A DNA stretch of 64,000 nucleotides from positions 2,046,001 through 2,110,000 of the forward strand of contig NC_015578.1 in the NCBI RefSeq assembly GCF_000214375.1, read 5' to 3'. A program made the translations under genes and the position numbers. Origin of the DNA: Treponema primitia ZAS-2 (GTDB lineage: Bacteria; Spirochaetota; Spirochaetia; Treponematales; Breznakiellaceae). Shown one piece after another: positions 1 through 64,000 of this stretch; position 1 is the first letter of the stretch, and each line of letters opens with the position of its first letter. The notes under the pieces are model-generated. The model did no database searches and was not told where the DNA came from. It worked only from the letters and a program-made list of their open reading frames with translations.

Positions 1-1047
1 AAATGGTCCACCCTCAAAATCAAGCCATTCCATTGCTTCCTCCTGTGTGTCTATCTGGTCGGCGTAGATTACCGGGCGCTCCGTACCGCCATCCTTAATC
101 CGGTACTGCGCTTCGTACCCCGTATTCTGAATATCCCGCAACACCGTAGAGCGGAAAGGATACATCGGCGTAAGGTCCGTATCATACAAAACCGGGGGAT
201 CGTCATACCGCCATATCTCCTGTTTTTCCAAAGCAACCGGAATATTGATTTTAAGCCGTACCGTATTCCGGTACAGTTCCGCCCGTGCTGTTTCCCGCAG
301 ATAAAAGATATGCTCCCCGGAAAAGGTGTAAGAGCAGTCGTCAACATTTTCAGTTTCTTGTTGGTAGGGCGAATGGGCAAAAACCAACGGTTTTTCCGGC
401 GCACATTCCAAATGCGCCCGGAAGGTTTTTGCCAATTCAGAAAGTTCAGTCCAAATATTTTTAGTCAGCTTCACATAGGGCAAAATAATAGGGATAGTGG
501 CGCAGTCTATATCTCCGCTTTCAATTCCCGCCCGTTTCGTAATCAAATGTACCAGCGATTTTTCCGGCTGTGTTTTATCGCAAATAACCGAGTAGGTGAA
601 TACTGCCGGATGCGTCCAATCCCGGCTATTTTCCGTTTTCCGCAGCAATGCCGAGCGATCATGTAAACCAAGCCGGACATACCGTTTACGCCCCGGCCCT
701 CGGATGTCCTGAAAACCGTTATCGTCAACATACAGGACAAAGCGTTGAAACCAGGGCAGCCCTTCCCCAAGAGAAAAACTAATCCGTACCTCCCGACCCG
801 CTCCTCTCCCGCCGTTCCCTCCGCAAGCGTAGGTTCCGTAGGTGTTATCCAGTAACACTTCCCCCCGTGCCGTAGTCCCCCCGGACACTTCCTTTAGGCC
901 GTAAAATGAGGCTTCAATAATGTCCTGTTCAAAAACACTTTCATAAAAACCAGTACCCGACCAATCAAGGCTAATCCCCAGCCGTACCGGGCTATCTCCC
1001 TTTTCTATGGCTTCAAGCAGGGCGTTATCAATATCATAAAATTTCAT
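1..1047 (-). CDS. Phage-like structural protein (3' end outside window)
   Basis: The frame is open from an ATG at 1045-1047 for 349 codons down to base 1, so the stop lies beyond the left edge. I do not recognise the family. It has no signal peptide or membrane segment, and a Gly-rich stretch lies near residues 60-75. Its ATG overlaps the stop of the upstream gene as ATGA, and the next two junctions upstream do the same, so four genes form one coupled minus-strand unit. Because the first of these resembles a head-tail connector, a tail or baseplate role is plausible, but that is inference from context only. Confidence 0.6.
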   Translation of the reverse strand, partial: MKFYDIDNALLEAIEKGDSPVRLGISLDWSGTGFYESVFEQDIIEASFYGLKEVSGGTTARGEVLLDNTYGTYACGGNGGRGAGREVRISFSLGEGLPWFQRFVLYVDDNGFQDIRGPGRKRYVRLGLHDRSALLRKTENSRDWTHPAVFTYSVICDKTQPEKSLVHLITKRAGIESGDIDCATIPIILPYVKLTKNIWTELSELAKTFRAHLECAPEKPLVFAHSPYQQETENVDDCSYTFSGEHIFYLRETARAELYRNTVRLKINIPVALEKQEIWRYDDPPVLYDTDLTPMYPFRSTVLRDIQNTGYEAQYRIKDGGTERPVIYADQIDTQEEAMEWLDFEGGPF

Positions 1048-1907
1048 TCGATTACTTCCTCACTGTTAGTAAATACGTCAGCGGAAAAATCCCCCGCAAC
1101 GTAATAACGCAGGGGACCGATAACCGTATCTCCGGCGTTTATCGCCGTTTCATCAGCCATCAGCACAAGCCGGGAAAGGGTAAGCCGGAAGGCTCCGTAC
1201 AAGCGGTAGTCATAGTGGTCATGCAGTAGTTGTGCGGTAATTTCCAAAGTCTCAATAATCGGCGGGATCTCCATTGCGGTATTCATAGTCCGGTGTATCC
1301 GTACTTCCGTTTGTGTCCCGCCATCCTTCCGGGTAGAGATAGTCAGCCCATAGATATTTTTATATTCCGTTCCGTTGATCCGGTACTTAACCCCATCCTC
1401 TTTGAAGCGTTCTCCGCTATACACCGCCGCCTTTTCCGGGTAGGGATATGAAACCGGGGGAAAGTTTCCGGTTATATCCAATTTCAGTTTTACCGCTTCA
1501 CCTCGCATAATCCGCAGTTCAAAATCCCTCACCCGGCACCCTTCATAGAGCGTCCGCACCGTCCCCCGGTCCTGTATCAAATCAAAGTGCAGTCCGCTTT
1601 CCATAGCCGAAAGGTTTACCCTATGGCGGTATAAAACCCGTGTCCCGCTTACAAATGCCGGAAGCCCCGACCGTCCCAGGGCCAGCACAAAAAGCAAAGG
1701 GGCGCTCTCGATGGAAAGGGGCGTAACCACGCAGCCCGTAACTCCCCGGCTCACACGAATAGCCCCGCAGTTCCCGGCCCCTTCAATAGTCGCTTCTTCC
1801 TTCAAAACCGATACCGCTTCCCTAATCGTTTCTTCGGAATAAGGCAGTCCCATTTCCCGGTACTGTGTTTTCAAGGTGATACAGCAATCCCGGCCCTGTA
1901 CGTTCAT
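1044..1907 (-). CDS. Phage-like tail/structural protein, unknown family
   Basis: 287 residues, soluble, mixed alpha/beta, with no signal peptide or membrane segment and no catalytic motif that I can see. Start ATG 1905-1907 overlaps the stop of the preceding gene (ATGA) and its own stop overlaps the next start, which indicates translational coupling within a phage-type operon. The position after a connector-like gene and a 145-residue gene matches the order connector - completion protein - tail protein in many tailed phages. That is general knowledge of phage gene order, not a motif match. Function not established. Confidence 0.5.
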   Translation of the reverse strand: MNVQGRDCCITLKTQYREMGLPYSEETIREAVSVLKEEATIEGAGNCGAIRVSRGVTGCVVTPLSIESAPLLFVLALGRSGLPAFVSGTRVLYRHRVNLSAMESGLHFDLIQDRGTVRTLYEGCRVRDFELRIMRGEAVKLKLDITGNFPPVSYPYPEKAAVYSGERFKEDGVKYRINGTEYKNIYGLTISTRKDGGTQTEVRIHRTMNTAMEIPPIIETLEITAQLLHDHYDYRLYGAFRLTLSRLVLMADETAINAGDTVIGPLRYYVAGDFSADVFTNSEEVIE

Positions 1908-2341
1908 ACCGTCATCCCCTCAACTGTAAGCCGCAGGGTAAAGACCGCCTCCCAGCCTTCGCCGTTAAAAGCCGTTTTCGGCGGGACGTATTTCTTCCCC
2001 GTCAAAACCGCCCTGTCCGTCACGCCCCCCAGGGTCGGATCTTCCGCAAGGGCCGTACCAATCGCCGCAGCATAAGCGTAGGCATCCCGTTCACTGTCAG
2101 CCGTTTCCGGGATGGTCAGCCGAATAGTCAGGGTATAAGCGTCAATTTGTACTATCCGTTCCTTCTCCGGCCGTTCACATTCGTAAAGCCGCAGAACAGG
2201 CGCAATAGTCCCAACACCCGCAGGGGCGTTAAACTCAATAGGCGCAATCCTAAATTCATATTTTTGTAAAAGTTCATTGACCCGCCCGGTCAGAAGTTTC
2301 TCAAAAGCGGTAAGTATTTTTTGTTCAATGAAGTCGCTCAT
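1904..2341 (-). CDS. Small phage-like head-tail completion or tail terminator candidate
   Basis: 145 residues starting at ATG 2339-2341, overlapping the upstream stop by ATGA. The N-terminus (ILTAFEKLLTGRVNELLQKYEFRI) is helical and the rest is beta-rich, as is common in small head-tail joining or tail-completion proteins. A conserved motif cannot be identified by eye. Its place between a connector-like protein and a larger structural protein supports the call. It could equally be another virion or tailocin component. Confidence 0.45.
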   Translation of the reverse strand: MSDFIEQKILTAFEKLLTGRVNELLQKYEFRIAPIEFNAPAGVGTIAPVLRLYECERPEKERIVQIDAYTLTIRLTIPETADSERDAYAYAAAIGTALAEDPTLGGVTDRAVLTGKKYVPPKTAFNGEGWEAVFTLRLTVEGMTV

Positions 2342-2946
2342 ATAAGCCTTCTCCGATATGGCTCTAAAAGCGCCTTAACATTCTCCGGCATAGACGGTTC
2401 CAAATGCTCCCCATCGGCTTTCAGGCCGCTTTGCCCCCGTACCGCCCCGGTCATGCCGATACGCCGCCCCCGGTAACGACTCATGTTCCATGCCGCCAGT
2501 TCCAGACACGCCGAGGATAAATCAGCCGGAACCTCCGCTTGCCGATACCCCGCCCAATAGTAGATTTTTAGCCCCGAAATCCCCCGGACCAGTTTTAAGG
2601 TAGGAGACACCGAAAGGAAGAAAGGAATGTCGTCTAAATCCCCGCAATCCGGGACCGTATGATAAAATTCCGGCTCCACAAGTTCCGATTGCGTTAAGGG
2701 GTGGATACGGTAAACCGCCAGGATTTCCCGTACCGGGTAATCCTTCAAAGGAAACTCATACTCACCCACAAAAGTCGGGAATTCAAAACGCCGTTTTTTC
2801 AGTAACCGCCTATGGCAATATTGCTCAATGGTGTAAGTCGCCGTGATAAGGCAATACCGTGAAAGAGCGTCCTCCCGGTCATCTATGCCCAGGATCGCTT
2901 TGAAATCAGCCAGAGGGATTAAGGAATGAAGCGGTGTTTTATCCAT
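2338..2946 (-). CDS. Head-tail connector-like protein
   Basis: 203 residues from ATG 2944-2946. The frame stays open upstream to 3246, but that extension crosses a divergent promoter and the small plus-strand gene at 3061, and a promoter-like pair (TTGCAG, TACTAT) lies just upstream, so I use the shorter start. The N-terminal half (ADFKAILGIDDREDALSRYC, then TIEQYCHRR) resembles the helical head-tail connector (gp6-like) fold, in which short helices pack before a conserved 'YPVREI' type loop, here DYPVREILAVYRI. It is first in the coupled four-gene unit. No capsid, portal or terminase gene is visible upstream, so this is probably a prophage remnant or domesticated cassette. Confidence 0.5.
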   Translation of the reverse strand: MDKTPLHSLIPLADFKAILGIDDREDALSRYCLITATYTIEQYCHRRLLKKRRFEFPTFVGEYEFPLKDYPVREILAVYRIHPLTQSELVEPEFYHTVPDCGDLDDIPFFLSVSPTLKLVRGISGLKIYYWAGYRQAEVPADLSSACLELAAWNMSRYRGRRIGMTGAVRGQSGLKADGEHLEPSMPENVKALLEPYRRRLI

Positions 2947-2969
2947 AGGGACAAGATAAGTCCATACAT

Positions 2970-2997
2970 ATAGTAGAAAAATGGGACAAACCTGCAA
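2970..2997 (-). promoter_or_regulatory. Promoter candidate for phage-like operon
   Basis: On the minus strand TTGCAG (2992-2997) and TACTAT (2970-2975) are separated by 16 bases, 24 bases upstream of the ATG at 2946. A good sigma-70 match, but short motifs like this arise by chance in AT-rich DNA. Confidence 0.4.
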
Positions 2998-3013
2998 AAC
3001 AGGTAATTTTGGC

Positions 3014-3042
3014 TTGTCGGTCTCCCTAAAATCTGATATATT
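3014..3042 (+). promoter_or_regulatory. Promoter of the GNAT/partner operon
   Basis: TTGTCG (3014-3019) and TATATT (3037-3042) with a 17-base spacer. The same layout, TTGCCG-17-TATATT, precedes the paralogous gene at 4038, and both are followed by GAGGTA and ATGGCCGTCAA. The shared promoter argues that both are functional and that gene and promoter were duplicated together. Confidence 0.6.
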
Positions 3043-3060
3043 TAGACCAGAGGTAACGAA

Positions 3061-3213
3061 ATGGCCGTCAAAATTAAGCCCGTCCAGCCCACGGAGATAA
3101 AAGACAAGAAAATGGTGCGGGAAGTTATAGAACAGATCCGCAGACCTATCCCTGCCAAAGTTATCAAGCGGAACGAAAAACTGGTGGCGTTTTATAAACA
3201 GTTTGAGAAGTAG
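3061..3213 (+). CDS. 50-residue partner of GNAT protein, putative antitoxin
   Basis: Very basic and helical: starts MAVKIKPVQPTEIKDKK, ends FYKQFEK. The ribosome site is AGAGGTA, 7 bases before the ATG. The stop (3211-3213) is 3 bases before the GTG of the GNAT gene, so the two are one operon. A paralogue of the same length, with an almost identical first 30 residues, sits at 4038-4190. GNAT toxins of the TacT/AtaT type are usually preceded by a ribbon-helix-helix (DUF1778) antitoxin. This protein is shorter and does not look like that family, so if it is the antitoxin it is a different type. Inference from position only. Confidence 0.55.
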   Translation: MAVKIKPVQPTEIKDKKMVREVIEQIRRPIPAKVIKRNEKLVAFYKQFEK

Positions 3214-3216
3214 ATC

Positions 3217-3771
3217 GTGCGTATCCAATTTGGCAGGAAAGAACACAGCGATGCTTTCAAATTGGAATGCCTTACCCCTTCAATGTCCCTTGCGGATTTC
3301 TCCTGCCCTATCGAAGAATATAACGAATACTTGTATAAAGACTCCCTCCGTTCACAGAATGACCATATTGCAAAAACCTGGCTATTACGGGAACAGGCTA
3401 CCGGAAGAATAGCCGCTTATATGTCCTTGATAGCGGATGCCATTAAACTATCGGCAACGGAAAAGGAACTTCATAGCCTCAACTACCCCTTCAAGACCAT
3501 CCCCGCTATAAAGATCGCCAAACTTGCGGTCTCTCAATTATTTTCAGAAAAATACAAAGGCATAGGCTCCTTTATGATAGGCGCTGCTCTATGGAAAGCC
3601 CTGGGCTGCAATGACGATTATTGTTCCGCCCGTTTCCTCACCGTTGATGCCGACATAGAACACGATGAAGGCGTTCTGGCCTTTTACGAGAAAAACGGGT
3701 TTATCAAAAACGAAGAACTCTACAACAAAAACCGAAAGACAATCAGTATGCGGAAGGATATTTGGGTTTAG
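3217..3771 (+). CDS. GNAT acetyltransferase, TacT-like toxin candidate
   Basis: 184 residues from GTG 3217. The core IKIAKLAV (about 98-105), then KYKGIGSFMIG (about 111-121) forms the acetyl-CoA binding loop (Q/R-x-x-G-x-G/A type), and FYEKNGFI (about 155-162) is the usual C-terminal GNAT strand. The N-terminal 'DFSCPIEEYNEYLYKDSL' plus 'LAVSQLFSEKYKGIG' pattern matches the small GNAT toxins (TacT, AtaT) that acetylate the amino group of aminoacyl-tRNA and block translation. It lies 3 bases downstream of a 50-residue basic protein in one operon. A plain metabolic or ribosomal N-acetyltransferase remains possible. Confidence 0.7.
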   Translation: MRIQFGRKEHSDAFKLECLTPSMSLADFSCPIEEYNEYLYKDSLRSQNDHIAKTWLLREQATGRIAAYMSLIADAIKLSATEKELHSLNYPFKTIPAIKIAKLAVSQLFSEKYKGIGSFMIGAALWKALGCNDDYCSARFLTVDADIEHDEGVLAFYEKNGFIKNEELYNKNRKTISMRKDIWV

Positions 3772-3871
3772 AAGCAAGGCTTATCCCGTAAATAATAAAG
3801 CCATATAAAAAGCGTTAACACTGTTTGGGGTATTACGGCGAAAAGAACGAAATTAGCCTGGACAAAATAAA

Positions 3872-3953
3872 AATGAGAAAGTAAGTTCAGGATAGTGAGG
3901 CGAACCTGACCCCCGAAGCACCGTCAAAAGGGACGATATTTTCCTTTCTCATT
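3872..3953. other. 82-base structured element with perfect 10-bp end repeats
   Basis: AATGAGAAAG (3872-3881) is perfectly repeated in inverse at 3944-3953. Inside are two further small stems: TCAGG ... CCTGA at about 3886-3909, and CCGTC-AAAA-GGGACG at about 3921-3934. This gives a three-way-junction shape. It lies in the 266-base gap between the GNAT gene and the promoter of the second 50-residue gene. It could be a small RNA, a bidirectional terminator or a miniature mobile element. Confidence 0.4.
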
Positions 3954-3991
3954 GCTAATATAGGGGTATTAGGCAGGAAAAATCAAGGCTC

Positions 3992-4020
3992 TTGCCGTTT
4001 CCCCGGATTACCGCTATATT
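3992..4020 (+). promoter_or_regulatory. Promoter of second 50-residue gene
   Basis: TTGCCG (3992-3997), 17-base spacer, TATATT (4015-4020). It is homologous in layout to the promoter at 3014-3042. Confidence 0.55.
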
Positions 4021-4037
4021 CAAAAAAGAGGTAGAAC

Positions 4038-4190
4038 ATGGCCGTCAAGGTAAAAATAGTCCAACCAACCGAAATAAAAGATAAGAAAATCATCCGCGAA
4101 ATCATAGAGCAGATCCGTAAACCCATAACCCCCGAAGCCCAAAAGCGGCATAAAGAAGAAGAACGGCTAATACGGAAGTTTCTTGAGTAA
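4038..4190 (+). CDS. Orphan paralogue of the 50-residue GNAT partner
   Basis: 50 residues, starting MAVKVKIVQPTEIKDKK, the same length and charge pattern as the gene at 3061 but diverged after residue 30. The ribosome site is AAGAGGTA. No GNAT gene follows; a TetR gene starts 52 bases later behind its own promoter. An extra, unpaired antitoxin-like gene could protect the cell if the first operon is lost (anti-addiction), or be all that is left of a second toxin-antitoxin pair. Function inferred only from the paralogue. Confidence 0.55.
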   Translation: MAVKVKIVQPTEIKDKKIIREIIEQIRKPITPEAQKRHKEEERLIRKFLE

Positions 4191-4205
4191 GCTGCAAAAA
4201 AGTTC

Positions 4206-4236
4206 TTGACTATAATCGAATAATCGTTTATTATAG
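4206..4236 (+). promoter_or_regulatory. Autoregulated promoter and operator of the TetR gene
   Basis: TTGACT (4206-4211), 17-base spacer, TATTAT (4229-4234). The spacer and -10 are covered by an inverted repeat (4211-4235) whose half sites TAATAAACGA / TATAATCGA match those of the palindrome at 4843-4866 upstream of the next operon. The -10 ends 7 bases before the ATG at 4242 and there is no ribosome site, so the transcript is probably leaderless. Confidence 0.65.
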
Positions 4237-4241
4237 AAACC

Positions 4242-4808
4242 ATGAGAACAAAGGATGACTCTAAAAAGGAGGCTATTTTTGAGGCAATTATTGACTTGCT
4301 GAATGAGATAGGGTTTTCTGAAATAAGCATGTCAAAAATCGGTAAGCGGGCAGGGGTTTCGTCATCGACCCTTTATGTTTACTTTGAGAATAAGGAAGAT
4401 ATGCTTAAAAAGGTGTATCTTGAGATAAAGGGAAAACTAAGAAACACCATGATGCATGGTATTACTGATGATATTCCGATGGAGCACATTGTTGAGCGTC
4501 TTGTACGGAATGTCCTAATCTTTGTATTGGAATACAGACGGTATTATCTTTTTCTTGAACAATTCGCTAATTCGCCATTAGTGGGCCTTTGTGAAGATGA
4601 TGCGATGGAAATGTTCAGGCCCCTTAGAGCCGTTTTCGAGAAAGGAATACAGCAGGGTATATTCAAGCCGGTACCATCATCACTGTTAATCACCTATTGT
4701 TATAAACCGGTAGGCGCTGTAGGAAAAACATTGACAGAGAAAAAAGCTTTACCGGAGAAACTTATTAAACAGATTATTCAAATGAGTTGGGATGCAATAA
4801 AAGCATAA
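4242..4808 (+). CDS. TetR/AcrR family repressor
   Basis: 188 residues. The N-terminal helix-turn-helix, about residues 26-48 (ISMSKIGKRAGVSSSTLYVYF), and the following KEDML are textbook TetR. The C-terminal ligand domain is unremarkable. It is immediately upstream of, and co-oriented with, the flavodoxin/ferredoxin operon. The same palindromic operator lies in front of both transcription units, which is how TetR repressors usually control themselves and their target. The ligand cannot be inferred from sequence; the redox-type target genes suggest a quinone, aldehyde or other electrophile. Confidence 0.88.
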   Translation: MRTKDDSKKEAIFEAIIDLLNEIGFSEISMSKIGKRAGVSSSTLYVYFENKEDMLKKVYLEIKGKLRNTMMHGITDDIPMEHIVERLVRNVLIFVLEYRRYYLFLEQFANSPLVGLCEDDAMEMFRPLRAVFEKGIQQGIFKPVPSSLLITYCYKPVGAVGKTLTEKKALPEKLIKQIIQMSWDAIKA

Positions 4809-4842
4809 ACAATAGCAGGTTTAGTGTTGTTTATTATCCTAT

Positions 4843-4866
4843 AATAAACGAATGTTCGATTATTAT
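4843..4866. promoter_or_regulatory. TetR operator upstream of the redox operon
   Basis: A 24-bp palindrome: TAATAAACGAA, 2-base centre TG, TTCGATTATTA; the arms match at 10 of 11 positions. A TATAAT (4841-4846) overlaps its left edge. It lies 27 bases upstream of the ATG at 4893. Confidence 0.7.
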
Positions 4867-4892
4867 AATTAAAAGAGAGGAGAACATATAAA

Positions 4893-5714
4893 ATGAAAGG
4901 CGCTATCTTGTATTTTTCCCTTACCGGAAATACCCGTCTTGCCTGTGAATATATTAAAAATACGGTAACAGGTATTGAATTTGAACTTATCAATATCCGT
5001 GACACAAAACCAGACTTACGTGCTTTTCCTTTTATCGGTTTTGCTACCTTTGCCAGCGAATTCAAGGTTGCCCGGTTTGTAAAAAACTATATTGAAGATA
5101 TGGAAAGCTGCCAAAAGCCGGCGTTTGTATTTACAACCTATGGCCGGAATAATGGGGCTGCAACGAAAATATTGGCCGATATGGTTACCGCTAAGGGTTT
5201 TCGGGTTGTCCTGGATCACGCCTTGAATACCCCTGAAAATTATCCGCCAGTGATCCGCCGGGAGCATGGTCATATAGAGAATCCGACCCATTCGCAGATG
5301 CTTAAATTTAACCGTTTTATTACGGAATTGTCCGGTATTGCAAAAAAAATTGCAGATGGCGTGGAAGTACCGGAACGAAAAGTAAAAGCGGCTATTCATT
5401 ACGTCATGTTAAGCCAAACTTTCACCGCCCAAATGATGCAGAAAGGCATGGGGGATAAAAAGGTTGATACGGATCTCTGCCTTTGTTGCGGCAAGTGTGA
5501 AAAAACCTGTCCCTATGGATTAGTTACGATTAAGGATCTGCCCGTATTCAATGAATCAGAATGCTGCGGCTGTTTTGCCTGTTACAATCATTGTCCGGTA
5601 CAGGCGATTTATACTGATAATTACCGACAATTCGCTCATTATCCCAAGCCGATACCACAATTAGTTGAAAAACTGACGATAAAAAATGCCCCTCAAAAGG
5701 AGAATGAATTATGA
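4893..5714 (+). CDS. EFR1-type flavodoxin-ferredoxin fusion protein
   Basis: 273 residues. The N-terminus has the flavodoxin phosphate loop (YFSLTGNTRLA, about 6-16) that holds FMN. The C-terminus carries two [4Fe-4S] motifs: C-L-C-C-G-K-C-E-K-T-C-P from about residue 196, and C-C-G-C-F-A-C-Y-N-H-C-P from about 224. This is the EFR1 family layout, a small electron-transfer protein of anaerobes. The ribosome site GAGAGGAG precedes ATG 4893. The gene is first in a three-gene operon under the TetR operator, and its stop overlaps the next start (ATGA). Confidence 0.85.
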   Translation: MKGAILYFSLTGNTRLACEYIKNTVTGIEFELINIRDTKPDLRAFPFIGFATFASEFKVARFVKNYIEDMESCQKPAFVFTTYGRNNGAATKILADMVTAKGFRVVLDHALNTPENYPPVIRREHGHIENPTHSQMLKFNRFITELSGIAKKIADGVEVPERKVKAAIHYVMLSQTFTAQMMQKGMGDKKVDTDLCLCCGKCEKTCPYGLVTIKDLPVFNESECCGCFACYNHCPVQAIYTDNYRQFAHYPKPIPQLVEKLTIKNAPQKENEL

Positions 5715-6364
5715 AAAAACTATTTTATGTTGTTTTATTCGCCGTTATAGGATTTTCTATATATGCACAGGAAGTTACTATTGATATGCGGTACAACGTG
5801 CTTCGCTCAGAACCAGAGCGGGATTATTTCAAATGGTCAATAGGCAATAAACACATAGACGATGCCTATGATGTCTTAACCGGAGCAAGTAAAACACACT
5901 CAACAAGAGAATTTGACGCAGTCCGTTTTGACACATCGATAAACCGAAGATACACACTGCCAAGAGGTATCCGTCATTTAATGTTATTTCCGGTTGCTTC
6001 ACGTCAGTATACGGATAACTTTTATCTTACCGTACAGGAGGAAGGGCAAAAACTAATAATTCGTTTTATCGTTTATGGCACCGTGTATCACATACAAACA
6101 GATGACAATAAAAATATCAATATTGAAAATGCTTGTTTTATGGCAGAGAACATAACAGTAAACAACACCTTAGTCTCTGTATTAAGACCACAATATGTAA
6201 GACCAGGGGCTGACGCAAAAAATATGAATGCTATTGATTGGAATAAGATCACTCTTATTCCCGATACCGCGGTTACTAATGCAAGCCGTAAATATTCGGG
6301 GACATTAACAGCAGGTTATAATAATGGCATCTTAATTATCAAAGGCGTTTTGACACCTCGCTAA
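5711..6364 (+). CDS. Secreted protein of unknown function
   Basis: 217 residues. Residues 1-19 (MKKLFYVVLFAVIGFSIYA) form a Sec signal peptide ending in A-Q, consistent with signal peptidase I, so the protein is probably periplasmic. The rest is beta-rich with no cysteines paired in a motif. I do not recognise the family. It overlaps the EFR1 gene by 4 bases and is followed after 18 bases by an SDR gene, so all three are probably expressed together. Confidence 0.6.
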   Translation: MKKLFYVVLFAVIGFSIYAQEVTIDMRYNVLRSEPERDYFKWSIGNKHIDDAYDVLTGASKTHSTREFDAVRFDTSINRRYTLPRGIRHLMLFPVASRQYTDNFYLTVQEEGQKLIIRFIVYGTVYHIQTDDNKNINIENACFMAENITVNNTLVSVLRPQYVRPGADAKNMNAIDWNKITLIPDTAVTNASRKYSGTLTAGYNNGILIIKGVLTPR

Positions 6365-6382
6365 TAAAACGGAGGAAAAAGC

Positions 6383-7180
6383 ATGAGTAAAGTATGGTTT
6401 ATCACTGGTACATCCAGTGGTTTTGGGTTCGCATTTGTAAAGGCCGCCCTTGAACAGGGAGATAATGTCATAGCCGTTTCCAGAAATACGCATCCCTTGT
6501 CCATATTGCAGGAAAAATATGGCAACCGCCTACTGGTGGAGAAATTGGATGTTACAAACCGAAAAAAAGTATTTGATGTTGTAAACAGGGCAAAGAATCA
6601 TTTTGGAAAATTGGATATTGTGCTGTCCAATGCAGGGTATCTCCATTTCGGACCTGTTGAAGAATTGACGGAACAAGAGCTTCGTAACCAGATGGAGACC
6701 AATTTCTTTGGTTCGGTCAATGTTATTCAGGCAGTCTTGCCAATTTTACGCGAGCAGGGAGCCGGACATATCCTGCAAGTAACTTCGGTAGGCGGAGTTG
6801 TGGCATCTTCTTTCGTGAGCGCCTATCATGCGTCCAAGTATGCGCTTGAAGGTTTTTTGACGGCTATGGCGGCAGAAGTCGAGAAATTCGGTATAAAAAC
6901 AACCATGATAGAGCCTGGCTCATTCGGGACGAACCTTGTTGGTACATCATCAGTAACAGAAATCCGCTTACCCGCTTACAAAGAAGATTTTGAATTATTC
7001 CTTGAGAACAGTAATAATCATATCGGTGAACCTCCTAATAACGCCGCAAAAATTATAATGCGGGTTGTTCAATCGAGAAATCCACCCCGTCATCTGTTAA
7101 TTGGAAAAGATATTACCGCCATCGTTAAACAGGTATATGAACAAAAACTGGCAGTATGGTCTGAATGGGAAAATGCATAA
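6383..7180 (+). CDS. Short-chain dehydrogenase/reductase (SDR)
   Basis: 265 residues, a classical SDR. The TGTSSGFGFAF dinucleotide loop (about 8-18), NAG in SNAGYLHFG, and the catalytic Ser135, Tyr148 and Lys152 (YHASK) are all present. It carries out NAD(P)-dependent reduction of a carbonyl, substrate unknown. The ribosome site GGAGG is 10 bases before ATG 6383. Last gene of the TetR-controlled operon; together with the flavodoxin/ferredoxin protein it suggests a response to a reactive carbonyl or quinone (inference). Confidence 0.88.
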   Translation: MSKVWFITGTSSGFGFAFVKAALEQGDNVIAVSRNTHPLSILQEKYGNRLLVEKLDVTNRKKVFDVVNRAKNHFGKLDIVLSNAGYLHFGPVEELTEQELRNQMETNFFGSVNVIQAVLPILREQGAGHILQVTSVGGVVASSFVSAYHASKYALEGFLTAMAAEVEKFGIKTTMIEPGSFGTNLVGTSSVTEIRLPAYKEDFELFLENSNNHIGEPPNNAAKIIMRVVQSRNPPRHLLIGKDITAIVKQVYEQKLAVWSEWENA

Positions 7181-7205
7181 ATAACATTTTCAATGAAGGG
7201 ATATT

Positions 7206-7220
7206 AAACTCAAAGTGAGT
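7206..7220. promoter_or_regulatory. Small inverted repeat, operator-like
   Basis: AACTC-aaagt-GAGTT lies just upstream of the interrupted reading frame at 7230. Short; its meaning is uncertain. Confidence 0.25.
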
Positions 7221-7229
7221 TAAAAGGAA

Positions 7230-7304
7230 ATGGCACATTCGGAAATCAGTTTAGATCTACAGAAAGCTATACTCAAGACCGCCCTCGATAAAGCGGATTT
7301 AATC
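7230..7304 (+). pseudogene. 5' fragment of a gene cut by the IS element
   Basis: A frame opens at ATG 7230 with GG in AAAAGGAA just before it and runs MAHSEISLDLQKAILKTALD, then KADLIE, into the left end of the IS at 7305, ending at a stop supplied by the IS. The piece is coding-like (helical, charged), but too short to identify. The remainder is not found to the right of the IS, so it was deleted or is elsewhere. Confidence 0.4.
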
Positions 7305-7335
7305 GAACTTGTAATTTTTTTAGTGTAAACGGTAA

Positions 7336-8565
7336 TCATAGGGGGACTCTGTCTTCCCCATAAATGATTGCGAATTGATTGAGTGCAGCGCCCCAATCCC
7401 GTATAGGCATTGTCCATTTTCTGGAAATGTTTTTCAAGCCCATGAAAATTAATTTCACCGCAGCCTCGTCATTCGGGAAAGACTGGCGGTGTTTGATAAT
7501 TTTTTGAATGGTGTAATTAACCGATTCAATGGCATTGGTAGTATACACCGCCTTCCTGATTTCAGGCGAGAATTTGAAAAATGGTATGACCTCGTTCCAC
7601 CGGCTCCGCCAGGACTTTGAAATCATCGGGTATTTTTTATCCCACACTTTTGAGAACTCCTCCAGCGCTTCAGCGGCAAGTTCCGCTGAAGGAGCCAGGT
7701 AAATAGTTTTGAGGGCGGCGGTCACCGCCTTCCGGTCTTTGTACGGGACAAACCGAACTGAGTTCCGGACCATATGGACGATGCAAAGCTGGACCTCGGT
7801 TTTGGGGAACACCGCAGCAATGGCGTCGGGAAAGCCGGTCAGCCCATCGACTGCGGCGAAAAGGATGTCTTGTACCCCCCGGTTTTTGAGCTCATTCATA
7901 ATGCCCATCCAAAACTTGGCCCCTTCGTTTTGCTCAATCCAGAGCCCTAATAGTTCTTTATGGCCGTCCAAACGTATCGCCAAGGCCAAATAAACGGATT
8001 TCTTGACTACCGTAGCCCCATCACGAATATTGACCCGCAGCGCATCCAGGAAAACTACCGGATAAAAGGGCTCAAGAGCCCGCCCCCGCCATTCGGCTGC
8101 CAGTTCCTTAACCTCATCGGTTACCCGGCTGATAAGCTCAGGCGAGACGTCAACGGCGTAGATATCCTTGAGGTGATCTTGAATTTGGCGGGTGGTCAGC
8201 CCCAGGGCGTACATCGAAAGGATTTTGTCATCAAATCCCCGAAACTCCCGCTGGTGCTTGGGTACAATTTGGGGTTCGAATGTTCCCTCCCGATCCCGGG
8301 GAACTTCGACCGGCATCGGCCCATTGTCGGTTCTTAATTCTTTGGTGTTTTTGCCATTCCGGCGATTCGAGATTTGTTTTTCACCCTGGCCGTTTTTCTC
8401 ATACCCAAGATGCTCGGTCAGCGCGAACCGAAGGTTCGAAGCCTCCATCGTCCGCTCCACCAGCGCTTTGGTCAGCTGTTTCATGATCCCTTCGGGCCCA
8501 TAAAAGTCATCGGGTCCATGGTAGTCCTTTAGAATTGCATCCAGGACTTCTTTTGAAAAGGCCAT
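7336..8565 (-). CDS. IS256-family (mutator-type) transposase, copy 1
   Basis: 409 residues. The acidic triad D174 (FLDALRV), D240 (AAVDGLTGF) and E347 (TTNAIESVN) is in place and the CIVHMVRNS motif is intact, so the enzyme is probably active. It differs from copy 2 by an in-frame palindromic insertion that adds five residues near position 45 (EASNLRFALTEHL here, EAELTEHL in copy 2). The start, with GGAGCAAG upstream, is ATG 8563-8565. Confidence 0.92.
   Translation of the reverse strand: MAFSKEVLDAILKDYHGPDDFYGPEGIMKQLTKALVERTMEASNLRFALTEHLGYEKNGQGEKQISNRRNGKNTKELRTDNGPMPVEVPRDREGTFEPQIVPKHQREFRGFDDKILSMYALGLTTRQIQDHLKDIYAVDVSPELISRVTDEVKELAAEWRGRALEPFYPVVFLDALRVNIRDGATVVKKSVYLALAIRLDGHKELLGLWIEQNEGAKFWMGIMNELKNRGVQDILFAAVDGLTGFPDAIAAVFPKTEVQLCIVHMVRNSVRFVPYKDRKAVTAALKTIYLAPSAELAAEALEEFSKVWDKKYPMISKSWRSRWNEVIPFFKFSPEIRKAVYTTNAIESVNYTIQKIIKHRQSFPNDEAAVKLIFMGLKNISRKWTMPIRDWGAALNQFAIIYGEDRVPL
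8424..8438. repeat. In-frame palindromic mini-insert in transposase copy 1
   Basis: CGAACC-gaa-GGTTCG. It is present in copies 1 and 3 (18676-18690) and replaced by 3 unrelated bases in copy 2, a net gain of 15 bp. The short form agrees with the usual IS256-family sequence, so the palindrome is the derived state. Confidence 0.75.
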
Positions 8566-8615
8566 ACTTGCTCCTTCTAAGTAGTATAGCCGTTTACACT
8601 AAATTTGTTACAAGT

Positions 8616-8892
8616 CCTAGTTAAAACTAATATTACTATTTTTATTATCTATACGATTATATTTTTTGCGGCTATTATGGTTTCGTTGATTTTTAATTCT
8701 CTGTCGATATGTAATATAGAGATTATACCCTTAATATTTCAAAATAAAATCTTCAGATAACCTTGCCCTTTACTTTAGGGCTGCGGGCTTCATTAATAAT
8801 TTATTGTTTTTAATGACATTGATCATTTTTGACCCAATAAATTGGATAAATCAAAAATAACACAAAATGAATGCATAAAGCAAAAAAACGGC
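8616..8892. other. AT-rich spacer between IS copy 1 and first attC site
   Basis: 277 bases with no reading frame of note on either strand. A small GC-rich inverted repeat (GCCC...GGGC, near 8768-8790) is the only structure. By position it is the 3' part of the first cassette, or the remains of the region where an attI site and integrase would lie, removed by the IS. Confidence 0.35.
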
Positions 8893-9058
8893 ACATAACA
8901 GGTCTGTATACGCTTCGGGGCTAAAGCCCCTCGGGGTTCCGCTCGCCTAGGTCAGCTTCGCTTCCCACGGCTCACTTCACCCAAATTTTTTTGGCGCAAA
9001 ATGCTACGCATTTTTTTATCGCGCCAAAAAAACTTCGCATACAGCCGGAACGTTATGC
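8893..9058 (+). repeat. attC-like site 1
   Basis: 166 bases. It begins ACATAAC (R'' box) and ends GTTATGC (R' box). Next to these, CTGTATACG pairs with CATACAG (L''/L'), with unequal spacers between the L and R boxes. The centre contains GGGGC-taaa-GCCCC, and a long stem GGCGC...GCGCC enclosing AAAATGC-tac-GCATTTT and a TTTATC bulge. This is the layout of integron cassette recombination sites. Confidence 0.85.
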
Positions 9059-9090
9059 GACATTTTTTGAATTTTTTTATAATAAATTAA

Positions 9091-9119
9091 TTGCACAAAT
9101 TAAAAAAATAGTGTAGAAT
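9091..9119 (+). promoter_or_regulatory. Cassette-borne promoter
   Basis: TTGCAC (9091-9096), 17 bases, TAGAAT (9114-9119), followed by an AGGAG ribosome site and ATG 9137. The cassette carries its own promoter. Confidence 0.6.
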
Positions 9120-9136
9120 CACCATAGGAGATAAAG

Positions 9137-10057
9137 ATGAGAAAAGAAATTAATGGGGAAATAAAAATAAATGGACAAAAAATGCTTGTAAAACAGGTGA
9201 AAAAATGGCAGTACAACAACGAGAATGATAATCCATTTGTCTCAAAATTAAATGAAAATCGTTGGAAGGCATTCCTTTCAGTTAAAAAAGGATGGAATAC
9301 TCTGGATACAGGTGAATTTCTGCCAAAGTTAGATAAAAATTTTGAATATGGTTCGTATTGGGTTCATGAACCTAATCTTAAACTTGATAATTATAAAAAT
9401 TATATTGTAGGAAAATTTGATACAATCAAAAAAACGAGTTCACAGCCAGAAATTACAGTTGTTGTTTTAAGAGAGGGAATTTCACCGGTAAATTATACAT
9501 ATGCATTATTCTTGCATCAAAAAACTGAATCCAGTATAAACGAATCGTTATTAGTATTTGATTTCAATGAAGATAAAATTTCAAATTTATATATGATTGA
9601 TCCAGATGTTTATTCATTTGAATCGTATCGAATTGGTATTATAGATACGAATAGTGAACCTAAAATGTTTAAGCATTTCGCATCAAAAGAACGCATCGGT
9701 CAAATAATGACTGACAAGGAATTGTTAACTTTTGGTATTGAAATTACTAAAAGTATTCTAAATGAATCCGGGAAGAAAGTTGTTTCAGTAAATACTGCGA
9801 ATGACGAAAGCTTTCCTGATATTATTTATGAAGATAAAGGTATACAGTATTATGTTAAACTTATCCCGTTTTTACCGCCGGAAAATGATATTAATATTTC
9901 ATATGGAGAACGTTTTACATTTTCCTGTTTTGCAACAGTACAAAACGCTTATGCTGTTGCTTTACCAATTGGTTTTTACTGTATGGATACTTTTGGTGCT
10001 AATCCTATTAGTGGGAGTACATTTGCTATAAAATTTAACAGTGCAATATTTTGCTAA
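9137..10057 (+). CDS. Cassette 1 protein, unknown function
   Basis: 306 residues, AT-rich gene (codon use unlike the core genes of the window), no signal peptide, no clear membrane segment. The C-terminal third is hydrophobic and aromatic (VALPIGFYCMDTFGANPISG). I do not recognise a domain. It sits between attC sites 1 and 2 in the expected orientation, with its own promoter and an AGGAG site. Many cassette genes encode single-purpose accessory proteins without known relatives. Confidence 0.65.
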   Translation: MRKEINGEIKINGQKMLVKQVKKWQYNNENDNPFVSKLNENRWKAFLSVKKGWNTLDTGEFLPKLDKNFEYGSYWVHEPNLKLDNYKNYIVGKFDTIKKTSSQPEITVVVLREGISPVNYTYALFLHQKTESSINESLLVFDFNEDKISNLYMIDPDVYSFESYRIGIIDTNSEPKMFKHFASKERIGQIMTDKELLTFGIEITKSILNESGKKVVSVNTANDESFPDIIYEDKGIQYYVKLIPFLPPENDINISYGERFTFSCFATVQNAYAVALPIGFYCMDTFGANPISGSTFAIKFNSAIFC

Positions 10058-10080
10058 TGTAATTAAAAGCAAAAAACGTC

Positions 10081-10255
10081 GCATAACAGGTCTGTATACG
10101 CTTCGCCGCCAGTAGGCGGCTCGGGCTACGAAAAAACGCAGTCGGGCTAAAGCCCTTTGTGCGTTTTTTCTCCGCCACATTTTTGCGGTTGCTGGAACGC
10201 TTCACGTTCCTTTATCGCAACCGCAAAAACGTCGTATACAGCCGGAACGTTAGAC
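10081..10255 (+). repeat. attC-like site 2
   Basis: 175 bases. GCATAAC at the start, GTTAGAC at the end; CTGTATACG pairs with CGTATACAG. Centre: the stem TTTTGCGGTTGC/GCAACCGCAAAA holds GGAACG-cttca-CGTTCC and a TTTATC bulge. A second arm is built from GCCGCC-AGTA-GGCGGC and GGGCT-AAA-GCCC. Confidence 0.88.
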
Positions 10256-10305
10256 GAAATTGGGCCTAAAATTTTTGAAAATATAAAAAAAAATACATAA
10301 AATAC

Positions 10306-10334
10306 TTGACAATATACTACTTTGGTGGTATAAT
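10306..10334 (+). promoter_or_regulatory. Promoter and operator of the MazF cassette; leaderless start
   Basis: Consensus TTGACA (10306-10311), 17 bases, TATAAT (10329-10334). The ATG at 10341 is where transcription should start, so the mRNA is probably leaderless. The spacer and -10 form an inverted repeat ATACTAC-tttg-GTGGTAT (6 of 7 positions), the expected place for autorepression by the ribbon-helix-helix antitoxin. Confidence 0.75.
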
Positions 10335-10340
10335 AGTAGC

Positions 10341-10568
10341 ATGAAAACGAAAACATCTATATCATTATCAAATGAAATTCTTTCCCAGTTGGACATGGTA
10401 AACAAAGACGGAAATAGATCTGACTTTATAGAAAAAGCCTTATGGCAATACCTGAAATTGCTAAAAAGGGACTACAGAAACAATAAGGATCTACAAATTA
10501 TTAACGAAAAATCACTTAGTTTAAACAGAAAAGCAGAAGATGTCCTCATGTATCAGGTAAATATATGA
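10341..10568 (+). CDS. Ribbon-helix-helix antitoxin of MazF pair
   Basis: 75 residues. The N-terminal [20 protein letters not shown], then [14 protein letters not shown], is a typical ribbon-helix-helix DNA-binding domain; the C-terminal tail would wrap around the toxin. It overlaps the toxin gene by 4 bases (ATGA). As in other type II systems it should neutralise the toxin and repress its own promoter, where a palindrome is present. No ribosome site is visible, in line with a leaderless transcript. Confidence 0.82.
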
Positions 10569-10894
10569 AACGCGGGGAATTATATAGAGTTTATAATGGT
10601 TCAAAAAACGATCCTAAAAAATACAGAGTCTTTGTAATTGTTAGCAGGCAAATACTAATTGATTCAAAATTTTCGACAGTAACATGTGCCCCAGTTTATT
10701 CTAATTATGATTCAATATCGACGCAAGTTCAAATTGGAATAGAAGAGGGATTAAAACATAAAAGTTCCATACACTGTGATGAATTAATAAGTATCCCAAA
10801 AACATTATTGACAAATTATATTGGAATATTATCTGAAGAAAAATTATTTGAATTAAAAGAAGCTTTAACAATAGCCTTAGAAATAGAATATTAG
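10565..10894 (+). CDS. MazF-family endoribonuclease toxin
   Basis: 109 residues, the usual length. It begins with the family signature KRGELYRVY, followed by [21 protein letters not shown] (the beta-barrel segments) and [15 protein letters not shown] with the conserved SxxxCDx(L/I) segment. It probably cuts mRNA at a short motif. Translationally coupled to the antitoxin. Located between attC sites 2 and 3; toxin-antitoxin modules are frequent in large integron arrays and are thought to stabilise them. Confidence 0.88.
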
Positions 10895-10916
10895 AAATAA
10901 AGTACGGCCCAACTTC

Positions 10917-11098
10917 ATCTAACAAAATTGTATACGCTTCGTCGCTCCCTGCGGTCGCTCCTCGGCCTCCACAAAACCCCAGTCGGCGCAGTAGCGCCTT
11001 TGTGGGGTTTTGTGGAGGCAAAGTTTGCCAGCCATGGTCTTGCTTCGCAAGCCCTTATTCTGGCTGGCAAACCTTCGTATACAATCAATACGTTATAT
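10917..11098 (+). repeat. attC-like site 3
   Basis: 182 bases. ATCTAAC at the start, GTTATAT at the end; TTGTATACG pairs with CGTATACAA. Centre: CCACAAAACCCC pairs with GGGGTTTTGTGG, and the stem TTTGCCAGCC/GGCTGGCAAA holds CTTGC-ttc-GCAAG and a CTTATT bulge. Sequence differs strongly from its neighbours while the pairing is kept. Confidence 0.85.
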
Positions 11099-11241
11099 GA
11101 AATTTTTAGAGTGAAAATTGAAGAGAATTAAGAAAGCACATTTATATATGGCAATAATATAGGATAACCTCGTTCCCCATGCCATTGCTTAAAGAAATAA
11201 TATATGGTAAAATAATAGATATTTTGTTATCGGAGGAAATT

Positions 11242-11415
11242 ATGGACAAAACTGTTGAAAATATCATTGAAAATATTGATTTTTCAATGAAAATGGAAGA
11301 TATGCCTCTTACAGAAGATGATAAATATCGATTAAGGAACTGTATTACAGGCAAGGTAGACATTAACGAAGTCTTACAGGAAACAATAAAAAAATATACA
11401 TTAGTTGAGGCATAA
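11242..11415 (+). CDS. VbhA-like antitoxin of Fic toxin
   Basis: 57 residues from ATG 11242, chosen because a strong GGAGG (11232-11236) lies 5 bases upstream; a longer frame begins at 11179 but has no such site. The sequence is helical. It ends ITGKVDINEVLQETIKKY, like VbhA family antitoxins, and an SxxxE motif (SMKMED) fits the inhibitory helix that blocks ATP binding in the Fic active site. Two bases separate it from the Fic start. Confidence 0.72.
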   Translation: MDKTVENIIENIDFSMKMEDMPLTEDDKYRLRNCITGKVDINEVLQETIKKYTLVEA

Positions 11416-11417
11416 TT

Positions 11418-12023
11418 TTGGAAGAATATAATTATACCTATAAAGGTTCCGAAGATTATTGTTATCCCGGAACCAGTATTTTAAAAAATAAATTGGGACT
11501 AAAAGAAGATTCTATATTATTAAAGGCTGAACGTGAAATCACAAGTATAAAATTATTGATGCTATATAATATGCCGGTAGAAGGTTTATTTAATTTTGAC
11601 CATTTTTGTAATATTCATAAAATAATATTTGAAGATATTTATGAATGGGCGGGTAAAATAAGAAAAGGAGAATTTTTGACAAAAGGGAATTCAATATTTT
11701 GCCGTGGTCAATATTTAAAGGAAAATGCAGATAAAATATTTACACAACTAAAAGATGAAAAAATATTGCAAAATTTACCAAAAAATAATTTTATCAAACG
11801 CTTGGCATATTATATGGGTGAAGTAAATGCTCTACATCCATTTCGAGAAGGAAATGGACGGACATCACGTGAATATTTTAGACAATTATCATTAAATGCT
11901 AATTATATTCTTGATTTTAGTAAAACAAATAAAAACGAACTTTTATTGGCCGACATAGAAGCTTTTAATGGTTCTTACGAAAATTTAATAAAAATACTGG
12001 CTAAATCAATAAAGATAAAATAA
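11418..12023 (+). CDS. Fic-family adenylyltransferase toxin
   Basis: 201 residues starting with TTG. The full catalytic motif, His140 to Arg151 (HPFREGNGRTSR), is present: the His activates the target hydroxyl and the GNGR loop binds ATP phosphate. The usual N-terminal helices and 'IYEWAGKIRKGEF' flap region are recognisable. FicT-type toxins AMPylate DNA gyrase and topoisomerase IV or other targets. The small upstream antitoxin and the attC sites on both sides make this a toxin-antitoxin cassette. Confidence 0.88.
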   Translation: MEEYNYTYKGSEDYCYPGTSILKNKLGLKEDSILLKAEREITSIKLLMLYNMPVEGLFNFDHFCNIHKIIFEDIYEWAGKIRKGEFLTKGNSIFCRGQYLKENADKIFTQLKDEKILQNLPKNNFIKRLAYYMGEVNALHPFREGNGRTSREYFRQLSLNANYILDFSKTNKNELLLADIEAFNGSYENLIKILAKSIKIK

Positions 12024-12093
12024 GAAACATCAATTAATAGAAGACTGGATAGTAAAGAAATTGGTTTGGTGGTTGGTGCACTCTAAAAACTTC

Positions 12094-12263
12094 ATATAAC
12101 AGGTTTGTATGCGCTGCGGGGCTAAAGCCCCTTGGGGTTCCATTCGGCTAGGTCGCCTAAAGGCTCCCACGCCTCATTACACCCAAATTTTGTCCGCCCT
12201 GGAAATGCTTCGCATTTCCTTATCCGGGCGGCCAAAACTTCGCATACAACCGGAACGTTATAT
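12094..12263 (+). repeat. attC-like site 4
   Basis: 170 bases. ATATAAC start, GTTATAT end; TTTGTATGCG pairs with CGCATACAA. Centre: GGGGC-taaa-GCCCC; the stem CCGCCC/GGGCGG holds GGAAATGC-ttc-GCATTTCC and a TTATC bulge. Confidence 0.86.
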
Positions 12264-12321
12264 GAAACGCCCATTGAAATTATTTGCAAAATAGTTTACC
12301 ATGTTGTAAAGGAAGATAAGC

Positions 12322-13512
12322 ATGAACTTAATAGATTATTTGAAAGATATTAATAAATCAGGTTGTATACAATTACCTAATGGTAGAGACAAAACAATCA
12401 AATTATTTTTTACAAATTGTATTAAAAATACATTGCCTAAAAAAGAAATTCTCTGTCAATGGGATAGTTTATTAAACACTTATGTCAATGAACCGAAAGC
12501 AATATATTTTATTCGTAGACATCATACTGATTCAAATAATAATTGGAATAATATTCGAAGAGGTTTTTATACAAAATATAATAATGATTTTTGTTATGTA
12601 TTTTGTGATAATTATTTGGCTCATTATTTTTATATTATGGCTATTAATCAATATGTGCCAGATTATAAAGATTTTTATGACGTAATGACAACCAGGCAAT
12701 TCCCTTATGGATTTAGAAATACTAAAGAGGAAATTCCATACCAGGCATTTAAAATAGGTAAAAGTGTAAATATTAATAATAATGGCTGGAAATTGGCACA
12801 TATTTTTTCTGTAAATGACAATTACAATTTTGATTATGAAGAAGATTCTAAAATATTATTTCCTCTTGGAATCCAAGATGAATGGAAAATATACAATGGT
12901 TCAAATTATCCTTATAGAAAAATTGACAATGATATAGATTCTATTGATAAAAGTAAAATGAAAGCACATTTTTTACGGCTTGTTCATCCGATTAATTACT
13001 TTTTGGTTCCACAGCGAAAGAATGAAACAGATGTTGTAAGTAACAATAATATAGGGGAATATAAAGAATTATTACAATATATGTATTTATATATGCAAGA
13101 AAAATATAAAAATATATTTGAAACGTATCAAAAAAACATTTTACTTGATAATTCATATAATACTATTAGGTCAAGCAACTTGGGTGATATAGAGATAGGT
13201 ATTGAATATGGTTTACAAATAAAAACTACTTCTTCAGTTGTAATGGCAAATGCAAATCAAGTATATAATGAAGGTGATATTATTCGGGCATATTTAAAAG
13301 ATGGTTTAAGTTTTAGAAAAATTGAGAGCATTATAATGTGTATTAATTCTAAAAATAGGGGAGGCGGATGGGTAACAAAAACAATACTAAATAACTTAGG
13401 TATTGAAAACAAACACAAAGGAATATTAAAGAATAAAACTGTTTCTGCAGAAATATTAACTGCTACTGGCAAATATAAACAAACATTAGTGAAATATAAG
13501 AATATATTGTAA
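12322..13512 (+). CDS. Cassette 4 protein, unknown function
   Basis: 396 residues, strongly AT-rich, cytosolic. The central segment GWKLAHIFSVNDNY, then HFLRLVHPINYFLVPQ, vaguely recalls HNH-type or restriction-like nucleases, with His residues in conserved-looking places, but I cannot confirm a motif. Residues about 315-345 (GDIIRAYLKDGLSFRKIESI) look like a helix-turn-helix. A DNA-acting protein is a weak inference. The ribosome site is AAGGAAG. Single-gene cassette between attC sites 4 and 5. Confidence 0.6.
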   Translation: MNLIDYLKDINKSGCIQLPNGRDKTIKLFFTNCIKNTLPKKEILCQWDSLLNTYVNEPKAIYFIRRHHTDSNNNWNNIRRGFYTKYNNDFCYVFCDNYLAHYFYIMAINQYVPDYKDFYDVMTTRQFPYGFRNTKEEIPYQAFKIGKSVNINNNGWKLAHIFSVNDNYNFDYEEDSKILFPLGIQDEWKIYNGSNYPYRKIDNDIDSIDKSKMKAHFLRLVHPINYFLVPQRKNETDVVSNNNIGEYKELLQYMYLYMQEKYKNIFETYQKNILLDNSYNTIRSSNLGDIEIGIEYGLQIKTTSSVVMANANQVYNEGDIIRAYLKDGLSFRKIESIIMCINSKNRGGGWVTKTILNNLGIENKHKGILKNKTVSAEILTATGKYKQTLVKYKNIL

Positions 13513-13527
13513 AGCAATGGGCGCATC

Positions 13528-13687
13528 ATATAACAGGCTGTATACGGTTCGTCGCTTCGCTCCTCCGGTTTCGGTCGCCTAGGTCGTTTCACTCCCACGG
13601 CTCTCTCAACCACATTTGGGCGGCACGCATTGCTGCGCAATGCTTTATAGTGCCGCCCAAACGTCGTAAACAGCCGGGTCGTTATGC
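13528..13687 (+). repeat. attC-like site 5
   Basis: 160 bases. ATATAAC start, GTTATGC end; CTGTATACG pairs with CGTAAACAG (one mismatch). Centre: the stem TTGGGCGGCAC/GTGCCGCCCAA holds GCATTGC-tgc-GCAATGC and a TTTATA bulge. Confidence 0.85.
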
Positions 13688-13730
13688 GAAATCCACGCAA
13701 ATTTTTTTGAAAATATCAATATACATACTA

Positions 13731-13763
13731 TTGACAATATATTGTAAGTATTGTATAACAATA
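13731..13763 (+). promoter_or_regulatory. Cassette promoter with palindrome over the -10
   Basis: TTGACA (13731-13736), 17 bases, TATAAC (13754-13759). TATTGT-ata-ACAATA (13749-13763) overlaps the -10 and may be a regulator site, although no regulator is encoded in the cassette. Confidence 0.6.
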
Positions 13764-13776
13764 TTTAAGGAGTAAA

Positions 13777-14406
13777 ATGATGTTAAAAGATTTTTTTCAA
13801 AATACAAGAAACCCGAAAGGTATAGGTGGTGCCATCATGTTATGGTCAATGAATTGGGGTCATAGTATAATGGCAAAATGGGGGTTAAAATATTTGAATA
13901 TAAAAAACAATGACATAATTTTAGATATTGGTTGTGGCGGTGGAGCAAATATTCTACGAATGTTAAAGAAGGCATCTGATTTAAAAATATTCAGTATTGA
14001 TTATTCAGAATTAAGTGTTAAAAAGGCTATAAAATATAATAAAAAAGCAATTAATAAAAATATATGTGAAATAAAAATAGGCAACGTTTCAAATATTCCC
14101 TACAATGAAACAACTTTTGATATAGTAACCGCATTTGAAACAACATATTTTTGGCCTGATATTATAAATGATTTAAAAGAAAAATTACGAGTATTAAAAT
14201 CAGGCGGAACTTTTTTTATTTGTAATGAAGCTGTTAGTGTAGATAATGAAAAAACTCCGTATGAGTATTTTATAAAAATACTTGATTTAAATATTTATTC
14301 ACCGAATGATTTTGTCAATATATTAACCAAAAGTGGGTTTATTGATATAAATATTAATTTATCAAAAAATAAAAAACTTGTTTGTGTAATAGCAAAGAAA
14401 GCATAA
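13777..14406 (+). CDS. Class I SAM-dependent methyltransferase
   Basis: 209 residues. Motif I is ILDIGCGGG (about 48-56, Asp50 and the glycine loop that holds SAM), followed by IFSIDYSELS (acidic loop) and NVSNIPYNETTFDIVTAFE (motifs II/III). This is the UbiE/COQ5-like small-molecule methyltransferase fold; the substrate cannot be read from sequence. An AAGGAG ribosome site and its own promoter are present. Lone gene of its cassette. Methyltransferases of this type are common in resistance-related or metabolic cassettes. Confidence 0.82.
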   Translation: MMLKDFFQNTRNPKGIGGAIMLWSMNWGHSIMAKWGLKYLNIKNNDIILDIGCGGGANILRMLKKASDLKIFSIDYSELSVKKAIKYNKKAINKNICEIKIGNVSNIPYNETTFDIVTAFETTYFWPDIINDLKEKLRVLKSGGTFFICNEAVSVDNEKTPYEYFIKILDLNIYSPNDFVNILTKSGFIDININLSKNKKLVCVIAKKA

Positions 14407-14426
14407 GTGTAAAGTGCGTGGACTTC

Positions 14427-14600
14427 GCATAACAGGACTGTATATGCTTCGCCGCCAGTAGCGCCCTCGGGCTACGAAAAACCGCAGTCGGGCTACGCCC
14501 TTTGTGCATTTTTTCTCCGCAATATTTTTACGTTTGCTAGAACGCTTCGCGTTCCTTTATCGCAAACGCAAAAACTTCATATACAGCCGGAACGTTATTT
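14427..14600 (+). repeat. attC-like site 6
   Basis: 174 bases. GCATAAC start, GTTATTT end; CTGTATATG pairs with CATATACAG, a compensated pair of changes relative to the other sites. Centre: the stem TTTTACGTTTGC/GCAAACGCAAAA holds GAACGC-ttc-GCGTTC and a TTTATC bulge. It is a close relative of site 2. Confidence 0.88.
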
Positions 14601-14694
14601 GTAATACGCCCTAAAATTATTTGAAAAATTCACTGAAGAAGACTTGAATAATTCAAAAATACCGTGTATCTTTTAATATAAAGGATAAAGTTGA

Positions 14695-15248
14695 ATGATC
14701 AGTGAAGACATTATTAAAGAAGCCCTAAAAATCAGAGAAAATGGGTTTGAAAAAGACAAAGAGATTTCTCCATCACTCGTGATATTTTTACAGCACGGTT
14801 GGAAAGTTTTATTATTACCACAAAAAAATATTTAGAATCGGCCATAATTGGTGAAATTGGAAATAATACATTTGACCATAATTTTATATTTGAGAATATG
14901 GACCAAAAGGGAGTTTATTGCAACTTTACTTTTCATGAAAAATATATAGTTTTAAGTGATTATGGAAGAGGGATAAAAGAATCATTATCACAAGTTATAC
15001 CAAATATACAAACTAATATTGAAGCTTTAGAAATTGCTTTTACAAAAAAGATTTCAGGGCGATCCCCGGAACAACGCGGTAATGGATTGAAATTTGTTTC
15101 GGAAACGATCCAAAAGGACAATTGGAATTTATTTTTTCAATCTGGTAATGGATATTGTCGTATAGATAAAGATGGCATAAAATATTCAAAGAGCGCCTTT
15201 CTTATATCAGGATGTTTGGCAATTCTTAATTTTGACGGAGGTAAGTGA
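14695..15248 (+). pseudogene. GHKL (HATPase) protein with apparent frameshift
   Basis: From ATG 14695 the frame reads MISEDIIKEALKIRENGFEK and stays coding-like to about 14770, then the coding signal moves to another frame (SITRDIFTARLESF from about 14769) that runs to the stop at 15248. The second part has GHKL ATPase boxes: EIGNNTFDHN (N box), SDYGRGI (G1) and RGNGLKFV (G2). A one- or two-base change around TTTCTCC near 14766 explains this. A later TTG start (14799) would give a shorter protein of 149 residues. The next gene encodes a STAS-like protein, a common partner of such ATPases. Confidence 0.65.
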
Positions 15249-15250
15249 TC

Positions 15251-15517
15251 ATGAATATAAGAATACAAAATTTTGGAGAAAATCTTCTCAATAGGCCATC
15301 AGGGCGGGAAGCCTTTTTAATGGCAAAGGCATATATTTTTAAAGATATAAAACCGACCGAAGAAATTGTATTGGATTTTGAGGAGATAAAAGTTATGACA
15401 CCTTCTTGGCTGGATGAATTCATAACAGGAATAAAAACGGAATTTAATAATGAATTAAAATATATTAACACAGAAAATCCATCAGTTAGTGCGTCATTAA
15501 AGACTATATTGGTATAA
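15251..15517 (+). CDS. STAS-like domain protein (DUF4325 type)
   Basis: 88 residues from ATG 15251, with GGAGG at 15237-15241. NFGENLLNRPSGREAFL, then EIVLDFEEIKVMTPSWLDEF and a C-terminal NPSVSASLKTIL match the DUF4325 STAS-like pattern, in which the 'DFxxxxxMTPS' strand-loop is conserved. With the adjacent GHKL ATPase it may form a small anti-sigma/anti-anti-sigma-like switch. Such pairs also occur near defence genes. Both genes share the cassette between attC sites 6 and 7. Confidence 0.72.
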   Translation: MNIRIQNFGENLLNRPSGREAFLMAKAYIFKDIKPTEEIVLDFEEIKVMTPSWLDEFITGIKTEFNNELKYINTENPSVSASLKTILV

Positions 15518-15531
15518 AACGGGCGTGTTGC

Positions 15532-15612
15532 ACATAACAGGTCTGTATACGCTTCGGGGCTAAAGCCCTTATTCGGGCTTGCAAAACGTCGTAAACAACC
15601 GGAATGTTATGC
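15532..15612 (+). repeat. attC-like site 7 (short form)
   Basis: 81 bases, about half the length of the others. ACATAAC start, GTTATGC end; CTGTATACG pairs with CGTAAACAA. The centre keeps only GGGGCTAAAGCCC and CGGGCTTGCAAAACG. Probably an attC that lost its second arm. Confidence 0.82.
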
Positions 15613-15643
15613 TAAATACGATTTTTAACCAAAAATATAAAAC

Positions 15644-15695
15644 AGTACAATATTCTGTATAAAGTATTGACCTAATCAAAATATTGTACTATATT
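15644..15695 (+). promoter_or_regulatory. Promoter and operator of the Phd/ParE cassette
   Basis: TTGACC (15667-15672), 17 bases, TATATT (15690-15695). A perfect 11-bp inverted repeat AGTACAATATT (15644-15654) / AATATTGTACT (15680-15690) brackets the -35 with 25 bases between the arms, and ATATTCTGTAT/ATATTCAGTAT extend both. Typical of cooperative Phd/YefM autorepression. Confidence 0.7.
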
Positions 15696-15713
15696 CAGTA
15701 TGCGAGGTATATT

Positions 15714-15992
15714 ATGATAGATTTAGTTCAGAATATTAAACCGATTTCTTATGTAAAAGCTCATACTACAGAAATTGTTAAGAATGTAGGAGAAACAAAA
15801 TCTCCTATAATAATAACGCAAAACGGTGAGGCAAAAGCGGTAATTATAGACATTGATAGTTATCAAAGGACATTAAATGCCATAAATCTGCTAAAATTAT
15901 TGAGTTTTAGTGAAATTGACATAAAAAATGGTAATGTCGTGACCCATGAAAATGCAAAAAAGCGTTTTGAAAAAACATTAGGCAGAAAATAA
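15714..15992 (+). CDS. Phd/YefM-family antitoxin
   Basis: 92 residues from ATG 15714 (GAGG 7 bases upstream). A longer frame from 15684 would start inside the promoter. IKPISYVKAHTTEIVKNV, then SPIIITQNGEAKAVIIDID is the Phd/YefM fold: a DNA-binding N-terminus and a disordered C-terminal toxin-binding tail. One base separates it from the toxin ATG. The palindrome upstream fits autoregulation. Confidence 0.88.
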   Translation: MIDLVQNIKPISYVKAHTTEIVKNVGETKSPIIITQNGEAKAVIIDIDSYQRTLNAINLLKLLSFSEIDIKNGNVVTHENAKKRFEKTLGRK

Positions 15993-15993
15993 A

Positions 15994-16329
15994 ATGCGGA
16001 AAATTATTTGGGCAAAACATGGTGAAAATGCCTTCGATAATATTTTAAAATATATCATAGAAAATTCTGGATCAATTAATGCAAGTAAAGTATATGATGA
16101 AATCATAGGTAAAATTGAACTATTAAAATCAGAAAGGGTTACAACCAGAAAATCACAAGAATTATTAGAAATTGGTATTAATGATGTTTTTGAAATAAAT
16201 GTAAAACCATGGAAAATATATTATAAAATATTAAATAACAATAAATTAATATCAATACAATATATATTGGATACAAGAAGAAATATAGAAGAAGTATTAT
16301 TAAATTTGGTAATAGAAAATAAAATATAA
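15994..16329 (+). CDS. RelE/ParE-superfamily toxin
   Basis: 111 residues. The basic N-terminus IIWAKHGENAFDNILKYI and the C-terminal YYKILNNNKLISIQYILDTRRN match the ParE branch of the RelE/ParE fold (beta strands followed by an Arg-rich end). It poisons gyrase (ParE) or cleaves ribosome-bound mRNA (RelE); the absence of clear RelE catalytic residues favours ParE. Last gene of the array; no attC follows, because IS sequence begins 56 bases downstream. Confidence 0.8.
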   Translation: MRKIIWAKHGENAFDNILKYIIENSGSINASKVYDEIIGKIELLKSERVTTRKSQELLEIGINDVFEINVKPWKIYYKILNNNKLISIQYILDTRRNIEEVLLNLVIENKI

Positions 16330-16611
16330 ATAAAAATCGTACAGGGGTCGTGATATTTAATCGTGCCCTCATAGCATAGCGTGAAGAACTTATAATTTTT
16401 TTAGTGTAAACGGTAAATCATAGGGGAACTCTGTCTTCCCCGTAAATGATTGCGAATTGATTGAGGGCAGCGCCCCAATCCCGTATAGGCATTGTCCATT
16501 TTCTGGAAATGTTTTTCAAGCCCATAAAAATTAATTTCACCGCAGCCTCGTCATTCGGGAAAGACTGGCGGTGTTTGATAATTTTTTGAATAGTGTAATT
16601 AACCGATTCAA

Positions 16612-17908
16612 GAACTTGTAATTTTTTTAGTGTAAACGGTAATCATAGGGGGACTCTGTCTTCCCCGTAAATGATTGCGAATTGATTGAGGGCAGCGCCC
16701 CAATCCCGTATAGGCATTGTCCATTTTCTGGAAATGTTTTTCAAGCCCATAAAAATTAATTTCACCGCAGCCTCATCGTTTGGGAAAGACTGGCGGTGTT
16801 TGATAATTTTTTGAATCGTGTAATTAACCGATTCAATGGCATTGGTAGTATACACCGCCTTCCTGATTTCAGGTGGGAATTTGAAAAACGGTATGACCTC
16901 GTTCCACCGGCTCCGCCAGGACTTTGAAATCATCGGGTATTTTTTATCCCACACTTTTGAGAACTCGTCCAGCGCTTCGGCGGCAAGTTCCGCTGAAGGA
17001 GCCAGGTAAATAGTTTTGAGGCTGGCTGTCACCGCCTTCCGGTCTTTGTAGGGGACAAACCGAACTGAGTTTCGGACCATATGGACGATGCAAAGCTGGA
17101 CCTCGGTTTTGGGGAACACCGCGGCAATGGCGTCGGGAAAACCGGTCAGCCCATCGACGGCGGCGAAGAGGATGTCCTGTACCCCCCGGTTTTTGAGTTC
17201 ATTCATAATGCCCATCCAAAACTTGGCCCCTTCGTTCTGCTCAATCCAGAGCCCTAACAGCTCTTTCTGGCCGTCCAAACGTATCGCCAAGGCCAAATAA
17301 ACGGATTTCTTGACTACCGCAGCCCCATCGCGGATATTGACCCGCAGCGCATCCAGGAAAACTACCGGGTAAAAGGGCTCAAGAGCCCGCCCCCGCCATT
17401 CGGCTGCCAGTTCCTTAACCTCATCGGTTACCCGGCTGATAAGCTCAGGCGAGACGTCAACCGCGTAGATATCCTTGAGGTGATCTTGAATCTGGCGGGT
17501 AGTAAGCCCAAGGGCGTACATCGAAAGGATTTTGTCATCGAACCCCCGAAACTCCCGCTGGTGTTTGGGAACAATTTGAGGCTCGAATGTCCCCTCCCGA
17601 TCACGTGGGACTTCGACCGGCATCGGCCCGTGGTCGGTCCTCAGCTCTTTGCTGTTTTTGCCATTCCGGCGGTTCGAGATTTGTTTTTCACCCGGGTCGC
17701 TTTTCTCATACCCAAGATGCTCGGTCAGCTCAGCCTCCATCGTCCGCTCCACCAGCGCTTTGGTCAGCTGCTTCATGATCCCTTCGGGCCCGTAAAAGTC
17801 ATCGGGCCCATGGTAGTCCTTCAAAATCTCGTCCAGGACTTCTTTTGAAAAGGCCATACTTGCTCCTTCTAGGTAGTATAGCCGTTTACACTAATTTTGT
17901 TACAGGCT
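16612..17908 (-). mobile_element. IS256-family insertion sequence, copy 2 (intact, with target duplication)
   Basis: 1297 bp inserted into the transposase gene of copy 3. The 9-bp target duplication CCGATTCAA is seen at 16603-16611 and 17909-17917, as expected for this family, and fixes the element's ends. Same orientation as copy 1 on the other side of the cassette array. Confidence 0.9.
16643..17857 (-). CDS. IS256-family transposase, copy 2
   Basis: 404 residues, intact DDE triad and motifs as in copy 1. It lacks the SNLRFA palindromic insertion (EAELTEHLGYEK), and so represents the ancestral reading. Otherwise near-identical to copy 1 apart from scattered substitutions. Confidence 0.92.
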   Translation of the reverse strand: MAFSKEVLDEILKDYHGPDDFYGPEGIMKQLTKALVERTMEAELTEHLGYEKSDPGEKQISNRRNGKNSKELRTDHGPMPVEVPRDREGTFEPQIVPKHQREFRGFDDKILSMYALGLTTRQIQDHLKDIYAVDVSPELISRVTDEVKELAAEWRGRALEPFYPVVFLDALRVNIRDGAAVVKKSVYLALAIRLDGQKELLGLWIEQNEGAKFWMGIMNELKNRGVQDILFAAVDGLTGFPDAIAAVFPKTEVQLCIVHMVRNSVRFVPYKDRKAVTASLKTIYLAPSAELAAEALDEFSKVWDKKYPMISKSWRSRWNEVIPFFKFPPEIRKAVYTTNAIESVNYTIQKIIKHRQSFPNDEAAVKLIFMGLKNISRKWTMPIRDWGAALNQFAIIYGEDRVPL

Positions 17909-18120
17909 CCGATTCAATGGCATTGGTGGTATACACTGCCTTCCGGTCTTTGTACGGGACAAACCGAACTGAGTTCCGGACCATGTGGACGATGCAAAGC
18001 TGAACTTCGGTTTTGGGGAACACTGCGGCGATAGCATCGGGAAAGTCGGTCAGCCCGTCGACGGCGGCAAGGAGGATGTCCGTTATCCCCCGGTTTTTGA
18101 GCTCATTCATGATACCCATC

Positions 18121-18164
18121 AAGAGGGGAACCTTCACTGCTTCGCAGTTCGGTTGAGGAGCCAG
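18121..18164. repeat. 44-bp palindromic insert in IS copy 3
   Basis: Replaces about 3 bases of the transposase gene. Its core is AACC-ttc-ACTGC-ttc-GCAGT-tc-GGTT, a nested palindrome with a TTC loop, the same style as the GAA/TTC-loop palindromes elsewhere in the window. Confidence 0.6.
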
Positions 18165-18675
18165 AACTTGGCCCCTTCATTTTGCTCAATCCAGAGCCCT
18201 AATAGTTCTTTATGGCCGTCCAAACGTATCGCCAAGGCCAAATAAACGGATTTCTTGACTACCATAGCCCCATCACGGATGTTGACCCGCAGCGCATCCA
18301 GGAAAACTACCGGATAAAAGGGCTCAAGGGCCCGCCCCCGCCATTCGGCTGCCAGTTCCTTAACCTCATCGGTTACCCGGCTGATAAGCTCAGGCGAGAC
18401 GTCAACGGCGTAAATGTCCTTGAGGTGATCTTGAATCTGGCGGGTGGTCAGCCCCAGGGCGTACACCGAAAGGATTTTGTCATCAAATCCCCGAAACTCC
18501 CGCTGGTGCTTGGGTACAATTTGGGGTTCGAATGTCCCCTCCCGATCCCGGGGAACTTCGACCGGCATCGGCCCGTGGTCGGTCCTCAACTCTTTGGTGT
18601 TTTTGCCATTCCGGCGATTCGAGATTTGTTTTTCACCCTGGTCGTTTTTCTCATACCCAAGATGCTCGGTCAGTG

Positions 18676-18690
18676 CGAACCGAAGGTTCG
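18676..18690. repeat. Palindromic mini-insert in IS copy 3
   Basis: CGAACC-gaa-GGTTCG, identical to 8424-8438 in copy 1. Confidence 0.75.
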
Positions 18691-18868
18691 AAGCCTCCAT
18701 CGTCCGCTCCACCAGCGCTTTGGTCAGCTGTTTCATGATCCCTTCGGGCCCATAAAAATCGTCGGGTCCATGGTAGTCCTTCAGAATTGCATCAAGGACT
18801 TCTTTTGAAAAGGCCATACTTGCTCCTTCTAAGTAGTATGGCCGTTTACACTAATTTTGTTACAAGTC

Positions 18869-18987
18869 CTCGATAACCGCCCAGTTCTACCCGGCCCCGT
18901 GCAAATAGACACTCGCCTTCCCACTCACGTTCTCAAACTTCAGTTTATTCTTCAGTGTAAAAAACACATATGCAAGAAAGCCGGCTG
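18869..18987. other. Gap between IS copy 3 and YgiT gene
   Basis: 119 bases. On the minus strand a 35-codon open stretch ends FENVSGKASVYLHGAG and a stop at about 18886. It could be the end of a lost gene, but has no start. AAGCCGG...CGCGGCTT just at the end of the YgiT gene (about 18977-18999) may act as a weak terminator. Confidence 0.3.
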
Positions 18988-19221
18988 CTACGCGGCTTGC
19001 TCATCATAGTTTACCACTGCAATTTCAGTTACAACTGTTTTTTTAATAGAGGAGACGATTTGTTCCAATTTTCCTGCAACAGTATTACTGTAGGAAGTTT
19101 CTCCGCATTGGGTACATACCTGGGAAGGAACATTTTTTATAATAATTATACAACTACCCAGGTCCACCATAAAAGTAGAATGGTCGTTTTCAAGCGAGCC
19201 TTTACACATAAAGCAAGTCAT
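18988..19221 (-). CDS. YgiT/MqsA-type zinc-finger antitoxin (orphan)
   Basis: 77 residues. Two CxxC pairs, Cys3/Cys6 and Cys36/Cys39, make the zinc-binding domain that defines YgiT/MqsA-type antitoxins (MTCFMCKG..., QVCTQCGE). It lacks the C-terminal XRE domain of E. coli MqsA, as do the short YgiT proteins that pair with DUF4258 toxins. Its ATG overlaps the TGA of an upstream frame that holds only the first 15 and last 16 residues of such a toxin, so the antitoxin has outlived its toxin. Confidence 0.8.
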   Translation of the reverse strand: MTCFMCKGSLENDHSTFMVDLGSCIIIIKNVPSQVCTQCGETSYSNTVAGKLEQIVSSIKKTVVTEIAVVNYDEQAA

Positions 19222-19316
19222 ATTTCATTCCCCTTGCGTTTTCTAAAATCATCGGACCATTCGGCCCATTAAAGGTTATTACCTCTGCAAAGCTCCTTTA
19301 TGGTATCCAAATTCAC
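19218..19316 (-). pseudogene. Internally deleted DUF4258-type toxin gene
   Basis: From GTG 19314-19316 the frame reads MNLDTIKELCRGNNL, then a stop, and in the same frame WAEWSDDFRKRKGNEI ending in TGA that overlaps the antitoxin ATG. DUF4258 toxins begin with an '(L)xxIKxLCxxxxxxW' segment and end with a 'PxxxEWxxDFxxRR' segment, so both ends are kept and the catalytic middle is gone. AAAGGAGC (18 bases inside) is not a ribosome site for it. Recognition rests on family memory of a short sequence. Confidence 0.6.
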
Positions 19317-19543
19317 AGTCTAGTATAGCCCAAAACTTCGAATAGCCAAGAAGACAGAAGGAAGCGCCCATAAAACCGCCTTCCTGTCGGAAATAGCGCC
19401 TGACGCCCCCCCACCCAGTTGGGAGGCGAGGGTATTGCCCCCCTCCTTGTCAGTAACCCAATACAATTGTCATAAAATGCCTATCCTGAGCCAATTGAGA
19501 CTAAACAAACTAAAAATAGTAGTATACTATACTAACCGATACG
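19317..19543. other. Intergenic region upstream of HD-GYP gene
   Basis: 227 bases without a gene. It contains a CCGCCTTCC-like stretch and GAGGAAGG/CCTTCCT pairing (about 19350-19395), a G/C-rich segment CCCCCCCACCC...GGGAGGCGAGGG, and, just before the HD-GYP start, TAGTATACTA and TATACT (19528-19533), a possible -10 only 10 bases before the ATG. Confidence 0.35.
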
Positions 19544-20710
19544 ATGAAGGATTATACCGTTAAGGCCCTGACGCCGGACAGTTTTTTCTCAAAGCCCGTC
19601 TTCCTGGATCAGGAATTTATCATAGCCGCTCCGGAAATGGCCCTGGGGGATTCCGTGATCCGGGCCTTGCTGGAGTGGGGTTTCCAGACCATACAGAGCG
19701 AGGGCGAGCCCCGGGACGAGTACGCCGCCGAAGAAGTTCAGGATAGCCCCGGGGACCAGGAGGTAAATACCTCCCCACTGTCCCTCAAGATGAAAATAAG
19801 CGGGGACAGCGAACAGATAAGACGAGCCGAAATTTTTTATAACGCTTTCCGGAGCTATGTGGAATCCCTCTTTGCCCAGATGTCCATCAATATTCCCCCC
19901 AAGTTTAATGAGATTGCGGAAAGGATTAAGGCCCTCTGCGATACTATTAAAAAAGACCGCCGGCATCTGCTGTACCTGGCCCTTAATTCTACCCAAAAAA
20001 ACATCGATTCGGAACAAAACTACCTGGCCTCCCACGCGGTGAAGTCCACCATCCTGGCCCTGATCATTGGGTCATACCTCAAACTCACCAGCCACCGGCT
20101 TATAGAGCTGGGGGTCGCTGCGGTGCTCCACGAGGCGGGGATGCTCAGCCTCCCTCCCCAGGTGTACATGAACGAGCGGTCCCTGACGGCGGAGGAGCAG
20201 AAAGCCATACTAACCCACCCCATACTGGGCTTCAATATCCTCAAATCCTTTAACCTCCCTCTCTCGGTGACCATCGCCGCATTGGAACACCATGAACGGG
20301 AAAACGGCGCCGGTTACCCCCGGCGACTTACGGGGGACAAGATCAGCCTCTACGCTAAGATCATCGCCGTAGTCTGTTCCTACGAAGCCCAGACCAGCAA
20401 GCGGCCCCATAAGACGGCTAAGGATGGCTTCGAGGGGATGGTGGACCTCCTCAAAAATGAGGGGAAACAGTACGACGATACAGTTATCCGGGCCCTGGTT
20501 TTCTCCCTTTCCGTCTACCCCATCGGGCTGTACGTACTCCTCTCCAACGGACGGAAAGGCCAGGTGGTGGATGTGAACCCCGAAACCCCCCGGTACCCTA
20601 TCGTGCAAATACTCGGGGCGTTGACCCCGGATGGAAAAATCAGAACCCTGGAAACATCCCAGAACGGCGTGCACATCGTCCGCCCCCTGGTCCGGGACGA
20701 GTTGGGATAA
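19544..20710 (+). CDS. HD-GYP domain protein with altered HD dyad
   Basis: 388 residues. The N-terminal ~110 residues are of the kind found ahead of HD-GYP domains in spirochaetes. The HD-GYP domain spans about 160-330: His164, the dyad at 196-197 (LHEAGML), His225 (LTHPILG), HH249-250 and GAGYP (255-259). In active c-di-GMP phosphodiesterases the dyad is His-Asp followed by IGK; here it is His-Glu and AGM, so metal binding and activity may be lost or changed. No ribosome site is visible before the ATG. Tail-to-head with the CorC-like gene (4-base gap). Confidence 0.82.
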   Translation: MKDYTVKALTPDSFFSKPVFLDQEFIIAAPEMALGDSVIRALLEWGFQTIQSEGEPRDEYAAEEVQDSPGDQEVNTSPLSLKMKISGDSEQIRRAEIFYNAFRSYVESLFAQMSINIPPKFNEIAERIKALCDTIKKDRRHLLYLALNSTQKNIDSEQNYLASHAVKSTILALIIGSYLKLTSHRLIELGVAAVLHEAGMLSLPPQVYMNERSLTAEEQKAILTHPILGFNILKSFNLPLSVTIAALEHHERENGAGYPRRLTGDKISLYAKIIAVVCSYEAQTSKRPHKTAKDGFEGMVDLLKNEGKQYDDTVIRALVFSLSVYPIGLYVLLSNGRKGQVVDVNPETPRYPIVQILGALTPDGKIRTLETSQNGVHIVRPLVRDELG

Positions 20711-20714
20711 AAAC

Positions 20715-22064
20715 ATGGATGACCCCTTACCTGCTACTGCTATTATAATACTGCTCCTCCTCCTGGTGAGCAGCTTTTTCACCCTGGCCGAAAGTGCCCT
20801 CCTGGGTTCCCGCAAAAGCCGCCTCCGGACAAAGACCGAGGAGGGGGATAAAAAAATCAAACCCGCCCTGGAAGCGGCGGACAATCCGGATTCCCTCCTT
20901 TCGGCCCTCCGTATGGGGATTATTTTTATTGATATATTGGCCGGTGCCCTGGGGGTCATTTTGTCCCTAGGGATACTACCCCGGTTTGTGCCGGCAGACA
21001 TCGCCGACCGGGGAATCCCGGGCTTTGCAGGGGGCACTGCGCTGGGTTACTTCGCCCTGCCCTCCCTGATAAGCGCTCTTGTGATCACCATAATCGCAGT
21101 AATACTGCGCGGTTCCCTGGCAAGGCACCTTGCCAGGAAGGACCCGGAAACCATACTCCTCTATTCCCTGCCCCTGATCCGCATCATCAGGGTACTCTTT
21201 ACCCCCCTGCTGTTCATCGGCGCCCATATATCCTCCCTGGTGCTCCGTATCCTCCGTATCGATCCTATGACTGATCCGGGTATGACCGAAGACGAACTGC
21301 GTTTGGCCCTTCAGGAAGGGGAAAAGTCGGGCATTGTGGAGAGCGAAGAGCGGACCATGGTGGAGGGGGTTTTCTACCTGGGGGATCGGCCTGTGGGAAC
21401 CTTTATGACCCACCGATCGGAAATCCAGTGGCTGGACATTGATACGGAAGCAGAAAAAGTGCGTGCCATGGCCCTTGAGTACCAGGCGCAGCGATTCTTC
21501 CCGGTAGCTTCGGGAACCCTGGATGCGGTGGTGGGGGTGGTTTCGGTCCAGGACATACTCCTGGCGCTGCTGGAAAATTCCTGGGAGGGCCTTAAGTCCA
21601 TCATGGGCCCACCCCATTTTGTCCCGGAGACCATGTCATCCCTCAAGGCCTTTGAAGCCTTTAAGAAGGGGGATTCAAACATCCTGTTTATCATCGATGA
21701 ATACGGCGGTTTTGCAGGTATTTTGACCGTGCGGGATCTGATTGAGGAGATCGTGGGCGAACTTTCCGCCACCGCCGCTGAGGATGAGCCTATCCTGGCC
21801 CAGGAAGACGGCAGCTACCTGGTGGATGGCAATGTGAACATCGACGACATTGCGGAGATACTCCCCATTGCGGGGCTTCCGGAGGATCCCCAGGAATACC
21901 ACACCCTGGCAGGTTTCATCCTGGAACTGGCCGGGGAAATTCCCCGTACCGGCGCAGTATTTGACTGGAATGGCTACCGATTCAAGGTGGTGGATATGGA
22001 CGGGAACCGGATAGATAAACTGTTGATAGAAAAAGTGGTGAATGAAGATAAACCACACGAATGA
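20715..22064 (+). CDS. CorC/HlyC (TlyC) family membrane protein, CNNM-like
   Basis: 449 residues from ATG 20715. A longer frame opens inside the upstream gene, but the ATG directly after its stop begins a membrane segment. DUF21/CNNM transmembrane domain about 1-180 (at least four hydrophobic segments: IIILLLLLVSSFFTLAESALL, LISALVITIIAVIL and others). A paired CBS domain follows at about 230-350 with FIIDEYGGFAGILTVRDLIEEIVGE. A CorC_HlyC domain at about 370-445 closes it. Members export or sense Mg2+ or other divalent cations. 'Hemolysin' in old names is misleading. Confidence 0.88.
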   Translation: MDDPLPATAIIILLLLLVSSFFTLAESALLGSRKSRLRTKTEEGDKKIKPALEAADNPDSLLSALRMGIIFIDILAGALGVILSLGILPRFVPADIADRGIPGFAGGTALGYFALPSLISALVITIIAVILRGSLARHLARKDPETILLYSLPLIRIIRVLFTPLLFIGAHISSLVLRILRIDPMTDPGMTEDELRLALQEGEKSGIVESEERTMVEGVFYLGDRPVGTFMTHRSEIQWLDIDTEAEKVRAMALEYQAQRFFPVASGTLDAVVGVVSVQDILLALLENSWEGLKSIMGPPHFVPETMSSLKAFEAFKKGDSNILFIIDEYGGFAGILTVRDLIEEIVGELSATAAEDEPILAQEDGSYLVDGNVNIDDIAEILPIAGLPEDPQEYHTLAGFILELAGEIPRTGAVFDWNGYRFKVVDMDGNRIDKLLIEKVVNEDKPHE

Positions 22065-22074
22065 AGATGAAACA

Positions 22075-23247
22075 TCATTCTTCCTCATCCGCCTCGGGTA
22101 CGCAGACCTTTCCCCCGTATAATTCCTTAGGGTACACCGCGATCCCCAGCTTTTTTTCCAATTTGGAAAGGTTCCGCAAGTCCCCCTCGTCTCCGATAGT
22201 GGCCATGACGCCCCGTTTGCCCGCCCTGGCGGTCCGACCCGCCCGGTGAATGTAGGCGTCCGGGTCCTCCCCGGTGTCTAGGGCGATGATGTGGGTCAGG
22301 TCCGGTATATCCAGGCCCCGGGCGGCAAGATCGCTGGCCACCAGGACCAGGGCGCGGCCGCTGCGGAAGTCGTCCATGGCCTGCTTGCGCATCTTTTTAT
22401 CCATGTCCCCGAAAAGGCCCAGGGCGGGAATTTTGTGGTGCTGGAGCTTGGTGACGATATTCCCCACCTGGGCAGTCCGGGCGGTAAAGACCAGGGCTTT
22501 TCGTGGATGGGCAGCCGCTAAAAAAGACCGGAGCACACCGATCTTGTCCCGCTCTTCGCTGAAAAATGCCCAATGCTCAATCATATCCCGGAGTATCACG
22601 TTTTCAGCGGACTCCTCCACAAACACCGGTTCCCCCATGAGGGGGAGGATCCGGTCCCGGCATTTTACGGGCAGGGTGGCGGAACAGGCGGCGCTCAACG
22701 GGTCTCCCCGTATCAGGGAGCACAGATCCCGGGTGTCACCGTAGAGTTCTTCCGCTGTAAGCCGGTCCGCCTCGTCAAATACCAGAAATTGCAGGTTCAG
22801 CCGGAGTTTCCCCATTTGGGCCAATTGGTGTACCCTCCCGGGGTTGCCCACCACCAGCAGGGGGCGGTCCTTTTTCAGCATATCTATCTGTCGCCCCATG
22901 GCTGCGGACCCAATCAGGAGGCTTGCCTTAAAGGGGGTCTCCTGGAGCAAAAAATCCGCCTCCTGCTTTATCTGGGAACAGAGTTCGTAGGTGGGGGCCA
23001 GGATCAGCGCCGCCGGCCCCCGGGCTGTGCCGTCCCCTTCCATCAGGGTCTGGAGTATGGGGATCAGGTAGGCAAAGGTTTTCCCCGTCCCGGTGGGGGA
23101 ACAGAACAGCGCCCGTTCCCCCCGGAGCATCCGGGGTATCACCCGCTTCTGTATCTCCACCGGTTCCCGGATACCACGCTCTTTTAAGCGTTCAATAAAA
23201 AAGGGGCCCACCCCGAGCCCCGAAAACCCGCCATCTTCATTACTCAC
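22075..23247 (-). CDS. DEAD-box RNA helicase
   Basis: 390 residues from GTG 23245-23247, with GGGGAAC upstream. A longer frame would overlap the glycosyltransferase. Q motif VEIQKRVIP, motif I SPTGTGKT (50-57), motif Ia APTYEL, motif II DEAD (158-161), motif III SAT, and in domain 2 HRAGRTARAG are all present. ATP-dependent RNA unwinding, likely in ribosome assembly or mRNA turnover. Short, without a C-terminal RNA-binding tail such as that of DbpA. Convergent with the CorC-like gene, and downstream of the glycosyltransferase in one minus-strand unit. Confidence 0.9.
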   Translation of the reverse strand: MSNEDGGFSGLGVGPFFIERLKERGIREPVEIQKRVIPRMLRGERALFCSPTGTGKTFAYLIPILQTLMEGDGTARGPAALILAPTYELCSQIKQEADFLLQETPFKASLLIGSAAMGRQIDMLKKDRPLLVVGNPGRVHQLAQMGKLRLNLQFLVFDEADRLTAEELYGDTRDLCSLIRGDPLSAACSATLPVKCRDRILPLMGEPVFVEESAENVILRDMIEHWAFFSEERDKIGVLRSFLAAAHPRKALVFTARTAQVGNIVTKLQHHKIPALGLFGDMDKKMRKQAMDDFRSGRALVLVASDLAARGLDIPDLTHIIALDTGEDPDAYIHRAGRTARAGKRGVMATIGDEGDLRNLSKLEKKLGIAVYPKELYGGKVCVPEADEEE

Positions 23248-23257
23248 ATCGTTCCCC

Positions 23258-24413
23258 TCATCTTTTCCGGTATTCTTCGTACAGGGCAATCATGGATTCG
23301 ATGAACCGTTCCACCGAATAGTTCCGGGATATTTCCACAGAACGGAGGCCCATGCGCCGCCGCTCTCCGGGATCAGAGAGTACTTCCACTGCTTTTTCCC
23401 AAAGAAACTTGTCGTCCCCTATGGCCCAGCCATTGTCCCCATTAATAACCATATCCTCAATACTGAGGTCCGCAGCGGCCACCACCGGGAGCCCCGAAGC
23501 CATGGCCTCAATAAAGGTGATGGGATGTACCTCGCTGTGGGAGGCGCTCATGAAAATCTGCGGCGGAATAGATCAGCATTATTTCATCCGGCCAATGGAG
23601 GTAGCCCGTAAAGACCACCGCGCGGCTGATACCCATCTCATTGCCCTGGGCTTCCAGTTCCCGGTGATCCGGGCCGTCCCCCACCAGAACCAGTTTTGCC
23701 TTGGGACGGCGGGCCAGGATTTCCTTAAAATTTTCCAGCAGGGTATAGACGTTCTTCTCAATACCCAGACGGCCTACAAAAACTATCACCTCATCATCCG
23801 GGGCAATATTGAAGCGCTTCCTCATGGCAGCCGCATCCTGATCTATACTGGCCGAGCGCTCCCAAAAATGGGTAAGCTCTATGCCGTTTGGTATGATCCG
23901 CACCGGTCTGGGGTATTTAATCATATCCATATAATTTTTGATCTTCTTGGACGGGGCAACAATACAACGCTGGCTCCTGAGCACATGCCGTGTATAGGCG
24001 GAAAGGTTCTTTTTAAAGAACAGCTCTATAAGCAGGGGGGCATAATAAATATAGTCCGGATAGTAGGTGTGAAAGGTATGTACCGCAGGGATATTCAGCT
24101 TCCGGCTGACCTGGCGGGAAGCAAGGTAGAGGCTGAATTCCGAATGGGTATGGATAATATCCAGGTTCAGGGGCCGGGCTATATCAATGACCTGTTTTTC
24201 AATGAAAACCCCGACCCGGTGCTGGGGTTCGCTGGGAAACTGAAAAGAAGCGACCCGGAACACCCCTTCCTCGGGCACGGCATTGGGATGCTGTACCGTA
24301 AAAATATAGGCCCGGTGCCCCCGTTTTTCTAATTCACTCTTCAAGGTCCTAACCACCGTAACCACCCCGTTTACCTGGGGGGTATAGGTGTCAGTGAAGA
24401 TACCAATATTCAT
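23258..24413 (-). pseudogene. GT4 glycosyltransferase with one frameshift
   Basis: Residues 1-287 read [20 protein letters not shown] ... LIYSAADF in one frame. The rest ([21 protein letters not shown] ... EEYRKR) continues in another, with the switch at the A/T run 23553-23556, where one base seems missing. Restored, it is a normal ~385-residue GT4 enzyme with the E-x7-E motif ([11 protein letters not shown]). Close to glucosyl/mannosyl-diacylglycerol or phosphatidylinositol-type synthases ([18 protein letters not shown]). Either a real mutation or a homopolymer sequencing error. Confidence 0.82.
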
Positions 24414-24558
24414 AATCCGCTAATCCTCCGATACATCTTCAGTATAACGTTTTTTTTCCGCCACTTCTACAAATATCTGGAACAAAAACCATATTTCAAA
24501 TATACTTACGTTTATTCTGTTAAAAAGTCCAAAAATTCTTTCTTAAGGAGCGGTTCCA

Positions 24559-26022
24559 ATGATCGGAATCATTTTTCTGGTGGTATTCCTTGCATTAATG
24601 ACCGGAATCGGCATCTGGGGTATGAAAAAGACTAAAACCCTGGGGGATTTCTTTTTAGGCGGCCGCAGCCTGGGCCCCTGGGTTTCTGCGGTGGCCTACG
24701 GAACATCCTATTTTTCGGCGGTTATTTTTATCGGCTTTGCCGGAACCCAGGGCTGGCAATTCGGGCTTAACGCCCTGTGGATAGCCCTGGGCAACGCCGT
24801 TATCGGCGCGGGGGCGGCCTGGCTGGTGCTGGCCCGGCGGACCCGGCGCATCACCCAAAACCTGGACGCCATGACCATGCCTGAATACCTCCAGGAACGC
24901 TACGGGGCAAAACACCTCAAACCAGTGGCGGCTTCGATAATTTTCTTCTTCCTGCTGCCCTATTCGGCCTCGGTATTTAAGGGCTTGGGCCATCTATTTG
25001 AAAAGGTTTTTGGCATACCCTACGATCTGGCCCTGCTGATCATGATCGCCTTTACGGGGATTTACCTGATCCTGGGGGGCTATTTCGCCATCGCCATCAC
25101 CGACTTTATCCAGGGTATCATCATGTTTGCCGGGGCGGCGATCATGATCCTGGTCCTTTCCGGCCAAGGGGGCGGCTACTTTGAGATGATACGCAAGGTG
25201 GCGGAAAACTACGCCATCCATGTGCCCCCGGCAAACCAACCCTCGACGCTGACGGTGATCTCCCTGGTGTTCATGACCAGCTTCGGCACCTGGGGACTTC
25301 CCCAGATGACCCAGAAATTCTACGCCATTAAAAACGAAGCGGTGATCCCCAAGGCGGCCATAGTCACCACGGTTTTCGCCCTGATGATAGGCTTTGCCGC
25401 CTATTCCACCGGCGTTTTTGCCCACGTGTTCTTCGACCTGACCACGGTGCCAAGAACCGCCGCCGGGGGGATCAACTACGACCTCATCGTCCCCACCCTG
25501 CTCACTGCCCACCTGCCAGAGCTGCTCCTGGCCCTGATCATGCTCCTGGTACTTTCCGCCTCCATGTCCACCCTATCCTCTCTGGTTCTGGTCTCCTCCT
25601 CCTCGGTGGCCATTGACATGAATCCCAACCGGGTAAACGTCAAAACCGGCAAAGACAATTCGGTAGCCATGATGCGCCTCCTGTCGGGGGTCTTTATCAT
25701 CATCTCCTACTTTATCTCCCGGTTCCAGATCAGCATCATCGTGTACCTCATGTCCCTGAGCTGGGGCGCGGTCTCCGGCTCCTTTGCGGCCCCCTACATA
25801 CTCAGCCTCTACTCCAAAAAGGTCACCAAGGCCGGAGCATACGCAGGGCTCCTCACGGGGCTGGGGGTAGAAATCGCGCTGTTCTTTATCCTGGGCGCTT
25901 CCCGGTCCCCATTGACGGCGTCTATTGCCATTGTGGTCCCCTTTATCGTGGTACCCGTAGTATCACTGTTCACCGCGCCGCCGGATAAGGCCCTGCTGGA
26001 CAAGGCTTTCCAAGGAGTATGA
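24559..26022 (+). CDS. Sodium:solute symporter (SSS family)
   Basis: 487 residues, about 13 hydrophobic segments. The start GIIFLVVFLALMTGIGIWG, LGDFFLGGRSLGPWVSAVAY and the sodium-site region 'TSYFSAVIFIGFAG' are typical of the PutP/PanF/SglT family. An AAGGAG site lies 9 bases before ATG 24559. Directly upstream of iorA-iorB-paaK, so the substrate may be an amino acid or aromatic acid that feeds that pathway. That is inference from gene order; proline, pantothenate or sugar transport cannot be excluded. Confidence 0.85.
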   Translation: MIGIIFLVVFLALMTGIGIWGMKKTKTLGDFFLGGRSLGPWVSAVAYGTSYFSAVIFIGFAGTQGWQFGLNALWIALGNAVIGAGAAWLVLARRTRRITQNLDAMTMPEYLQERYGAKHLKPVAASIIFFFLLPYSASVFKGLGHLFEKVFGIPYDLALLIMIAFTGIYLILGGYFAIAITDFIQGIIMFAGAAIMILVLSGQGGGYFEMIRKVAENYAIHVPPANQPSTLTVISLVFMTSFGTWGLPQMTQKFYAIKNEAVIPKAAIVTTVFALMIGFAAYSTGVFAHVFFDLTTVPRTAAGGINYDLIVPTLLTAHLPELLLALIMLLVLSASMSTLSSLVLVSSSSVAIDMNPNRVNVKTGKDNSVAMMRLLSGVFIIISYFISRFQISIIVYLMSLSWGAVSGSFAAPYILSLYSKKVTKAGAYAGLLTGLGVEIALFFILGASRSPLTASIAIVVPFIVVPVVSLFTAPPDKALLDKAFQGV

Positions 26023-26061
26023 GGCGGTATCATAAAGGGATTTACCACCCGGTGGATTTTC

Positions 26062-26091
26062 CTTTGTGCCCATGATAGAATGGGCACAAAG
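26062..26091 (+). promoter_or_regulatory. 12-bp perfect hairpin at the iorA ribosome site
   Basis: CTTTGTGCCCAT (26062-26073), loop GATAGA, ATGGGCACAAAG (26080-26091), directly followed by GAGGAGGG, the ribosome site of iorA. A second small stem CCACC-CGGTGG lies just upstream (26046-26056). There is no T-run after the long stem, so it looks more like an mRNA control or processing element than a terminator. Confidence 0.55.
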
Positions 26092-26102
26092 AGGAGGGAA
26101 AA

Positions 26103-27776
26103 TTGAAAGAACAGGCACTTTTAGGGGATGAAGCGGCTGCCCTTGGGGCTATACACGCCGGGCTTTCCGCGGCCTACGGGTATCCCGGCACCCCCTCTAC
26201 TGAAATAATGGAATACCTTATCGAAAATGCCCAGGGCAGCGCCCTTGCACCGGGCGCCTTTCTCGCCTCCTGGTGTGTGAATGAAAAGACCGCCCTGGAG
26301 GCGGCCCTGGGGGTCTCCTTTGCGGGAAAACGGGCCATGGTGACCATGAAACATGTGGGGCTCAATGTGGCATCGGACCCCTTCATGAATGGCGCCCTCC
26401 TGGGCATCAAGGGAGGCCTGGTAATCGCCGTGGCAGACGACCCGGGAATGCACAGTTCCCAGAACGAGCAGGATTCCCGGTTCTACGCCAGTTTCGCTAT
26501 GGTCCCTTGCCTGGAACCCCGGAACCAACAGGAAGCATACACCATGACCAGGGAAGCCTTTGATCTTTCTGAGAAATTCCAGGTTCCGGTATTGCTGCGC
26601 ATGACCACCCGGCTTTCCCATGCCAGGGCCCAAATTAAAACTGAGCCGGAGCGGGCCCGGAATCCCCTTTCCAAGGCCGGGGATAAAACCCAGTGGATGC
26701 TCCTCCCTGCCTATGCCCGGCGGAACTATATCTCCTTGATCGAAAAGCAGCGGGGGCTTCTGGAATGGTCCGTTGTTCACCCCTCCAACAAACTGGAACT
26801 GGAGGGCCGGGACTTAAGTCTGGCTGTGATCACTTCCGGCCTGGGGGGCAACTACTACGAAGAAAACCTGGAGGATCTGGTTAAATCCCGTGGGGGGAAA
26901 ACCCCTGCCCGGCTCCACATCGGCGCATATCCCCTGCCGGAGGCTTCCATACTCAGGCTCTGCGAAAAGGCCGACAGGGTTATTGTTATTGAGGAAGGCC
27001 AGCCGGTGATCGAAGAACGGCTCCGTGGTATACTCACCCACAGTATTACTGTTAATGGAAAACTTGACGGGACCGTAAGCCGTACCGGGGAACTGGACCC
27101 GGACGTGGTGCGCCTGGGCCTGGCCCTGCCCCCCCGACCGGGGGTACTGAACAGCGGTACTGTAAGTCTGCCTAAGCTGCCGGGCCGGCCGCCCCAGCTC
27201 TGTACCGGCTGCCCCCACGGGGACAGTTACGAAACCATCAAGAAGGTTATTCAGGAACTTGATCCCGCCGAAGGGCATCCCAATACGGCGATCAACTCCG
27301 ACATAGGCTGCTATGCCCTGGGGGCTACCCCACCCTACTCGGTGCCCGAATCCATCGTCTGCATGGGCGCTTCTGTGGGTATGGCCCGGGGCGCAGCTGA
27401 GGCGGGGATCAAATACGCCATCGGCGTCATCGGGGACTCCACCTTCCTCCATTCGGGGATCCCTCCCCTGATCGACGCGATTATTGCGGACACCCCTATG
27501 ACCCTTATCATCCTGGACAATTCTATCGTGGCTATGACCGGCTGCCAGCAAACCATGATTGGCTCAGACAAATTCACCCCCCTTATACTGGGCCTGGGGA
27601 TCAAGAGCGAACATCTGGTTGAGTTGGAAGCCAAGCGGCAGCTCTTGGAAGAAAACGCAGTAAAACTGAAAAAAGAAATCGAATACCCGGGTCTCTCGGT
27701 GGTGATCTTCAAGCGGGAATGTCTGGAAGCCTTCCGGAAACGGCGAAAGGCAGAAACCCAGGGAGGCTCAAAATGA
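26103..27776 (+). CDS. iorA: Indolepyruvate:ferredoxin oxidoreductase, alpha subunit, without C-terminal ferredoxin domain
   Basis: 557 residues from TTG 26103 (GAGGAGGG upstream). N-terminal pyrimidine domain (AYGYPGTPSTEIMEYL); the C-terminal thiamine diphosphate domain with TGCPHG, GDSTFLHSGI and ILDNSIVAMTG. It converts aryl pyruvates from aromatic amino acids to arylacetyl-CoA with reduction of ferredoxin. Usual IorA proteins are over 600 residues and end with two [4Fe-4S] clusters; this one stops at VVIFKRECLEAFRKRRK and has none, and the stop overlaps the iorB ATG, so it is not a frameshift. The electron route must differ. Confidence 0.88.
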   Translation: MKEQALLGDEAAALGAIHAGLSAAYGYPGTPSTEIMEYLIENAQGSALAPGAFLASWCVNEKTALEAALGVSFAGKRAMVTMKHVGLNVASDPFMNGALLGIKGGLVIAVADDPGMHSSQNEQDSRFYASFAMVPCLEPRNQQEAYTMTREAFDLSEKFQVPVLLRMTTRLSHARAQIKTEPERARNPLSKAGDKTQWMLLPAYARRNYISLIEKQRGLLEWSVVHPSNKLELEGRDLSLAVITSGLGGNYYEENLEDLVKSRGGKTPARLHIGAYPLPEASILRLCEKADRVIVIEEGQPVIEERLRGILTHSITVNGKLDGTVSRTGELDPDVVRLGLALPPRPGVLNSGTVSLPKLPGRPPQLCTGCPHGDSYETIKKVIQELDPAEGHPNTAINSDIGCYALGATPPYSVPESIVCMGASVGMARGAAEAGIKYAIGVIGDSTFLHSGIPPLIDAIIADTPMTLIILDNSIVAMTGCQQTMIGSDKFTPLILGLGIKSEHLVELEAKRQLLEENAVKLKKEIEYPGLSVVIFKRECLEAFRKRRKAETQGGSK

Positions 27777-28360
27777 AAAAAGATATCATCCTAGCCGGTG
27801 TTGGCGGACAGGGAGTACTCTCCATTGCCGCCATCATCGCCCAGGCTGCGGTAAGCGTTGGCCTTTTGGTGCGCCAGTCCGAGGTGCACGGCATGGCCCA
27901 GCGGGGGGGCGCGGTGCTGGCACACCTGCGGCTTTCGGACACCGGCATTGCCTCGGACCTGGTACCCCAGGGCGGGGCGGATCTGATCATTTCCATGGAA
28001 CCTGTGGAGAGCCTCCGCTACACCGCATGGCTTGCCCCAGAGGGCGCCCTGGTGACCGCTGCGGAACCCTTCATCAATATCCCGGATTACCCTGACATCG
28101 CAGTAATACTGAAGACCATCGCAGACTTCCCGGTGAACAGGATCGTTGATGCGGCGGCCCTGGCCAAAGAAGCGGGCCTTACCAGAGCGGTAAACATGGT
28201 CATGGTCGGCGCCGCCTCCCCCTTTCTCCCCATTCGGTCGCCAAGCCTGGAAGCCACCATCGCCGCCATGTTCGCCTCAAAGGATCCGTCCGTAGCGGAG
28301 GCTAACAAAAAGGCTTTTAATCTGGGCCGCATTGCTGCTACAAAAGAAGGCGCTAAATGA
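27773..28360 (+). CDS. iorB: Indolepyruvate oxidoreductase, beta subunit
   Basis: 195 residues from ATG 27773 (GGGAGG upstream; ATGA overlap with iorA). IILAGVGGQGVLSIAAIIAQ and RQSEVHGMAQRGGAVLAHLR are the gamma-type domain signatures of 2-oxoacid:ferredoxin oxidoreductases, which bind CoA. Works with IorA in the cytosol. Its stop overlaps the paaK start. Confidence 0.9.
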   Translation: MKKDIILAGVGGQGVLSIAAIIAQAAVSVGLLVRQSEVHGMAQRGGAVLAHLRLSDTGIASDLVPQGGADLIISMEPVESLRYTAWLAPEGALVTAAEPFINIPDYPDIAVILKTIADFPVNRIVDAAALAKEAGLTRAVNMVMVGAASPFLPIRSPSLEATIAAMFASKDPSVAEANKKAFNLGRIAATKEGAK

Positions 28361-29703
28361 GTAAATCAGGCTCCCCCATCAAACAGTTGCCTCAATTCCA
28401 ATATTGGCACCAGAAAATCGAAACCATGCCCCGGGGCCACCTGGAGACCCTTCAGCTGGAACGGCTGCAGAACATGGTGGACCGCGCCATGTTAACCCCC
28501 TTTTACGCCCCTAAGCTCAAGGCCGTGGGAATAAACGGGTCCGAGGATATCAAAGGCCTGGATGACCTTAAACGTATCCCCTTTACTACGAAGAACGATC
28601 TCCGGGATGGCTTCCCCTACGGGTTCCTCAGCATACCCAAGGAAGATGTGGTGCGCCTCCACGCCTCAAGCGGCACCACCGGAACCCCCACCACCATCTA
28701 CTATAGCAAAGATGACTTGAGTCGCTGGGCCAGCTATGTAGCCCGGTGCATCTACGGGACCGGCTGTAACCATGGGGACGTATTTCAGAACATGATCACC
28801 TACGGCCTCTTTACCGGCGGCCTGGGTTTCCATGCCGGGGCTGAAGAAGTGGGAATGATGGTGATCCCCTCGGGGAGCGGAAATACCACCCGGCAGTTCC
28901 GGCTCATGCAGGACTTCGGTACTACCGTGGTCCACGCCACTCCCAGTTTCCTCCTCCACGTGGAATCCATCATGCGTGCCGAAGGGGTCAGCCGGGACAG
29001 CATCAAACTCAAGCGGGCCTTTGCCGGGGCGGAACCCTATTCGGAAGACACCCGCCGCCGCATCGAAGAATTGCTCCATATCGACGTGTACAATTCCTAT
29101 GGCCTTTCAGAGATGAACGGCCCCGGTGTCGCCTTTGAGTGCCAGTGCAAGGACGGCCTCCACATCTGGGAGGACGGCTACATCCCGGAGATCGTCAATC
29201 CTGATACCCTGGAACCAGTTCCGGACGGCGAAATCGGGGAGCTTGTCATCACCATCCTCTGCCGGGAAGCCACACCAATACTGCGCTACCGCACCCGGGA
29301 TCTGACAGGCTTCTACACCGAGCCCTGCGCCTGCGGCAGAACCCATCGCCGTCTCCGCCGCATCACCGGCCGATCCGACGATATGCTGATCATCAACGGG
29401 GTAAATGTTTTCCCCAGCCAGATTGAGGAAGTGATCATGGCCATGAAAGAAGTGGGAAACAACTACCTTATCGAGATCGAGAAGGATGGGGTACTGGACA
29501 AACTCACGGTCAAAACCGAGGTAGGCCCGGATATCTTCATGGACGATTCTCGGCCCCTGAACTCCCTGCGGGAGCGGATACGCAAGACCCTCCAGGCATC
29601 GATCACCATCAACCCCCGGGTGGAACTCCACGAATCAGGCAGCCTCCCAGTGTCCGAAGGCAAGGCCAAGCGGGTCTACGATAAGCGGCCTAAGGATGTT
29701 TAA
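28357..29703 (+). CDS. paaK: Phenylacetate-CoA ligase (PaaK family), copy 1
   Basis: 448 residues. Adenylate-forming core: SSGTTGTPTTIYYS phosphate loop, [18 protein letters not shown], and in the C-terminal domain YRTRDLTGFY, CACGRTHRRLRRITGRSDDM and [13 protein letters not shown]. In fermenting anaerobes this enzyme works in reverse next to Ior, making arylacetate and ATP from arylacetyl-CoA. The overlapping ATGA with iorB supports one operon and that role. The Cys-x-Cys-Gly segment can bind zinc. A second, less similar copy is at 48088. Confidence 0.9.
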   Translation: MSKSGSPIKQLPQFQYWHQKIETMPRGHLETLQLERLQNMVDRAMLTPFYAPKLKAVGINGSEDIKGLDDLKRIPFTTKNDLRDGFPYGFLSIPKEDVVRLHASSGTTGTPTTIYYSKDDLSRWASYVARCIYGTGCNHGDVFQNMITYGLFTGGLGFHAGAEEVGMMVIPSGSGNTTRQFRLMQDFGTTVVHATPSFLLHVESIMRAEGVSRDSIKLKRAFAGAEPYSEDTRRRIEELLHIDVYNSYGLSEMNGPGVAFECQCKDGLHIWEDGYIPEIVNPDTLEPVPDGEIGELVITILCREATPILRYRTRDLTGFYTEPCACGRTHRRLRRITGRSDDMLIINGVNVFPSQIEEVIMAMKEVGNNYLIEIEKDGVLDKLTVKTEVGPDIFMDDSRPLNSLRERIRKTLQASITINPRVELHESGSLPVSEGKAKRVYDKRPKDV

Positions 29704-29725
29704 AAGATAAACTACAGGAATGAAG

Positions 29726-29832
29726 ATTTACCACAGGGAGCGCAGAGAAAGAACACTGGTCCAGTCTGATTTTCTGTGCCTTTCTTTCTCTGTGTATCTC
29801 TGCGTAATTCCTCTGTGAGCTCTGCGGTAAAT
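29726..29832. repeat. Dispersed-type inverted repeat
   Basis: ATTTACCACAGGGAGCGCAGAG (29726 on) is imperfectly inverted at about 29811-29832 (CTCTGTGAGCTCTGCGGTAAAT), with a second GAGAAAG...CTTTCTCTG pairing inside. Sequences of the 'ACCACAGAGNNCACAGAG' type are widespread as dispersed repeats in bacterial genomes and give spurious 'HREHTE...' peptides in translation. It lies in the 333-base gap after paaK and may act as a terminator. Confidence 0.55.
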
Positions 29833-29935
29833 ATTCCGTATGCTCTCTATGGCAGATCTTCCCATACTTCTCTGTAATTCCAATAGTAACAAGAAACAAA
29901 CCTTTTACTTTTTTTTATTTTTTTCAGATTTTCTA

Positions 29936-30000
29936 TTGACATATTCTTACTAATCCTATATTTTTAATCAATTCTTATTAAAAATAAGTGTTTTATAGGA
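29936..30000 (+). promoter_or_regulatory. Promoter 1 of the binding-protein/radical-SAM cluster, split operator
   Basis: TTGACA (29936-29941), 17 bases, TATTTT (29959-29964). TCCTATA (29954-29960) overlaps the -10, and its inverse TATAGGA follows at 29994-30000. Between them is a perfect 10-bp AT hairpin, TATTTTTAAT ... ATTAAAAATA (29959-29968/29977-29986). Same -35, spacing and arms as promoter 2 at 34621, where the arms are only 5 bases apart. Confidence 0.65.
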
Positions 30001-30036
30001 ATTTACAAATTTTTATATACTATAAAGAAGGACAAA

Positions 30037-31044
30037 ATGAAAAAGAACCAACTGTTTCTGCTCCTGCTGGCCGGTATTTTCGCCGCTACGCTTATCCTGG
30101 GAGGATGCGCAAAAAAGGAGGCCCTGGCAGCCGGAGAGCAGACTATTGACAAGATCCGGCTGGGAGTCATGGCTGGGGCCACCCTGGTAGCAGATGTCGG
30201 GGTTGCCGATGGAATCTTCAAAAAACACGGCCTGGATGTGGAGATAACCACCTTTGCGGCGGGGATCAACACCATTGACGCCATTACCATAGGTCAGCTT
30301 GATATCGGCCTTGCGGCGGATTTCGCCATTCTTAACCGTATCGGAGGTACCCCTAACAGCCCCTTACGGATATTCACCGGGAACGCCAGCATACTCAACA
30401 ATTCCCAGCTTTTTTCACAGGACCCATCGGTAAAAACCCCGGCGGATCTGGCGGGTAAATCGGTATTGGTTCACCTGGGCACCGTGGGAGAATACTATTG
30501 GGCCCAGACTTGGACCGGTGTGGGGGTTCCTGAGTCACGGATCAAATACCTACCCGTGGACAGTCCCCTGGAAGCGGTGGCCGTACTCCAGACAGGAGCC
30601 GCCCAGGGCTATTATGCCAACGGAAAAACTGCGGAGGAAGTCAAAAAAATCGAGGGGATCCATGTGGTCGGGGAGTTGCACGACTATGTGCCTTCCACGG
30701 TGGGCATTCTTATCGCCAGCGAACAATTCCTGAGGGAACATCAGCGGGCGGTAGAAAAATACCTTAAGGCGCTGGATGAACTCTACGGTATTGTTGCAAA
30801 AGATCCCCAGCGGGCGGCGGAAATTTCCTATAAAACCAGTGGAGTCCCTGTGGAAATCGGGCTTCAAACACTTAAAACGCAAACTCTGGCAGTAGATGTC
30901 AACCAGGATACTTTTGACGCTTTGAAAGCCATGTACCAATGGCTTGAAGGGAAGGGATTGATCAAGTATCCCTACGATCTTTACAAGACCGTCGATACCA
31001 CAGCCCTCAAGGCGGCATTCCCCGACAGAGCGGTGTACAAATAG
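30037..31044 (+). CDS. THI5/SsuA-like ABC binding lipoprotein, paralogue 1
   Basis: 335 residues. Lipoprotein signal ends at LILGGC (Cys24). The mature part (GATLVADVGVADGIFKKHGL, FAAGINTIDAITIGQLDIGL, TPADLAGKSVLVHLGTVGEY) is an NMT1/THI5-like periplasmic binding protein of the NitT/TauT/SsuA type, the class that binds sulfonates, nitrate, aryl sulfates or pyrimidines. 'G-Q-L-D-I/V-G' is constant in all four paralogues here. A radical-SAM gene follows 51 bases later, and the ATPase and permease genes are in the same cluster. Ligand unknown. Confidence 0.85.
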   Translation: MKKNQLFLLLLAGIFAATLILGGCAKKEALAAGEQTIDKIRLGVMAGATLVADVGVADGIFKKHGLDVEITTFAAGINTIDAITIGQLDIGLAADFAILNRIGGTPNSPLRIFTGNASILNNSQLFSQDPSVKTPADLAGKSVLVHLGTVGEYYWAQTWTGVGVPESRIKYLPVDSPLEAVAVLQTGAAQGYYANGKTAEEVKKIEGIHVVGELHDYVPSTVGILIASEQFLREHQRAVEKYLKALDELYGIVAKDPQRAAEISYKTSGVPVEIGLQTLKTQTLAVDVNQDTFDALKAMYQWLEGKGLIKYPYDLYKTVDTTALKAAFPDRAVYK

Positions 31045-31095
31045 CAAAAATCCGTCCCGGCTATTGTCTGGGGCGGTAAAAAATGGAGGTATTTT

Positions 31096-32307
31096 ATGAG
31101 TGACCTGAAAGAAGCGCTGTACGATGAGCTCAAGCTCAAATTGGCCCTGGGGCTTGAGGGGGTTCGCTATGATGAGGGAGCCTTTGACAAGCTGATCCAG
31201 CAAAACGCCGCCCTGAAAAAGCGGGAGATTTGTACCTGGGACAAGGACCTGATTACCAAAAGAAGCTATGTCCTTCCTTATGCGGTAGTTCTGCCCCTGG
31301 GAATTCAAGCGGCAGTGGTAGCGGACAGACATTCTCCCTATAAAATCTCGGAGAAGGACGGGGTATTCAGTCTCTCCTACTTTGGGGAATGGATAGCAAA
31401 TCTGGACTTTCCCAAACCTCCGGCTTTCTATTCAAAGCTTACCAGTGATGGCACGCCCATGCGGGAAGTCGCTAACGATTCTTCCGGCGGCAGCCAGGAT
31501 AAAAGTATTGTAATCGGTTATAGCACCGAGTGTGCCCTCAAGGACAAAGGAAATTTTTGCCTTTTTTGCACCCAGGGGCAATCAAAGGGGCTCGATAAAA
31601 ACGCGGAGATTCCGCCCTTCCGCAATCCGCTTCAGATCGCCGAAACCGTGGAAGCGGCTTACAGCGAAGGTTTCAGCCACCTGACCATCACCGGAGGTTT
31701 TATCCCTGAGCGGCGGGAAGTGGAATACTACCTGGACGTTGCGGAAGCCGTCAAGGACAGATTGGGGGTGGATGACTTTAACGGTACCGCCTGTATTGGC
31801 GCCCCCCAGGACATTTACGTTATTGATAAGTACAAAGAAGCAGGGTTCAGTACCATTGCTTTCAATATTGAAGTATGGAATGAACAGTACTTTAATATCG
31901 TATGCCCAGGTAAGGTGGAGATGTGCGGTACCTTTGATCATTGGGTCAAAACCATAGAATACGCCATATCCGTATTTGGAAAGGGGAAGGTCCGCAGTAA
32001 TTTTGTTGTGGGTCTTCAGCCCAAGGATGTTCTCTTTCAGGGATTCGATTATCTTGCCTCCATCGGAGTGGTCACTGTCGCTTCCAGCTGGGTTCCCGTC
32101 ATCGGTTCCCCCCTGGAAGGGTTCCGTTCTCCCACGGTGGATTGGCACTGGGATGCCCAGCTCCAGCACGTAAGACTTCTGCAAAAGTACGGGCGTACAT
32201 ACGAGGAATTATTTAACGCCTCCCCGTCCAGAACCCTGACCGCAGAGATATACCAAATTGAAAGTGAGGAACTGCCCGCATTCAGGCAGCAGAAAATCGC
32301 CATATAG
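31096..32307 (+). CDS. Radical-SAM protein with CX8CX2C motif, paralogue 1
   Basis: 403 residues, cytosolic. Cys146, Cys155 and Cys158 (ECALKDKGNFCLFC) form a CX8CX2C cluster motif instead of the usual CX3CX2C. The SAM-binding 'GGF' (TITGGFIPERRE, 199-208) and a TIM-barrel-like order follow: FNGTACIGAPQD, FNIEVWNEQYF, CPGKVEMCG, GLQPKDVLF. The region resembles biotin-synthase-related/HmdB-like enzymes. The reaction is unknown. A GGAGG site precedes ATG 31096. It sits between binding proteins 1 and 2, so it may modify or cleave the imported compound. Confidence 0.78.
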   Translation: MSDLKEALYDELKLKLALGLEGVRYDEGAFDKLIQQNAALKKREICTWDKDLITKRSYVLPYAVVLPLGIQAAVVADRHSPYKISEKDGVFSLSYFGEWIANLDFPKPPAFYSKLTSDGTPMREVANDSSGGSQDKSIVIGYSTECALKDKGNFCLFCTQGQSKGLDKNAEIPPFRNPLQIAETVEAAYSEGFSHLTITGGFIPERREVEYYLDVAEAVKDRLGVDDFNGTACIGAPQDIYVIDKYKEAGFSTIAFNIEVWNEQYFNIVCPGKVEMCGTFDHWVKTIEYAISVFGKGKVRSNFVVGLQPKDVLFQGFDYLASIGVVTVASSWVPVIGSPLEGFRSPTVDWHWDAQLQHVRLLQKYGRTYEELFNASPSRTLTAEIYQIESEELPAFRQQKIAI

Positions 32308-32350
32308 AATTACAGGTACTGTAAAGACTGAACAAAAAAGGAAAGATAAA

Positions 32351-33358
32351 ATGAAACAAAAACGGGTATTATCGTTCTTGGCTGTCAGCTTTTTTGTTAT
32401 CCCACTTATTCTGGGGGGATGTTCAAAAAAAGAAACTCAGACTGCCGGAGGCCAGACTCTTGATAAAATACGTATCGGGGCTTCAGCCGGAGCTACTCTG
32501 GTGACAGATGTCGGGTTAGCCGATGAAATCTTCAAAAAGCACGGTCTGGATGCAGAAATTACCGCCTTTGCTGCAGGGATCAACACCATTGATGCTATTT
32601 CCATAGGCCAGCTTGACATCGGTATTGCAGCAGATTTCGCTATCTTTAACCGTATCGGAGGCGCCCAAAACAGCCCCCTACGAATATTTACCGGAAACGG
32701 CGACCTATTCAATAATTCTCAGCTTTTTTCGCCGGATCCTTCGGTAAAAACCCCGGCTGATTTAGCAGGTAAATCGGTGATAACCCACTTGGGGACCGTA
32801 GTAGAATACTATTATGCGCAGACCTTTGCCGCAGTAGGAGTCCCCGAATCAGAGGTCAAATACTTACCCGTGGAAAGTCCTCTGGAAGCACTAGCAGTAC
32901 TCCAGGCAGGAAATGCTCAGGGCTATTATGCCAATGGCAGGACTGCAGAATCAGTCAAGAAGATTGAGGGAATCCATGTGGTTGGAGAGCTGAAGAACTA
33001 TGTGCCTTCCACAGTACTCGTCTTTGTCTCCAGTGAACAGTTCCTCAAGGAACATCAGCGGGTAGTAGAAAAATTTCTTGGGGCTGTAGAGGAAATTTAC
33101 GATGTTATTGAAAAAGACCGCCAGAGAGCGGCGGAAATTACCTTTAAAGCCAGTGGCGCCCCCGTAGATCTTACCCTTCTAAATCTTCAGCTTCAAACCA
33201 GGAGATTAGACGTTAGCCAAAGTACTTTTGATGCTTTAAAAAGTATGTACCAATGGCTCGAAGGAAAAGGACTCATCAAGTATCCATTTGATATTTATAA
33301 ATTTGTCGATACTACGGCTCTAAAGACGGTTTTCCCCGACAGGGGTAATTATAAATAG
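32351..33358 (+). CDS. THI5/SsuA-like ABC binding lipoprotein, paralogue 2
   Basis: 335 residues from ATG 32351 (GGAAAG upstream). A longer frame overlaps the previous gene and is not used. The lipobox is LILGGC (Cys24). Very similar to paralogue 1 (GINTIDAISIGQLDIGI, LAGKSVITHLGTVVEY, YYANGRTAESVKKIEGIHVV). Units 30037-32307 and 32351-34600 are a tandem duplication of binding protein plus radical-SAM gene. Differences cluster in the middle of the protein, which may alter the ligand. Confidence 0.85.
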   Translation: MKQKRVLSFLAVSFFVIPLILGGCSKKETQTAGGQTLDKIRIGASAGATLVTDVGLADEIFKKHGLDAEITAFAAGINTIDAISIGQLDIGIAADFAIFNRIGGAQNSPLRIFTGNGDLFNNSQLFSPDPSVKTPADLAGKSVITHLGTVVEYYYAQTFAAVGVPESEVKYLPVESPLEALAVLQAGNAQGYYANGRTAESVKKIEGIHVVGELKNYVPSTVLVFVSSEQFLKEHQRVVEKFLGAVEEIYDVIEKDRQRAAEITFKASGAPVDLTLLNLQLQTRRLDVSQSTFDALKSMYQWLEGKGLIKYPFDIYKFVDTTALKTVFPDRGNYK

Positions 33359-33388
33359 TGGCACTGTAAAAAAATATGGAGGTATATT

Positions 33389-34600
33389 GTGAGTGATTTG
33401 AAAGAAGCTTTGTACGACGAGTTAAAACTGAAATTTGCCCTGAGCCTTGAGGGGGTTCGCTATGATGAGGGGACCTTTGACAAGCTAATCGGGCAAAATG
33501 CTTATCTCAAAAAAAGGGAAATTTGTACTTGGGATAAGGACCTTGTTACTAAAAAGAGTTATGTACTTCCTTACGCTGTTACCCTGCCATTGGGATTTCA
33601 GGTCGGAGTTGTGACAGATAAACATTCTCCCTATAAAATTTCCGAAAAGGATGGGGTATTCAGCCTTTCCTACTTTGAAGAATGGATAGCAAATCTGAAC
33701 TTCCCCAAGGCTCCGGCCTACTATTCAAAATTCACCAGCGATGGAACCCCCATGCGGGAAGTCGCGGGGGATACTTCCGGGGGAAGTGAAGATAAGGCTA
33801 TTGCCATAGCCTACAGCACCGAATGTGCCCTCAAAGAAAAGGGGAAATTTTGCCTTTTTTGTACCTTTGGACAATCAAAGGGTCTTGATAAAAATGAGGA
33901 AATTCCGCCCTTCCGTAACCCGCTCCAGATTGCGGAAACTGTGGAAGCTGCTTACAGCGAAGGCTTCCGTCACCTGACCGTTACCGGCGGCTTTATCCCT
34001 GAGCGGCGAGAAGTGGAATACTATCTGGATGTCGCAGAGGCCATCAAGGACAGGCTGGGAGTTGATGACTTTAACGGTACTGCTTGTATCGGCGCTCCTC
34101 AGGACATTCACGTTATTGACAAGTACAAAGAAGCGGGGTTCAGTACCATCGCATTTAATATCGAAGTATGGACCAAACAGTATTTCGATTTGGTGTGCCC
34201 GGGAAAAGTGGAAATGTGCGGCGATTTTGATCACTGGATCAAGACTATTGAGTATGCTATTTCCGTGTTTGGCAAGGGCAAGGTTCGCAGTTGTTTTGTG
34301 GTTGGCCTCCAACCAAAGGATGTTCTTTTTCAGGGACTTGAGTATTTAGCCTCCATTGGCGTAGTCACTGCAGCTTCCAGCTGGGTGCCCGCCATTGGCT
34401 CCCCCCTGGAAGGGTTCCGTTCCCCCACCGTGGACTGGCACTGGGATATCCAGCTCCAGCACACAAAACTTTTGCAGAAATACGGACGTACCTATGAAGA
34501 ATTATTCAGCGCCAATGCAGCCAGATCCTTAACCGCCGAGATGTATCAAATAGAAAGTGAAGATCTACCCATATTCAGGCAGCAGAAGATTGCTATTTAG
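33389..34600 (+). CDS. Radical-SAM protein with CX8CX2C motif, paralogue 2
   Basis: 403 residues from GTG 33389, with GGAGG upstream. Cys146, Cys155 and Cys158 sit at the same positions as in paralogue 1, with CALKEKGKFCLFC. The body is highly similar (TVTGGFIPERRE, FNIEVWTKQYFDLVCPGK). Product of the tandem duplication. Three near-equal copies of an enzyme suggest either gene dosage or a specialised substrate for each copy. Confidence 0.78.
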   Translation: MSDLKEALYDELKLKFALSLEGVRYDEGTFDKLIGQNAYLKKREICTWDKDLVTKKSYVLPYAVTLPLGFQVGVVTDKHSPYKISEKDGVFSLSYFEEWIANLNFPKAPAYYSKFTSDGTPMREVAGDTSGGSEDKAIAIAYSTECALKEKGKFCLFCTFGQSKGLDKNEEIPPFRNPLQIAETVEAAYSEGFRHLTVTGGFIPERREVEYYLDVAEAIKDRLGVDDFNGTACIGAPQDIHVIDKYKEAGFSTIAFNIEVWTKQYFDLVCPGKVEMCGDFDHWIKTIEYAISVFGKGKVRSCFVVGLQPKDVLFQGLEYLASIGVVTAASSWVPAIGSPLEGFRSPTVDWHWDIQLQHTKLLQKYGRTYEELFSANAARSLTAEMYQIESEDLPIFRQQKIAI

Positions 34601-34620
34601 TAGTTTGCATTAATATGGTA

Positions 34621-34657
34621 TTGACAAATAATTATTTTTCCTATATGTTTTATAGGA
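34621..34657 (+). promoter_or_regulatory. Promoter 2 of the cluster, with palindromic operator
   Basis: TTGACA (34621-34626), 17 bases, TATGTT (34644-34649). The perfect palindrome TCCTATA-tgttt-TATAGGA (34639-34657) covers the -10 and start site, the position of a repressor site. It is homologous to 29936-30000. No regulator gene is adjacent. Confidence 0.7.
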
Positions 34658-34682
34658 TATAATTTTCAAAATGGAGGATATT

Positions 34683-35891
34683 ATGAGTGAATTAAAACAG
34701 GCTTTGTATGATGAATTAAAGCTCAAGCTTGCCCTGGGGCTTGAGGGGGTACGTTACGATTCGGGGGTCTTCGACAAGTTGATCCAGCAAAACGCCGCCC
34801 TGAAAAAACGGGAAATTTGCGCCATTGACAAGGAACTTATCACCACAAAGAGTTACGCCCTTCCCTATGCCTTTACCCTTCCCCTGGGAAGCCAGGTGGC
34901 GGTGGTGGCGGACCGGAATTCACCTTATAAAATTTCTGAAAAAGATGGCGTTTTCAGTCTTTCCTATTTTGGGGAGTGGATTACCAATATCGGCTTCCCT
35001 ACCCCGCCCGCTTATTATTCAAAACTTACCAAAGATGGAACCAGTATGCGGGAAGTCGGCCTGGATCTTTCCGGTGGCAGCAGGGACAGAGCTATTGCCA
35101 TCAATTATAGCACCGAATGTGTGCTTAAAGAAAAAGGGAATGTTTGCCTCTTTTGCGTCCGGGGTAAACAAAACGGCCTTGAACAGCACGAGGAGATTCC
35201 ACCATTCCGAAACCCCCTGCAGATAGCGGAAACTGTGGAAGCGGCATACCAGGAAGGGTTCAGCCATCTTACAATCACCGGGGGATTTATCCCTGAACGG
35301 CGGGAAGTGGAATACTATATTGATGTGGCGGAAACCATTAAGGACCGCTTGGGCGTAGATGACTTTAACGGTACTGCTTGTATAGGCGCACCACAGGACA
35401 TTCATGTTATTGATAAATACAAAGAAGCGGGATTCCGTACCATTGCCTTCAACATTGAAGTTTGGAATCAGCAATACTTTGATATCGTATGCCCGGGAAA
35501 AGTGGAAATGTGCGGTAGTTTTGATCATTGGGTAAAGACCATTGAATATGCTATTTCTGTTTTCGGCAAGGGTAAAGTCCGCTGCAATTTTGTAGTAGGT
35601 CTGCAGCCTAAAGATGTGCTTTTTGAAGGGCTGGAATACTTTACTTCCATCGGTGTAGTAACCGTGGCATCTCCCTGGATTCCTGGCTTGGGCTCTCCCC
35701 TGGAAGGGTTCCGTTCTCCCACGGTGGATTGGCATTGGGATGTCCAAATTCAACATGCCCAACTTTTGCGGAAACACGGCCGTACTTATGAAGAAATTTT
35801 CGATGCCTGCCCTGCCAGAACCTTTGTGCATGATGTTTATCAAATTGAAAGTGAGGAACTGCCCGCATTCGGGCAGAGAAAAGCTGTATGA
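34683..35891 (+). CDS. Radical-SAM protein with CX8CX2C motif, paralogue 3
   Basis: 402 residues from ATG 34683. An ATG 12 bases earlier overlaps the ribosome site GGAGG and is rejected. Cys146, Cys155 and Cys158 (CVLKEKGNVCLFC) are again conserved, while residues 47-53 and the C-terminus differ from the other two. First gene of the second transcription unit; its stop overlaps the ATG of the ABC ATPase (ATGA), a tight link between this enzyme and the transporter. Confidence 0.78.
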   Translation: MSELKQALYDELKLKLALGLEGVRYDSGVFDKLIQQNAALKKREICAIDKELITTKSYALPYAFTLPLGSQVAVVADRNSPYKISEKDGVFSLSYFGEWITNIGFPTPPAYYSKLTKDGTSMREVGLDLSGGSRDRAIAINYSTECVLKEKGNVCLFCVRGKQNGLEQHEEIPPFRNPLQIAETVEAAYQEGFSHLTITGGFIPERREVEYYIDVAETIKDRLGVDDFNGTACIGAPQDIHVIDKYKEAGFRTIAFNIEVWNQQYFDIVCPGKVEMCGSFDHWVKTIEYAISVFGKGKVRCNFVVGLQPKDVLFEGLEYFTSIGVVTVASPWIPGLGSPLEGFRSPTVDWHWDVQIQHAQLLRKHGRTYEEIFDACPARTFVHDVYQIESEELPAFGQRKAV

Positions 35892-36724
35892 GTGACGAAT
35901 CTATTATTAAAATCAAGGGATTATCAAAAAGTTACGATATTGTGGAGTCCGGGAAAAAACCGGCCAGGCCGGAAAAAAAGACAGAAGAAAAGGTTGACAG
36001 CAAAAAAGTTGAACCGGTTTTTGTACTGGACGATATCAACCTGGATATTAAAGAAGGAGAATTCCATGTCTTTCTGGGGTGGAGCGGATGCGGTAAATCT
36101 ACCCTACTTAATATCATTGCGGGGTTCGTGGAAAAAACCTCAGGCCAGGTACTGGTGGACAATGAAGAGGTCACTAAACCGGGTTTTGAACGGGGGGTGG
36201 TATTTCAAAATGCCGATTCAGCGATCTTCTCCTGGATTCCGGTCTGGAAAAATGTGGAATACGGCCTAAAGATCCGCGGGGTCCCCTCGGAAGAGCGGAA
36301 AGAAACCGTCCGCCGCTGCATTTCCCTGGTCGGCCTGGAGGGTCACGAAAAAAAATTCCCCCATGAGCTTTCCGGTGGAATGAAACAACGGGTACAGATT
36401 GCCCGGAGCATGGCGAATAATCCAAAAATTCTTTTGATGGATGAACCCTTCGGCGCCCTGGATGCCCAGACCCGCCGGCTCATGCAAAACGAGTTGATAA
36501 AAATTTGGCAAAAAACCCGCAAGACCATTCTTTTTGTTACCCATGATATTCAGGAAGCGGTATACCTGGGACAAAAGATCAGCATCCTGTCCCGTTCCCC
36601 AAATGCCCGGATAATGAAAACCCTGGATGTAATCATTCCCTATAACCGAAATCTTTCCAGCCCCGATGCGGGCAGTTTGGTTCAGAGCATACAGGGTTTC
36701 TTTGACATTGAGTACGTCATCTAA
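35888..36724 (+). CDS. ABC transporter ATPase, NitT/TauT type
   Basis: 278 residues. Walker A GWSGCGKST (64-72), signature LSGGMKQR, Walker B LLMDEPFGALD and the switch His in VTHD are present, so it is active. It is a SsuB/TauB-like ATPase except for an extra charged stretch at about 19-43 (ESGKKPARPEKKTEEKVDSK) inserted before the first beta strand returns. Drives uptake through the permease encoded next, probably with all four binding proteins. Confidence 0.9.
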   Translation: MSDESIIKIKGLSKSYDIVESGKKPARPEKKTEEKVDSKKVEPVFVLDDINLDIKEGEFHVFLGWSGCGKSTLLNIIAGFVEKTSGQVLVDNEEVTKPGFERGVVFQNADSAIFSWIPVWKNVEYGLKIRGVPSEERKETVRRCISLVGLEGHEKKFPHELSGGMKQRVQIARSMANNPKILLMDEPFGALDAQTRRLMQNELIKIWQKTRKTILFVTHDIQEAVYLGQKISILSRSPNARIMKTLDVIIPYNRNLSSPDAGSLVQSIQGFFDIEYVI

Positions 36725-36733
36725 GTAAGGAGA

Positions 36734-37507
36734 ATGGACATGAAAAAAATAATAGATTTTTTAACGATCAAAGGTTTTGTCACCTGGGCTTTATTACTGG
36801 CCATTTGGCAGCTTGGGGCCATCCTGAATCCCCCTGAATTCCTGCCTGGCCCAATCCAAACAATTATCGGGGGAGCAGAAATAGTACGCAACGGTATGCT
36901 CGCCCAGTATGTGGGAATAAGCTTCATGAGAATCTTTACCGGGTGGTCCCTGGGCATCCTGGCGGCGGTTCCTATCGGCCTTTTAATCGGCCAGTTTGCC
37001 ACCATCAGGCGGATATTTGAGCCCTTTATCAATTTTTTCCGATTTGTACCGGCCATCGGATTCCTGACCCTCTTTCTGATGTGGTTCGGTGTTGGAGAAG
37101 AATCAAAAGTTGCCATCATCATATATGCCACATCATTTCCCATCATCATCAATACTATTGCCGGAGTTATAGGTATCAATAATACTACCATCCAGGTAGC
37201 TCTATCTCAGGGAGCTTCCCCTGCACAGATATTTTTTACTGTTACCATTCCTGCGTCGATTCCCTATATATTTACAGGGGTCAGGCTCGGCTTAAGCGGC
37301 GCTATTATTTCCATCGTAGCCGCAGAAATGCTGGCAGCTCAAAAAGGTATAGGCTACATGATATACACTTCCAGACTGTATTTCAGGACTGACTGGATAT
37401 TTGTAGGCATCCTTACCCTGGGCTTGACTGGTTACATTTCAGACCGGCTGCTGCGTCTTTTTGGCAGAACTGTTCTTAAACGCTTCGGTGTCACAGACAG
37501 AAAATAG
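36734..37507 (+). CDS. ABC transporter permease, NitT/TauT type
   Basis: 257 residues, about 6 membrane segments. The EAA loop (VALSQGASPAQIFFTVTIPASIPYIFTG) contacts the ATPase. Typical SsuC/TauC size. ATG 36734 follows AAGGAG; a second in-frame ATG at 36740 is possible. It is the only permease in the 12-kb cluster, so the four binding proteins must share it or act as receptors. Confidence 0.88.
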   Translation: MDMKKIIDFLTIKGFVTWALLLAIWQLGAILNPPEFLPGPIQTIIGGAEIVRNGMLAQYVGISFMRIFTGWSLGILAAVPIGLLIGQFATIRRIFEPFINFFRFVPAIGFLTLFLMWFGVGEESKVAIIIYATSFPIIINTIAGVIGINNTTIQVALSQGASPAQIFFTVTIPASIPYIFTGVRLGLSGAIISIVAAEMLAAQKGIGYMIYTSRLYFRTDWIFVGILTLGLTGYISDRLLRLFGRTVLKRFGVTDRK

Positions 37508-37544
37508 ATATAGGGTATATTAGTTTTATTAAAAGGAGTAAAAT

Positions 37545-38576
37545 ATGACAGAAAAAGTAAAGGTAACCCGGAGTAACCTTGTATTGACAGGTTTATTGGT
37601 CGCAGTACTGGTATTTACAGGATGCGCAAAAAAGAGACCCCAGGCAGCGGATAGTCCAAACGACAGCGCCAATACTATTGACAAAATCAGGCTAGGGATC
37701 ATGGCTTCCGGTACCCTGGTACCCGATGTGGGGAATTATTACGGCATATTTGCAAAAAACAATCTTGAAGTGGAAACCGTAACCTTTGCGGCGGGAATTA
37801 ACAGCATTGATGCCATTTCCATCGGCCAGCTTGACGTGGGTTTTGCGGCAGATTTCGCTATCCTTAACCGGATTGGGGGTACCCAAAACAGCCCCCTCAG
37901 AATTTTCACCGGATATTCAGTTAACCTGAACACCTACGAACTCTACTCCAAGGACCCGGCCATCAAAACACCGGCTGATCTGGCAGGAAAATCGGTAGTA
38001 ACCCTATTGGGCACAGTTTATGAATACTATTACGCCAAAACCTGGGCTGCCCTGGGGATTCCAGAGTCCCAGATTAAGTACCTACCCGTGGATAGCGCCC
38101 TGGAAGCAGCTGCAATCATCCAGGCAGGTAGCGGTCAGGCTTTTTATGCCAATGGCCGGGCCGCAGAAGCCCTCTTGGCCATAGACGGGGTCCGATCCAT
38201 AGGAAAACTCTCTGACTATGTAGAATCTACGGTAGCAATTTTTATTGCCAGCGATCGCTATCTCAATGAACATTCCCGGGCAATAGAAAAATTTCTAAAA
38301 TCCGTAGACGAAATTTATTCAATTGTTCTTAAGGATCAGGAGACTGCCGCAGATATAGTGTATAAAGCCAGTTCGATACCGAGAGAGTTGACGCTGCTCA
38401 ACTTTAAAACAATTGATTATAAAATCGAATTTGATCAGCAATTCTACGATGCCATGAACAATGTCCTTCAATGGGCTAATGAGAAGGGGGTCATCAAATA
38501 TCCCTACGATCTGCATAATTATGTCAATGTAGATTCCCTTAAAAAGGTTTTCCCCGGACGGGGAAATTTTAAATAA
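37545..38576 (+). CDS. THI5/SsuA-like ABC binding lipoprotein, paralogue 3
   Basis: 343 residues; AAGGAG and ATG 37545. Lipobox VFTGC (Cys27). Same fold as the others (GTLVPDVGNYYGIFAKNNL, GINSIDAISIGQLDVGF) but about half the residues differ. 37 bases after the permease gene. Confidence 0.85.
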   Translation: MTEKVKVTRSNLVLTGLLVAVLVFTGCAKKRPQAADSPNDSANTIDKIRLGIMASGTLVPDVGNYYGIFAKNNLEVETVTFAAGINSIDAISIGQLDVGFAADFAILNRIGGTQNSPLRIFTGYSVNLNTYELYSKDPAIKTPADLAGKSVVTLLGTVYEYYYAKTWAALGIPESQIKYLPVDSALEAAAIIQAGSGQAFYANGRAAEALLAIDGVRSIGKLSDYVESTVAIFIASDRYLNEHSRAIEKFLKSVDEIYSIVLKDQETAADIVYKASSIPRELTLLNFKTIDYKIEFDQQFYDAMNNVLQWANEKGVIKYPYDLHNYVNVDSLKKVFPGRGNFK

Positions 38577-38589
38577 CAGGAGTAAAAAA

Positions 38590-39621
38590 ATTAAAAACAG
38601 GATAAAAAAAACCCAGGGAGACTTGGTATTAGCCAGTTTATTAGTCGCAGCTTTGGTCCTTACAGGGTGCACAAAAAAGGAATCCCGGACCACGGATCAA
38701 AACGGCGCTGAAACCATCGATAAAATCCGGCTGGGGGTTCCTACGGATTTCTTAACCGAGTATGTTGCTTACATAGGTCTATCGGAGGGTATATTTGCCC
38801 GGAATAATCTGGAAGTTGAAATCACATCCTTTTCCGCAGGCATCAATACTATTGATGCCGTAACCATAGGGCAAATTGATATAGGATCCGGCGCCGACTT
38901 TGCGGTTCTTAACCGACTTGGGGGTTCCCAAAACAGTCCCCTTAGAATTTTTTCCGGGGTTTGTGAATTGCTTAATAATTCAGAACTTTATACCCGGGAC
39001 CCTTCTATTAAATCCCCAGAGGATCTTGCAGGAAAATCAATGATAGTCATGCTGGGCACCGTTGGAGAATATTATAATTCAAAAACTTTTGCCTCCGTCG
39101 GAGTACCTCTGTCGAGTGTTAAATTCTTACCTATAGAAGGAAACATAGAAGGGGTGGCTTTGATCCAGAATGGGAATGCTCATGCTATGTATGCTAATGG
39201 CCGGGCCGCCGAATCTCTTAAGAAAATTGAGGGTATCCATACCATAGCAAACCTGAGCACCTATGTACCATCTACGGTATGTATTACCATTGCCTCAGAA
39301 CAATTTCTTAAAGAACACCCACAGGCAATAGAAAAATTCATAAAGTCAACTAACGAGGTTTATGAACTTATACGAAGCAATCCTCAAAAAGCAGCAGAGA
39401 TCGTCAACAAAGGTAATGGAGCGCCGATCGATCAAATTTTGGTTAATTTTGAAATTTATGTAGCTACTGTCGATTTTGATCAAAAATTCTATGATGCAAT
39501 GGAAAGCCTTTACCAATGGATGGAATCATCCGGGATTATCAAATATCCCTATGATCTGCACAATTATGTCAATACCAATTCCCTTAAAAAGGTGTTCCCC
39601 GGACAGGGAAATTTTAAATAA
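38590..39621 (+). CDS. THI5/SsuA-like ABC binding lipoprotein, paralogue 4; likely ATT start
   Basis: If read from ATT 38590 the protein has 343 residues, the same length as paralogue 3, and the lipobox Cys falls at position 27 in both. GGAG (38579-38582) lies 7 bases before the ATT, as before the ATG of paralogue 3. The only ordinary start that keeps part of a signal is TTG 38623, which gives a signal with no basic N-terminus (LVLASLLVAALVLTGC) and a poorly placed ribosome site. ATT is a rare but real start codon (infC). The ATG may instead have mutated, leaving the gene weakly expressed. Downstream: GINTIDAVTIGQIDIGS. Confidence 0.75.
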   Translation: MKNRIKKTQGDLVLASLLVAALVLTGCTKKESRTTDQNGAETIDKIRLGVPTDFLTEYVAYIGLSEGIFARNNLEVEITSFSAGINTIDAVTIGQIDIGSGADFAVLNRLGGSQNSPLRIFSGVCELLNNSELYTRDPSIKSPEDLAGKSMIVMLGTVGEYYNSKTFASVGVPLSSVKFLPIEGNIEGVALIQNGNAHAMYANGRAAESLKKIEGIHTIANLSTYVPSTVCITIASEQFLKEHPQAIEKFIKSTNEVYELIRSNPQKAAEIVNKGNGAPIDQILVNFEIYVATVDFDQKFYDAMESLYQWMESSGIIKYPYDLHNYVNTNSLKKVFPGQGNFK

Positions 39622-39634
39622 CAGGAGTATTATC

Positions 39635-41131
39635 ATGGGACATCCGACAATTTATCCCACTGGTGTTACGGTTTACAGCAAAGATGCGGCCTGGAACGGT
39701 TACACTGTTTTTACCGCCCCCCAGGGAGTACTGCTTATCGATCAAAACGGCCGGGAAGTCCGGTTGTGGAAGGGGCTTTTTGGGGAACCCGCACGGATAC
39801 TGCCCGGTGGCTTTGCCCTGGGCAGTACCGGAAAGAGAAGCGCCCAGGCATCCGCTTCTGACAACCTGGATTTAGTCCAGGTGGACTGGAACGGCAATAT
39901 TGTCTGGAGCTTTAACCACAATGAATATGTGGAAGATCCCGGCCAGGTTCCCCGCTGGATTGCCCGACAGCATCACGATTACCAGCGGGAGGGTTCTTCG
40001 GTTGGCTATTATGCCCCCGGGTCGGAGCCCAGAACCGATGGGGGAAACACCCTGATCCTGGTAAACCGGAATGTTTATAATCCTGCGGTATCCGGTAAAA
40101 CCCTGCTGGACAACCGCATTATCGAAGTAAACTGGGAAGGGAAGATACTGTGGGAATGGAATGCCGCCGACCACTTTGAGGAATTCGGTTTTAGCGAAGC
40201 GGCAAAAAACGCTATCTATCGTCTTCCTTCAGAAAAAACCATAGAGGGCGGCCAGGGGGACTGGATCCACATTAACGCTATCTCTACCCTGGGGCCCAAT
40301 AAATGGTACGATGGAGGGGACCAGCGCTTCCACCCGGATAATATTATCTTTGACGGACGGAACGTCAATATTCTGGGCATCATCAGCCGGAAGACGGGAA
40401 AAATCGTCTGGAAACTGGGCCCTGATTTTGACCATACCCATCTTGGGCAGATCATAGGGCAGCATCATTTTCATTTGATCCCCAAGGGCCTGCCCGGTGA
40501 AGGAAACTTCCTGGTTTTTGATAACGGCGGCTGGGCCGGGTACGGCGTACCCAGCGGGGTGGCCCCCTACGGCGCAGCAACAGAACGGCGAGATTATTCC
40601 CGGATTCTGGAATTCAACCCCCAGACCCTTGAGGTGGAATGGCAGTATACCCCCGCCGAGGCTGGGTTTATTATCCCCCTGGATGCCTACAAATTGTACA
40701 GTCCCTATATCAGTTCCGCTCAGAGGCTTCCCAACGGCAATACCCTGATTACCGAAGGTTCCAACGGCCGGATTTTTGAAATTACCCGGGACTACAAAAC
40801 TGCGTGGGAATATATCAACCCCTACTCCAGGCTTCAGGGAAGACTGCAAGGAAACCTGGTCTACCGGGCCTACCGTGTTCCCTACGAGTGGGTACCCCAG
40901 CTAGACCATCCGGTAGAAACTGATGTGGCTCCTCTCAACATTTCTACCTTCCGGGTTCCCGGCGCAGCCGCCGGACCTGGGGGCAAAGTTACAAAGATTG
41001 ATGGGATTGACCCCCAGGCAACAAAGGTCCTGGAAGACCCCTACGGGGCAACCATCAGCGGAAGCAGCGACGAAGCTTCCAATTTCTGTGTAGTTAACTC
41101 GGGTTCTAAAAACAGGGAAAGTAATTCTTAA
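39635..41131 (+). CDS. Arylsulfotransferase-like beta-propeller protein, copy 1
   Basis: 498 residues from ATG 39635 (CAGGAG upstream); a longer frame overlaps the previous gene. Repeated 'V-W-NG-x-I-L/V-W' blades (VQVDWNGNIVWSFNHNEYVE, IEVNWEGKILWEWN) and NGNTLITEGSNGRIFEI are those of the arylsulfotransferase (ASST) propeller. The His-rich motifs ARQHHDYQREGS and GQHHFHLIPKG are candidates for the catalytic His that carries the sulfuryl group. It has no signal peptide, whereas classic ASST is periplasmic with a disulfide, so it is cytosolic or only ASST-like. The C-terminus is extended by about 30 residues versus copy 2. Confidence 0.78.
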   Translation: MGHPTIYPTGVTVYSKDAAWNGYTVFTAPQGVLLIDQNGREVRLWKGLFGEPARILPGGFALGSTGKRSAQASASDNLDLVQVDWNGNIVWSFNHNEYVEDPGQVPRWIARQHHDYQREGSSVGYYAPGSEPRTDGGNTLILVNRNVYNPAVSGKTLLDNRIIEVNWEGKILWEWNAADHFEEFGFSEAAKNAIYRLPSEKTIEGGQGDWIHINAISTLGPNKWYDGGDQRFHPDNIIFDGRNVNILGIISRKTGKIVWKLGPDFDHTHLGQIIGQHHFHLIPKGLPGEGNFLVFDNGGWAGYGVPSGVAPYGAATERRDYSRILEFNPQTLEVEWQYTPAEAGFIIPLDAYKLYSPYISSAQRLPNGNTLITEGSNGRIFEITRDYKTAWEYINPYSRLQGRLQGNLVYRAYRVPYEWVPQLDHPVETDVAPLNISTFRVPGAAAGPGGKVTKIDGIDPQATKVLEDPYGATISGSSDEASNFCVVNSGSKNRESNS

Positions 41132-41142
41132 GGAGGCTTATC

Positions 41143-42540
41143 ATGGGATTTCCCCGAATATATCCATCGGGAACGACTGTATACAATGCGGAACGCTCAT
41201 GGAGCGGCTATACCATATTGCCCACTGCCAAAGGCGCCCTGCTCATCGACATGCGGGGTAATGAGGTACAACTTTGGGCGGGCCTGGCAGGCTTTCCCAA
41301 TAAAATACTTCCCGGGGGCTTTGTATTAGGTTCCTCCGGATCCCGGCATCCCCGGTACGGCTACCAGGATCAGCTGGACCTACTCCAGGTGGACTGGGAC
41401 GGAAAGGTAGTCTGGAAATATGACCAGAATGAAACGGTGGAAGACCCGGGCTTGAAGTCAAAACAGGTTGCCCGGCAGCACCACGATTTTCAGCGGGAAG
41501 GTTCCACCACGGGTTACTATGCACCGGGCTTTACCCCAAAAACCGATAGCGGCAATACCCTGCTCCTGGTTCATAAAAACGTGGAGAATAAAGATATTTC
41601 CGATAAACCCCTGCTGGATGATCGGTTTATCGAAGTAGACTGGTCAGGAAAGCTGCTCTGGGAATGGCTGCCCAATGAACATTTTGACGAATTGGGTTTT
41701 GACGAGACCGCTCGGAACCTCCTGTACCGGGACCCGGATATTGTAACCAGCGGCCGGGGTGACTGGCTCCATATCAATTCCCTTTCTACCCTGGGGCCCA
41801 ACAAGTGGTACGATGCGGGGGATCAACGGTTCCATCCGGACAACCTGATCTGGGACTCCCGGAATGCCAATATCCTGGCCATTACGGATAAAAAAACCGG
41901 AAAAATTGTCTGGCGCATAGGGCCGGATTTTGGCCTGACCGAAGAACTGCGGAACCTGGGCTGGATTATTGGCCAGCATCATTTCCACCTTATCCCCCGG
42001 GGCCTGCCCGGTGAGGGAAACTTGCTGGTCTTTGACAACGGCGGCTGGGCAGGCTACGGCGCCCCCTCGGGAACATCCACCTATGGGCTTAACGATAAAC
42101 ACCGGGACTACTCCCGGGTTATCGAATTTAACCCCCTGACTCTCAAAATTGAATGGGAATATACCGCTGAAAAAGCAGGCTATACCCACAGCCTGGAAAA
42201 CTACCGATTCTACAGTCCCTATATCAGTTCCGCCCAGCGGCTTCCCAACGGTAACACCCTGATAACAGAAGGCTCCGACGGCCGGCTCCTGGAGGTGACC
42301 CCGGAAAAACAAACCGTCTGGGAATATCTGAACCCATACTATTACCATGCCCTGGGAGGAATTCTCAACATGGTGTACCGGGCTTACCGGGTCCCCTATG
42401 ACTGGATTCCCCAGCTTAAGGTCCCCAGCGAAGGGTCCATTCAGGCGCCGGATGTAAAAACCTTCCGGGTCCCCGGATCGGTGATCGGAGCGTCCCCGGA
42501 AAATATTGTCAATGTTGCAGGCAGATCGCCCCTTGCCTAA
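41143..42540 (+). CDS. Arylsulfotransferase-like beta-propeller protein, copy 2
   Basis: 465 residues, AAGGAGG before ATG 41143, 11 bases after copy 1. Aligned with copy 1 throughout (IYPSGTTVYNAERSWSGYTI, ARQHHDFQREGSTTGYYAPG, GQHHFHLIPRGLPGEGNLL), again without a signal peptide. Classical enzymes move a sulfate from an aryl sulfate to a phenol without PAPS. With a SsuA-type transporter and radical-SAM enzymes in one cluster, uptake and breakdown of aromatic sulfates or sulfonates is a reasonable hypothesis. End of the operon; a terminator follows. Confidence 0.78.
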   Translation: MGFPRIYPSGTTVYNAERSWSGYTILPTAKGALLIDMRGNEVQLWAGLAGFPNKILPGGFVLGSSGSRHPRYGYQDQLDLLQVDWDGKVVWKYDQNETVEDPGLKSKQVARQHHDFQREGSTTGYYAPGFTPKTDSGNTLLLVHKNVENKDISDKPLLDDRFIEVDWSGKLLWEWLPNEHFDELGFDETARNLLYRDPDIVTSGRGDWLHINSLSTLGPNKWYDAGDQRFHPDNLIWDSRNANILAITDKKTGKIVWRIGPDFGLTEELRNLGWIIGQHHFHLIPRGLPGEGNLLVFDNGGWAGYGAPSGTSTYGLNDKHRDYSRVIEFNPLTLKIEWEYTAEKAGYTHSLENYRFYSPYISSAQRLPNGNTLITEGSDGRLLEVTPEKQTVWEYLNPYYYHALGGILNMVYRAYRVPYDWIPQLKVPSEGSIQAPDVKTFRVPGSVIGASPENIVNVAGRSPLA

Positions 42541-42580
42541 AGGCGGGAGCAAAAAATTCTCATTTTATAATAATTGTACC

Positions 42581-42610
42581 GGGAGGGGGGGTATTACCCT
42601 CCCTCCCTTA
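42581..42610 (+). terminator. Terminator after the arylsulfotransferase genes
   Basis: GGGAGGG (42581-42587), loop, CCCTCCC (42601-42607), then TTAAAT. A stable G/C stem with a short T/A tail, 41 bases after the stop. Confidence 0.6.
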
Positions 42611-42642
42611 AATAATGTACACTAAATCAAAAGGAGAACGAA

Positions 42643-44208
42643 ATGAAATCTATGTCCATGTCTCTCAGAGCCGCCCTGCTGATGGTTCTGGCCTTTGGGC
42701 TGCTGGCTGCCCCGGCTTTTGCGAAAGGCGCCCAGGCGGCGGCCCCGACAAATGATACTTTTATCTACGGCCTTGAGGGGGATCCCGGTAATGATATTAA
42801 CACCATTACCACCTCGGGCCGCTACGACCTTACCGAGGAGCGGTTGCTCTATTCGCCCTTGCTGAACTATTTCGGCCCCACTGACATTACCTGGCTTTTG
42901 GCGGAGAGCGCCGAGGCTTCGGCAGACAATAAGGTGGTTACCTTCCACCTCCGCCGGGGCGTAACCTGGTCTGACGGGGTGCCCTTTACAGCGGATGATG
43001 TGATCTTTACCTACGGACATATCATCAAGGCGGAATATTCCAATGGCCGGGAAGGGCTGGTGTATAACGGCGCCCCTGTGGAATTTGTTAAACTGGATGA
43101 CTATACGGTGGAATTCCATTTCCCCGTTTTTGTGAGCAATATTTTGGAGCTGGCCGGGAACGAACACTTCGTTATGCCCAAGCATATTTATGACGGGGAT
43201 GCCACCCTGGACAATAACCCCAAAAACCAACATCCCGTGGGGACAGGCCCCTATAAGCTGACCGAATATGTGGCGGGCCAGCATGCACGGTTTGTTGCCA
43301 ATGACAGCTACTTCGGGGGGAAGCCCAAGATTCCGAACCTGGTGCTCCAGTTTGTGTCGGACCTTAACGCCGCCAAACTGGCCCTCAGGCGGGGGGAAAT
43401 TCATGCCCTGGTATTGGCCAATGCGGACGCCGATTCCTTCAAGGGCTCCAATGTGACTATCCATGCCTATCCGGAAGACCGGGTGGGGTACCTGATCTTT
43501 AACCTGCTTTCGCCCCGGGTACAGGACATCAACCTCCGGAAGGCGGTTTTCTTTGCCCTGAACCGTGAGGAAATGAATATCGGCGCATACCTTTCGGCGG
43601 AATACTTTACCAATGCTGTTTCATTCCTGCCCTACTCAAATCCCTTCTATACGGATAAGCTGGAAAAATACGATCAGAACCTCCAAACCGCCCGGGATTT
43701 TCTGGCCAAGGTATCCAATCCCCCTACCCTGCGGCTTGCGTATACCGCAAACAATGTACAGCAGGAAGTGCAGGCCATGGTAGCCCAGCAGAACCTCAAG
43801 GCCATCGGCATTACCCTGGAACTGCTGGCCATTGACAGTACCTCTTTGAACAACAAGAACAGGGATGGTACCACCGATTATGACGCATACCTGGGGGGCT
43901 ACATCATGGGGATCGATCCTTCCAGCTACGCCTCCCTCTTTACATCCACCGGGGCATATAACTACGGACGGGTGGCCGACAAAACCCTGGACGATTTCTT
44001 TTCTGCGGGCTCCGTAGAGCCAAATGCCGCTAAGCGCTTGCAGATCTACCAGGATGCCCAGCGCCGGCTGGCGGATTTGGCCTACCAGTACCCCATCGTG
44101 ACCAACAAGCGGCTTTTGGGGGTAACCAATAATCTTGGGGGTGTGGAAGATGCGAGGCTGATCCCAATCTACACCTTCCAGGATATGTCCAAGCTTTATT
44201 TTAAATAA
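42643..44208 (+). CDS. Peptide/nickel-type ABC binding protein (SBP family 5)
   Basis: 521 residues. Sec signal peptide (SLRAALLMVLAFGLLAAPAFA) without a lipobox, so soluble in the periplasm, unlike the lipoproteins upstream. Family 5 signature FHLRRGVTWSDGVPFTADDVIFTY, then GTGPYKLTEY. Binds peptides or a similar ligand for the permease encoded next. First of a complete five-gene Dpp/Opp set; GGAG before ATG 42643. Confidence 0.88.
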   Translation: MKSMSMSLRAALLMVLAFGLLAAPAFAKGAQAAAPTNDTFIYGLEGDPGNDINTITTSGRYDLTEERLLYSPLLNYFGPTDITWLLAESAEASADNKVVTFHLRRGVTWSDGVPFTADDVIFTYGHIIKAEYSNGREGLVYNGAPVEFVKLDDYTVEFHFPVFVSNILELAGNEHFVMPKHIYDGDATLDNNPKNQHPVGTGPYKLTEYVAGQHARFVANDSYFGGKPKIPNLVLQFVSDLNAAKLALRRGEIHALVLANADADSFKGSNVTIHAYPEDRVGYLIFNLLSPRVQDINLRKAVFFALNREEMNIGAYLSAEYFTNAVSFLPYSNPFYTDKLEKYDQNLQTARDFLAKVSNPPTLRLAYTANNVQQEVQAMVAQQNLKAIGITLELLAIDSTSLNNKNRDGTTDYDAYLGGYIMGIDPSSYASLFTSTGAYNYGRVADKTLDDFFSAGSVEPNAAKRLQIYQDAQRRLADLAYQYPIVTNKRLLGVTNNLGGVEDARLIPIYTFQDMSKLYFK

Positions 44209-44229
44209 TCCGGGACAGGGGGCGCAGTA

Positions 44230-45183
44230 ATGCTGTGGTATATAGGCAAACGTATTTTACAGGCCGTACCTATGCTATTTATTATCTGCGTTCTCTGTTT
44301 CACCCTGATCCAGCTTGCCCCCTTTGACGCCATTGATACTATTACCAGGCCCGATATGGCGCCTGAAGTGGTGGCGGCCCTCAAGGTGCGGTACGGGCTG
44401 GATCAGAGCGCCCCTGTCCAGTTCATAACCTGGGTAAAGCGGATGTTCACCGGGGACCTGGGGTATTCCATTGTGAACCACCAAAGCGTGGCCTACGGCC
44501 TCTTGTCCCGGCTGCCCAATACAGTATTGCTGGTATTGCCCAGTTATACCCTGGCGCTGATCCTCTCCATGGTGCTGGGACTTTTGGCAGGGGCCGGCCA
44601 TGGGGGTAAGTTTGACCGGGTGGTGGACACCCTCTGTTCCATCGGCATGGCGACCCCGACTTTTTGGGTGGCCATGATGATCCTCTATGTTTTCGCCTAC
44701 GCCCTGAATCTCTTTCCCATTCTGGGGATGCATACCCTGGGGCATGAATCAAGTTTTCAGGACCTTCTGCGCCACATGGTCCTGCCCTGTACGGTGCTGA
44801 CCGCAGCGTTTCTGCCCGAAAATATCCGGTATGTACGCTCCTCTACCATCACCCAGTACCAGGAAGATTATGTAACCGTACAGCGGGCCTTTGGCGCACG
44901 CCGGGGGCAGCTACTCTTTGGGCATGTGATGAAAAACGTGCTGTTTCCGGTGATTACCCGGGTGGGGATGGCCCTACCCATGCTGGTGACCGGGGCCTTT
45001 GTCACTGAATCAATTTTTAGCTGGCCTGGGGTGGGAACCTATTTTCTCACCGCCATCCAGGGCTTTGATTATCCTGTTATAATGGTAGTATTACTGTTTT
45101 CTTCGGTAGCAGTTATTCTGGGAAATCTTTTGGCGGATATTTGTTACTGCCTCCTTGATCCGCGTATCAAAAGTTTTAAGTGA
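44230..45183 (+). CDS. ABC transporter permease, DppB/OppB type
   Basis: 317 residues, 6 membrane segments, the large periplasmic loop after the first segment typical of DppB, and the EAA loop (VTVQRAFGARRGQLLFGHVMKNV). Begins LWYIGKRILQAVPMLFIICVL. Pairs with the DppC-type protein encoded 9 bases later. Confidence 0.9.
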   Translation: MLWYIGKRILQAVPMLFIICVLCFTLIQLAPFDAIDTITRPDMAPEVVAALKVRYGLDQSAPVQFITWVKRMFTGDLGYSIVNHQSVAYGLLSRLPNTVLLVLPSYTLALILSMVLGLLAGAGHGGKFDRVVDTLCSIGMATPTFWVAMMILYVFAYALNLFPILGMHTLGHESSFQDLLRHMVLPCTVLTAAFLPENIRYVRSSTITQYQEDYVTVQRAFGARRGQLLFGHVMKNVLFPVITRVGMALPMLVTGAFVTESIFSWPGVGTYFLTAIQGFDYPVIMVVLLFSSVAVILGNLLADICYCLLDPRIKSFK

Positions 45184-45192
45184 GGCAATAGC

Positions 45193-46047
45193 TTGGCATC
45201 CGTGGAAAACCGGCAGCTACAGCAGTTTCGCGGGGAATTTAGGCGAAACCGCAGCCTGGTTCCGGCCGCAGCATTTCTGCTCTTTGTGCTGCTTATTTCG
45301 GTCTTTTCATTCCTTTCGCCCTACGATCCCGACACTATCGATGTTACCCGCCGCTTTGAGCAACCCAGCGGTGATCACTGGTTTGGGACTGACGATCTCG
45401 GCCGGGATTACCTGACCCGGATCCTCTATGGAGGACGGATATCCCTCCTGGTGGGGGTGGTAGCCATGCTGATTTCCACCGCCATCGGGGTGACCGTGGG
45501 TATTATCAGCGGCTATGCCGGGGGGGTGGTGGATAACCTTCTGATGCGCTTTATTGATATACTTTCCTCCATCCCCTGGATGATCCTGGTAACCGTGATC
45601 AGCATCTACCTTAAACCGGGTCTGGAGGCTATCATCCTGGTTATAGGGCTCTTTACCTGGATGTCCATAGCGCGGCTCGTGCGGGCAGAAACACTGAGCA
45701 TCAAGGAACGGGAATACGTGCTCTATGCCCGGGCCATCCACCAGAAGCCCCTGCGGATTATCCTGCGCCACATCCTGCCCGGGGCGCTGCCTACCATCGT
45801 TGTGGCGGCAACCACGGGGATCGCCAACGCCATCATGATAGAATCATCCTTAAGCTTCCTGGGCCTGGGGGTGCAGCAGCCCGTGTCCTCCTGGGGAAGT
45901 ATGCTCAACCGCGCCCAGGCTGTGCTGGGCAGGGCCCCCTATATGGCGATTATCCCGGGACTGATGATTATCCTTACGGTCTATTCTTTTAACACCATCG
46001 GCAGTGTTTTCCGTATACTCGCCGAGCCAAGGTCGTACCGGCGATGA
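45193..46047 (+). CDS. ABC transporter permease, DppC/OppC type
   Basis: 284 residues from TTG 45193 (GAGG upstream). N-terminal 'FRRNRSLVPAAAFLLFVLLI' with the DppC 'HWFGTDDLGRDYLTRILYGGRISL' signature, and the EAA loop (YVLYARAIHQKPLRIILRHILPGA). Its stop overlaps the next ATG (ATGA). Confidence 0.9.
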   Translation: MASVENRQLQQFRGEFRRNRSLVPAAAFLLFVLLISVFSFLSPYDPDTIDVTRRFEQPSGDHWFGTDDLGRDYLTRILYGGRISLLVGVVAMLISTAIGVTVGIISGYAGGVVDNLLMRFIDILSSIPWMILVTVISIYLKPGLEAIILVIGLFTWMSIARLVRAETLSIKEREYVLYARAIHQKPLRIILRHILPGALPTIVVAATTGIANAIMIESSLSFLGLGVQQPVSSWGSMLNRAQAVLGRAPYMAIIPGLMIILTVYSFNTIGSVFRILAEPRSYRR

Positions 46048-47024
46048 ATCTTCTGGAAATACGGAACCTGCGCTGCTCCCTGGACATGGAAGGCCGGCGG
46101 GTAGAAGTTGTGCGGGGGATCGATCTCTCTATAAAAGCGGGGGAGATCCTGGGCATTGTGGGGGAAAGTGGCAGCGGCAAAACCATGACCATGCGGTCGG
46201 TGATACGGATATTGCCCCAAAATGCTCTGGTAGAGGCGGATGAACTGAGTTTCAACGGCCTGGATCTGAGGGTGCAGACAGAAAAATCCCTGGAAGATAT
46301 ACGGGGCAGTGAAATATCAATGATCTTCCAGGACCCCATGACTTCATTAAACCCCCTCAAACGGATTGGGGATCATATAACAGAAGTACTGCTGCGGCAC
46401 AGGGATATTACCATGAGAGCGGCCCGGGAGGAAGCGGTGGCTCTGCTTGAACGGGTTGGGATTCCCTCGGCGGGGGAGCGGATGCGCCAGTACCCCCACG
46501 AACTCTCCGGGGGTATGCGTCAGCGGGTGCTCATCGCCATGGCCTTGGCCTGCCGCCCCAGGCTGCTGATCGCCGATGAGCCTACCACCGCCCTGGATGT
46601 AACCATCCAGGCTCAACTCCTGGCCCTGATCCGGACCCTTCAGCAAAAGGACAATATGGCGGTGGCCTTGATCACCCATGACCTGGGGGTAATCGCAGGT
46701 GTCTGCCACCGGGTAGCGGTGATGTACGCAGGGCTCCTCATGGAAACAGGGGATGTAGAAACCCTGTTCGAACAGCCCCTGCACCCCTATACCAGGGCGC
46801 TGCTCAGGTCCGTCCCGGTGATAAGCCAGGACAGGGACAGCCGGAGCCGGCTCAGGGCTATTAACGGGCAGCCCCCATCGGTACTGCGCCCCCCGCCGGG
46901 CTGCCCCTTTGCCCCCCGTTGTTCCGAAACCAGGCCCGAATGTTCCCAATCCCTCCCCTCCATGAAAGAGTACGCCCAGGATCACTGCGCCCGGTGTTTC
47001 AATATTCCCGGAGGCGGATTATGA
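46044..47024 (+). CDS. ABC transporter ATPase, DppD/OppD type
   Basis: 326 residues. Walker A GESGSGKT, signature LSGGMRQR, Walker [13 protein letters not shown], and the C-terminal oligopeptide-transporter extension with Cys cluster GCPFAPRC ... HCARC, which in some homologues holds a [4Fe-4S] cluster. Overlaps both neighbours by ATGA. Confidence 0.9.
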
Positions 47025-47992
47025 GCAACCCTGAGCCTCTTATCAAAGTGCAAAACCTGGTAAAGGAATTTGCCATCCGCCGTTCCTTGAGCCCCCCTCT
47101 GAAGCTGCGGGCGGTAAACGACGTTAGTTTTTCTATCGCCCCGGGGGAGACCTTCGGCCTGGTGGGAGAATCGGGCTGCGGCAAATCCACCCTAGGCCGG
47201 ACCATCATGCGGCTCTACGACGCTTCCTCCGGCACGGTCAGTTTTTCCGGCGCCAACATCACCGCTCTTTCCGGGAAAGCCCTGGCGCCCTATCAGCGGC
47301 GTATGCAGATGATCTTTCAGGACCCCTACTCGTCCCTCAACCCTTCGATGCTGGTGCGGGATATTATCGCAGAACCACTGCTCCTTAAAAGCCGCCTTTC
47401 AAAACACGAATGTGACGAACAGATTCAGGATATATTGGTTAAGGTGGGAATGTCCCCAGAGGATCTCCGCAAGTACCCCCATGAATTCTCCGGTGGCCAG
47501 CGCCAGCGCATCAGCATCGCCCGGGCGCTGATCGTTCAGCCGGAATTTGTGCTCTGCGACGAGCCCATCAGTGCCCTGGATGTGTCCATTCAAGCCCAGG
47601 TAGTAAATCTGCTGGAGGACCTTCAGCAGGAAACTGGCCTGACCTATCTTTTTGTAGCCCACGATCTTTCCATGGTACGCTACATTTCCCACAGGATTGG
47701 GGTAATGTACATGGGGGAACTTGTGGAGGTCTCCACCGCCCGGGATATTTATCAAAACCCCCTGCATCCCTACACCCGATCCCTGCTGGCGGCGATCCCC
47801 ATCCCAAACCCCAGACGCGCCCGGGAATCTCCCTGGAAGGCCCTGGAGGGGGAGATACCAGGGTCAACAGAAAAAATCCAGGGCTGCGCCTTCGCATCCC
47901 GCTGTCCCGAGGCAGCTCCCGCTTGCAGGCAGGAACACCCAGTGCTTCGGGATACCGGGGACGGGCACCAGGTGGCCTGTCTGTGGGTTTGA
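47021..47992 (+). CDS. ABC transporter ATPase, DppF/OppF type
   Basis: 323 residues from ATG 47021; the longer frame that opens at 46919 overlaps DppD and is not used. Walker [29 protein letters not shown], and the C-terminal [15 protein letters not shown] extension with the same Cys pattern as DppD. Completes the transporter; last gene before a 95-base gap. Confidence 0.9.
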
Positions 47993-48087
47993 GATTTGCC
48001 CATTCTTTCAAAAAAAGTTATTCCCAAAACCCCGCTCCCATGCTAGAATAAAGCGACCAAAACAACAGACTTTCATAGGGAGATATC

Positions 48088-49389
48088 ATGATCTTTAACC
48101 CTGAACATGAATGTATGAGTACTGAAGCGCGGAAAAAGCTCCAACTGGCCAACCTCAAAAACCTGGTGGAAAAACTCTACACCGATGTGCCTTTTTATCG
48201 GAAAAAAATGGATGCCCTGGGCATTACCAGCCGGGACATCCACACCCTGGAGGACATTGAAAAACTGCCCTTCACCACCAAGGACGACCTCCGGGAGAAC
48301 TATCCCCGGGGCATGCTGGCCTGTCCCAAGGACCGGATCGTGGAGGTCCACATGAGTTCCGGCACTACCGGGAAACCTGTGGTGGACGAGTACACCCAAA
48401 AAGACATCGACATCTGGCGGGAGGCCATGGCCCGGACTTTGGCCGGGGGCGGCTGTACCAAGGACGACATAGTCCAGAACTGTTACGGCTACGGCCTCTT
48501 TACCGGCGGCCCAGGGGCCCATTACGGGGCTATGAACATAGGCGCGGAAGTACTCCCCATGTCATCGGGGAACACCGCCCGGCAGCTCATGGTCATGCAG
48601 GACTTTGGCACCACCATGCTCACCTGCACCCCCTCCTACGCCCTGTACATGGCCGAAGAAGCCGCAGAGGCGGGGGTAGACCTTAAAACACTACCCCTGA
48701 ACAAGGGCTGTTTCGGGGCTGAGCCCTGGAGCGAAAATATGCGCAAGGAAATTGAAGCCCGCTACGGGATGAAGGCCTACGACATCTACGGGCTCACGGA
48801 AATCATCGGCCCCGGGGTGGCCTTCGAGTGCGAGGCCCAGGAGGGTCTCCATGTCAACGAGGACCTCTTCTACCCGGAGATCATCAATCCCGAAACAGGC
48901 AAACACGTGCCCCGGGGCGAAAAAGGGGAACTGGTCTTTACCACCCTCACCAAGGAGGGCACTCCCCTGCTCCGGTACCGCACCAGGGACATCACCTACT
49001 TCATGGACGAACCCTGTTCCTGCGGCAGGACCACGGTCAGGATGCACCGCCTCTTTGGCCGCACCGACGATATGCTGATCATCCGGGGGGTCAATGTCTT
49101 CCCCAGCCAGATCGAGCACGCCCTTTTCGGCATCGAAGGCACGGAACCCCAGTACCTTATCGTAGTGAACCGGGGGGACACCCACCTGGACGAGGTGGAG
49201 CTCCAGGTCGAAGTCAAGCAGGAATTTTTCAGCGATGAAACCAAGAAACTTGAAGCCCTACGGACTAAGATTGAAGGGGTGATGAAGTCCAAACTCCAGA
49301 TTGGCCTGAAGGTCAAACTGGTGGAGCCCAAAACCATCGAACGGTCCATCGGGAAGGCCAAGCGGGTCATCGACAACCGGAAAATATAA
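48088..49389 (+). CDS. paaK: Phenylacetate-CoA ligase (PaaK family), copy 2
   Basis: 433 residues. [62 protein letters not shown] and [14 protein letters not shown] are all present. Roughly half identical to copy 1. Next to an ACT-domain gene (9-base gap), the pairing usually seen in genomes that ferment aromatic amino acids, where the ACT protein may sense amino-acid supply. GGGAG precedes ATG 48088. The two paaK loci are 20 kb apart. Confidence 0.9.
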
Positions 49390-49398
49390 GGAGTCATA

Positions 49399-49815
49399 AT
49401 GCAAATAAAACAAATATCCGTATTCCTGGAAAACAATGCCGGCCGGCTGGCAGATGTGACCAAGGTTCTGGCAGAAGCTGCCATCAATATCCGGGCCATA
49501 AGCATCGCGGATACCGCTGATTTCGGCATACTCAGGCTCATCGTGGATAAAAGCGACGCAGCCATCAGCGCCCTGAACAAGGCCGCCTTTACCACCCGGC
49601 TGACCGATGTGGTGGCCGTGGAAATCGGGGATACCCCAGGATGCCTTGCCAAGGTGATGGAGCTTTTCCAGAAATCCAAGGTTAATATCGAATACCTCTA
49701 CGCCTCCCTGGAAGGGAAAGTCGGCAAGGCGGTGGTGATCTTTAAATTGGAGAACCTTGAACAGGGTTTGAAGATTATTACGGATAATGGACTCTCAATG
49801 GTTGATAAATTCTGA
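49399..49815 (+). CDS. Tandem ACT-domain amino-acid-binding protein
   Basis: 138 residues with two ACT repeats (QISVFLENNAGRLADVTKVL; AVEIGDTPGCLAKVMELF). Stand-alone ACT proteins bind amino acids. The repeated association with PaaK and Ior suggests control by Phe, Tyr, Trp or a branched-chain amino acid. AAGGAG site; co-transcribed with paaK. Confidence 0.85.
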   Translation: MQIKQISVFLENNAGRLADVTKVLAEAAINIRAISIADTADFGILRLIVDKSDAAISALNKAAFTTRLTDVVAVEIGDTPGCLAKVMELFQKSKVNIEYLYASLEGKVGKAVVIFKLENLEQGLKIITDNGLSMVDKF

Positions 49816-49891
49816 ACTAACCTTACAATAGAAAGGGTGCTTTCAAATGAATACATTTTGATGGCGCCTCGAAACAGTCCGGAGGGTGGAT

Positions 49892-51373
49892 ATGAAGATT
49901 TTAATGGCCTCCAGTGAAGCCGTGCCCTATGCCAAAACCGGCGGCCTTGCGGATGCCGTTTCCGCCTTGTCCATAACCCTGGCAAAACTGGGTCACGAAG
50001 TTAAATTGGTTATACCCCGGTACTACGGCATAGACCGGGGGGCGCTTACCTTGATTCCTGAAGCCATGGGCGTGCCCGTGGGGGGCGGCGAGGAATGGTG
50101 CGCTGTTTATACCACTGACCTGGAGGGTTCGCCAAAAAAGAACCCTGTGACGGTGTACTTTATCGACCATGAAAAATTCTTTGGCCGGGACGGCATCTAC
50201 GGAACCCCTTCTGAGCCTGACTTCCTGGACAACCCCCGGCGCTTCACTTTTTTCAGCCGTTCCGTATTCCAGCTTTGCCGCAAAATCGACTGGTATCCGG
50301 AGGTGCTCCATGCCCACGATTGGCCGGCTGCCATGGTTCCGGTATTCCTGAAATTTGGGGAGCGCCGGGAGGGTTTTGCCAAAACCGTATCGGTTCTGAC
50401 CATCCACAACCTGGGCTACCAGGGTATCTACAGCAAGGACAACTACTGGTATACCCGGCTTGGGTGGAACGAATTCTACACCGCCGGCTTTGAGGACTGG
50501 AGCATGATGAACCTCCTCAAGGCGGGGATCTATTCGGCGGATAAACTCAATACGGTTTCCCCCAACTATGCGGAAGAAACCAAGACCAGCGCCCAGGGTT
50601 TCCGCCTGGACGGGGCGCTCCGTTACCGCGCCGCTGACTATACGGGCATACTCAACGGCATCGACTCCCAGCTCTGGAACCCTAAAACTGACACCCTCCT
50701 CCCGGCAAAGTACAACCCCAAGGATATGAGCGGGAAAGCCAAAAACAAAGAGGCCCTTCAGAAAGAATATGGCCTCCACCCTGATCCAAAACTGCCCATC
50801 ATCGGCATGATTACCCGCCTGACCGGTCAGAAAGGGGTGGGCGCCCTCTTCGGCCCCGCCTACGGTTCCGCCTTTTCCATCTGCCGGGACATGAACCTCC
50901 AGTTCGTGCTCCTGGGCTCAGGCGAAGCCTGGTGTGAAAACGAACTCCAAAGCCTTTCCGGCCGGCTCTCCAACTTCAAGGCCCGCATCGGCTACAGCGA
51001 AGATATCAGCCACCTCATCGAAGCCGGGGCGGACTTCTTCCTCATGCCCAGCCAGTACGAACCCTGCGGACTTAACCAGATGTACTCCCTGGCCTACGGC
51101 ACCGTCCCCATCGTGCGAAGCACCGGTGGCCTGGCGGACACGGTAAGCAACTTCCACGAGGAAACCGGAGAAGGCACGGGCTTCATGTTCAACGATCTGA
51201 CCCCCTCGGCGATCTACAACACCGTGGGCTGGGCGGTCTGGGCCTACTACAACCGCCGTCCCCAAATCGAAGCCATGCGCCTGCGGGGGATGCAGCAGGA
51301 TTTCTCCTGGGAAAAGTCGGCTAAGAAGTATCTTGATATGTATGAAAGCGCTTTGACGCCCTCTACCAAATAA
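49892..51373 (+). CDS. glgA: Glycogen synthase (ADP-glucose type)
   Basis: 493 residues from ATG 49892 (GGAGGG 5 bases upstream; a GTG 6 bases earlier is inside that site). MKILMASSEAVPYAKTGGLADA has the K-x-G-G nucleotide-sugar loop, and PSQYEPCGLNQMYSLAYGTVP, then RSTGGLADTV is the GT5 E-x7-E region. Transfers glucose from ADP-glucose to a growing alpha-1,4 glucan. Stands alone, without other glg genes in the window. Confidence 0.92.
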   Translation: MKILMASSEAVPYAKTGGLADAVSALSITLAKLGHEVKLVIPRYYGIDRGALTLIPEAMGVPVGGGEEWCAVYTTDLEGSPKKNPVTVYFIDHEKFFGRDGIYGTPSEPDFLDNPRRFTFFSRSVFQLCRKIDWYPEVLHAHDWPAAMVPVFLKFGERREGFAKTVSVLTIHNLGYQGIYSKDNYWYTRLGWNEFYTAGFEDWSMMNLLKAGIYSADKLNTVSPNYAEETKTSAQGFRLDGALRYRAADYTGILNGIDSQLWNPKTDTLLPAKYNPKDMSGKAKNKEALQKEYGLHPDPKLPIIGMITRLTGQKGVGALFGPAYGSAFSICRDMNLQFVLLGSGEAWCENELQSLSGRLSNFKARIGYSEDISHLIEAGADFFLMPSQYEPCGLNQMYSLAYGTVPIVRSTGGLADTVSNFHEETGEGTGFMFNDLTPSAIYNTVGWAVWAYYNRRPQIEAMRLRGMQQDFSWEKSAKKYLDMYESALTPSTK

Positions 51374-51428
51374 TGGCAGATACAACCGAAGGCTTGACTA
51401 TTCCGCCAGCCCTTTTACAATAAAGGGA

Positions 51429-51848
51429 ATGATTGATTATGGAAAACTGAAAAAATCCCTGACCCACCTGATTCTGCAATACCGGAATTATACCAGCCTT
51501 GCGGAAAGGGCAGGGCTTTTGGAAATAGATCGGGAAGCCGTTGCGGAGTCGGTAATTCAGCGTTTCGAAGTATGCTACGATTGTTTGTGGAAACTGTTGA
51601 AACGGTACCTGGGGGAACAACTGGGCATTGCGGAACTTCCCAATAGCCCCAAACCCCTGCTGAGGATTGCCTTTGAAAACCGGCTTTTTCCATCGATAGA
51701 ACAATGGCTGCGCTATGCCGATGCCAGGACCGGTACTGCCCATGATTATTCCGGGGACAAAGCCGGTGAAACCCTGAAACTGGCTGGTCCTTTTATCAAT
51801 GACGCTATCGCCCTCTACCAGATAATGGCCGGTGAACCATGGACCTGA
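51429..51848 (+). CDS. HEPN-type partner of nucleotidyltransferase (HI0074-like)
   Basis: 139 residues, helical. SVIQRFEVCYDCLWKLLKRYL and the RTGTAHDY segment (R-x4-H, HEPN signature) match the 'nucleotidyltransferase substrate-binding' family. In characterised HEPN/MNT pairs the HEPN protein is an RNase toxin and the MNT protein inactivates it by adding AMP. It overlaps the MNT gene by 10 bases. Confidence 0.85.
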   Translation: MIDYGKLKKSLTHLILQYRNYTSLAERAGLLEIDREAVAESVIQRFEVCYDCLWKLLKRYLGEQLGIAELPNSPKPLLRIAFENRLFPSIEQWLRYADARTGTAHDYSGDKAGETLKLAGPFINDAIALYQIMAGEPWT

Positions 51849-52141
51849 AGGATGTGGCCATGCAGCAAAAGGATCGGGACCTTTTGTCGGCCCTGGTCGG
51901 TGAATTTCTGCCCCATACGGCCGTGTGGGTTTTTGGTTCCCGGATTAAGGGTACATCCCTCCCCTACTCGGATCTTGATTTAGTTGTTTTTACTAATCCT
52001 GAACAGCAGCAGCAAGTTTCCTTGCTAAAAGAAGCCCTGGAGGAATCAAATTTACCCTTCAGGGTGGATGTACTTGAATGGAACGCCATACCTGAGAGTT
52101 TCAAAGAAACCATTAAAACTAAGTACGCGGTTATCGCTTAA
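51839..52141 (+). CDS. MNT-type minimal nucleotidyltransferase antitoxin
   Basis: 100 residues. GSRIKGTSLPYSDLDLVV (33-50) has the GS motif and the D-x-D of minimal nucleotidyltransferases, followed by the third acidic strand (RVDVLEW). Partner of the HEPN gene just upstream. Order HEPN then MNT, overlapping. Confidence 0.87.
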   Translation: MDLKDVAMQQKDRDLLSALVGEFLPHTAVWVFGSRIKGTSLPYSDLDLVVFTNPEQQQQVSLLKEALEESNLPFRVDVLEWNAIPESFKETIKTKYAVIA

Positions 52142-52162
52142 CCGGGCGGTCAGGCCGCCGTT

Positions 52163-53140
52163 TTACCACTCCCCGCATTCCCAGACATAGGAGCAGGTCA
52201 GCCAGGCGTTACGGGCGGACATGACGACCGGGTTGAAGGGCTTGGCGTCCGGGGAGGCTGCGAGCCAGCGGAGGGTATCGGCGATGAGGGTTTGGGCTGG
52301 GCCGCTTTTCAGCCAGGTGGCGGCTTTTTCCAGTTTGCCGGGCTTTCCCAGGGGGATGGCCCAGAGTATTTCGGCTTGGAGGCCGAAACGGTTGTCACCG
52401 GGGCCGGGGAAGACCGAGGCTTCCAGGATACTGGAACGGTTGGCGGGCAGATCCCGCACCCTGCTCAGGGGCGCATAGACCCAACTGGTTTCTTTGCCCA
52501 GGAGAACCTGCCAGATATCCGGCCAGTTAAAGGTTGCGGCACCCCGGGGAAAGGGGGCTCTGCGAAAAAGCGCTTCCCCGGTGCTTTGCCAGATATCCCC
52601 ATCCCGGGGGAATTCCCCCTCGGGGCGTTCCAGGAAGCGGGCGGTCCAGGCCTGTACCGCAGCGGGGTCGGAGCCGGGGATGAGGAGCGTACCCTCCCCT
52701 GCTGACTCTACGCGCTGCCGGGTAAGGCCGGGAAAGTTATTGTTACGGAACACCATCCAGGGGTCAAGGGCCAGGACCAGGGCGCCCTGGTATTCCAGGT
52801 CAAAGGAAAGCCGGGGATAGACCATCACCGGTTCGGCAAGCTCCGCCCGTTTCCGGGTGATGAGAAAGCCCTTGGCCTTTGCCGGGGGAGCTTCGCCGGG
52901 TTTTAAGCTTTGTATGCCCTTAAAGCCCCGGGGGGGAGTCCCGGCGGCCAGAACCTGGCGCCAGGGGCTTTCCAGTTCTTCCTCCACATACCAGGTCATG
53001 GTTGGGCGGGTCAGGGCAAAGAATAGTATCCCTGCCAGGGCCAGGAAGGCAAGAGCCGCGCCAAGCCGGAAGCGCCGGGAAAGGCCCCTGCTCAAGAGGC
53101 TTTTCCCGGACCCGGGTTTCTTCTGCGGGAAGTTCCGCAT
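52163..53140 (-). CDS. Membrane-anchored protein, unknown function
   Basis: 325 residues. A basic N-terminus and one membrane segment at about 26-43 (LGAALAFLALAGILFFAL), then a large extracytoplasmic domain rich in Trp and Pro (WYVEEELESPWRQVL, DIWQVLLGKETSWVYAPLSRVRDLP). The end (ARNAWLTCSYVWECGEW) looks like the tail of a solute-binding or substrate-binding-like fold. I do not recognise it beyond that. Confidence 0.65.
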   Translation of the reverse strand: MRNFPQKKPGSGKSLLSRGLSRRFRLGAALAFLALAGILFFALTRPTMTWYVEEELESPWRQVLAAGTPPRGFKGIQSLKPGEAPPAKAKGFLITRKRAELAEPVMVYPRLSFDLEYQGALVLALDPWMVFRNNNFPGLTRQRVESAGEGTLLIPGSDPAAVQAWTARFLERPEGEFPRDGDIWQSTGEALFRRAPFPRGAATFNWPDIWQVLLGKETSWVYAPLSRVRDLPANRSSILEASVFPGPGDNRFGLQAEILWAIPLGKPGKLEKAATWLKSGPAQTLIADTLRWLAASPDAKPFNPVVMSARNAWLTCSYVWECGEW

Positions 53141-53167
53141 GTTTTTTCTACTAATACTTCAATCCTC

Positions 53168-53194
53168 CGAAAAAGGTGACTGTCACCTTTTTCG
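53168..53194. repeat. 27-bp perfect palindrome with GGTGACWGTCACC core
   Basis: CGAAAAAGGTGAC-T-GTCACCTTTTTCG, 13-bp arms around one base, just upstream of the gene at 53140 on the minus strand. The 13-bp core recurs at 55808-55820 and 63004-63016 (the latter inside a coding region). Confidence 0.7.
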
Positions 53195-53384
53195 CGCCTT
53201 TCCTGTCCTTTCCCATAAGTTCCTACTTTAGATTATTTTACTACAGGATAAGGAATTAGTCAACTATTTCCTTTCCTCCGGATTCCTCATTTCTCCCTGC
53301 TTTCCTGGGTTTTCCCAGGATATTGCTAACACAACTGCAAACAAAATCAATAAAACAGTAATACTAACAGCGTGTAAAAAAGCT
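53195..53384. other. Intergenic, nothing recognisable
   Basis: 190 bases. It holds only GGTTTTCCCAGG-type repeats and an imperfect CAGTAATACTA; I see no gene or RNA. Confidence 0.3.
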
Positions 53385-53421
53385 AAAAAAGCCTCCGGCG
53401 GTAATCCGGGGGCTTTTCGTT
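53385..53421. terminator. Bidirectional terminator
   Basis: AAAAAAGCC-t-CCGG ... CCGG-g-GGCTTTT, with A-rich and T-rich sides, so it can serve both the minus-strand genes at 53451 on and anything from the left. Confidence 0.7.
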
Positions 53422-53450
53422 TCTACTGTGCTGATGGGGGGGGGCTTAGT

Positions 53451-53777
53451 CTATAAGTAGATTAAATCCTTGGGCGGTGTAGGCGCGGCTGTTTTGAAGG
53501 AACACAGGCTGCATTTTTCCTTGTCCTGGCAATGGGAGCAGACTGTTTCCGCTGCGTAGAGGGACGGCAATAGCTCTACCAGGCGAGATACTGCAGCGGG
53601 CATACTGCAGCCTAAAGCCCAGGCTAGGCGCCTGACCGTGACAGTGGCTGCGGCTGAAAACTGCGGCGTATAGGGTTTATAAGCGGTGAAGGTTTTTCCC
53701 TGTGCCTTGGTGGCGGCGGGAACCGAGCGCCGGGCGTTAACCCCGGCTTGTGTTAAATTCTGGTTATCGTCCAACAT
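53451..53777 (-). CDS. Small protein with CxxC-x5-CxxC motif
   Basis: 108 residues from ATG 53775-53777 (AAGGGG upstream). A TTG 6 bases earlier is possible. The middle (ATVTVRRLAWALGCSMPAAVSRLVELL) looks like a helix-turn-helix or ribbon-helix-helix, and CSHCQDKEKCSLC near the C-terminus would hold a zinc or iron-sulfur site. Perhaps a regulator. Family not recognised. Third gene of a minus-strand unit with hairpin leaders. Confidence 0.55.
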   Translation of the reverse strand: MLDDNQNLTQAGVNARRSVPAATKAQGKTFTAYKPYTPQFSAAATVTVRRLAWALGCSMPAAVSRLVELLPSLYAAETVCSHCQDKEKCSLCSFKTAAPTPPKDLIYL

Positions 53778-53796
53778 AGACAACCCCTTAAAATGA

Positions 53797-53850
53797 TGTA
53801 AGCCCGGCAGCTAGGGCCGGGCAGGCAGGGCCGGAAGGCGCCCTGCTGTG
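53797..53850 (-). promoter_or_regulatory. GC-rich double-hairpin leader A
   Basis: GCCCGGC-agcta-GGGCCGGGC, then CAGGGC-cggaaggc-GCCCTG, and CTGTGGC, in the gap between the 71- and 108-residue genes. Leader B (54442-54503) has the same two stems in the same order, followed by the same AAGGGG-TRGTCT-ATG start. Confidence 0.55.
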
Positions 53851-53858
53851 GCAATGGT

Positions 53859-54074
53859 TCAAACGGCTTCTAAAGCTTCTTCTACTTCCTCTTCTTCCAG
53901 ACCGGTGATAGACATGATCTGATCTATATCCAGGCCGCAACGGTGAAACTGCCGGGCAATTTCCTGGAATTTAAGCTCAAACTCGTCGTATACACTGATT
54001 ACGCCATCTTCATAGCCTTCTATGCGTCCCTGTTCGAATCCATCAAAAAAGGGATCATCTTCTAACTGCAGCAT
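53859..54074 (-). CDS. Small acidic protein, unknown function
   Basis: 71 residues, acidic, starting MLQLEDDPFFDGFEQGRIEG. The end DIDQIMSITGLEEEEVEEALEAV resembles the C-terminal helix-turn-helix tail found in PD-(D/E)XK 'Rpn/transposase-like' proteins, so it may be a stand-alone tail or remnant. AGGAGG precedes the ATG. Confidence 0.55.
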   Translation of the reverse strand: MLQLEDDPFFDGFEQGRIEGYEDGVISVYDEFELKFQEIARQFHRCGLDIDQIMSITGLEEEEVEEALEAV

Positions 54075-54089
54075 AATAGCCTCCTAAAA

Positions 54090-54122
54090 AAAGGTAATAA
54101 CTCCGGCAGCCAAGGCCGGGGG
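54090..54122 (-). promoter_or_regulatory. Single-hairpin leader C
   Basis: CCGGCAGCCAAGGCCGG before the 71-residue gene, close in sequence to the first stem of leader A (CCGGCAGCTAGGGCCGG). Confidence 0.4.
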
Positions 54123-54131
54123 AATGGAAAC

Positions 54132-54428
54132 CTAGAACATAGAGAGCTGCCCCCCTGGGCCTATGGCGTGGGTGGCAACTACCTGGGAAGCCCACTGCTG
54201 GGCTGTGGTTCTGCGGTGGAAATACCGTTTTAACGTGTAGTAGTTTCCATAACTGGACAGGGAGGGGGGCGGCAAGGCCTGAGCCCTGACCGGAGAGACA
54301 AAGGGGCAGCAATGGACCCGGCTATGATGGCATGGAAACACCAAAACAGAGGCGCAATAATACTGTTTAGGCGTATGGATGGCGGGGGCGCTGTCCCCGG
54401 CGTATAGTAGGTGACGGTAATCTGGCAT
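54132..54428 (-). CDS. Small protein of unknown function
   Basis: 98 residues from ATG 54426-54428, with AAAGGGG upstream and the same start context as the gene at 53777. Rich in His, Tyr and Cys (CHHSRVHCCPFV). An overlapping frame (54055-54312) is also open but has no ribosome site. Coding status is supported by the leader and promoter rather than by sequence conservation. Confidence 0.4.
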   Translation of the reverse strand: MPDYRHLLYAGDSAPAIHTPKQYYCASVLVFPCHHSRVHCCPFVSPVRAQALPPPSLSSYGNYYTLKRYFHRRTTAQQWASQVVATHAIGPGGQLSMF

Positions 54429-54441
54429 AGACTACCCCTTT

Positions 54442-54503
54442 AGCATAATAGAGGCCTGGCAACAACGACCAGGCCGGCAGGGCTGGTTAAGCCCTGCTGT
54501 GTA
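54442..54503 (-). promoter_or_regulatory. GC-rich double-hairpin leader B
   Basis: AGGCCTGG-caacaacga-CCAGGCC, then CAGGGC-tggttaa-GCCCTG and CTGTGTA. Same architecture as leader A. It lies in the 5' leader directly downstream of the promoter at 54518. Confidence 0.55.
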
Positions 54504-54517
54504 GTGTCATATAGAAT

Positions 54518-54546
54518 ATGGTATCATGAAACAGTAAAAGTGTCAA
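54518..54546 (-). promoter_or_regulatory. Promoter for the small-gene unit
   Basis: On the minus strand TTGACA (54541-54546), 17 bases, TACCAT (54518-54523). The transcript would begin about 10 bases later and open with leader B. Confidence 0.65.
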
Positions 54547-54734
54547 CATAAATTTTTTAATGATACTATTATTACTAACAGTAATACTGCGAACATAATG
54601 ACTAGCCGGGCCTCAGAGATAAAGTAAAATATACGGAGGAATCCCCCGGCGTGACTTCTTAAAAGAATACAAAACAAGCGCACCTGCCAAGGGGCGGTGA
54701 TTTTCTGATACCGAAACGTTTACTTGCCCTTTAC
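54547..54734. other. Intergenic, with one CAGTAATACTG copy
   Basis: AT-rich. Contains CAGTAATACTG (54579-54589). A short plus-strand coding-like end (RRDFLKEYKTSAPAKGR, then a stop, about 54635-54687) may be debris. Confidence 0.3.
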
Positions 54735-54868
54735 TACTAATGGACAGAATATGTCAATACGCTGAACACTGACGGGAAAGATGGGCCTGGAAGCCTTGTG
54801 GTGCAGGGAGCCCCCCCCCTGCATGACGCCTGGCATTATCAGCGCTGGAACCTGTTTAATTATAAAGA
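54735..54868 (+). pseudogene. Gene fragment running into the YkgJ gene
   Basis: The frame YVNTLNTDGKDGPGSL, then VVQGAPPLHDAWHYQRWNLF is coding-like and has the moderate GC of the core genome. It changes abruptly into AT-rich sequence that is the end of the minus-strand YkgJ gene. It may be the broken end of a gene interrupted by the AT-rich insertion. Confidence 0.3.
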
Positions 54869-55660
54869 TTTCATTTCTCCGTCAATTATTGCCAATAAAT
54901 CGACTTCTATTCCCTGCATATCACTTTTATATTTTCCAGGATGTGTTTTTTCCAATGCCATTGATATAATTGTTAGAATTTCCAGCTTCATAGAATGGGA
55001 TAGAAAATATTCTAAATTTGGGTCCTGTTTAATGGTTTTGCTTAAATTATCAAATTTATCATACGTCTTAAAAGTAGTATCGTCAAAATGAAATTCCTTG
55101 CTATCATTATCAAGACCACTAAAATCTATAGTTTCAGCCTTAGATCCTAATTGTTCATACAATAATTTTTGGTTTTCGTCTATGACTGGATTATAAGATA
55201 TTTTGCATTGAACAGATGAGAAATATGAGAAACATATCTGTGGGCTAAATGTATATATAAGGCAACCATTCTGTTCATCAACAAAAGGACAAGTAAATAC
55301 GGTAAATCCAAATGTGGCATATTCTTCAAGAGTATCGTTGCGATTAGTATCTACAGGCAGAGAATCAATATAGGCTCTTGCTTTTATTCTTTTATCAATA
55401 CACTTTTTGTAAAATGGAAAAAGTTCATTATATGGTATGGCCTCAAAAACTTTTGAGAGAATATAGCTGCTTAATGTATCAACAGTTAAACTAAGAGAAT
55501 GACAACAAAGATTGCAGCCCTTATGACAAAAAACTTTTCTATCGTGCATATTTGATAAAACATGATTACGATTACTTTCTATTACTTTCATACAGGCAAT
55601 AAGGCTCTTGTCTGTCGTTTTTTGAGAAAAGCGAAGTTTGTTGTAATATTTTTCAAACAT
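54860..55660 (-). CDS. YkgJ-family cysteine-cluster protein
   Basis: 266 residues. The C-x3-C-x2-C-C motif at Cys45, 49, 52, 53 (CHKGCNLCC) with further Cys at the FTCPFVDEQNGCLIYTFSP region match the YkgJ/flagellin-methylase-like family thought to bind zinc or an iron-sulfur cluster. The role is unclear. AT content is well above the GC-rich flanks, a sign of horizontal transfer. Confidence 0.75.
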   Translation of the reverse strand: MFEKYYNKLRFSQKTTDKSLIACMKVIESNRNHVLSNMHDRKVFCHKGCNLCCHSLSLTVDTLSSYILSKVFEAIPYNELFPFYKKCIDKRIKARAYIDSLPVDTNRNDTLEEYATFGFTVFTCPFVDEQNGCLIYTFSPQICFSYFSSVQCKISYNPVIDENQKLLYEQLGSKAETIDFSGLDNDSKEFHFDDTTFKTYDKFDNLSKTIKQDPNLEYFLSHSMKLEILTIISMALEKTHPGKYKSDMQGIEVDLLAIIDGEMKSL

Positions 55661-55807
55661 GATTAAACAAAATTTTACATTATATCTACAAAACCAGTCA
55701 AGGAGTTAGGCCGTCTAACGCTTTTTCCTGCTATTCAATTCCCTGTATCCGGCTGGGAGGCTGGGGGGATTTTGACTCTTTTTATGAGTATGGTATCCCC
55801 CCCAAAA

Positions 55808-55820
55808 GGTGACTGTCACC
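55808..55820. repeat. GGTGACTGTCACC palindrome
   Basis: Second copy of the core of 53168-53194, in the gap downstream of the gene that ends at 55846. Confidence 0.65.
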
Positions 55821-55845
55821 ATTTCCTGCCCCCGATGATGACCGG

Positions 55846-56703
55846 TTATATAAAGTCCCCCGCCGTAAACACAAAGCTCGCCGCAGAGGGGGCGGGGCTG
55901 GTGGGGGGCACGGTGGTGGTCATGTTCCCGTAGATGTGGACCGTCTCGCTCATCCCCGCCGTCCCATTCGCGCTGTTCTTCAGCTCCGCCCGGAGCAGGT
56001 ATTCCCCGGCAGCCAGTCCTGTCTTGGTCCCGGTCAGGGTACTGGAGGGGATGGCGGAAGGGGTCAGGTTGACCTCGTCCCCGCCCTCAAAGTTTTGCAG
56101 GGTCAGGCTGAGGACCGTGGTCCCCGCCGGGTATTTGATGGTATACTTCAGCGTCCCGTCACTGGTCTCAATCCTCCCGTCCACGGGTTTCAGCGTCACC
56201 GTGACGGTGACGGTGGTGTCATTGGTCACGGTGATGGTGGTGCTGCCGCTGACATTCCCGACCCCGGTCCCCACCAGGTTAGCGTCGTCCTCGTAGCCAA
56301 CATATGCCTTCACGTCCAGGGTGTAGGACCCCGCCGCCAGGATGAAGTTCCCGGAGCTGTCCCGGTCCGCTTTCACCGGCGTGGGACTACCCTCTATAGC
56401 CATCCAAGTATAAGTATAGGTAAGCCCCGATGGAAGCGGCGGCGTTGGGTACGCAGTCCGCTGCGGACCCGAAACTTCAAACCCGGAAACCTCCACCCGC
56501 ACCGTGCCCAGCCTACCGCCCTCCGGGCCGCCCACCGGCGCCGCACACCCCGCCAGCGCCAGCACGAAGCCCAACGCCCAGAGCTGGAGTTTCGGCACAG
56601 CCGAAACTCCCAGCAAGTTCCGAAGGAACTTGCCGACCAGGGCGAAGCCTATCCCGCAGAAAAGGTATCTGACACCAATCGCTTTTCGTTTACCATTCAT
56701 CAT
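55846..56703 (-). CDS. Surface lipoprotein, Ig-like, with palindrome-bearing signal region
   Basis: 285 residues from ATG 56701-56703 (AAGGAG upstream). The start reads MMNGKRKAIGVRYLFCGIGF, then KFLRNLLGVSAVPKLQ, a stretch written by two palindromes (56586-56610, 56613-56633), then LWALGFVLALAGC, a lipobox. After this, Ig-like repeats (YTYTWMAIEG, GSYTLDVKAYVG, TVTVTVTLKPVDG). Its leader and signal are shared with the 984-residue gene at 59747, so it is a truncated paralogue without GLUG repeats. Confidence 0.72.
   Translation of the reverse strand: MMNGKRKAIGVRYLFCGIGFALVGKFLRNLLGVSAVPKLQLWALGFVLALAGCAAPVGGPEGGRLGTVRVEVSGFEVSGPQRTAYPTPPLPSGLTYTYTWMAIEGSPTPVKADRDSSGNFILAAGSYTLDVKAYVGYEDDANLVGTGVGNVSGSTTITVTNDTTVTVTVTLKPVDGRIETSDGTLKYTIKYPAGTTVLSLTLQNFEGGDEVNLTPSAIPSSTLTGTKTGLAAGEYLLRAELKNSANGTAGMSETVHIYGNMTTTVPPTSPAPSAASFVFTAGDFI
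56586..56633. repeat. Two adjacent palindromes in a coding region
   Basis: GGAGTTTCGGC-aca-GCCGAAACTCC (56586-56610) and GCAAGTTCC-gaa-GGAACTTGC (56613-56633), in frame within the lipoprotein signal region. Confidence 0.8.
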
Positions 56704-56732
56704 ACCTATACTCCTTATATACTCTCAGCCCT

Positions 56733-56778
56733 GGAGCTTGGCTCCGCCAAACTCCAAGCAAGTTCCGCAGGAACTTGC
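56733..56778. repeat. Two adjacent palindromes, intergenic copy
   Basis: GGAGCTTGGC-tcc-GCCAAACTCC (56733-56755) and GCAAGTTCC-gca-GGAACTTGC (56758-56778). Diverged copies of the coding pair. They show that the unit is not limited to reading frames. Confidence 0.75.
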
Positions 56779-56792
56779 CCATAGCCTTTTTA

Positions 56793-59747
56793 TTACTCCC
56801 AATAGAGCTTGGGATACAGCAGGGTGCCGCTGTTGCCCAGGTTCTTCCAGTATTTGCCGCTGCCGCTGCCGTCGCCAGTGCCCCATTCGGTGTTGGTGCC
56901 GATGGTGGGCCATCCGGTACCGAACTTCGTGGTGCCGCCGGTCTCAGTGCCGGAGGTGTCGTAGGGGCCGCCGCTGCCGCCAACGCCGTCGCCGGTATAG
57001 GTCGCCCAGTAGCAGGCGATGATGAAGGCTCTGCCGTAGTTGTACCCCGCCACGCCGCCGACATACGTGTTGCCGGAAACGCTGCCGGTGCTGTAGCAGG
57101 CGGTGATGGTGCCGACGTCGTTGTACCCCACCACGCCGCCGACATAGTCGGTGGTGCCCTTAACGACGCCGGTGCTGTAGCAGGCGGTGATGGTGCCGCT
57201 GGCGTTGTACCCCGCCACGCCGCCGACATTCTTGTTGCCGGAAACGCTGCCGGTGCTGTAGCAGGCGGTGAGGGGCTCTCTGTTCCGCCCCACCACGCCG
57301 CCGGCATTTTCGCCAGTGCCGGTAACGGAGCCGGTGCTGTAGCAGGCGGTGACGCTGCCGGCTACTTTGGTCCCCATCACGGATCTGTATGTGTTTACCC
57401 CCGCCACGCCGCCGACATTATCTCTGCCAGTAACGGGGCCGATGTTGGAGCAAGCGGTGACGCTGCCGCCTTCGATGTACCCCACCACGCCGCCGACATT
57501 TTCGCCAGTGCCGGAAACGGGGCCGGTGTTGGAGCAGGCGGTGACGCTGCTGGAGGAGTAGTTGTGCCCCACCACGCCGCCGACATAGTTGCTGCCGGAA
57601 ACAGAGCCGGTGTTAGTACATGCGGTGATGGTGCCTTGATTATACCCCGCCACGCCGCCAACATTCTCTCTGCCAGTAACGGAACCACTCGCTATACGCA
57701 CATTCTTCACCGTACCGCTGTAGACGAAGCCAAACAGTCCCTGGTAATCTGAATCGGATTTGTTTATATCCAGGTTGCTGATAGTCTTGCTGTCACCGTC
57801 GAAGGTCCCTTCAAATCTATTGCCGTTATCGCCCACCGGCGTCCATTCCTGGCCCATCAGGTCCAGGTCCACTTCCTGCTTGTAGTTGTTGCCAATGCCA
57901 ACCCGGGTCCTAATCAACTGGAACTCCGCATAGCTGCCGATGGGGATGGGGATGCTGCTGTCCACGCCATCCCGGAACTGGAGATTGCCGCTTGAGTTCA
58001 GCTTCAGGGTAACGGTATCTGTCGCCTTGCGGCCGATGAGGATTATGCCGGCATCGGTGGTGATGCTTTTGAGGAGGTCGCCCTCCACAACAGCGGTGAT
58101 GCCTCCTGTATAGTCGCCCAGAAAAGCCAGGTTCGCATTGGTGACCGATACCTTGACCCGGTTCTCGTACCAGTGATCGTTCTTCTTGGCCCGCACGCCC
58201 ACGGTGTAGATCCCCAGGCTCCGGCCGGTGCTCTTGAAGGTATAGACGGCCCTGCCGGTGGAGGCGTCTGCCTCCACGGGGCTCCCGTTCACCGTCCACT
58301 GGATGTTGTCGCCATAGCCGCTCCCGGTCAGGGTGAGGGTGAGGTTCTTGCTCGGCTTCACTATCAGTGGGGTGGTCGTCGAATCGCTAGTGATGGCGAA
58401 GGTGTGGGGCTCCGGGATGTCCCATTTGGGATCAGGCTTCGCCATGCCGCCTGAGGTTGCCGGGAAGATGACGGTGAAGCGCAGGGTGTTCATGGCGGTG
58501 TTGCCGCCGCCAATGGTCCCTGCGCTCACGGCCCAGTCGACGGGGAAGGACCCCTCGTTCACCGTGGGGGTGATGTCGCCTGAGAACTTGTAGCCGCTTT
58601 CGGCCGTCAGGGTGATGACCGCCCGGTAGGTGGCCCTGGGCTTGAACGCGGCGTCGGAGAAGTCGGCCCAGATACCGGGGCCGGTTTGCACCTGCCAGGT
58701 AAAGCCCGCTGTGGCCGCGAAGCCGTAGTGCGCTCCGACGGGGAGACGGGCCTCCCCCGTGGCCTCCCCGGTGGCGGGGGCCACCAGGCCGGTGACTGCG
58801 GCGGCTTCCACCAGCAGCGCCGCAAAGTCGTCGTCGGTAAAGGTCCAGTCCGCCGGCGGGATGGTGGTTTTCATATTCGAATACACATGGACCACGTCAT
58901 TTTTCCCCGCAGTCCGCCCCGTGGCGTCCGCCAGCCGCACCGTTAGGTCGTAGTACCCCGCAGGCACCGTCACGCCGGTTCCCGCATAGGTCACCGTGCC
59001 GTCGGTGTCGGTACCGACGCTCAAAGCAGGCGCAGTCTCGCCCCCCAGATTCCGCAGGGTCAGGGTGAGGTCCGTGGTCGTCGCCGGGTAGCTGATGGTA
59101 TAGTCCAGCGTTCCGGTCCCGGTCTCAGCCCCGGTCCCGTCCACCGGTTTCAGCGCCACTGTGACGGTGAGGTCGTCGCCATCGCCCACCTCGATGGCGG
59201 TGGTGTCGTCGTCGATCTTCCCGACCCCGGTCCCCACCAGCTTAGCGTCGTCCTCATCGCCAACATACGCCTTCACGTCCAGGGTGTAGGACCCCACCGC
59301 CAGGATGAAGTTCCCGAAGCTGTCCTGGTCCACTTTCACCACCGTGGACCCGCTCCCCGTTATATCCGTCCAAGTATAGGTATAGGTAAGATCCCCCGTA
59401 TCAGGCGGCGTCGGGTACACAGTCCGCTGCGGACCCTGCGGGTCCGCTTGGAGTTTCGGCGCCGCCGAAACTCCAGGCCCAGGCCCAAGGCCGGAGACTT
59501 CCACCCGCACCGTGCCCAGGCCGCCGCCCGCAGGGGCCCCTTGCGGGCCCCCCACCGGGGCAGACACCGGGACCGCACACCCGGCCAGGGCCAGCACGAA
59601 GCCCAGCGCCCAGAGCTGGAGTTTCGGCATAGCCGAAACTCCAAGACGAAAAAGGAGCCTGCCGACCAAGGTCGGGGCGCCTTTTTCGTCCCTGTTCCGA
59701 AGGAACTTGCCAGCGCCTTTTCCAGCTTTCTTTTTACTATTTATCAT
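56793..59747 (-). CDS. Large surface lipoprotein with Ig-like and eight GLUG repeats
   Basis: 984 residues from ATG 59745-59747 (GAGGAG upstream; an ATG further out has no ribosome site). Signal and lipobox (LALAGC) follow palindrome-encoded residues (KFLRN, DEKGAPTLVGRLLFRLG, VSAMPKLQ). Ig-like and cell-surface domains fill about 80-600 (LTLTGSGYGDNIQWTVNGSP). Eight GLUG-type repeats (GGVVGYN...ITACYSTGSVSG) near the end, DNA 57010-57690, then KLYWE. Probably exposed or outer-membrane anchored, an adhesin-like or protease-related protein. Function not established. Confidence 0.82.
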   Translation of the reverse strand: MINSKKKAGKGAGKFLRNRDEKGAPTLVGRLLFRLGVSAMPKLQLWALGFVLALAGCAVPVSAPVGGPQGAPAGGGLGTVRVEVSGLGPGPGVSAAPKLQADPQGPQRTVYPTPPDTGDLTYTYTWTDITGSGSTVVKVDQDSFGNFILAVGSYTLDVKAYVGDEDDAKLVGTGVGKIDDDTTAIEVGDGDDLTVTVALKPVDGTGAETGTGTLDYTISYPATTTDLTLTLRNLGGETAPALSVGTDTDGTVTYAGTGVTVPAGYYDLTVRLADATGRTAGKNDVVHVYSNMKTTIPPADWTFTDDDFAALLVEAAAVTGLVAPATGEATGEARLPVGAHYGFAATAGFTWQVQTGPGIWADFSDAAFKPRATYRAVITLTAESGYKFSGDITPTVNEGSFPVDWAVSAGTIGGGNTAMNTLRFTVIFPATSGGMAKPDPKWDIPEPHTFAITSDSTTTPLIVKPSKNLTLTLTGSGYGDNIQWTVNGSPVEADASTGRAVYTFKSTGRSLGIYTVGVRAKKNDHWYENRVKVSVTNANLAFLGDYTGGITAVVEGDLLKSITTDAGIILIGRKATDTVTLKLNSSGNLQFRDGVDSSIPIPIGSYAEFQLIRTRVGIGNNYKQEVDLDLMGQEWTPVGDNGNRFEGTFDGDSKTISNLDINKSDSDYQGLFGFVYSGTVKNVRIASGSVTGRENVGGVAGYNQGTITACTNTGSVSGSNYVGGVVGHNYSSSSVTACSNTGPVSGTGENVGGVVGYIEGGSVTACSNIGPVTGRDNVGGVAGVNTYRSVMGTKVAGSVTACYSTGSVTGTGENAGGVVGRNREPLTACYSTGSVSGNKNVGGVAGYNASGTITACYSTGVVKGTTDYVGGVVGYNDVGTITACYSTGSVSGNTYVGGVAGYNYGRAFIIACYWATYTGDGVGGSGGPYDTSGTETGGTTKFGTGWPTIGTNTEWGTGDGSGSGKYWKNLGNSGTLLYPKLYWE
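57010..57690. repeat. DNA repeat array encoding GLUG motifs (8 units)
   Basis: Tandem imperfect units of about 66-100 bp, with GCCGGTGCTGTAGCAGGCGG-like sequence recurring in each. Repeats of this similarity can expand or contract by recombination. Confidence 0.75.
59429..59474. repeat. Two palindromes in the mature part of the lipoprotein
   Basis: GCGGACCC-tgc-GGGTCCGC (59429-59447) and GGAGTTTCGGC-gcc-GCCGAAACTCC (59450-59474). They account for residues PGVSAAPKLQADPQ, which are absent at the same place in the paralogue at 55846-56703. Confidence 0.75.
59618..59706. repeat. Three consecutive palindromes in a signal region
   Basis: GGAGTTTCGGC-ata-GCCGAAACTCC (59618-59642); GACGAAAAAGG ... 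CCGACC-aa-GGTCGG ... CCTTTTTCGTC (59645-59690); GTTCC-gaa-GGAAC (59694-59706). All in frame, with no stop. Confidence 0.78.
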
Positions 59748-59839
59748 ACCTATACTCCTCATGTACGTATCCCCGTACATCCTGCTTTGTTCATCAACCC
59801 CAAAAAGGCGGCAGGCGCTTTTTCCTGCCCCCCGGCCCT

Positions 59840-59911
59840 GGAGTTTGCGCTACTTGCAACGCAGTTCCCCGCGCATGACGCAAACTCCCAGCAAGTTCCG
59901 AAGGAACTTGC
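59840..59911. repeat. Palindromes downstream of the second GLUG gene
   Basis: GGAGTTTGCG ... CGCAAACTCC (59840-59888, with a longer inner insert) and GCAAGTTCC-gaa-GGAACTTGC (59891-59911), between the GLUG genes. The last is identical to 56613-56633. Confidence 0.75.
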
Positions 59912-59925
59912 CCGTAGCCTTTTTA

Positions 59926-62499
59926 TTACTTCTCCCACCAGAGCTTGGGATACACCGGCCTGCCGCTGTTCCAGCCACCCAGGCTCTTCCAGTAGTTGCC
60001 GCTGGTGCCGTCGTGGTTGCCGATGGCCCATTGGGCACTGGCGTCGTTGCTGGGCCATGCGTCGCCCTCGCCGAACTTCGTGCCGCCGCCGTCGCTGCTA
60101 GTACTTCCGGTAACATCGGTTCTTTCTATCCAGTAGCAGGCGGTGGTGCTGCCGCTGTTTTTATTCCCCACCACGGCGCCGACATTGCTGCCGCTTGCAA
60201 CGACGGCGCCGATGTTGTAGCAGGCGGTGACGTTGGTGTTCCAGTTCCGCCCCACCACGCCGCCGACATTGGGGCTGGGGGTGGTGCAGATAACGTCGCC
60301 GGTGTTGTAGCAGGCGGTGACCGTGACACCTTGGTCCAAATACCCCACCACGCCGCCGACACTGATGCTGTAATAGGTGCCGGTGCCGGTAACGTTGCCG
60401 GTGTTGGAGCAGGCGGTGATGGTGCTGAATTCTAAGCCAGTTCCCACCACGCCGCCGACACCGTTATTGCTGTTGGTGCCGGTAACGTCGCCGCTGTTGG
60501 AGCAGTCGATGATGGCGCCACGGTTTTCCCCCGCCACGCCGCCGACCCTGTTCCTGCCGGTAACGGAACCGCTCGCTATATGCACATTCTGCACCGTGCC
60601 GTTTTGGCCCACATACCCGAACAGCCCCTGGTCATCAGCAGAGGTGTTGCTTATAAACAGGTTGCTGATAGCCTTGCCGCCGCCGTCGAAGGTCCCCTTA
60701 AATTGGGCGGCGCTGCTGCTGGCGCCTATCGCCGTCCATTGCTGGCCGGACCATGCGCTGCCCTTGCTGGCTGGAGGAATGCCCATCAGGTCCAGGTCCG
60801 CTTCCTGCTTGTACTTGCCAGACAGACCGCCGGACGCAGTCCTAATCAACTGGAACTCCCCATAGCTGCCGATGGGGATACTGCCACTCACGGCAGTCCG
60901 GAACTGGAGTTTGCCGTCCGCGCCCAGATTCAGGGTAACCGGCTCATCCGCCTTGCGGCCAATGAGGATGGGGTCTTTCCCCGTGGGGGTGATGCTTTTG
61001 AGGAGGCCGTCCTCCACAACAGCGGTGATGCCTCCCAGGTAGTCGCCCTCAAGAACCAGCTTTGCCTCGATGACAAAGACCGTGATCGTGACCCAATTCT
61101 CGTACCAACGGCCGTCTGTTGTTTTGGCCTGCACACCTACGGTATAGGTCCCCAGGCTCCGGCCTGCGCCCTTGAAGATGTAGGCGGGGTCGTCTGCGGC
61201 CACGGGACTCCCGTTCACCGTCCACTGGATGTCGCTGTAGCCGCTCCCGGTCAGGGTGAGGGTGAGGGTCCCGGCGGCGCTTATCCAGTCGGTGTCGCGG
61301 CTTTTGTTGATGGCCAGGGTCTGGGGTTTCGGGATGTCCCATTCGGGCTCAACCTTCGCTATGTCGCCTGAGGTTGCCGGGAAGCTGACGGTGAAGGTGA
61401 GGGTGTTTTCGGCGGTGTCGCCGCTCAGGGTCACGTCGCCCACGGTCCCGCCGGAGGTGGTGTTCACCGTGGGGGTGGCGGAGAACTTGTAGCCGCTATC
61501 GGCCTTCAGGGTGATGGCCGCCCGGTAGGTGGCCAGGACGAAGTTGCCGGAGAAGTCGGTCCAGGTATAGGTGGGGCTGCTCCCGGAGCGCAGCTTCCAG
61601 GTGAGGCCCGTCACCGTGTAGTGGGCGCCGCCAGCGACGCTCAGGCTGCTGAGTATCGCCGGAGCCTTCCCCGTGACGGGGGCCACAAGGTTGGTGACTG
61701 CGGCGGTTTCCACCAGCAGCGCCGTAAAGTCGGCGTCGGTAAAGGTCCAGTCCGCTGCCGGGATGGTGGTTTTCATATTCTGATACACATGGACCACGTC
61801 ATTTTTCCCCGCAGTGCGCCCCAGGCTGTCCACAAGCCGCACGGTCAGGTCGTAGTACCCCGCAGGCGCCGGCAGGTTGGGCGCCCCATGGGTCCGCTGG
61901 CCGGCGCCGTCATCGGTATAGGGGCTCAAATCAGGCGCAGTCCCGCCCCCCGCCTTTGCCAGGGTGAGTGCAACAAGGGTCGCCGTTGCCGGGTAGCTGA
62001 TGGCATAGTCGATGGCGCCTTGCCCGCTGTCCGCTATGGGGCGGAGGAGGATGGGTATGTTCTGAACCCCGGCTTCAGCGCTAACCGTAAAGGGTGTGGC
62101 GATGCTCTCTCCCACCAGCTGTTCATGATCCGCGTCGAGGTAGGCCTTTGCGGTCACCGCCCAGTCCCCGGTTTCCAGGGTATACACGCCGTCCCCGTCT
62201 GCTGCGGGGGTCTTGCTTTCGCCGCCCTTGGTAAAGGTATACGCCGGGAAAAGCCCCGCCGGTGCCGGCGCTGAGGGAAAGACGGTCCGCCCGGGCCCGG
62301 CCTGCAGGGCCGGGGAAGAGCGGAGCGCCGGCGAGGCCTGGGCGCTGCTGCCAAAGCCCGGGGCAAAGCGCACCTGCGCCGTCCCCCCCGGGGCCTGCGG
62401 CGGCGGCGACGCCGGGTTGGCGCACGAGAGGGCCAAGGCGGCCAGAAGCGCCCCAAAGGCCGGGAAAACCGGCATAAAACCTTTCACTATCTTGCTCAT
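59926..62499 (-). CDS. Large surface lipoprotein with Ig-like and five GLUG repeats
   Basis: 857 residues, lipobox ALALSC at Cys26 (MSKIVKGFMPVFPAFGALLA). The domain order matches the 984-residue protein (PAGYYDLTVRLVDSLGRTAGKN, LTLTGSGYSDIQWTVNGSP, SGSVTGRNRVGGVAGENRG). Five GLUG units, DNA 60120-60575, end with VYPKLWWEK. The signal region carries no palindrome here, so the palindromes are gained or lost independently. Confidence 0.83.
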   Translation of the reverse strand: MSKIVKGFMPVFPAFGALLAALALSCANPASPPPQAPGGTAQVRFAPGFGSSAQASPALRSSPALQAGPGRTVFPSAPAPAGLFPAYTFTKGGESKTPAADGDGVYTLETGDWAVTAKAYLDADHEQLVGESIATPFTVSAEAGVQNIPILLRPIADSGQGAIDYAISYPATATLVALTLAKAGGGTAPDLSPYTDDGAGQRTHGAPNLPAPAGYYDLTVRLVDSLGRTAGKNDVVHVYQNMKTTIPAADWTFTDADFTALLVETAAVTNLVAPVTGKAPAILSSLSVAGGAHYTVTGLTWKLRSGSSPTYTWTDFSGNFVLATYRAAITLKADSGYKFSATPTVNTTSGGTVGDVTLSGDTAENTLTFTVSFPATSGDIAKVEPEWDIPKPQTLAINKSRDTDWISAAGTLTLTLTGSGYSDIQWTVNGSPVAADDPAYIFKGAGRSLGTYTVGVQAKTTDGRWYENWVTITVFVIEAKLVLEGDYLGGITAVVEDGLLKSITPTGKDPILIGRKADEPVTLNLGADGKLQFRTAVSGSIPIGSYGEFQLIRTASGGLSGKYKQEADLDLMGIPPASKGSAWSGQQWTAIGASSSAAQFKGTFDGGGKAISNLFISNTSADDQGLFGYVGQNGTVQNVHIASGSVTGRNRVGGVAGENRGAIIDCSNSGDVTGTNSNNGVGGVVGTGLEFSTITACSNTGNVTGTGTYYSISVGGVVGYLDQGVTVTACYNTGDVICTTPSPNVGGVVGRNWNTNVTACYNIGAVVASGSNVGAVVGNKNSGSTTACYWIERTDVTGSTSSDGGGTKFGEGDAWPSNDASAQWAIGNHDGTSGNYWKSLGGWNSGRPVYPKLWWEK
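60120..60575. repeat. DNA repeat array encoding GLUG motifs (5 units)
   Basis: Imperfect units matching those at 57010-57690. Confidence 0.7.
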
Positions 62500-62508
62500 A
62501 CCTTCCCC

Positions 62509-64000
62509 CTATTCCTCAACCGTAATGCTAATCGTCGTGGTATAGGGCACGCCGCCCTGCACCACCCGGAGCGTCAGCCGGTATATCCCGGTGTCCCGGC
62601 CGGCGCTGTCAAAGGTATAGGACGCCCCGGTCTCCCCCTCCTGCACCACGCCGCCTATGCTCCACTGGTAGCTGTCGCCAGAGCCGCCGCCTGTCACTGT
62701 AACGGGGAGGGTCTTCGCCGTGCCGCCCGCCCCGGCCCGCGAAAGGGCCGCCGTATTGCCCGGCAGGTCGGTAACGATGGCATGGTTCGCCACCCACGCG
62801 GTGATTCCCGGTTTCCCGGCGGGGTATATAGTTACCGTGGTGTTTGCAATGCTCCCCGGCGCGGTGTAGTTGCCCGCCGCCGCCCCGGTCAGGGCGATAT
62901 TGCTGATGGCAACGTCCTTGTCATTACCGGGGGCGGTATCCGCCATGGTCCCGGTCGCCGTGATGGTGACATCATCACTGCCCACCTTGTTTGTTGGCGT
63001 AATGGTGACAGTCACCGTTTTCGTGTCGTTATAAACCCGGTCCGTGGCCGTTGCCGTGGCGGTCAGGGGGCGCGGGACAACGGTTACCGTCAGGGCTGCG
63101 GTGGCCGCAGCCCCGCCGTCATAGCTCACGGTAATGGTCGCGGCATAGGTCCCCGCCGCAAGGCCCGCCGCAGGCTGCACGGTCCGCGTAGCAATACTGC
63201 CCCCGGCGCTCACCGCATCCCCGGAACCGCCCAGCACAAAGGCGTCCTTCCCGTCGCCGCTCAGGGCAACCGAGCTGATAGCCGCATCCGCAGTCCCGCT
63301 ATTGGTAATAGTAATAGTCTTCGCCCCAGGCCGCTCCCCGCCATAGACCGCCCCGTCAAAACTGGGGGCCGCCACCCCAAGGATGGAGGCCGGGGGCGGT
63401 ATCAGTAGCGGGTTCGGGTCCGAAACCACCGCGCCTGGAGCCAAGCCCCCGTCAGCGAGCTTGTCCAGGCCCACCAGGGTAAGGGTCCCATCATCGCCGA
63501 TGGCAAACCCCAGTTCCGCATCCCCGCCGCCGCTTCCGCCGCCGGCCACGATGATAGTATCCCCGGTAATGGTATAGGGGTACTCCCGTGGAACCCCGTC
63601 AATGACAATAGTGATCCGCCCGTCCTCGCCAAGGGTAATGCCGACCTGGGCGCTCCCGCCGCCGGCCCTGGGCGCCGTAAGGGTGATTTCCCCAGCCGCT
63701 ATCAAGGCCGCCTCGTTCTGTTCAGAGCGGTCCTTTGCGGGATTAGCCCCCGTATGCCGGGGGCTAACCGGGATATCCAGAATTGCCGAAAGGTTCCCCG
63801 CCGCGTCCGCCACCACGATATAAACCGTGTAACCAGCCCCCGCCGCAAGCCCTTCCAAAAGAATAGCGTTTATCCCCACCACCGCCGTGCCGCTCGCCCC
63901 GTCAGCTTGTATCGTCTGTGGGGAAGGTGCGCTATCAGCTTCGGGGAGTACTATGTAGTAGAAAGTCCCCCCCTCATCGGCGCTGAATTTGATGGTTGCA
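62509..64000 (-). CDS. Surface protein with choice-of-anchor and YDG-like domains (5' end outside window)
   Basis: Open from the right edge to the stop at 62509, 497 codons; the start is beyond the window. Domains, in order: Ig-like (FYYIVLPEADS, YTVYIVVADAAGNLSA), a choice-of-anchor type repeat (GGERPGAKTITITNSGTADAAISSV), a YDG-like domain (ATDRVYNDTKTVTVTIT), and a final Ig-like domain (WSIGGVVQEGETGASYTF ... ISITVEE). The palindrome GGTGACAGTCACC (63004-63016) lies in the KTVTVT segment. It ends 10 bases before the next gene's start; likely one operon of surface proteins. Confidence 0.78.
   Translation of the reverse strand, partial: ATIKFSADEGGTFYYIVLPEADSAPSPQTIQADGASGTAVVGINAILLEGLAAGAGYTVYIVVADAAGNLSAILDIPVSPRHTGANPAKDRSEQNEAALIAAGEITLTAPRAGGGSAQVGITLGEDGRITIVIDGVPREYPYTITGDTIIVAGGGSGGGDAELGFAIGDDGTLTLVGLDKLADGGLAPGAVVSDPNPLLIPPPASILGVAAPSFDGAVYGGERPGAKTITITNSGTADAAISSVALSGDGKDAFVLGGSGDAVSAGGSIATRTVQPAAGLAAGTYAATITVSYDGGAAATAALTVTVVPRPLTATATATDRVYNDTKTVTVTITPTNKVGSDDVTITATGTMADTAPGNDKDVAISNIALTGAAAGNYTAPGSIANTTVTIYPAGKPGITAWVANHAIVTDLPGNTAALSRAGAGGTAKTLPVTVTGGGSGDSYQWSIGGVVQEGETGASYTFDSAGRDTGIYRLTLRVVQGGVPYTTTISITVEE
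63004..63016. repeat. GGTGACAGTCACC palindrome inside a coding region
   Basis: Third copy of the 13-bp core, here encoding TVTVT on the minus strand. Confidence 0.6.

Follow-up and report, generated by a model that had tools for sequence, protein, structure and literature searches.

What is the function of an operon in which several receptors of a single ABC importer are combined with radical-SAM (rSAM) and arylsulfotransferase-family (ASST) proteins? Such a cluster can be found on the + strand, at positions 30037-42540, of the window analyzed here, a stretch of 64,000 nucleotides from Treponema primitia ZAS-2. It encodes four NMT1/SsuA-type lipoprotein receptors, three rSAM paralogues, one ATPase, one permease, and two ASST-family proteins, and no paper on an ASST/rSAM/ABC cluster was found in the literature. 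With a probability of about 0.75, it is an anaerobic sulfur-scavenging operon for sulfonates and sulfate esters, in which the receptors serve the importer, the rSAMs work together with a nitrogenase-like reductase (IsrHDK), and the ASSTs form a separate branch. This reading is based on gene content, on the starvation-type RNA control seen in homologous operons, on co-occurrence and linkage both with HDK of the Isr type and with sulfur genes, and on the conservation of catalytic motifs. The release of sulfur from sulfonates and sulfate esters under anaerobic conditions is only partly known; the setting here is that of a termite-gut-type spirochaete, and gut anaerobes may plausibly draw their sulfur from sulfonates and aryl sulfates.

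The gene inventory given in a preliminary description of this DNA (four receptors, three rSAMs, an ABC engine, and two ASST-like proteins) is borne out, with all named genes in place on the + strand. SBP1 (30037-31044), an NMT1/SsuA-like receptor with the lipobox LILGGC (PF09084, E = 6.8e-13), is followed by rSAM1 (31096-32307), a variant rSAM protein with a CX8CX2C motif (NF045502, 398 bits). SBP2 (32351-33358; PF09084, 2.9e-12) and rSAM2 (33389-34600; NF045502, 406 bits) are tandem duplicates of these, with 71 and 86% amino acid identity, respectively; the DNA of the two units is 78% identical over 2241 aligned bases, so that the proposed duplication is real. The translational coupling proposed for rSAM3 (34683-35891; NF045502, 395 bits) and the ATPase gene (35888-36724; PF00005, 3.1e-32) also holds, since the stop codon of the former ends at 35891 and the latter starts at 35888, with a 4-bp overlap (ATGA). 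Then come the permease gene (36734-37507; PF00528, 9.9e-24), which had been left out of the title of the preliminary description, SBP3 (37545-38576; PF09084, 1.1e-10), SBP4 (38623-39621; PF09084, 1.3e-15), the start codon of which is uncertain, ASST1 (39635-41131), and ASST2 (41143-42540). The starts of SBP2 and ASST1 are near 32351 and 39635, respectively, rather than those of the longer TTG open reading frames.

With this single permease the importer is complete, and all four PF09084 receptors have a lipobox. Receptors, ATPase, and permease belong to the same ABC subfamily as the sulfonate importers SsuABC and TauABC, the ATPase and the permease being of the Tau/Ssu/Sao type. However, all of them score below the curated NCBIfam cut-offs for SsuA (67-75 bits with SsuA_fam, 70.9 for SBP1; cut-off 163.5), TauB (241 bits with the taurine ATPase model PRK11248; cut-off 357), and TauC (132 bits; cut-off 342). 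Unlike these systems, the cluster has four receptors and harbors neither an SsuD nor a TauD oxygenase. The Sao transport system was rejected as well, with scores under the curated cut-offs for SaoX (45 bits, cut-off 300), SaoA (240, cut-off 360), and SaoP (148, cut-off 295).

The sulfur reading draws much from homologous operons. The preliminary description had proposed to look for neighborhoods combining rSAM, NMT1-like, and ASST genes, and such operons can be found in Clostridia. They draw on the same parts (rSAM, SsuABC-like importer, ASST) and are preceded by SAM riboswitches or Cys-specific T-boxes, elements that turn operons on when methionine or cysteine runs short. In genome G563 (L103/L104), an S-box (RF00162, 95.8 bits) precedes rSAM-ATPase-permease-SBP-ASST; in G769 (L140) an S-box precedes SBP-ATPase-permease-ASST, and in G581 (L201) permease-ATPase-SBP-ASST. 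S-boxes also precede IsrH/MetK/rSAM operons in these three genomes. T-boxes with the Cys specifier UGC are found in G765 in front of an rSAM-SBP-ATPase-permease operon and of another running from permease-ATPase to rSAM-MetK-NifHDK, and in G581 in front of a sulfate importer. The neighbors of the clostridial operons include MetK, MetY, sulfite reductase, and sulfate-transport genes, with a nitrogenase-like HDK in the same loci. In the window and in the second rSAM locus of T. primitia (L008), no riboswitch, T-box, or other Rfam element was found. Promoter-like sites occur upstream of SBP1 and, internally, upstream of rSAM3, although shuffled sequences yield matches of this kind at least as often. 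Upstream of rSAM3, at 34640, there is a palindrome, CCTATATGTTTTATAGGA, and half-sites resembling it occur upstream of SBP1; the palindrome was rejected as an operator, being absent near the other sulfur loci of the genome and, at three mismatches, not rarer than chance.

According to the preliminary description, no named pathway has this composition, which needs amending: the closest is the isethionate reductase IsrBHDK with SsuCAB, and an HDK counterpart is present elsewhere in the genome. In Rhodobacter capsulatus, IsrBHDK and SsuCAB are needed for the use of isethionate sulfur and transfer that ability, with B, H, and DK all essential (PMC11423573). The 2024 report on Isr dealt with a single substrate and a single phototroph, and left open the role of the rSAM protein IsrB, whose best Swiss-Prot match is BciD (PMC11423573). 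The two systems share an rSAM protein, an HDK with the same cysteine fingerprint, an SsuABC-type importer, and a setting of anaerobic sulfur assimilation. T. primitia has a single IsrHDK set (L174, G000:C1, about 28.5-32.2 kb), which lies some 2 Mb from the cluster, follows cysHDN, and adjoins sulfite reductase. On alignment, it shows the published fingerprint of one conserved cysteine in the P-cluster region of IsrD and three in IsrK. In contrast to R. capsulatus (IsrB, WP_013067946.1), there are six rSAMs for this one distant HDK set, four receptors per importer, two ASSTs, and a Dpp importer. No rSAM gene of the window is next to HDK, although one lies within the HDK cluster in G034, in G004, and in Clostridia. 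Mar (MarBHDK; PMC12552129; PDB 9FMG) is likewise a nitrogenase-like enzyme with an rSAM for sulfur salvage, and the G034 IsrD has 9FMG as one of its two best matches among solved structures. Mar was nevertheless rejected in favor of Isr, given the single Cys in D here and a variant rSAM profile that does not match MarB-like proteins: Mar-like loci, in Treponema saccharophilum (L177) and Chlorohelix (L178), have three Cys in D, and their rSAM is NifB-like, with no relationship to the variant one. A plasmid search for Isr-type HDK returned only other nitrogenase-family and Mar-like loci.

Of 391 genomes of the class Clostridia, five have the rSAM subtype (at least 390 bits), and precisely these five also have IsrK (at least 590 bits; next best 382). 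The naive hypergeometric value of 1e-11 is only indicative, since some of the sequences behind the IsrK profile came from the very genomes that scored highest with it, and since relatedness makes the genomes non-independent. In the 59 spirochaete relatives, the genomes with IsrK are exactly the three with an intact rSAM, and six further rSAM genomes, found independently, all have HDK genes in the same stretch (6/6). On the sulfur-scavenging reading, the four receptors would supply the one SsuABC-like importer with organosulfur anions (sulfonates and/or sulfate esters). In the cytosol, the three rSAM enzymes and IsrHDK would release sulfite, which the sulfite reductase of the cell would turn into sulfide, and thence cysteine and methionine. 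The cluster is best read as an expanded and split Isr, in which several receptor/rSAM pairs, each perhaps with its own substrate, feed one common reductase, with an ASST branch for sulfate esters.

The window rSAMs are clear members of their superfamily, with the three-Cys motif and a TIM-barrel fold. All 35 homologues compared retain the CX8CX2C cysteines, which is far beyond chance, and the AF2 model of rSAM2 (pLDDT 77.6) is nearest to LipA, HydE, and BioB (Z 15-18.6). NF045502 (variant radical SAM), on which no paper was found, is matched with 395-406 bits for a cut-off of 125, whereas TIGR04043 (MSMEG_0568) gives 89-97 bits for a cut-off of 303.7. Profile searches point to distant similarity with CofH, MqnC, and BioB; a phmmer search of the PDB gave no useful match. 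These proteins may be the functional counterparts of IsrB, and would act directly on the substrate. Alternatively, they could be maturases that prepare IsrHDK without contact with the sulfonate, like NifB in cluster building or IslB in activation. Other nitrogenase-like enzymes do have NifB and MarB as rSAM partners, the role of IsrB is open (PMC11423573), and NifB is among the fold matches of the rSAM2 model (Z about 15). However, this is somewhat unlikely considering the high copy number (six rSAMs per IsrHDK here, and 38 rSAMs in 14 genomes), the proximity of 29 of the 38 to an ABC gene (within three genes on the same strand) as against 14 near HDK, and the lack of FeMo-co ligands in IsrD (PMC11423573). 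In addition, the MetK and nucleosidase/phosphorylase-family genes recurring in rSAM loci fit a stoichiometric use of SAM. It is less likely still that each rSAM cleaves its own imported organosulfur compound independently of IsrHDK, with co-occurrence reflecting a common sulfur-starvation regulon. While the 2 Mb separation is in keeping with this, as is a more distant rSAM type that accompanies ABC and sulfur genes where IsrK is missing (L150, G611), the presence or absence of the core rSAM tracks IsrK, and B, H, and DK are all essential in R. capsulatus.

ASST1 and ASST2, which share 61% identity, match PF05935 with 73.4 bits (2.2e-20) and 87.7 bits (1e-24), respectively, for a cut-off of 24.2, and ASST2 also gives a profile hit to the sulfotransferase of PDB 9kf4 (E = 5.5e-11). 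The ASST2 positions H210-x-N212, R240, and H279 correspond to His356-x-Asn358, Arg374, and His436 of E. coli AssT (EcAST; PDB 3ELQ; residues listed in PMC13426309), as mapped by motif without direct alignment; N212 and H279 are conserved in 14 of 14 sequences, H210 and R240 in 13 of 14. Compared with EcAST, the window proteins have no signal peptide, comprise about 465-498 amino acids, are similar at the profile level only, and are co-transcribed with an importer. A phmmer search of the PDB with ASST2 gave no useful match, and an AF2 model from two sequences reached a pLDDT of 36. ASST is present in four of the five Isr genomes of the class Clostridia and in 7 of all 391, and an ABC-ASST operon with a protein 62% identical can be found on a Paenibacillus plasmid. 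Regarding function, the two cytosolic ASSTs would strip imported (aryl) sulfate esters of the sulfuryl group and hand it over to a presumed acceptor. Aryl sulfates are the only established donors of characterized enzymes, whose natural role is unknown (PMC13426309), and according to a 2026 review bacterial aryl sulfotransferases still lack an identified natural substrate; an aromatic specificity here could be drawn only from what the characterized enzymes accept. In all biochemical work, the acceptors have been phenols or alcohols (PMC13426309, PMC11576661), which would suit an intracellular sulfation of phenols, for detoxification or as a product, with the importer supplying the donor and no sulfur being acquired. 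This is improbable, as SAM riboswitches precede three ABC-ASST operons and in L203 an ABC-ASST operon lies next to sulfur genes of the MetY and HesA types, with no rSAM present.

The import of a non-sulfur ligand (an HMP/THI5-type pyrimidine, nitrate, or bicarbonate), with rSAMs in cofactor synthesis, is suggested by the Pfam name NMT1/THI5 and the CofH, MqnC, and BioB similarity, but is very improbable given the SAM and Cys RNA control, which contradicts thiamine/pyrimidine or nitrate uptake, the sulfur neighbors of homologous loci, and the fact that no thiamine gene was recognized among the loci read. The earlier case for aromatic metabolism from flanking PaaK and Ior genes is not supported either, no such gene being present in any homologous locus, and aromatic catabolism was rejected. 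By contrast, the sulfur hypothesis of the preliminary description (sulfonates or sulfate esters are taken up and processed by radical chemistry, and ASST acts on sulfuryl groups) is supported by the riboswitch and T-box operons, the sulfur-assimilation loci, and a genetically proven relative (PMC11423573). It can be tentatively extended to a modular, O2-independent desulfonation, whereby IsrHDK would be common to interchangeable substrate-specific rSAMs, each with its own receptor, and ASST would free sulfur from imported sulfate esters under methionine or cysteine starvation. If so, arylsulfotransferases would gain a first natural role. The operons combining enzymes and importer under riboswitch control make the role of IsrB and the natural substrate of arylsulfotransferases directly testable. 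Finally, a Dpp/Opp-type ABC importer (42643-47992, + strand; SBP_bac_5, two permeases, and two ATPases) starts 103 bp past ASST2 and is a probable extension of the system, since rSAM genes have an importer of this type as their neighbor both in the second locus (L008/L009) and in G786 (L144).

The window covers positions 2046001-2110000 of a genome assembled as a single contig (C1) of 4,059,867 bp. All genes of the cluster at 30037-42540, including the full set named in the preliminary description, can be found on one strand in the order SBP1-rSAM1-SBP2-rSAM2-rSAM3-ATPase-permease-SBP3-SBP4-ASST1-ASST2, where SBPs are NMT1/SsuA-like receptors, rSAMs variant radical-SAM paralogues and ASSTs arylsulfotransferase-family proteins. 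The permease completes the importer. The proposed coupling of rSAM3 to the ATPase is seen as a 4 bp overlap, and the tandem duplication as 78% DNA identity between the first two receptor-rSAM units. A Dpp/Opp-type importer starts 103 bp 3' of ASST2. The palindrome CCTATATGTTTTATAGGA (34640-34657, in the rSAM2-rSAM3 gap) and CCTATA...TATAGGAATT (29955-29999, upstream of SBP1) each stand beside a TTGACA promoter-like site and may be operators; a shuffling test of the two was not significant.

This cluster is most likely an expanded, split variant of isethionate reductase (Isr) and the Ssu importer, with an added ASST branch of which no description was found in the literature. Anaerobic use of isethionate sulfur in R. 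capsulatus requires each of IsrB (a radical-SAM protein), the nitrogenase-like IsrHDK and SsuCAB, which together transfer this capacity to R. sphaeroides, sulfite release by Isr being deduced from islAB complementation (Morimoto et al., 2024; PMC11423573). Isr phyla include Spirochaetes and Bacillota (printed Bacillata), and the IsrD P-cluster region retains one conserved Cys, the others being Arg and Pro/Ser, while IsrK retains three (PMC11423573). The HDK proteins of the loci studied here match this fingerprint, whereas methylthio-alkane reductase-type loci (T. saccharophilum, Chlorohelix) lack it and have a NifB-like rSAM instead.

Core rSAM (the subtype of the window copies; >= 390 bits) and IsrK (>= 590 bits) occur in the same five genomes of a single Clostridia-class sample of 391, and among 59 spirochaete relatives IsrK exceeds 600 bits in the same three that have an intact core rSAM, these genomes not being independent and the IsrK profile having been built partly from genomes then scored. 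In a fourth spirochaete genome, which is fragmented, pieces of rSAM genes lie at the ends of contigs, and HDK genes share a stretch with rSAM in 6/6 further rSAM genomes found via a curated NCBIfam model. ASST exceeds 600 bits in seven of the 391 Clostridia-class genomes, four of them Isr genomes.

Across the rSAM loci of 14 genomes, the window's included, NifH/D/K-like genes, MetK, one to several core rSAMs and Ssu/Tau-type ABC sets recur; ASST, nucleosidase/phosphorylase-family and PNPOx-like genes are often present, and MetY, sulfite reductase, a HesA-type adenylyltransferase and a sulfate importer are common. The closest match is a Clostridia MAG (G245, L074), with SBP-rSAM-rSAM-permease-ATPase-(rSAM fragment)-ASST in one stretch; in G563 the order is rSAM-ATPase-permease-SBP-ASST. 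Importer-ASST operons can also be found without rSAM (L073, L077, L201, L203, and L128 on a Paenibacillus plasmid, ASST 62% identity). On a Cetobacterium somerae plasmid (L129 7824-13711), an ASST (58% identical) has an FAD-dependent oxidoreductase on one side and an SLC13 permease on the other, a further case of cytosolic ASST paired with a transporter. A threonine-synthase-like gene (NF006050) adjoins sulfur/Isr clusters in three genomes (L174 161-1363, L109 14732-15946, L135 6333).

SAM riboswitches sense low SAM, and Cys T-boxes sense uncharged tRNA-Cys. In Rfam searches, SAM riboswitches were located directly 5' of the rSAM-ABC-ASST operon of G563, of ABC-ASST operons in G769 and G581, and of IsrH/MetK/rSAM operons; the window itself gave no Rfam match. 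In T-boxes of both G765 and G581, manual reading of the specifier loop gave UGC, the Cys specifier, after GAAG; one Cys T-box heads an rSAM-SBP-ATPase-permease operon. Since such elements head homologous operons, rSAM, importer and ASST are tied to sulfur amino-acid starvation. An azaaromatic (yjdF) riboswitch lies just 3' of the S-box-controlled ABC-ASST operon of G581 (L201 10247-10351).

Gene content, linkage and RNA control of homologues are direct observations; organosulfur anions would enter through SsuABC-like importers, rSAM and IsrHDK would release sulfite, and sulfite reductase would complete the route. The sulfur hypothesis of the preliminary description was right in outline, its support from aromatic catabolism not being borne out. 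A catalytic, substrate-specific rSAM is favored because 38 core rSAMs occur in the 14 genomes vs. about one HDK set per genome, an importer gene lies within three genes of 29/38 vs. HDK near 14/38, the rSAM tree places several old subtypes inside single genomes, and MetK and nucleosidase/phosphorylase genes recur in the loci. A maturase is the less favored, still tenable reading. The predicted rSAM fold most closely resembles those of lipoyl synthase, HydE and BioB, which is evidence of fold only. By inspection, the ASST proteins have no signal peptide; EcAST residues His356-x-Asn358, Arg374 and His436 (PMC13426309) have counterparts in their conserved H-x-N, R and H positions.

The genome encodes seven NF045502-type proteins, three in the window, three at a second locus and one distant. 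Its single Isr-type HDK set (C1 about 28.5-32.2 kb) directly follows a sulfate importer and cysHDN genes and adjoins sulfite reductase. At the second locus (C1 3.637-3.641 Mb), the three rSAMs stand behind a Dpp-type importer and before a PNP_UDP phosphorylase-family gene in an operon-like run (L008 11376-19949 and L009 322-1908; C1 3.636-3.647 Mb), a neighborhood also found, with a SAM riboswitch, in G786 (L144). The distant, B-type rSAM (L010 6947-11603, C1 about 107-112 kb) has its own Ssu-type ABC and PNPOx-like flavin-protein genes, an association recurring in L033, L110 and L150; in the last (G611) it accompanies MetK, MetY, sulfite reductase and HesA without Isr-type HDK. B-type loci are perhaps a separate organosulfur system.

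Taken together, a GC content of 44-47% at 32-40 kb vs. 54-58% in nearer flanks, the restriction of ASST among the 59 spirochaete relatives to this genome and one other, and a fully supported rSAM group uniting the window copies, Clostridia proteins and one second-locus protein suggest that the cluster was acquired from Clostridia. Elsewhere in the window, three near-identical transposase-like ORFs on the minus strand (7336-8565, 16643-17857, 18134-18817) lie on either side of a region at 10-16 kb with a low GC content of about 31%.
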